Shown: one piece after another, positions 1 through 23,894 of the stretch
Layout: each line of letters opens with the position of its first letter
Position numbering within the stretch: the first letter of the stretch is position 1
Origin: a virus
Virus record (IMG/VR): IMGVR_UViG_3300020446_000078
Coordinates: 1-23,894 of that record
Direction: 5' to 3' (one strand)
DNA length: 23,894 nt
Position numbers and translations under genes: made by a program
The notes under the pieces: model-generated
What the model saw: only the letters and a program-made list of their open reading frames with translations
Told to the model about the DNA's origin: nothing
Database searches by the model: none

Positions 1-2
1 TA

Positions 3-41
3 ACATCATCCTACTCAAACGGAGAACTAAACAGGTCATAA
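3..41 (+). CDS. Possible C-terminal end of upstream gene (gp6 position), partial
   Basis: Frame 3 is open from the window start and ends at TAA 39-41, one base before the ATG of the giant gene. It would give a short tail reading TSSYSNGELNRS. Frame 2 is also open and ends at TGA 44-46, overlapping the next ATG as ATGA, but it needs codons that are rare in this window (CGG, CTC, ATC repeated). Frame 1 has stops at 1-3 and 28-30. I prefer frame 3 on composition. By T4 gene order, the gene before 7 and 8 would be gp6, a baseplate wedge protein; this is synteny only, as 12 residues identify nothing. Confidence 0.3.
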   Translation, partial: TSSYSNGELNRS

Positions 42-42
42 A

Positions 43-3000
43 ATGATAGGAACTGGAATCGAAAAACGTATACAAGTTCAACAAGTTATAGAAAGTCAAC
101 TCCCTGAGTTTATACTTTCAGAGAGCCCAAAAACAGTTGACTTTTTAAAACAATACTACATCTCTCAGGAACATAGGGGTGGTGTGGTAGATTTGAGTGA
201 TAATTTAGATCAATACATTAAATTAGATAATTTAACACCAGAAGTAATTGTTGGTATTACAACTTTAAGCACAGATATTACAACTACAAGTGATACAATT
301 ACAGTATCATCTACAAAAGGTTTCCCAAATGAATATGGTTTGTTAAAAATTGATAGTGAAATTATCACATATACAGGTATCACGACAAATAGTTTCACTG
401 GATGTATTAGAGGATTTAGTGGTATTTCATCCTATACAAATCCTAATGATCCGGGTGAATTAGTATTTTCAAATACAACTACAGGAAATCATGCATCTGG
501 TGCAGTTGTAAATAACTTAAGTGTTTTATTTTTACAAGAATTTTATAAAAAAGTAAAGAAATCACTAACACCGGGATTAGAGGATACAAAATTTGTATCA
601 GAAGTTGATGTAAGTAATTTTATAAAAGAATCCAAATCATTATATCAATCTAAAGGAACTGCAGAGTCTTTTCGTATTTTATTTAATGTTTTATACGGAT
701 TGTCACCAAAAATTATAGATTTAGAGGAATTTTTAGTAAAACCTTCGTCAGCTGAATATATTCGTAGAGAGATTGTATTAGCTGAGGTAATTAGTGGTGA
801 TCCAAATAAATTATTAGGACAGACAATAACAAAATCTGATGACTTAGAAACAAACGCATCAGTGTCTGAAGTCGAAATTATAACAAGAAACAGAAAAACA
901 TTTTATAAGTTAAGTTTGTTTGTTGGATATAATGATAGGAGTGGAATAAATGGAGTATTTACCATTCCCGGTAAATCAAAAGTAATAGGTAATGTATCCA
1001 TAGGGTCGTCTGTAATCACCGTAGATTCGACTGTAGGGTTTGGAAATACTGGAACTATTAGATCGGGTATTAATACAATTACATACACTGATAAGACTGT
1101 TAATCAATTTTTAAACTGCACAGGTATTACTAACTCAATATCATCTACTGATGACTTAAGATCAGATGAATTAATATTTGGATATGAGGATGGTGACATA
1201 TCAAAAAAAGTAGAATTAAGAATAACTGGTGTTTTATCCAATTTTCAACTTTTACCTTCGGCAAGATCAAGTGTAACAAGTGAAGGAGAAAGGATTACTG
1301 TTAAAAATTTAGGTGAGGTAATTGCAAATCCAATAACTGATAGAACACAAAAAGAAATATTTTTTAATTCTTGGATTTATAATACATCTTGTACTTTTGA
1401 AATTGAATCAATTAATGGATCAACTTTTCTTCTTAAATCAAATTTTGATAAATCTAATTTGAAAGAAGGTGATAAGGTTGATATTTTAAGAAGGGGAACT
1501 GAAATAGTAGATGTTACTGATGCTATCATTAAAACAACAAATCCTACAGGTTTACAGGATAAACAATTAATTTTAGATAATATTTCAGGTTTTACACCAA
1601 CATTTGGTATTTTTTATGATCTTCGTAGAAAATTAGATAGAGCATTTAGTTCAACATCACAATTAGAGTTTGGAAATAATGTAATCACATCAAATGTACA
1701 GAATACTTATAATAAAGATGATGTTGATTACTATGTTGCCTCATCATCATTACCATCATATGATATCACTGAAACTGTCTCTAAAAGTATCATACCTAAT
1801 TCTACAGGAACTTTTTTACAAGGGTTTAATAATGTTAGTCAAAAATTCTCTATTATATCATTCTCAACTGATACTGACTTTAAAACAGGTGATGCCATAT
1901 TTTATAAACCGTCTAATAATCCTTTAAAAGGTTTAGAAGAGGGTGTGTATTATGTTGAAGTATTAAGTTTAAAAAATCAAATTAGATTATACAGCTCAAG
2001 ATCCTTTATACCCATATTAGATTTCTTACAATTTACAACGGGAGGCACCGGTAGTCATAGTTTTGTTCTTCTCAGACATAAAAATGAAAAAATTGGTGTA
2101 CAGAAAATATTAAAAAAATTCCCTGCCTCACCAAATATTAAATCAGGAAATAAAGTAGTTACTACTCCCGGTTCAACAGGTATTCTTATTAATGGTGTAG
2201 AAATTACAAACTACAAATCAGAAGATAAAATATATTATGGCCCATTAGATGATGTTAAAATTCTTAATGGTGGTACAAACTTTGATGTAATAAATTTACC
2301 TAGCATAACTCTTCCACAAGTCGCATCCGGCACAACTGCATTAATTCAACCAGTTATTCAAGGTGAATTAAAGGAGATTTTAGTAGATCGGCAAGATTTT
2401 GATATTGAAAGAGTTTTATCTGTGACAATATCAGGGGGTAACGGGGAAGGAGCAATTATTAAACCTGTTGTCAGAAAAAGATTTAGAGAAATATTTTTTG
2501 ATGGTAGAGATACAAGAGTAAGAGGTGGATTAGATATTATTCATGATCAAATTATCTTTGATAAACCACATAATTTATTAAGTGGTGAGCCACTAGTTTA
2601 TGACAATAATGAAAATGCTTCACTTGGTATAGGATCATTTAAAGGATCAAATACAAATCAAAATAAATTCCTATCAAATGGATCTGTTTATTTTCCAGAG
2701 GTTGTAGGAGTATCATCAATAAGATTGTATGAAACTGTTAATGATTTCAATGCAGGAATAAACACTGTTGGATTTACAACTGTAAACTCTCAAGGTACAC
2801 ATAAATTTAAACTTTTAAATAAAAAAAATCACTTACGTTCTGTTGTAATTGAAGATGCTGGTTCAAATTATACAAATCGCAAATTATTAGTAAAACCAAA
2901 TGCCATATCCACTATTGAAAATACCATAACTTTTAAAGATCATGGATTTAAAGATGGTGAGTTAATTACATATAATTATGAGTTTGGTGGTACAGGTATA

Positions 3001-6000
3001 ACAGGTATCAGTTCATCGAATCAATATAAAGTAATAACTTTAGATAATGATACATTTAGAATAGCCAATGCAGGTGTTGGTGGAACAAATAGTAGTTTTT
3101 ATACAAGGGGAGAGTATGTTAAAATAGAATCTACGGGATCAGGTTTACAAGAATTTGCATATCCTCCTATTACTTTAGATGTTAAAGCTGTTTACTCTTC
3201 AACTACATTAGCTAGATCTGCTGATCTTGTCTTAACTCCTATTGTACGTGGTAGTATTATTAAAACTTACCTATATGAACCCGGAACAAATTATGGATCT
3301 GAGATATTAAATTTTGAGAAAAAACCGGGTGTTACATTAAAAAATGGAAAACAAGCTGAATTAAGAGCAATAGCATCTAAAGGTAAAATCTTAACTGTAG
3401 ATGTTAGATTTGGTGGTAAAGAATATTTTTCACCACCTGATTTAGAGTTTGTTGGTGTAGGTTCTGGAGTTGGTGCAAAGTTAAGACCTGTGGTTACTGA
3501 TGGTAAAATCACAGATGTTGTAATTATTAATCCGGGTATAGGATACACTCAATCTCCACAAGTTTTAGTAAAACCAGCTGGTATAGGACAAATTATAGAA
3601 CCAGCAGTAAGATCTTTGACAGTTAATAATTTGGAGAGATTTGATGATGAAATATTACTTAAAGAAGCAGAATCTAATTTACAATACGCTGTTGTAGGAT
3701 ATAATACATCTCTCTATACTAATCCATTTAATGATCCAAATCAAATTACTGGACACTCTCCTATTATTGGATGGGCTTATGATGGCAATCCAATTTATGG
3801 CCCTTATGGTTATGAGGATCCAAGTGACTCTAACTCACAGATTAAAATTTTAGATACTAGTTATGTATTGGATACTTCAAATGTTATAAACAGACCAACA
3901 TCATTTACTAATGGATTTTTTGTAGAAGATTTTAGATTTAATGATTCTGGAGATCTCGATAGTAATAACGGAAGATATTGTAAAACCCCTGATTATCCTG
4001 ATGGAGTTTATGCATATTTTGTAGGAGTAGCAACTGGTGCACAAGGAAATCTTGATCCTAAATTCCCATATTTTATAGGAGATACATATAGATCAACTCC
4101 CATATCCGATAATTTTGTTATTAATCAAAATAATTTTGATTTTAATAATGAAAATGTTATAAGAAATACTCTACCATACAAAGTATCTGATCCTACTGCC
4201 GACAATGATTTTCTAATTGAATCTAATGAATCTGTTGAACAAAATGCAATAGTAGAATCTGTTACAGAGGGTGAGATTGAAGGTTTTCAAATAGTTGAAG
4301 AAGGAAGTGATTATAAGGTAGGTGATTCATTGGTATTTGATAATACAGATACATCTGGAGGGGGTGCCAGTGCCTTTGTAAGAAAGGTTACAGGAAAACC
4401 TATTACAAGTGTCACAACCGCAGTTCAGACGTACGATGATGTCGTTTACGTAAGAGATAGTGCAACTCAGATTAGTGGATTTATATCTACTTCTCATACT
4501 TTTGCTAATAATGATAACATTGTGGTTTCAGGATTGACCACAAGCATATCAAAACTAACAGATTCTTTCCAAGTAGGAGTTTCATCTGAACAAGTTGTAC
4601 TTTACAAAGAACTAGGTGCAAATGCTACATCAGGTATTGTTACTGACATATATGTCTCTGTTATCCCTGATAGAGTATCAGCTGGTAGTAGTATTGGTAT
4701 AGGTACGGAAAAATTATTAGTTCTTAATAAATTTAATGATAGAAAAATATTAAGGGTAAAGAGAGGAGTTGTTGGTACTGCACATAAATTATCTGATCCA
4801 GTTTTTACTGTACCTCATAAGTTTACATTGAATCTTGTTACTGAACCATTTGAATCGAAGGTAAATGATAAAGTATTCTTCAATCCTAAAGAACAAGTTG
4901 GATTAGCATTAACTGCTGGAACAAATATCGCTATGGCTAAGTCATTCACAACTGGTGAGATATCAAAGGTCATTAGTGTTCCTGCAAAAAGTATATTTTT
5001 ACCAAATCATCCTTTCACTAATAATCAACAATTAACATTTAAATTTCCCAGTGGAGCTGGTGCATTATCAGTTGGAACAGGTGTAACTCAGGCGGTTGCC
5101 TCTAGTTTTAATCTTGTAAGTGGTTCTACAGTATTTGCTAAAAAAATATCAAATGATTTAGTTGGTTTATCAACTGAATTAGGTGCTGAAACTATATTCT
5201 TTAAATCTGCACCATCTGATAATTTTGAATATTTACTTGAATCAAACTTTACTCAAGTTACAGGTAAAGCTCAAAAAATTACAGCACACGTTGCTGTATC
5301 AACATCTCATAATTTAAATGAGTTAGATACTATTGACTTAAAATTAAAATCAAATATAGCTGGTGGAACAGGTGTATCAACATCAGTCATAGTTAAATAC
5401 TCCTCTAGTGAGGATAAAATTCTAATTAATCCTACAACTATAGTAAAAGCTAATATTGGTGCCGATACTGTATTTAAAACTAATCACGGATTTAAAACCG
5501 GACAAAAAATATTTTATGATGGTGGAACTAATCAAGCAACTGGATTAAGCACTGGATCATATTTTGTATATAGAATTGATGATAATGCATTTCAATTATC
5601 TCAAACTTTATATGATGTTCAAAATGAACCACCAAAAGTAGTTGGTATCACTACAAATACTGGTGGAAATTCTCAAGAAATTTTCTTAATAAATCCACCT
5701 TTATCAATTGTCAACAATAATGATTTAATATTTTATGTTTCAGATTCATCGTTAAGTGGATATGATTTTAATTTTTACTATGATTCTGATTTCAAAAATG
5801 AGTTTGTTTCTATAGGAACTACAAATTTATTCACAGTTGAAAAAAATGGAACTATTGGTGTGGGTACGACATCTACTGTGATTTTAAAATATAATAATCA
5901 AAATCCATTAAATATATTTTACACCATTGAAAAAGGAGGATTTATAAGCACATCTGATAGGGATGTGGTTAATGCATCTAGAATAAACTATATTAATAGT

Positions 6001-9000
6001 GAATATGAAGGATCTTACATTGCATTTGGTGTTGGCTCTACATCATTTAATATATCTCTTAACAACGTTCCTGAAAAATTAAATTACTTATCGACAGAAA
6101 CTGATAATTTATCATATAGCACTAATTCTACTAGTGTTTTAGGTGGTGTAGCATCAATTAATTTAGCATCTGGTGGTTTAGGATTTAAAAAATTTCCTAG
6201 AATATCTACAATTACCTCAACTTCAGGTATTAATGCTAAAATTCTTGCATTATCAAAATCAATAAACAAAATAAACAAAGTAAGAATATTAGATCCGGGT
6301 TTTGAATATCATTCCGATAAAACTTTAAGACCAGAAGCAAGAATATCACCAACCATAACATTAATTAACTCTGATATAATTTCAAATATAGAGGTTGTTT
6401 CAGGTGGTAGAGATTATCTCTCAGCTCCTGATATTGTAGTTGTTGATCCTGAAACAGGAGAACTTACCGATCAAGGAGTGATTGAAGTTGAGACATCTGC
6501 AACATCCCTCTCATCTGTCAATATTATAAGTTCCCCTAAAGGATTAAAACCAATAGAACATACAATAAGAACCATTAATAATTCAAATGGTATATCAATA
6601 TCAAGAGTGGTTGGTATGAATACAACCACAACTACTGGTATTGTGACTTGTATTTTGGTTACACCAATAACTGGATTTGCAGTGCCTCAATTTGCTCAAG
6701 GTGATAAGATATTTGTTGAGGGAATACAACTTGAATCAACGATAGGATCAGGTTATAACTCTACCGATCACGGTTATGATTTCTTTACAGTATCAAAATA
6801 TGAGAATACTAATCCAGCTAAATTAGAGTTTAATTTAACAGGTATAGGTGTAAGTATTGGTATTGCAAAAACCACACAAGGAAACTATGCCAATATTATT
6901 AATTTTAATAAGTATCCTAAATTTAAAACCACTCAAAAATCTTCTCAATTCAAAAATGGTGAAAGAATAGCAGTTAAGGAAAGTGGTACTTTTATATTAT
7001 CTGATCTTCTCGTTCTTGAAAATAATCCTAATGAATTTATAAAAGTTTTTGGAAAAAGAGAGTTGATCATAGGAGATATTATAAGAGGGGAAATTTCTGG
7101 AACAAGAGCAACTATTAATTCTATATCAAATAATAGAGCTAGATTTAATGTCGATTATTCATTAAGACAAGAAAAAGGATGGAATACTGAAATAGGAAAA
7201 TTAAGTGAAGATTATCAAGTGTTGTCAGATAATGATTATTATCAAAATTTATCATATAGTATTCAAAGTCCAAAAACTTTTGAGGAAATCATAGATCCTG
7301 TAAATAGGTTACTTCATACATCAGGATTGAAAAATTTTGCAGATACCGGAATCACCTCCACTGCAAAATCAGGAATCTCATCCAGTTCAGATATAGTAAT
7401 AGCAAGGGATTTGATCAGTGAAGAAAGAGTTGATACTATTAATAATTTTGATTTAGTTATAGATACGGATACAATTGCTAATGGAACACAATCTAAATTT
7501 ATCAAATTAAGAAATAAAAAACTTGCAAGTTTTATTGAATGTAGAACAAATAGAGTAATTGATATTGATGATATTAGTTCTCAATTCTCAAATACAAATA
7601 GCACTTTAAACGGTAGATTTGATACAGAAATAATTGAAAATTATGAGAGTTTCTTAGTACAAACAAGAAATCCATTAACAAATGAAATACAACTTGATGA
7701 AGTTGTAGTTTTCAAAGATAACACTGACATATTTACATTTGAGAAAAATCGTTTGGGTATTGGTACACAAACAATTGCTGATTTAGAAGGTGTTTCTGAT
7801 TCTAGTAATAAAACTTTCTTGAGAGTAACTCCCACAAATCCATTTGATGATGATTTAGATATAAAATTTTATAGAAATAGATTCAATAGTTCTCTTGCAG
7901 GTATTAATACAGAGGCACTTGGTTTTATTAACTTAGTTGGTGTAGCAAAAACAGTTGATCCAGCTGCAACAATAAGTTTAGTATCTGCACCATCTGGAAT
8001 TACATCAGCATTTTATGCTACTGTTGAGGTAACTGATGATATTACAAATGAAAAAAATCTTGTTGATCTTTATGCAACACATGATGGAACTAATTCTTAT
8101 TTCTCTGAATATTATGTTGATAGTGGTGATGTAAATAATTTTTCATCTAATTTTATTGGAACATTTACATCTAATTTAAATTCTGGTGTTTTATCAATAG
8201 ATTTCCAAAATACGGGGTCTAATAGAGCTACACTAAGGTCTAGAGCAGTGGGATTTGGAACCACTGCATTAGGTCAAGGTACATATAGATTTAAAGACTC
8301 TGCACAAATTAGTGGTAATGAGAGAACAGTTAACCTTGTATCAACATTTAAGAGAGTATCAGGTACATCGACAATTGTAGGTATTGATTCAAATAAATTT
8401 AGTGCGATTAAAAGTATTGTAAAAGTTGCTGCTGGATCCACAGTTTCAATGCACCAAGTTTTAGCAGTTCATGATGGAACCGATACATCTATTGTTCACT
8501 ATCCATTTATCTCTATAGGAAGCACATCAGGTATAGGTACATTTATTTCAAACTATGCTAATAATAAATTTAATGTAAGATTTAATCCTGATACTGGTTT
8601 TTCTGATGTTGAAGTATCTGCTTATAGTGAATTGATATACACAGATCTTGATTTATTCAATACTCCTCCAGATTTAACTTATGGAAGAGTATCAGAGTCA
8701 GTTAGCATAGGATTATATAATGCTGTTAATGGAAATAGATCAAATAAAACAGAATTTGAGCTAACACATAATGGAGTTCCAATTTTTGCAAAAACATTCT
8801 CACCATCTGATGCTTCTATAGTTAACCCTGTGACCGGTGTATTTACTATACCTGACCATTTCTTCAATACAGGTGAAAAATTAAAATATACACCAAAAAG
8901 CACATTCACAGGTGTAACAGCTGATGCAATGGAAACTTCTGCTGGTGTAGATTTAACAACAAATGTTTTTGCAATTCGTTTAACAAAAGACACATTTAAA

Positions 9001-12000
9001 TTAGCATTAACTAAATCAAATGCTAACTCCGGTACAGGAGTTACTTTTACGTCATTGGGAGCTGGAAATAAACATCAACTTGAGATGACTAAAAAACTTG
9101 AAAAAAGTATTGTAGTAGTTGATGGTTTAATACAATCTCCAATAGCGTTTACACCGATAAACACAACATTAACTAATAATGGAGGTAGCATTTCTGCATC
9201 TGATGCCATCTTTAGTATAGCTGGAATATCATCTATAGGACAAGGAGATATATTAGAGATTGGAACTGAATTTATGGAAGTATTATCAGTTGGAATCGGA
9301 ACACTTGCGATAGGGCCAATATCTGGTGATGGTTCATTTAAATTAGTAAATGTTGAGAGAGGTTCATTAGGATCTATAGCGAGTTCACATAATGATGCAA
9401 CTGCTGTAAGAAAATTTAAGGGATCATTTAACATTGTAGATAGTAAAATTCATTTTACTGATGCTCCTAAAGGAACTAATTTCACTGAAAGAGACGATTC
9501 TAATTTAACATTCCCTAGATCAGATTTTCACGGTAGAGTATATTTTAGAAATGATTATACATCAAATAGAATTTTTGATGATATCTCAGATGGATTTACT
9601 GGAGTTGGAGCAACACATATAGTTAAAGTTGGTGGAGCTAATACAACAGGAATACAAACTGGTGGAAGTATAGTTTTACTTAATGGAATATTTCAAACTC
9701 CAACCACATCTAATAATCAGGGTAATAATTATGATTTCATTGGAGATACAACAGCAGGTATTACAACTATATTCTTTACTGGTATTACATCAACAAATGG
9801 TACTAAAATTGTCAGTGAATCTGATGTTAACTTAAATCAACTTCCAAGAGGAGGATTGATTGTATCACTTGGATCTACTGGTGGTTTAGGTGTTGCACCT
9901 TTGGTTGGTGCTGCTGTAACTGTGGTAAAAGATGCTAATGGAGTTATTACATCTGTAGGTTTAGGTGCTACTGATCAATTAGGATCTGGATATCGTGGTA
10001 GTGTAGCGATTGGTGTGACTGATATTGCTTATGATCATAGATTTGTTAGTTCAGGTATTGGTTCAATAAAACAATCTAATTTTAACGGTAATGGATTCAC
10101 TGCTACAGATGCAGTTTATACATCTCATACTGGTGTGTTAGTGTTAACTATCCCTAATCATGGATTAACAACTAGCGATACAGTTGGTATTGATACTGGT
10201 GGTTTAGTGTTTAGATGTTCAAAAGATAATTTCCAAACATTACATCCTTATCCACGTTTAGTATCAAAGACTTCATTAGGAACTAGAAGTGATCCCGTAG
10301 CAGGAATTCAAACAGCTATTACTGCAACCACCACTAATACAATCACCATAAATGTTGGCCCCGGTGGTGGTGCAGGAACAGGTGCAGTTATTAATGCAAC
10401 TGTGGGTGCTGGTGGTACATTAGGCTTTACTGTTGCAAATGGTGGTACCGGATATGTAAATCCCGTAATTAATATCCCTGAACCAACTTATGAAAATCTT
10501 GAAGTTATAGGTGTTTCACGTTTAGGAATAGGTGCCACAACTGATACTGGATTAGGACTAAAAGTAACTGTTGATGTTGGAGCAAGTTCAACAACAGGTA
10601 TTGGTTCTACACTACACACAGTACAATCATTTAAAATTACAAGAAATGGATTTGGATTCAAAAAAGGTGATGTATTCAAACCTGTTGGATTAGTTACTGA
10701 TAGGCAATTGACTCATAAAGTCAGTGATTTTGAATTAACTGTTACAGAAGTATTCACTGATAACTATTCTTCTTGGGATTTTGGTGAGTTTGACTTTATA
10801 GATCCTATAAAAAATCTACAAAATGGTAAAAGAAAAAGATTCCCTATTAGGTTAAATCAAGAATTATTAAGTTTTGAAATAGACAGATTAAATGCTGATT
10901 CATCACTTATTGATATGCAAGACTTACTATTAATATTTGTAAATGGTGTATTACAAGAGCCCGGAGTAGCATATACCTTTGAAGGTGGAACAACATTCGC
11001 GTTTTCTGTAGCACCATCAACAGATGATGATATATCAATATTTTTCTATAAAGGAACATCTGGAGGATCGAATCCGGACACTACAATTGTTGATGTGACA
11101 CAATCAATCAAAGAAGGTGATGTTGTTAAAATAGGAGCTGGTTCTGGAGTGTTACCACAATCAAGAAGAACAGTTATTGGAATTACTACATCTGATACGT
11201 TTGAAACTGACCTTTACACAGGATCAGGTATAGATGAAAATACATTTAGACCACTTGCTCAATGGAGAAAACAAAAAATTGATAAAATTATTGGAGGTGA
11301 TGTTGTATCTAAAGCAAGAGACTCAATTGAACCTTTAATTTATCCAACTGCTAGAATTATTGGTGATTTATCAACTTCAAAATCAGCAGGGACAAGTATT
11401 TTTGTTGATGACGCACAGTTTTTTGAATATGAGGAAGATCATTCATCTATTGTAATTAACAGTTTTGGAGGTTTAATTGTAGATAATATTAACCCTGTTG
11501 CTGCAAAATTAAAAGCTGTTGTTTCTGCTACTGGTACAATATCCCAAATTAATGTGATAGAGGGTGGGAGTGGTTACGTAGGAGCGACCACAAGTATATC
11601 AATCGCAGCTCCAGTGGGCGTGGCTAACACACAATTCGCTCTAATTGGTATATCAACATTTGCTACTGCAACTGCAAACATCACTAATGGATCTATTGCA
11701 TCAGTAACTGTGAATAACATCGGTCTTGGATATACCACCACTAATCCTCCTGCAGTTTTAGCACCCTCTCCTGAACCAATTAAAGAAAATATTACTGATA
11801 TTAAAAAGGTAGAAGGATTTTCAGGCATAGTCACAGGTATCTCGACAGATATTGTTGGTGTATCCACTCTGGTCATAAGAATAGGTCTTGCAAGAACATC
11901 AGATGATTTCAGCAGTCTTGTCGTTGGATATCCAATCTATGTTTTTGATACAACAGTTGGTAATGGTGTAACATCACTAAACTTAAGTGGTAATGATAAT

Positions 12001-12345
12001 GATATAGTTGGAGTTGGAACAATGTTTGCAGATAATATTTACATGATTCAAAATATTACAAGAAATGGATCAAATGCTGAAATATTAGCTCACATTCACT
12101 CAGGAACTGTACATACAGGGTTATCTACAATCTCTACTGGAAACGGTGGTTTTAATGGTAGATTTTCTTGGGGAAGATTCTTTAATTCTTCTGGTAATTT
12201 TAGTAGACCTGAACCAATATCTATAGGAGTTACAGGTAATACTGTAGGTCTTTCAACTGGTGTTGGTATATCTACTTTCCCAACTATTCAAAGAAGAGTA
12301 TTTGGTATCCGTGATACCGGTGCAGTGCGTAAAACATTAAGTTGA
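43..12345 (+). CDS. Giant baseplate/tail structural protein in the T4 gene 7 position, YHYH-containing, 4100 aa
   Basis: Single uninterrupted ORF of about 430-440 kDa. Residues 8-60 (SQLPEFI..., FLKQYYISQE, DNLDQYIKLD) and 199-221 (KGTAESFRILFNVLYG) match a conserved N-terminus I know from marine myophage tail proteins. The rest is Thr/Ser/Asn/Gly-rich and built from short beta-type repeats: a G-x-G-Y module, an H-G-F module and an E-I-x-Y...RG module. A YHYH domain lies near 1230-1350. A conserved block near 2379-2436 contains DNDYYQNLSYSI and GLKNFADTG. Three N-G-x-x-Q-like motifs occur near 3027, 3214 and 3634, and the C-terminus contains GRFSWGRFF. No signal peptide or membrane segment is seen. 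It precedes gp8, where T4 has gene 7 (wedge initiator, 1032 aa), so a wedge role is inferred; sequence similarity to T4 gp7 is not visible to me. The ATG at 43 has only a weak Shine-Dalgarno sequence (AGG at 33-35, GGAG at 21-24). Structural assignment is strong; the gp7 equivalence is moderate. Confidence 0.85.
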   Translation: MIGTGIEKRIQVQQVIESQLPEFILSESPKTVDFLKQYYISQEHRGGVVDLSDNLDQYIKLDNLTPEVIVGITTLSTDITTTSDTITVSSTKGFPNEYGLLKIDSEIITYTGITTNSFTGCIRGFSGISSYTNPNDPGELVFSNTTTGNHASGAVVNNLSVLFLQEFYKKVKKSLTPGLEDTKFVSEVDVSNFIKESKSLYQSKGTAESFRILFNVLYGLSPKIIDLEEFLVKPSSAEYIRREIVLAEVISGDPNKLLGQTITKSDDLETNASVSEVEIITRNRKTFYKLSLFVGYNDRSGINGVFTIPGKSKVIGNVSIGSSVITVDSTVGFGNTGTIRSGINTITYTDKTVNQFLNCTGITNSISSTDDLRSDELIFGYEDGDISKKVELRITGVLSNFQLLPSARSSVTSEGERITVKNLGEVIANPITDRTQKEIFFNSWIYNTSCTFEIESINGSTFLLKSNFDKSNLKEGDKVDILRRGTEIVDVTDAIIKTTNPTGLQDKQLILDNISGFTPTFGIFYDLRRKLDRAFSSTSQLEFGNNVITSNVQNTYNKDDVDYYVASSSLPSYDITETVSKSIIPNSTGTFLQGFNNVSQKFSIISFSTDTDFKTGDAIFYKPSNNPLKGLEEGVYYVEVLSLKNQIRLYSSRSFIPILDFLQFTTGGTGSHSFVLLRHKNEKIGVQKILKKFPASPNIKSGNKVVTTPGSTGILINGVEITNYKSEDKIYYGPLDDVKILNGGTNFDVINLPSITLPQVASGTTALIQPVIQGELKEILVDRQDFDIERVLSVTISGGNGEGAIIKPVVRKRFREIFFDGRDTRVRGGLDIIHDQIIFDKPHNLLSGEPLVYDNNENASLGIGSFKGSNTNQNKFLSNGSVYFPEVVGVSSIRLYETVNDFNAGINTVGFTTVNSQGTHKFKLLNKKNHLRSVVIEDAGSNYTNRKLLVKPNAISTIENTITFKDHGFKDGELITYNYEFGGTGITGISSSNQYKVITLDNDTFRIANAGVGGTNSSFYTRGEYVKIESTGSGLQEFAYPPITLDVKAVYSSTTLARSADLVLTPIVRGSIIKTYLYEPGTNYGSEILNFEKKPGVTLKNGKQAELRAIASKGKILTVDVRFGGKEYFSPPDLEFVGVGSGVGAKLRPVVTDGKITDVVIINPGIGYTQSPQVLVKPAGIGQIIEPAVRSLTVNNLERFDDEILLKEAESNLQYAVVGYNTSLYTNPFNDPNQITGHSPIIGWAYDGNPIYGPYGYEDPSDSNSQIKILDTSYVLDTSNVINRPTSFTNGFFVEDFRFNDSGDLDSNNGRYCKTPDYPDGVYAYFVGVATGAQGNLDPKFPYFIGDTYRSTPISDNFVINQNNFDFNNENVIRNTLPYKVSDPTADNDFLIESNESVEQNAIVESVTEGEIEGFQIVEEGSDYKVGDSLVFDNTDTSGGGASAFVRKVTGKPITSVTTAVQTYDDVVYVRDSATQISGFISTSHTFANNDNIVVSGLTTSISKLTDSFQVGVSSEQVVLYKELGANATSGIVTDIYVSVIPDRVSAGSSIGIGTEKLLVLNKFNDRKILRVKRGVVGTAHKLSDPVFTVPHKFTLNLVTEPFESKVNDKVFFNPKEQVGLALTAGTNIAMAKSFTTGEISKVISVPAKSIFLPNHPFTNNQQLTFKFPSGAGALSVGTGVTQAVASSFNLVSGSTVFAKKISNDLVGLSTELGAETIFFKSAPSDNFEYLLESNFTQVTGKAQKITAHVAVSTSHNLNELDTIDLKLKSNIAGGTGVSTSVIVKYSSSEDKILINPTTIVKANIGADTVFKTNHGFKTGQKIFYDGGTNQATGLSTGSYFVYRIDDNAFQLSQTLYDVQNEPPKVVGITTNTGGNSQEIFLINPPLSIVNNNDLIFYVSDSSLSGYDFNFYYDSDFKNEFVSIGTTNLFTVEKNGTIGVGTTSTVILKYNNQNPLNIFYTIEKGGFISTSDRDVVNASRINYINSEYEGSYIAFGVGSTSFNISLNNVPEKLNYLSTETDNLSYSTNSTSVLGGVASINLASGGLGFKKFPRISTITSTSGINAKILALSKSINKINKVRILDPGFEYHSDKTLRPEARISPTITLINSDIISNIEVVSGGRDYLSAPDIVVVDPETGELTDQGVIEVETSATSLSSVNIISSPKGLKPIEHTIRTINNSNGISISRVVGMNTTTTTGIVTCILVTPITGFAVPQFAQGDKIFVEGIQLESTIGSGYNSTDHGYDFFTVSKYENTNPAKLEFNLTGIGVSIGIAKTTQGNYANIINFNKYPKFKTTQKSSQFKNGERIAVKESGTFILSDLLVLENNPNEFIKVFGKRELIIGDIIRGEISGTRATINSISNNRARFNVDYSLRQEKGWNTEIGKLSEDYQVLSDNDYYQNLSYSIQSPKTFEEIIDPVNRLLHTSGLKNFADTGITSTAKSGISSSSDIVIARDLISEERVDTINNFDLVIDTDTIANGTQSKFIKLRNKKLASFIECRTNRVIDIDDISSQFSNTNSTLNGRFDTEIIENYESFLVQTRNPLTNEIQLDEVVVFKDNTDIFTFEKNRLGIGTQTIADLEGVSDSSNKTFLRVTPTNPFDDDLDIKFYRNRFNSSLAGINTEALGFINLVGVAKTVDPAATISLVSAPSGITSAFYATVEVTDDITNEKNLVDLYATHDGTNSYFSEYYVDSGDVNNFSSNFIGTFTSNLNSGVLSIDFQNTGSNRATLRSRAVGFGTTALGQGTYRFKDSAQISGNERTVNLVSTFKRVSGTSTIVGIDSNKFSAIKSIVKVAAGSTVSMHQVLAVHDGTDTSIVHYPFISIGSTSGIGTFISNYANNKFNVRFNPDTGFSDVEVSAYSELIYTDLDLFNTPPDLTYGRVSESVSIGLYNAVNGNRSNKTEFELTHNGVPIFAKTFSPSDASIVNPVTGVFTIPDHFFNTGEKLKYTPKSTFTGVTADAMETSAGVDLTTNVFAIRLTKDTFKLALTKSNANSGTGVTFTSLGAGNKHQLEMTKKLEKSIVVVDGLIQSPIAFTPINTTLTNNGGSISASDAIFSIAGISSIGQGDILEIGTEFMEVLSVGIGTLAIGPISGDGSFKLVNVERGSLGSIASSHNDATAVRKFKGSFNIVDSKIHFTDAPKGTNFTERDDSNLTFPRSDFHGRVYFRNDYTSNRIFDDISDGFTGVGATHIVKVGGANTTGIQTGGSIVLLNGIFQTPTTSNNQGNNYDFIGDTTAGITTIFFTGITSTNGTKIVSESDVNLNQLPRGGLIVSLGSTGGLGVAPLVGAAVTVVKDANGVITSVGLGATDQLGSGYRGSVAIGVTDIAYDHRFVSSGIGSIKQSNFNGNGFTATDAVYTSHTGVLVLTIPNHGLTTSDTVGIDTGGLVFRCSKDNFQTLHPYPRLVSKTSLGTRSDPVAGIQTAITATTTNTITINVGPGGGAGTGAVINATVGAGGTLGFTVANGGTGYVNPVINIPEPTYENLEVIGVSRLGIGATTDTGLGLKVTVDVGASSTTGIGSTLHTVQSFKITRNGFGFKKGDVFKPVGLVTDRQLTHKVSDFELTVTEVFTDNYSSWDFGEFDFIDPIKNLQNGKRKRFPIRLNQELLSFEIDRLNADSSLIDMQDLLLIFVNGVLQEPGVAYTFEGGTTFAFSVAPSTDDDISIFFYKGTSGGSNPDTTIVDVTQSIKEGDVVKIGAGSGVLPQSRRTVIGITTSDTFETDLYTGSGIDENTFRPLAQWRKQKIDKIIGGDVVSKARDSIEPLIYPTARIIGDLSTSKSAGTSIFVDDAQFFEYEEDHSSIVINSFGGLIVDNINPVAAKLKAVVSATGTISQINVIEGGSGYVGATTSISIAAPVGVANTQFALIGISTFATATANITNGSIASVTVNNIGLGYTTTNPPAVLAPSPEPIKENITDIKKVEGFSGIVTGISTDIVGVSTLVIRIGLARTSDDFSSLVVGYPIYVFDTTVGNGVTSLNLSGNDNDIVGVGTMFADNIYMIQNITRNGSNAEILAHIHSGTVHTGLSTISTGNGGFNGRFSWGRFFNSSGNFSRPEPISIGVTGNTVGLSTGVGISTFPTIQRRVFGIRDTGAVRKTLS
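3262..3600 (+). repeat. Three tandem G-x-G-Y type modules in the giant protein
   Basis: Three consecutive units read, in outline, I-hydrophobic-V...(P)G-x-x-Y...P-x-hydrophobic strand, then Gly-Ala/Lys-x-Ala, then a G-K-I turn. Anchor segments are YEPGTNYGSEI, RFGGKEYFSPPDLEF and INPGIGYTQSPQVLV. The unit length is about 35-40 residues. Related single or paired copies occur elsewhere in the same protein (near nt 2260, 2840, 4270, 6280-6470, 9960, 10440, 11550 and 11730) and in the next two genes. The pattern suggests a short beta-solenoid or beta-prism element; the fold is inference. Confidence 0.7.
3730..4092 (+). other. YHYH domain inside the giant protein
   Basis: Residues about 1230-1350. 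The core, starting GHSPIIGWAYDGNPIYGP at residue 1237, has W1244, Y1246, D1247, Y1252, Y1255 and Y1257 in the spacing typical of YHYH domains (Gly-x-Ala-x-Asp-Gly-x-Pro-Ile-Tyr-Gly-Pro). A second conserved part follows near 1310-1345 with DYPDGVYAYFVG and FPYFIG. The family is found in secreted and surface proteins of marine bacteria and in large cyanophage structural proteins; its biochemical role is not established. Here it sits between the first group of G-x-G-Y repeats and the next repeat block, so it looks like an inserted globular unit. Confidence 0.85.
11500..11779 (+). repeat. Two G-x-G-Y modules near the giant protein C-terminus
   Basis: Two back-to-back copies of the same module: A-A-K-L-K-A-V-V...G-T-I-S-Q-I-N-V-I-E-G-G-S-G-Y, then A-T-A-N-I...G-S-I-A-S-V-T-V-N-N-I-G-L-G-Y, followed by a Pro-rich strand (NPPAVLAPSPEP). 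Both keep the G-x-I-x-x-(I/V)-x-V-x-x-x-G-x-G-Y core. This is the most regular pair in the gene, and it closely resembles the pairs in the two downstream genes. Confidence 0.7.
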
Positions 12346-12355
12346 TGATTTCACG

Positions 12356-12363
12356 TATAAATA
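12356..12363 (+). promoter_or_regulatory. T4-type late promoter box TATAAATA upstream of gp8
   Basis: A perfect match to the T4 late promoter core (TATAAATA) lies in the 36-base gap between the giant gene and gp8, 18 bases before the gp8 ATG. In T4 this box is read by RNA polymerase carrying the phage sigma gp55 with the gp45 clamp, and related motifs precede late genes in T4-like cyanophages. Its placement in one of only two noticeable intergenic gaps supports function. It would leave a leader of roughly ten bases. No convincing Shine-Dalgarno sequence lies between box and ATG. Confidence 0.75.
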
Positions 12364-12381
12364 TAGAAAAAAAGCAATAAA

Positions 12382-13941
12382 ATGCCAGCAGTAGTCACTG
12401 ATCAGTTTAGAATTTTAAATGCAAGTAACTTTGTCGATACAGTTACAGGCATTGGAGGAGCTGATCCAAAAAATTCATTTTATGTAACATTAGGTTTACC
12501 TAACCCAAGAATAGTTGGGTTTGGTAGAACTTCAACTTGGGATACTAATACACCAAATCCTGTAGATAATATTAATAGAAATAATCATATTGGTGATACA
12601 ACTTTATTTGGTAAAAGAGTAACTGGAAAGAATATCAGACGTTTGATAAGAAAGGTTGATTGGACACAAGGAACCAGATATGAAATGTATCGTCATGATT
12701 ACAGTGTCAACTCACCCTCTCCTATTACACAATCATCAAGATTATATGATGCAAGTTACTACGTAATTAATGAAAATTTTAATGTTTATATTTGTATTGA
12801 TAATGGTTCATCAGGAATTAATACTACAGGAAATGCATCACAGGATGCACCAACTTTTACTGATTTAGAACCATCAAAAGCTGGTGAAAGTGGTGACGGA
12901 TATATTTGGAAGTATCTGTATACAGTTTCTCCAAGTGACATTATTAAATTTGATTCTACAGAATTTATTGCAGTTCCAAACGATTGGACAACAACTAATG
13001 ACGCTATTATACAGTCAGTTCGTGAAAATGGTGATTCAGATCTTAATAATAACCAGATAAAAAAAGTTTATATTGAGAATCAGGGTAATGGTTACTCTGG
13101 AGGTATAGGTCAAGAGTTTAGTATTTTGGGTGATGGCACTGGTGGTAAAGTTGTTGTAGATGTCGTTAATGGAAAAATAACACAAGCAATTGTTTCATCA
13201 GGTGGTAAAGGTTATACTTATGGAATAGTTGATTTGGGATCAATAAATGCAAATGCATCAAGTAGAGCTAAATTAATACCCATTATCCCACCTTCAAAAG
13301 GTCATGGATTTAATATTTACGAAGAGTTAGGGACAGATCGTGTTTTATGCTATGCAAGATTCGGTGGGGATAATAAAGATTTTCCATTTGATACTAAATT
13401 TGCTCAAGTTGAGTTAGTAAAAAATCCTACATCAATTGGAACTACATCAGTTTACTTTAGTGATTCATACTCATCACTAAACTCAATAAAATTCCCTTCG
13501 ACGACCACTGCAAACCCTGTGATTGGTGAAAAAATAAGTCAAACTGTCACAGGTGGTACAGCTGTTGGATATGTCGCATCTTGGGATAAAGAAACGAAAG
13601 TGTTAAAATATTTCCAAGATAGATCACTTTATTTTGGAAATGGAGTAGATCAAACTGATTATGTAGGTGTATCTACGCTAGGTCAAGTTTTAGCATTTCA
13701 ATCAACTGCTAATCCAATTACCAGTCCTAGTGGTTTTTCTGGTTCAGTAGAAACCACATTTAGTTCTGGTATCACCACAGTAGGAACAAAAAATGTAGGT
13801 TTAGGTGTTACTTTCACAAATGGACTTGCAACTCCTGAAATAAATAAAGGGTCAGGTGATATAATCTATATTGATAATAGAGCAACTATCACAAGAAACT
13901 CTAGACAAAAAGAAGACGTAAAAATCATTCTGGAATTCTAA
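12382..13941 (+). CDS. 8: Baseplate wedge protein gp8 (T4-like), 519 aa, enlarged
   Basis: Homologue of T4 gp8, a structural subunit of the baseplate wedge. Matches recalled from T4 gp8 (334 aa): the DQFRILNASNF start resembles SKFRTEKMLNF; IRKVDWTQGTRYEMYRHD corresponds to IPRRDWGDTRYPDPYTF; GDGYIWKYLYTVSPSDI (about residues 171-187) corresponds to GDGYVWEYLFEIPPDV; EFIAVPNDW to EYIVVPWP; and the last 28 residues (GDIIYIDNRATI...IILEF) to T4's GEMIYMENRPPI...ILFTF. It is about 185 residues longer. Much of the excess lies after residue 205 and includes two G-x-G-Y modules at about 230-310. The ATG at 12382 follows the late promoter box; the Shine-Dalgarno is poor. It ends three bases before the next start. 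Confidence 0.9.
   Translation: MPAVVTDQFRILNASNFVDTVTGIGGADPKNSFYVTLGLPNPRIVGFGRTSTWDTNTPNPVDNINRNNHIGDTTLFGKRVTGKNIRRLIRKVDWTQGTRYEMYRHDYSVNSPSPITQSSRLYDASYYVINENFNVYICIDNGSSGINTTGNASQDAPTFTDLEPSKAGESGDGYIWKYLYTVSPSDIIKFDSTEFIAVPNDWTTTNDAIIQSVRENGDSDLNNNQIKKVYIENQGNGYSGGIGQEFSILGDGTGGKVVVDVVNGKITQAIVSSGGKGYTYGIVDLGSINANASSRAKLIPIIPPSKGHGFNIYEELGTDRVLCYARFGGDNKDFPFDTKFAQVELVKNPTSIGTTSVYFSDSYSSLNSIKFPSTTTANPVIGEKISQTVTGGTAVGYVASWDKETKVLKYFQDRSLYFGNGVDQTDYVGVSTLGQVLAFQSTANPITSPSGFSGSVETTFSSGITTVGTKNVGLGVTFTNGLATPEINKGSGDIIYIDNRATITRNSRQKEDVKIILEF
13060..13290 (+). repeat. Pair of G-x-G-Y modules inserted in gp8
   Basis: Two units at gp8 residues about 227-303. The first is I-K-K-V-Y-I-E-N-Q-G-N-G-Y followed by G-D-G-T-G-G-K-V-V-V-D-V. 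The second is G-K-I-T-Q-A-I-V-S-S-G-G-K-G-Y followed by A-S-S-R-A-K-L-I-P-I-I. They keep the same core as the modules of the giant protein and of the downstream 2401-residue protein. As far as I recall, T4 gp8 has no such segment, so this looks like an insertion between the conserved wedge-protein core and the C-terminal part. Confidence 0.7.
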
Positions 13942-13944
13942 AAA

Positions 13945-16900
13945 ATGCCACAAAAAACGAATCTCAATATAAGTCCTTACTTCGACGATTTCAAAAAGGA
14001 TAATAATTTCTATAGAGTCTTATTTAATCCGGGAAAACCTGTTCAGGCAAGAGAACTTACAACACTTCAGTCTATCTTACAAGATCAGATTGAATCTTTT
14101 GGTAGTCATATGTTTAAAGAGGGATCTATGGTGATTCCGGGAAATATTTCTTATGACGCACAATATTTTTCTATAAAATTAGATTCAATCCATTTAGGTA
14201 TTGCAGTTTCAGTATATGTAGATAATTTAAAAGGTAAAATTTTAACAGGACAAAAAAGTGGCATTAAAGTCCTTGTTGATAATTACGCTTTACCGAATGA
14301 TTCAACTGGCATTACAGATTTAACATTTTTTATTAAATATCTTGATTCAGGTAATAATAATAATGTTTCGTTTTTAGACGATGGTGAAGATTTGCTCATA
14401 GATGAGGGATTTGTTTACGGTAATACACCTGTAAATTCAGGTGATTCAGTGGCTACATTGATTGAAAATAATGCCACAGCAGTAGGTTGTTCTGCATCTA
14501 TAGCAGATGGAGTCTTTTTTGTAAGAGGTCATTTTATTAATGTCTCAGCAGATAAAATAGTTTTAGATCCATATACTAATAGCCCATCATATAGAGTTGG
14601 TCTTTTCATACAAGAACAAATTGTAAATGCAGATCAAGATTCGACTTTAAATGATAATGCTAGAGGATTTTCAAATTTTGCAGCTCCCGGTGCTGATAGA
14701 TTAAAAATATCTACAAAATTGACAAAAAAAGGATTAACTGATTTTAATGATAAAAATTTTATAGAACTCATTCGTCTTGATGATGGAGAATTAAAAAAAT
14801 TACAAAATGAATCACAATATTCTTTAATAAAAGATTACTTTGCAAAAAGAACATTTGAGGAATCTGGAAATTACTCTCTTAAAAATTTCCAATTAAATGC
14901 ATTTGAATCTCTTAATGATGGATTGTCAAATGAAGGTATATTTACTTCTAATGAGATTACTGATCAAGGTAATACTCCTTCTGATGATTTATTAGCACTA
15001 AAAGTTTCACCGGGTAAGGCATATGTAAGAGGTTATGATATAGAAAGACCAGCTACAACTATATTGGATTTAGATAAACCAAGGGATAAAAAACAATTAT
15101 CTAATAGCATAGTTCCATTTAGAAATGGTAATTTATTTCAGGTGAATCGTGCTGCAGGAACACCAAAAATTGGTTTAGATGGAAGTGCAAATATTGAGTT
15201 ATATGATCGAAGAAAGGGTGCAACAAATAATGCAACTAGTGGTACAGGAACTCTGATAGGAAATGCAAGAGTATACGCATTTGAGAATCACGATGCATCT
15301 GGTGGTTCTGCTGAAACAATATTTGATCTATATCTATTTGACATACAAACATATACATTTTTAAATCTTAATAAAACATTATCAAACATTGATTTACCTG
15401 ATACATCATTCGTAGAGGGTTTATCAAGTGGTGCAACAGGATTTGCTGTAAGCTCTGGTGGTAATAGTGCAACTGTGACATTAAGAGATACATCAGGAAC
15501 ATTTATTGCTGGTGAACAGATAAGAATTAATGGAAATGATGGTAATGCAATAGGTGCTTCAAGAACCATAGCAACTGTTAGTGAAAAATCACTTAGAGAT
15601 GTAAAATCTGTATATCAAGATGCATCAACATTAGGTTTACAGACTGATTTTAGTGCAGACATAGTTCTTAAACCATCACCAATCAGAGAATTAGGGCCTG
15701 GAGATGAAGTTAATGTTAGTGGATCTAATGTTTTAACCTGTGCAGGTAAGACATTTGGTTCGTTAAGAGTAGGTGATATAATTATAGTTAACTTAACAAC
15801 AGACGCATCTCCTAGATTTAATCTTGTAAGTTCTATTTCTTCTGATTTAAAATCAGTAACACTAGCAGCAGTGACAAATGTATCAGGAGTTTGTGTAGGA
15901 ACTGTATTGGCATCTGCAACTGCAACTGGTATTAGTGTCGGTAAACCTGCAGTTAAAAATGAAAATACTGGATTATTTGCTCAATTGCAAGAAAAAAATG
16001 TATCTGACGTTGATTTAAGTAATTCAGAATTAACAATAAAAGCTCAAATTACTGGAAAAAGCACTGATAGTGAAGGAGATTTAGTATTTGATACATCAGA
16101 TTTAGTTGGTATCACTAGTGCCTTCTTTGAAACATTTGATAGTGATAGGTATTCTGTAATACTTGCAAATGGAACTATTGAATCCATAGCATCTGATCAA
16201 TTTACTTTATCAAATAATGCATCAACCGTTACGATAACTGGTATGCAAGCAAGTCAAACTAATAATGTAACTGTAAATGTAACTGCTAAAAAAGTTTCAA
16301 TAAGCACAAAACAAAAAATATTTGATCGAAGTCATGTTGTTAATGTTGATAAGTGTATTTCTGGTATATCAACTGTAAATGGATTATCTCAAAATAATTT
16401 CTTTGGACTTCGTGTTGATGATAAAGTAATTTCTTTAAATACACCTGATGTTGTAAATGTTGTTGGGGTATATGAATCGGTTACAAATGTCGCTCCAGTA
16501 TTAGATAAATTAGTATTTGTGAGTGGTTTATCCTTAGATACGGCTTCATTATTAGGTGAAAAAATTATTGGATCTGTAAGTGGAGCTATTGCTCAAATAA
16601 CTGAGAGATCAAGTGCGACCACGGTTGAAATCGCATATTTAACACAACAAACCTTCCAAATCGGTGAAACAGTTACATTTGAAGAATCAAATATTATCAC
16701 AAACTTACAGAACGTAACAATAGGATCATATTTAAATATAACATCAAGTTATAATCTTGATAAAGGTCAAAGAAATGGATTTTTAGATTATTCAAGATTA
16801 GTTAGAAAAGACAATGTAAGAGTTCCAAATAGAAGATTAAAAATAATAGTAAACAGATACACAGTTCCCTCTAATGATAAGGGTGATGTGTTTACAGTTG

Positions 16901-19900
16901 GATCTTATGATGAAGAAAGATTTAGTAAAGATGTTCCAATTCTTGAGGGTGGAATTAGAGCAACAGATACATTAGACTTTAGACCTAGAGTTGCTGATTT
17001 TTCTGTTGCAACTAGTTCACCATTTGATTTCGATAATAGAAATTTTGCATCTGCTGGCACCAATCCAACGTTAGTTCCTTCACCAAATGAAAGTTCAATC
17101 ATAGGTATCAGTCATTATTTACCAAGGACTGATAAAATTATATTAGATCCATCAGCAAATATAGATGAAAGATATACATCTGGAGAATTTGTTATTGTTA
17201 AGGGTGTTCCTTCAAAAAATCCAATCGCACCTAATGATATTGAACTAGGTATGACAGTTGCTACTGTTGAATTGCCAGCATATCTCTACGATCCAAAAGA
17301 CGTAAAAATTACAATCAAAGATAATCGTAGATATACGATGAGAGATATTGGCAAAATAGAGGATAGAGTTGATAACTTAGAAACGATTACATCATTAAGT
17401 TTACTTGAATTAGATACAAAAACTCTCCAAATACAGGATGCTGATGGATTAAGTAGATTTAAGACTGGATTTTTTGTAGATGATTTTAAAGATAATTCAT
17501 TATTAGATATTAATAATCCAGATTGTAAAGTTGATATTGATATTGAAAATCAACATTTAATCACTCCTACTGATTTTTATGCATTAAAACCTGAACTTGC
17601 ATTAAAAGAATCTATTGATTCTACAACAGCAGATTTTTCTGCTAATCTTGAATTATTAGATGCTGGTATCAAAAAAACTGGCGATATTTTAACTTTAGAT
17701 TATGAAGAGGATATTTTACTTGATCAACCTTTAGCATCTAGAGTTGAAAATGTAAACCCATTTAGTGTTGTTTCATTCCGTGGAAATTTAACTATTAATC
17801 CTAGTGCAGATATTTGGACAAGAAATGTTGTTTTAGATAATGGTAATCGTACTTTATTTGGAGATCCAGCTGATAGTTTTGCTGCTCAAGTTTTAGTAAG
17901 TAGTGAACCAGATACACATATTCGTTCAAGAAATGTAGGATTTGAAGCAACAACATTAAAACCAAATACTCAATATTATCCATTCTTTGACAGCACTAGT
18001 GGTATTGATATAATTCCAAAATTAATTGAAGTTACTATGGCATCTGGTTCTTTCACGATTGGTGAAACAGTACAGGCACTTATTCAAACAAATACATCTG
18101 GAGATTTTGGCCCAACATTAATTGGTCGTTTTAGACTTGCACAACCAAACCATAAATCTGGCCCATTTTCTACACCTACATTAACATATTCTAATAATCC
18201 ATATAATCCATCTGTAATAATTCCTACAACATATTCTTCTTCAACTACAGTTGTAAATATAGATATAGCATCTTTAATTGAGGAAGCACAAGGAAGATTT
18301 TTTGGATATATTAACACAAATACATTATTAGTTGGTGAAACTAGTGGAGCTATTGCCGATGTTGTTAATAGAAGATTAATCACAGATAGAGTAGGTGATG
18401 TAAACGGATCATTCTTCATACGTGATCCATTAACAACACCTGCACCTCCATTAAGATTCACAAATGGTGATAATTCTTTTAAATTAACATCAAGTTCTAC
18501 GAATGAGGTTACAGTTGCTGGAAGTCCTGCTGTAAGCAGTGTACAAACAACTTACAGCACTAGTGGAATAGTAGATACATTTTCACAAACAACAGTGGGA
18601 ATAAGGGAGCTACCACCACCACCAATACCTGTGATAATTAACATAAACATTACAAATGTATTCCATGAAATGGAAGTTGATGATGGCGACCCTCTTGCAC
18701 AATCATTTACAGTTGATGAGACAGGTGCTTTCTTAACATCAGTAGACATCTTTATGAGAAAGAAAGATGTTAAAGAAAAACTCACAGTTCAGGTAAGAAC
18801 AGTAGAATTAGGAACACCAACATTAATTCAAGTTCAAAATTTTGCTCAAGTTGTTTTAGATCCATCACAAATTAATGTTTCAGAAGATGCATCTGCTGCT
18901 ACAAATGTAAAGTTCCCCTCACCAGTATATCTTGAGGCTGGAACTCAATATTGTATTGTTCTTCTTGCTCCAACAACTAATAATTATGAGGCTTGGATCG
19001 CTCGTATGGGAGAGGCAACCATAGGAACACAGTCATTACCTGATTCTGAAAATGTTATTATATCTCAACAATATATCGGTGGTAGTTTATTTAAATCACA
19101 AAATGGTTCAATCTGGACACCAAGCCAGTTTGAAGATATGAAGATCAAACTATACAAAGCAAAGTTTACAACAACAGATGCGACAGCATTTTTCTATAAT
19201 CCAGAACTTAATTATGAAAGTGGACAAGTTCCAAAACTACCCAGTAATCCAATTAAATCTTACCCTCGTAAGTTAAAAGTCGGTATTAATAATATTACTG
19301 CATCTCTTCCTTCTTCTCAATCATTTGATAGTGGTAGGAAGGTGAGTGAAGGAACTCAACCTGGCCCATTTGGATTCATTGAGTCAGTGGGTGGCCCAAT
19401 ATCATCACTAGGTGGTAGTGGCATAACAAATGTCGGTGCAGGATATTCAAATGGACAATACGCTAATGTTCCTCTGTTTGCAATAACAGGTAATGGTTCT
19501 GGTGGCACAGCAACAGTAACTATTTCTGGTGGTGTTGTAAATGCGATTAACAGTATTAATAGTGCTGGAAATGGATATGCAGCCGGAGATATAGTTGGAT
19601 TAACAACCTCAAATATGACTAGAGGAGGTGGTGCTCAGATCACTGTTGACTCAATAACAGGCACTGACACCTTATATCTTACAAATGTACAAGGTCAAGC
19701 ATTTACTGTTGGTCAAGACTTAGTTGTTTATGACGATTCTGGAACCGCAGTCGCTTATGCTAATACAAATATCACAAGTTCTTCTGTATTGGATGATTTA
19801 CATACTGGAAATGTTATTGAAGTTGCTCATTACAATCATGGAATGAGTGCGTCAAATAATAAAGTTCAAATATCAAATATTCAACCAACTACTCAACCTA

Positions 19901-21150
19901 TCAAAATAGAATCTGCACTTGGTTTACAAGATTCAATTCTAGTTGTTGGAGCTGGAAATACATCAGAATTTGCTACATTTGAAGGAATAACTACTTCTAC
20001 TGGATATGTAAAAGTAAATGATGAAATTATTTACTATAATGGTATAACAAATGTTGGACTAGGTATTTCTATAAGAGGATTTGATGACTCATTAATTGTT
20101 ACTCATCCAGTGAATAGTATAGCTCGTAAATATGAATTTAACGGATTATCACTTACAGGTATTAATACTACTCACGATATGCCAAGTGAAGCACTGCTTC
20201 AAAATAAATCTGATATAGACAATTATTTCCTTAAAGTTCCAATAGGTGCAGGTAGACCTAATTTGCAAAATAGATCTACTGGTGATTCTCAGGCAAGTTT
20301 TACAGATGAAAGATCTGGTGGAGGTTCAGAGGGACATGCATCTAAAAACATACAATATAATTCAATTTATCCTGTATTTAATACTTTACAACCTGGCCAA
20401 ACAGCATTAAGTGCTCAATTAAGATCTGTGAGTGGAACTAGTGTTGGTGGACAAGAAGTTTCATTCTTAGATCAAGGATTTGAAGATATTGAATTGAATA
20501 AAATTAATCCACTAACAACCACTAGATTAGTTGCTTCGTCTCAAAATGAAAACTCTAGAATAACTAATTTACCAAAAAGTAGATCATCTACAATATCAAT
20601 GAGATTTACAACAGAGGATGAAAATTTATCACCTGTTGTTGATGTTGCTAATGGAACAGTCATTTATGTAAGAAATAGGTTAAACAAACCTGTCACTGAT
20701 TTTGTAAATGATAGTAGAGTCAAATTAAATAATGATCCTCATGCAGCGATTTACATTTCAAATCAAGTAAATCTCAAACAACCAGCAACTTCACTCAAAG
20801 TTTTAGTCAGTGCAGATCGTAGAGACTCAGCTGATTTCCGTGTTCTGTACAAATTAATCAGACAAGACTCTGAAGGTGTTGATCAATCGTTTAATTTATT
20901 CCCCGGTTTTGACAATCTTACTGATACCGATGGAGATGGATTTGGTGATTTAGTTGTGGATCCTTCCAAAAATACTGGTAAACCAGATGTATTGACACCT
21001 GCGAGTGTTGATGGTGAGTTTATTGAGTATCAATTCAGTATTGATGATCTTGCTGAGTTCACTGGATTCCAAATCAAGATTGATATAAGTGGAACAAATG
21101 AGGCAGAGGCACCTAAATTCAAAGACTTGAGGGTTATAGCATTAGCATGA
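13945..21150 (+). CDS. DUF4815-type baseplate/tail structural protein, 2401 aa
   Basis: The N-terminus matches the conserved phage DUF4815 opening: SPYFDDFKKDNNFYRVLF, then PVQARELTTLQSILQDQIE and FKEGSMVIPG (residues about 10-70). A second signature lies at 1129-1185: RYTMRDIGKIEDRVDNLE, LSLLELD and LQIQDADGLSRFKTGF, partly coiled-coil. A third lies at 1582-1745: DPLAQSFTVDE, TSVDIFMRKKD, SPVYLEAGTQY and NGSIWTPSQFED. A Pro run (PPPPIPV) near 1557 precedes the third. Residues about 1820-1890 hold two G-x-G-Y modules, and a fibre-like segment with H-G and RG motifs follows to about 2060. A Ca-type loop is at 2327-2335. The C-terminus (FKDLRVIALA) is typical of marine phage homologues. The location after gp8 suggests a baseplate-periphery protein in the T4 gene 9/10 position; exact equivalence is not claimed. 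The ATG is three bases after the gp8 stop, without a strong Shine-Dalgarno. Confidence 0.85.
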   Translation: MPQKTNLNISPYFDDFKKDNNFYRVLFNPGKPVQARELTTLQSILQDQIESFGSHMFKEGSMVIPGNISYDAQYFSIKLDSIHLGIAVSVYVDNLKGKILTGQKSGIKVLVDNYALPNDSTGITDLTFFIKYLDSGNNNNVSFLDDGEDLLIDEGFVYGNTPVNSGDSVATLIENNATAVGCSASIADGVFFVRGHFINVSADKIVLDPYTNSPSYRVGLFIQEQIVNADQDSTLNDNARGFSNFAAPGADRLKISTKLTKKGLTDFNDKNFIELIRLDDGELKKLQNESQYSLIKDYFAKRTFEESGNYSLKNFQLNAFESLNDGLSNEGIFTSNEITDQGNTPSDDLLALKVSPGKAYVRGYDIERPATTILDLDKPRDKKQLSNSIVPFRNGNLFQVNRAAGTPKIGLDGSANIELYDRRKGATNNATSGTGTLIGNARVYAFENHDASGGSAETIFDLYLFDIQTYTFLNLNKTLSNIDLPDTSFVEGLSSGATGFAVSSGGNSATVTLRDTSGTFIAGEQIRINGNDGNAIGASRTIATVSEKSLRDVKSVYQDASTLGLQTDFSADIVLKPSPIRELGPGDEVNVSGSNVLTCAGKTFGSLRVGDIIIVNLTTDASPRFNLVSSISSDLKSVTLAAVTNVSGVCVGTVLASATATGISVGKPAVKNENTGLFAQLQEKNVSDVDLSNSELTIKAQITGKSTDSEGDLVFDTSDLVGITSAFFETFDSDRYSVILANGTIESIASDQFTLSNNASTVTITGMQASQTNNVTVNVTAKKVSISTKQKIFDRSHVVNVDKCISGISTVNGLSQNNFFGLRVDDKVISLNTPDVVNVVGVYESVTNVAPVLDKLVFVSGLSLDTASLLGEKIIGSVSGAIAQITERSSATTVEIAYLTQQTFQIGETVTFEESNIITNLQNVTIGSYLNITSSYNLDKGQRNGFLDYSRLVRKDNVRVPNRRLKIIVNRYTVPSNDKGDVFTVGSYDEERFSKDVPILEGGIRATDTLDFRPRVADFSVATSSPFDFDNRNFASAGTNPTLVPSPNESSIIGISHYLPRTDKIILDPSANIDERYTSGEFVIVKGVPSKNPIAPNDIELGMTVATVELPAYLYDPKDVKITIKDNRRYTMRDIGKIEDRVDNLETITSLSLLELDTKTLQIQDADGLSRFKTGFFVDDFKDNSLLDINNPDCKVDIDIENQHLITPTDFYALKPELALKESIDSTTADFSANLELLDAGIKKTGDILTLDYEEDILLDQPLASRVENVNPFSVVSFRGNLTINPSADIWTRNVVLDNGNRTLFGDPADSFAAQVLVSSEPDTHIRSRNVGFEATTLKPNTQYYPFFDSTSGIDIIPKLIEVTMASGSFTIGETVQALIQTNTSGDFGPTLIGRFRLAQPNHKSGPFSTPTLTYSNNPYNPSVIIPTTYSSSTTVVNIDIASLIEEAQGRFFGYINTNTLLVGETSGAIADVVNRRLITDRVGDVNGSFFIRDPLTTPAPPLRFTNGDNSFKLTSSSTNEVTVAGSPAVSSVQTTYSTSGIVDTFSQTTVGIRELPPPPIPVIININITNVFHEMEVDDGDPLAQSFTVDETGAFLTSVDIFMRKKDVKEKLTVQVRTVELGTPTLIQVQNFAQVVLDPSQINVSEDASAATNVKFPSPVYLEAGTQYCIVLLAPTTNNYEAWIARMGEATIGTQSLPDSENVIISQQYIGGSLFKSQNGSIWTPSQFEDMKIKLYKAKFTTTDATAFFYNPELNYESGQVPKLPSNPIKSYPRKLKVGINNITASLPSSQSFDSGRKVSEGTQPGPFGFIESVGGPISSLGGSGITNVGAGYSNGQYANVPLFAITGNGSGGTATVTISGGVVNAINSINSAGNGYAAGDIVGLTTSNMTRGGGAQITVDSITGTDTLYLTNVQGQAFTVGQDLVVYDDSGTAVAYANTNITSSSVLDDLHTGNVIEVAHYNHGMSASNNKVQISNIQPTTQPIKIESALGLQDSILVVGAGNTSEFATFEGITTSTGYVKVNDEIIYYNGITNVGLGISIRGFDDSLIVTHPVNSIARKYEFNGLSLTGINTTHDMPSEALLQNKSDIDNYFLKVPIGAGRPNLQNRSTGDSQASFTDERSGGGSEGHASKNIQYNSIYPVFNTLQPGQTALSAQLRSVSGTSVGGQEVSFLDQGFEDIELNKINPLTTTRLVASSQNENSRITNLPKSRSSTISMRFTTEDENLSPVVDVANGTVIYVRNRLNKPVTDFVNDSRVKLNNDPHAAIYISNQVNLKQPATSLKVLVSADRRDSADFRVLYKLIRQDSEGVDQSFNLFPGFDNLTDTDGDGFGDLVVDPSKNTGKPDVLTPASVDGEFIEYQFSIDDLAEFTGFQIKIDISGTNEAEAPKFKDLRVIALA
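19405..19640 (+). repeat. Pair of G-x-G-Y modules in the DUF4815 protein
   Basis: The two units are anchored by I-T-N-V-G-A-G-Y-S-N-G-Q-Y (residue about 1828) and I-N-S-A-G-N-G-Y-A-A-G-D (about 1873), joined by G-N-G-S-G-G-T-A-T-V-T-I-S-G-G-V-V-N-A-I. They keep the same order of strand, G-x-G-Y turn, Gly-Ala/Thr-Ala strand and G-x-hydrophobic strand as in gp8 and the giant protein. They lie between the conserved DUF4815 core and the C-terminal domain. Confidence 0.7.
20923..20949 (+). other. Calcium-binding-type loop D-T-D-G-D-G-F-G-D
   Basis: Residues 2327-2335 of the DUF4815 protein carry Asp at positions 1, 3, 5 and 9, with Gly at 6. This is the spacing of thrombospondin type 3 and dockerin/EF-hand loops. 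Position 12 is Val rather than Asp/Glu, so it is closer to the TSP3 type than to a canonical EF-hand. It sits in an apparent insertion in the otherwise conserved C-terminal beta domain. Metal binding is inference. Confidence 0.5.
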
Positions 21151-21350
21151 TAAGAGTTGAAGGTCATAAAAATCTCTTTAGAGATGAAAAAACTGGTGCT
21201 ATAATCAACTGTGATACAAATGGTTATGCTCAATATAAAAAATCTAGACAACGTAATCAATCTCAAAAATCTGAAATTGATCGTCTTAGATATGAATTAG
21301 ATGAAATCAAATCATTGCTTGGTGAATTAATCAAGAAAAATGAAATATAA
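21147..21350 (+). CDS. Small conserved phage protein with C-terminal coiled coil, 67 aa
   Basis: The start overlaps the previous stop by four bases (ATGA), and GAGGG at 21129-21133 is a possible Shine-Dalgarno at long spacing. The N-terminal half, MIRVEGHKNLFRDEKTGAII, is a sequence type I recognise from many T4-like marine phages at this locus; no function is known. Residues about 33-66 form a charged heptad-like helix (QKSEIDRLRYELDEIKSLL), suggesting oligomerisation. Translational coupling to the large upstream gene suggests a partner or assembly factor for it, but this is inference. The TAA stop lies inside the next late promoter box. Confidence 0.8.
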   Translation: MIRVEGHKNLFRDEKTGAIINCDTNGYAQYKKSRQRNQSQKSEIDRLRYELDEIKSLLGELIKKNEI

Positions 21351-21353
21351 ATA
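21346..21353 (+). promoter_or_regulatory. T4-type late promoter box TATAAATA overlapping a stop codon
   Basis: A second perfect TATAAATA lies 28 bases before the ATG of the 114-residue gene. Its central TAA (21348-21350) is also the stop codon of the 67-residue gene. The following 31-base gap (21351-21381) holds no other recognisable signal. With the box before gp8, both of the gaps longer than 15 bases in this window carry the same octamer. Confidence 0.75.
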
Positions 21354-21381
21354 TATCATAGATCATCATATTATTGAATAG

Positions 21382-21726
21382 ATGGCAGCAGTATATGTTA
21401 GCAATCTTGTTATAAACACAGGAGCTACATTCACACAAAAATTTACGTTGGAAAATGTTTCCTCGAATTCGGCACTACAACTGTCTGGATTCGGTGTTAA
21501 AGCTGAGATGAGAAAACACTCTGGTAGTGTTAGTGCAGCAGCAACTTTTACCGCGTTAATATCTGATCCTGCTGCTGGTATAATCCAAGTGGGATTGACT
21601 AGCACCACAACTGCTGGTATAAAACCCGGAAGATACGTTTATGACGTTATCGTTGTGGATAGTGCAAGTGAGGTTACAAGAGTTGTAGAGGGATCTGTCC
21701 TAGTGCGTCAAGGAGTTACACGCTAA
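21382..21726 (+). CDS. Virion structural protein, beta-sandwich-like, 114 aa
   Basis: Short, beta-rich protein of a common phage type. An N-terminal strand leads into INTGATFTQKFTLEN, followed by LSGFGVKAEMRKHSGS, a central D-P-A-A-G-I-I-Q-V-G-L strand, KPGRYVYDVIVVD and the C-terminal EGSVLVRQGVTR. This order (x-G-x-x-F, L-x-G-x-x-x-x-A-x-x-R-K, G-x-Y-x-Y-D-V, x-G-x-V-x-V...V-T-R) is what I know from small Ig-like tail/fibre-associated proteins next to fibre genes; no precise role is known. It is the first gene after the second late promoter. Its Shine-Dalgarno is weak. Its stop overlaps the next ATG by one base (TAATG). Confidence 0.75.
   Translation: MAAVYVSNLVINTGATFTQKFTLENVSSNSALQLSGFGVKAEMRKHSGSVSAAATFTALISDPAAGIIQVGLTSTTTAGIKPGRYVYDVIVVDSASEVTRVVEGSVLVRQGVTR
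21710..21715 (+). promoter_or_regulatory. Shine-Dalgarno AAGGAG for the 76-aa gene
   Basis: AAGGAG lies inside the end of the 114-residue gene, ten bases before the ATG at 21726. It supports this start and, with the TAATG junction, coupled translation. Confidence 0.65.
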
Positions 21727-21956
21727 TGCCTGATAACATAAAAGTTAGAATTGGTCAACAAAATGCAGTTAAGGTAGTATCATCCTTAGCTGGAAATATT
21801 AGTGGAACATTAGCTGGTTTATCTGATGTTGACATTACCAATCCACAGAATGGTATGGTTCTTGTATATGATTCTAGTACAACTAAATGGACAGGAGTTC
21901 TTGAATTAACACCCGGTTCGACACAAAATTTGGATATCAATGGAGGAAACTTCTAA
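21726..21956 (+). CDS. Small fibre-like structural protein, 76 aa
   Basis: The N-terminus MPDNIKVRIGQQNAVKVVSS leads to LAGLSDVDITNPQNGMVLVY and DSSTTKWTGV. The L-S-D-V-x-x-x-x-P-x-N-G-x-x-L-x-Y-D-x-x-x-x-K-W block is a short repeat commonly seen in phage fibre and virion proteins, where it can occur in several copies; here it stands alone. The C-terminus D-I-N-G-G-N-F resembles the end of the next gene product (I-I-D-G-G-V-F). A role as a small fibre, adaptor or decoration protein is inferred. The gene abuts the next ATG directly (TAAATG). Confidence 0.75.
   Translation: MPDNIKVRIGQQNAVKVVSSLAGNISGTLAGLSDVDITNPQNGMVLVYDSSTTKWTGVLELTPGSTQNLDINGGNF
21942..21946 (+). promoter_or_regulatory. 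Shine-Dalgarno GGAGG for the 569-aa gene
   Basis: GGAGG lies ten bases before the ATG at 21957. It is the strongest ribosome-binding site in the window and is embedded in the codons for the Gly-Gly near the end of the 76-residue protein. It fixes the start of the fibre gene. Confidence 0.75.
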
Positions 21957-23666
21957 ATGGCAAGTATAATACGAGTAAAAAGATCGACTGGTAACACTGC
22001 ACCGTCGAATCTACAATTCGGTGAGGTAGCATTAACCATAGGTGCTGGTGTTGCTGGTAATAAGGGTGAAAGACTCTTTGTTGGTGATGACAGTCTTAAC
22101 TCTGATGTAGTCGGAGGTAAGTATTACACTGACTTGATGGCACATACGCCCGGCTCTATTGCTGGTGTTGCCAACGCAGCTAACGCAGCGAATGGTTTCG
22201 TAGCAATAGTTGATCAAAATCGAAAGGTAGATGAATGGAATGTAGATGATTTGAGATTGGATGGAAATACTTTATCCTCTCAAACAACCGATGCAGATAT
22301 AATTTTTAATCCTGATGGATCTGGAGACGTAATGATTCCAGATGATACCAAACTTGGATTTGGTGGAGGAAGTGACGGTGCATCTGCACCTGACGCAACT
22401 ATTGAATATGATGAAAATGGAACAGATAAGATACAGGTTGCAGGGGCAGATTGGGTTTATGGTAACACTGTTGCACTTACTTTATTAGATACCACTCAAT
22501 CTAATAGTAAAGATACTGGATCTTTAGTTACTGAAGGTGGTGTTGGTATAGAGAAAAACTTGAATGTGGGTGGAAATTTAAATGTTGCTGGAGTAGGTAC
22601 ATTCGTTGGTGGAATAATAATTGATCCAAATTCACCATTAAGAGTAGGTAATATTGGTATTCATTCAAATAAGATTGAAACACTTGCAGGTGGTGGTAAT
22701 CAAATATTCATTGACCCATTTCCAAGTGGTTTAAGCAATGAAGGTGATGTTATCATCAAAGGTAACTTACAAGTTGATGGTACTACAACAGCAGTAAACT
22801 CAACTAACGTTACTGTTAATGATCCAATTATGCGTGTTGGTGATGTAACAAGTGTTAGATCAGTTATGGCAACTGTTAGTAGTGGAACTGATACTATTAC
22901 AGTTGATTCAGTTACTGGATTGCAAGTTGATGATGTTGTTGCTGCTACAGGCATTCCCGGAGGCACAACAATAACGAATATAAACTCAGGAACAAAAGTA
23001 ATAACCCTGAGTGCAAACGTAACATCCGGTATTTCAACCACTTCACAGTTAACAATAACTCACGCAAAGGATACCAATACTGATCGTGGTATTTCATTCA
23101 ACTATAATACAAGTTCTGGAACAACTAATAATAAAACAGGTTTCTTTGGATATAATGATAGTGCAGGTGAAGGAAGTAGTGCTCCAGCAAGAGCTTTTAC
23201 ATACATACCTGATGCAACTGTTAGTAATGAGGTTGTTACTGGAACCAGAGGTAACTTAGATATTAAGGGTATCTACTATCAGACTGGTGATTTTGCAACT
23301 CATGGTGTAGTATACTTTGATAGCACTGGTTTACAAAACTCCTCTGATGCTCCAAGTTCAGCAACAATTACTTCAACACAGATTTTAACAGCTGTTACTG
23401 AAGTAACAATCGCATTACCAAGTGCATTATCTGTAGTTGCTGGTGATAGAATCACACAACAAGGAGGTGGAACTCAACAAGGTGTTGTTAAGTCCACATC
23501 TAACACAACATCCATTACATTAATTGGTGTTCAGGGAACTTTCACTAATTCTAATGATCTTATAAAAAATGGATCTCCAACATCAATCACACCTAGTTCT
23601 GCACCAAGTGTAGTTTACACTGACAAACCTGTCTGGACTAATATCATAGACGGAGGAGTCTTCTAA
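21957..23666 (+). CDS. Tail-fibre-like protein with Mtd-like N-terminal domain, 569 aa
   Basis: Residues 1-65 (IIRVKRSTGNTAPSNLQFGE, then K-G-E-R-L-F-V-G-D-D) resemble the N-terminal virion-attachment domain shared by Mtd-type and many marine phage fibre proteins. At about 187-213 come TGSLVTEGGVGI and NLNVGGNLNVAG; at about 263-296 come IIKGNLQVDGTTTAVNSTNV and NDPIMRVGD, a common fibre-shaft pattern. Residues 306-341 hold a T-D-T-I-T-V-D...G-I-P-G-G-T-T-I unit. Near 375-425, DRGISFNYN, KTGFFGYND and FTYIPDAT form a block recognisable from cyanophage and uncultured marine phage fibres. No enzymatic motif and no C-type-lectin variable region are seen. It probably contacts the host surface or decorates the virion; the receptor is unknown. 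The gene follows the 76-residue gene without a gap. Confidence 0.8.
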   Translation: MASIIRVKRSTGNTAPSNLQFGEVALTIGAGVAGNKGERLFVGDDSLNSDVVGGKYYTDLMAHTPGSIAGVANAANAANGFVAIVDQNRKVDEWNVDDLRLDGNTLSSQTTDADIIFNPDGSGDVMIPDDTKLGFGGGSDGASAPDATIEYDENGTDKIQVAGADWVYGNTVALTLLDTTQSNSKDTGSLVTEGGVGIEKNLNVGGNLNVAGVGTFVGGIIIDPNSPLRVGNIGIHSNKIETLAGGGNQIFIDPFPSGLSNEGDVIIKGNLQVDGTTTAVNSTNVTVNDPIMRVGDVTSVRSVMATVSSGTDTITVDSVTGLQVDDVVAATGIPGGTTITNINSGTKVITLSANVTSGISTTSQLTITHAKDTNTDRGISFNYNTSSGTTNNKTGFFGYNDSAGEGSSAPARAFTYIPDATVSNEVVTGTRGNLDIKGIYYQTGDFATHGVVYFDSTGLQNSSDAPSSATITSTQILTAVTEVTIALPSALSVVAGDRITQQGGGTQQGVVKSTSNTTSITLIGVQGTFTNSNDLIKNGSPTSITPSSAPSVVYTDKPVWTNIIDGGVF

Positions 23667-23679
23667 CATAAAAAAAATT

Positions 23680-23892
23680 ATGAATTCTCAAAATAATGAC
23701 GTTGATGTGAACACTTTGATTAAACTTTATAATCAAAAAATTGCTACATTAACTAACCAAAATATACTTTTGGAAGCAAAATTGACAACAGTATTAACTG
23801 ACTTTAATGATGAAAAAACAAAGTTAGCCCAACAGGCACTTGAATGGCAAGAAAAATACGAAAACTTAGCATCAGAGGTTGAAGCAGAGTAA
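23680..23892 (+). CDS. Small coiled-coil protein of unknown function, 70 aa
   Basis: I do not recognise a named family. Apart from the first ten residues, the protein is predicted by eye to be helical with hydrophobic heptads (TLIKLYNQKIATL, NILLEAKLTTVL, LAQQALEWQEKYENL). It is acidic at the C-terminus (ASEVEAE), with no membrane segment. Short coiled-coil ORFs of this kind are frequent between fibre and neck genes of T4-like marine phages. The 13-base upstream gap is A-rich with no clear Shine-Dalgarno; GGAGG at 23652-23656 is 23 bases away. The stop TAA shares its last base with the next ATG. Confidence 0.7.
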   Translation: MNSQNNDVDVNTLIKLYNQKIATLTNQNILLEAKLTTVLTDFNDEKTKLAQQALEWQEKYENLASEVEAE

Positions 23893-23894
23893 TG
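23892..23894 (+). CDS. Start codon of the next gene, truncated by window end
   Basis: The window ends in TAATG: the TAA of the 70-residue gene shares its last A with an ATG at 23892-23894. The same junction type occurs at 21724-21728, so a coupled downstream gene is likely. Nothing of its product is visible. Confidence 0.5.

Follow-up and report, generated by a model that had tools for sequence, protein, structure and literature searches.

The open reading frame (ORF) at positions 43 to 12345 appears, with a probability of roughly 0.8, to encode a gp7-type baseplate wedge protein of a cyanophage-like relative of T4, one in which the anchor is split, about 2090 residues are inserted between its halves, and a C-terminal extension of about 1650 residues forms, together with the insertion, a peripheral arm of beta domains. 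The window (the whole stretch of DNA analyzed) is a 23,894-bp virus fragment. The ORF has an ATG start, 4100 codons for amino acids, and no internal stops. The features discussed below are as follows; residue numbers are those of the window protein.

3..41, + strand: 3' end of gene 6, the last 12 codons, TSSYSNGELNRS, plus the stop codon; the same as the gp6 C termini of relatives

43..12345, + strand: putative giant gp7-type baseplate wedge protein, 4100 aa; phrog_2885, E = 0 over residues 3 to 3397

61..228, + strand: predicted N-terminal helices, residues 7 to 62, within a block common to the pelagiphage homologue; AlphaFold2 model, low-to-moderate pLDDT

250..531, + strand: beta module type B, copy 1, residues 70 to 163, inserted among the N-terminal helices; self-profile match to residues 310 to 379, E = 4e-7

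589..936, + strand: gp7 anchor, half 1, residues 183 to 298, with a YxSKGT motif, corresponding to the start of T4 gp7 domain V; hhalign, PDB profile search, and fold

964..1167, + strand: beta module type B, copy 2, residues 308 to 375; self-profile comparison and fold

1300..6087, + strand: internal insertion relative to the pelagiphage homologue, residues 420 to 2015, mostly beta modules; colinear blocks versus HTVC008M gp55

3283..3642, + strand: GxGY-type beta module, residues 1081 to 1200; self-profile comparison

3751..4029, + strand: YHYH-type domain, residues 1237 to 1329; PF14240, E = 3.5e-26, profile positions 92 to 182 of 193

6088..7383, + strand: block common with the compact pelagiphage gp7 equivalent, residues 2016 to 2447; hhalign probability 98.6, P = 5e-16

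7195..7383, + strand: gp7 anchor, half 2, residues 2385 to 2447, with a DNDYYQNLSYSI...H..G motif, corresponding to T4 gp7 residues 865 to 897; A3 profile

7384..12342, + strand: C-terminal extension, residues 2448 to 4100, variable in length among relatives (7 to 2662 aa); gap table

10771..11094, + strand: tail-fiber/tailspike-type beta domain, residues 3577 to 3684; A4 profile, phrog_18673, and fold

12382..13941, + strand: gp8, baseplate wedge; PF09215, E = 1.3e-12; phrog_438, E = 7.5e-159

13945..21150, + strand: 2401-aa structural protein at the DUF4815/"VrlC" position; PF16075, E = 4e-52; phrog_358

The peptide encoded at positions 3 to 41 is identical to the C terminus of gp6 in close IMG/VR relatives, which have intact gp25 and gp6 genes upstream, and gp8 starts 36 bp past the end of the giant ORF. 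The gene order gp25-gp6-X-gp8 is found both in the close relatives of the window virus and in complete genomes. Thus, the end of gene 6 upstream and gene 8 downstream confirm the gene 7 position from both flanks, and the preliminary description of a 4100-residue ORF directly before a clear gp8 was exact. Farther downstream, window positions 21957 to 23666 encode a 569-aa fiber-like protein (phrog_15769) without a Pfam family.

A chance ORF is excluded because the N-terminal 700 residues gave tblastn matches in 461 phage records, nearly all of them cyanophages, and because related complete genomes have intact orthologous ORFs of 3895 to 5195 aa. It is also vanishingly improbable that the length is an assembly artifact in which several genes were fused. 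Two records could be read that way: contig IMGVR_UViG_3300030012_003314, 99.9% identical to the window, has 8 extra bases near window position 4063 that split the ORF, and in the S-SKS1 record the gene is broken into several frames. However, the artifact reading is contradicted by the orthologues in that size range, which are intact in many independent genomes and contigs. The 8 extra bases, which fall just past the YHYH-type domain and leave ORFs of 1351 and 2763 aa, are probably themselves an assembly artifact, because the reading frame is unbroken at that point in the window and in other relatives. In S-SKS1 (NC_020851, 15992 to 28384), the giant gp7 gene lies in frames of 710, 1601, 1113, and 739 aa with a partial annotation, and its breaks look like sequencing frameshifts.

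The giant gp7 is an already known kind of protein, and its size is ordinary at this position in cultured cyanomyoviruses. A length about four times that of T4 gp7, which the preliminary description had remarked on, is the rule in this group (3048 to 6076 aa) and no peculiarity of this phage. The orthologues between gp6 and gp8 have 5195 aa in P-SSM2, 4749 in S-T4, 4454 in P-HM2, 4307 in P-TIM68, 4225 in ACG-2014f, 4067 in Bellamy, 3895 in S-SRM01, 3533 in S-MbCM7, 3048 in S-PM2, and 6076 in syn9; those of P-SSM2, P-HM2, ACG-2014f, and others are already annotated as gp7 or baseplate wedge initiator. Residues 3 to 3397 of the window protein aligned with positions 3 to 3417 of the 4179 in phrog_2885 ("baseplate wedge subunit"), at 3692 bits, and a further stretch matched as well. 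The N-terminal 700 residues had matches in at least 597 IMG/VR stretches. P-SSM2 gp7 (YP_214343.1) is about 43% identical to the window protein over nearly the whole length. The two, like the other giant gp7s and phrog_2885, share position, domain order, the YHYH-type domain, and the split anchor, but the C-terminal extension of the window protein is about 1100 residues shorter than that of P-SSM2 gp7.

Gene position, sequence profile, and, modestly, fold establish the window protein as a gp7-type wedge protein in the broad sense, as had been proposed. Profile A1, which covers the first 600 residues and was built from 59 sequences, was run against all PDB sequences (hmmsearch, to E = 1) and found only T4-type gp7 (5HX2/5IV5 and 9F4A; E = 2.4e-4 and 3.4e-4); phmmer with the whole 4100-aa protein gave no PDB match. 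In the T4 genome, gp7 was the sole A1 match. In each cyanophage genome the best A1 match was the start of the giant ORF, with one core per genome; the weaker additional matches were the shared beta module. By hhalign, residues 190 to 308 aligned with T4 gp7 residues 724 to 822 (probability 94.8, P = 5e-8), and a further comparison with T4 gp7 gave a P value of 2e-7. The T4 gp7 family phrog_964 had a single matching place in 6 of 10 cyanophage genomes, and this place lay within the giant ORF in all six. The preliminary description had considered that a separate gp7 gene might lie elsewhere; a search of ten complete cyanophage genomes revealed none (the window virus itself is represented by a 23.9-kb fragment).

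The AlphaFold2 model of residues 1 to 600 is of moderate quality (pLDDT, 68.8; pTM, 0.32). Its top-ranked Foldseek match in the PDB was T4 gp7, at a weak E value of 3.7e-3, rather than a protein of another role, which the preliminary description had considered. VIA-align superimposed model residues 238 to 411 on T4 gp7 residues 763 to 853 (root mean square deviation of 3.7 over 88 residues; 15% identity), and the Z values against three T4-type gp7 structures were 9.4 (this alignment), 9.1, and 8.4. EF-Tu-like matches of model residues 443 to 532 resembled a common beta-barrel arrangement and were set aside.

The homology to T4 gp7 is nevertheless short, extending directly over 30 residues by HMMER and 99 columns by hhalign, and is limited to about 180 scattered residues of the window protein. 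Under the strict definition of the T4 gp7 family (phrog_964 over its length; PF21427 and PF21456), which calls for the N-terminal 640 residues and the curated model of domain V, the window protein is not a member, and PF21427, the strict T4 model, was absent from ten cyanophage genomes. T4 gp7 residues 1 to 640 had no counterpart in the full-length cyanophage profile (P = 0.65); a circular permutation of T4 gp7, with its N-terminal domains shifted to the C terminus, was thus not seen.

Profile comparisons show that the conserved gp7 part consists of two short blocks, residues 183 to 298 and 2385 to 2447, that are homologous to T4 gp7 from about residue 724 to 905. The compact pelagiphage protein HTVC008M gp55 aligned with the window protein in two colinear blocks, its residues 1 to 399 with 1 to 420 (probability 99.2) and its residues 476 to 821 with 2016 to 2447 (probability 98.6). 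The second block ends in the motif D[NS]xYYQ..SYxI...H..G, which aligned with T4 gp7 residues 865 to 897, immediately past domain V (P = 3e-5). All 14 genomes gave exactly one match to profile A3, the 65-residue motif of half 2, and this match lay each time in the ORF of gp7, colinear with A1. In the T4 genome the A3 match was gp7, at an E value of 0.002; by itself, half 2 is weak against T4, with P values from 5e-4 to 3e-5 besides that genome search. In two independent curated profiles, PF23786 and phrog_26741, both halves lie close together, and in the giants these profiles match the two halves in separate places.

The distance between the halves is 100 to 107 aa in T4-type gp7, 191 in pf16, 298 in DLP6, 330 in Melnitz, 471 in HTVC008M, 765 in phiM12, about 1520 in S-PM2 and S-MbCM7, 1631 in S-CREM2, and 2082 to 2288 in the others. 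With blocks 2087 aa apart and about 1650 residues following half 2 (1653 in the window protein), the giant size resolves into an internal insertion and a C-terminal extension. In T4 gp7 (1032 aa; 5IV5), which occupies the same gene position, 640 residues precede the anchor region and 107 separate the halves, whereas the window protein has about 180 residues before the anchor, including the inserted beta module. In pf16 gp212 (523 aa, from a Pseudomonas phage), the phiM12 wedge protein (1007 aa), HTVC008M gp55 (1016 aa), and S-CREM2 gp122 (1937 aa), both halves are in one ORF and the core is N-terminal, but the insertion is far smaller than in the window protein, the C-terminal extension is missing, or both. 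The preliminary description had listed three single-copy conserved regions: the N terminus, a middle block at residues 2379 to 2436, and the C-terminal region. All three are real, the middle block being anchor half 2, but residues 1101 to 1450, which include the YHYH-type domain, and 1951 to 2150 are conserved in distant relatives as well. A description of the split anchor was not found in the open-access papers searched; the useful new points are the splitting of the anchor and the placement of the additional mass.

In a published comparison, T4 gp7 was said to be absent from pelagiphages and cyanomyophages, with VrlC as its substitute (PMC7029224). The low direct similarity to T4 gp7 agrees with that statement, but judged from the sequences the substitution is contradicted, the gp7 anchor being in an ORF of its own. 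HTVC008M gp55, which lies between gp6 and gp8, bears both halves of the anchor, and in that phage a gene of its own, past gp8, encodes VrlC; the same order is found in the window, where the protein at the DUF4815 position follows gp8. In relatives, the neighbors are named VrlC. We therefore consider it very improbable that VrlC stands in for a missing gp7. HTVC008M gp55 (3936 to 6986), the gp7 equivalent, is labeled "head closure Hc2," and gp59, farther downstream, bears the label "baseplate wedge initiator." The "Hc2" label (phrog_3465/460) seems to spread via the shared GxGY beta module, mislabeling wedge proteins.

Most of the added length had been described as repeated short beta modules. 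Profile self-comparison gave 72 paralogous matches versus 0 for the reversed sequence and revealed at least three recurrent module types, but these are demonstrable for only about 1017 residues (25%) of the chain; plain BLAST self-comparison found no internal repeats at an E value of <0.01. Additional GxGY-type copies occur near residues 733 to 812, 2033 to 2163, 3442 to 3477, and 3807 to 3901, and the GxGY motif was counted 6 times versus 0.66 expected in shuffled sequences. Type B copy 1 resembles beta domains found in other structural proteins of phages (Z = 11.6 and 10.6), and copies of this module are also present in neighboring structural ORFs; one recurs at residues 2013 to 2047 of the 2401-aa protein at the DUF4815/VrlC position. 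This recurrence suggests module exchange among baseplate genes. In syn9 (NC_008296, 60774 to 63974), about 500 additional residues interrupt the N-terminal type B module of the 6076-aa homologue, which makes this a second site of insertion.

The match to PF14240 covers only the C-terminal half of the Pfam profile. The prediction that YHYH proteins are metal-dependent hydrolases rests on a histidine triad (PMC7824862). Unlike those proteins, with their YHYH motif and predicted metal site, neither the window protein nor any relative examined has the motif, and residues 1222 to 1350 of the window protein contain a single histidine. For these two reasons the YHYH-type domain is read as a putative structural or binding domain.

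The preliminary description had raised a possible resemblance of residues 3600 to 4100 to gp7 or gp10. None was found; a tail-fiber/tailspike-type domain is there instead. The A4 profile matched the N-terminal domain of the capsule K1 depolymerase 9K4A (E = 8e-10, two copies), and residues 3577 to 3684 matched phrog_18673, in which 12 of 14 members are tail fiber proteins. The model of the C-terminal region is poor (54.8), so its Foldseek matches were set aside except for a consistent set of tail fiber domains, which the sequence matches then supported; likeness to T7 gp17-type N-terminal domains reached Z values of 6.0 to 6.6, moderate and below the level that is safe alone. The domain is kept in most giant gp7s but not in HTVC008M, S-CREM2, or T4. 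In tailspikes and tail fibers such a domain is N-terminal, whereas here it is embedded near the C terminus of a wedge protein. The profile of the C-terminal 671 residues had no match in the PDB, Pfam gave nothing useful with the C-terminal alignment, and no solved homologue of the extra ~3900 residues was found in the PDB copy searched.

This domain, the modular beta make-up, and the note "putative fiber" in the record of the syn9 homologue would suit a protein that is mainly a tail fiber or adhesin and merely occupies the gene 7 slot. We regard this as unlikely: the gp7-type anchor is present and is the sole one in each complete genome, and compact homologues of 523 to 1016 aa in the same slot keep the anchor and lack the extension. 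The fiber and gp7 readings are compatible, as an anchor with a fiber-like arm. What had been proposed for the protein as a wedge component stands in its gp7-type identity and its fiber-like domains, but not in its unusual size or the gp7/gp10 resemblance near its C terminus.

The window protein has a mass of 441.7 kDa, versus 119.2 kDa for the T4 gp7 chain (PMC3004832). T4 gp7 is a monomer present in six copies per tail, forming (gp6)2-gp7 with a three-helix bundle and a trifurcation domain (PMC3004832, PMC6300606). If the same six copies per baseplate are assumed from T4, the window protein would contribute 2.65 MDa in total. An earlier estimate that over 2 MDa would be added fits this total, but the gain over six T4 gp7 chains is only about 1.9 MDa. 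In the S-CREM2 virion, gp122 was abundant, with 91 unique peptides (PMC10665884). By our comparison, gp122 is a homologue of the window protein (core E value, 1e-61).

Under the gp7 reading, the N-terminal helices and both anchor blocks would fold together, and the folded anchor would associate with a gp6 dimer in the manner of the T4 wedge. The insertion and C-terminal extension would reach out from the anchor as a beta-domain chain and form the baseplate periphery, with the fiber/tailspike-type and YHYH-type domains as possible docking or glycan-contacting surfaces, and this chain would take the place of the N-terminal 640 residues of T4 gp7 itself. The elaborated outer baseplate or fiber-like extensions envisaged in the preliminary description are borne out insofar as the extension carries fiber-like domains; a peripheral role for them is our inference. 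Counterparts of gp6, gp8, gp9, gp10, gp11, and gp12 were sought within the chain of the window protein, and none was detected. The T4 gp9/10 N-terminal family is missing from most of the cyanophage genomes examined. Because of the lack of gp9 to gp12 counterparts in the chain and of the gp9/10 family in most cyanophages, a takeover of peripheral baseplate roles by gp7 fits, but this is not proof. T4 gp9/10-type N-terminal domains were seen in the ORF directly after gp7 in syn9 (79023 to 79430) and P-TIM68 (75803 to 75910), the only two above the cutoff among the cyanophages searched.

A more far-reaching proposal, which we offer tentatively and at somewhat less than even odds, is that the wedge anchor is one domain closed over a loop of about 2000 residues. 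The whole outer baseplate would then have grown from the wedge core protein by insertions and extensions, and not from separate gp9/gp10/gp11/gp12-type proteins, with the same insertion point used from T4 to the giants as the gap widened from about 105 to 2290 residues. A rather doubtful alternative makes half 2 a small independent domain with a use elsewhere in the baseplate; the chain would then be an anchor plus a long string and not an anchor closed around an insertion. The weakness of half 2 by itself against T4 speaks for it, as does the fact that no model brings the two halves together. However, the halves are colinear, occur once per genome, are adjacent in T4, and are close in pf16; the S-CREM2 protein ends only 7 residues past half 2, which itself follows half 1 by 1631 residues.

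T4-like cyanophages are among the most abundant viruses in the ocean. Published comparisons conflict on whether cyanophages have gp7, and the two-block anchor supports its presence; it also corrects two misleading names: VrlC as the gp7 substitute, and "head closure Hc2" as the label of the gp7 counterpart in the pelagiphage. About 180 residues are now marked for placement in the wedge core, and the other ~3900 are the peripheral part that needs explanation. If the closed anchor is true, a major group of ocean viruses would owe its outer baseplate to the outgrowth of one wedge protein.
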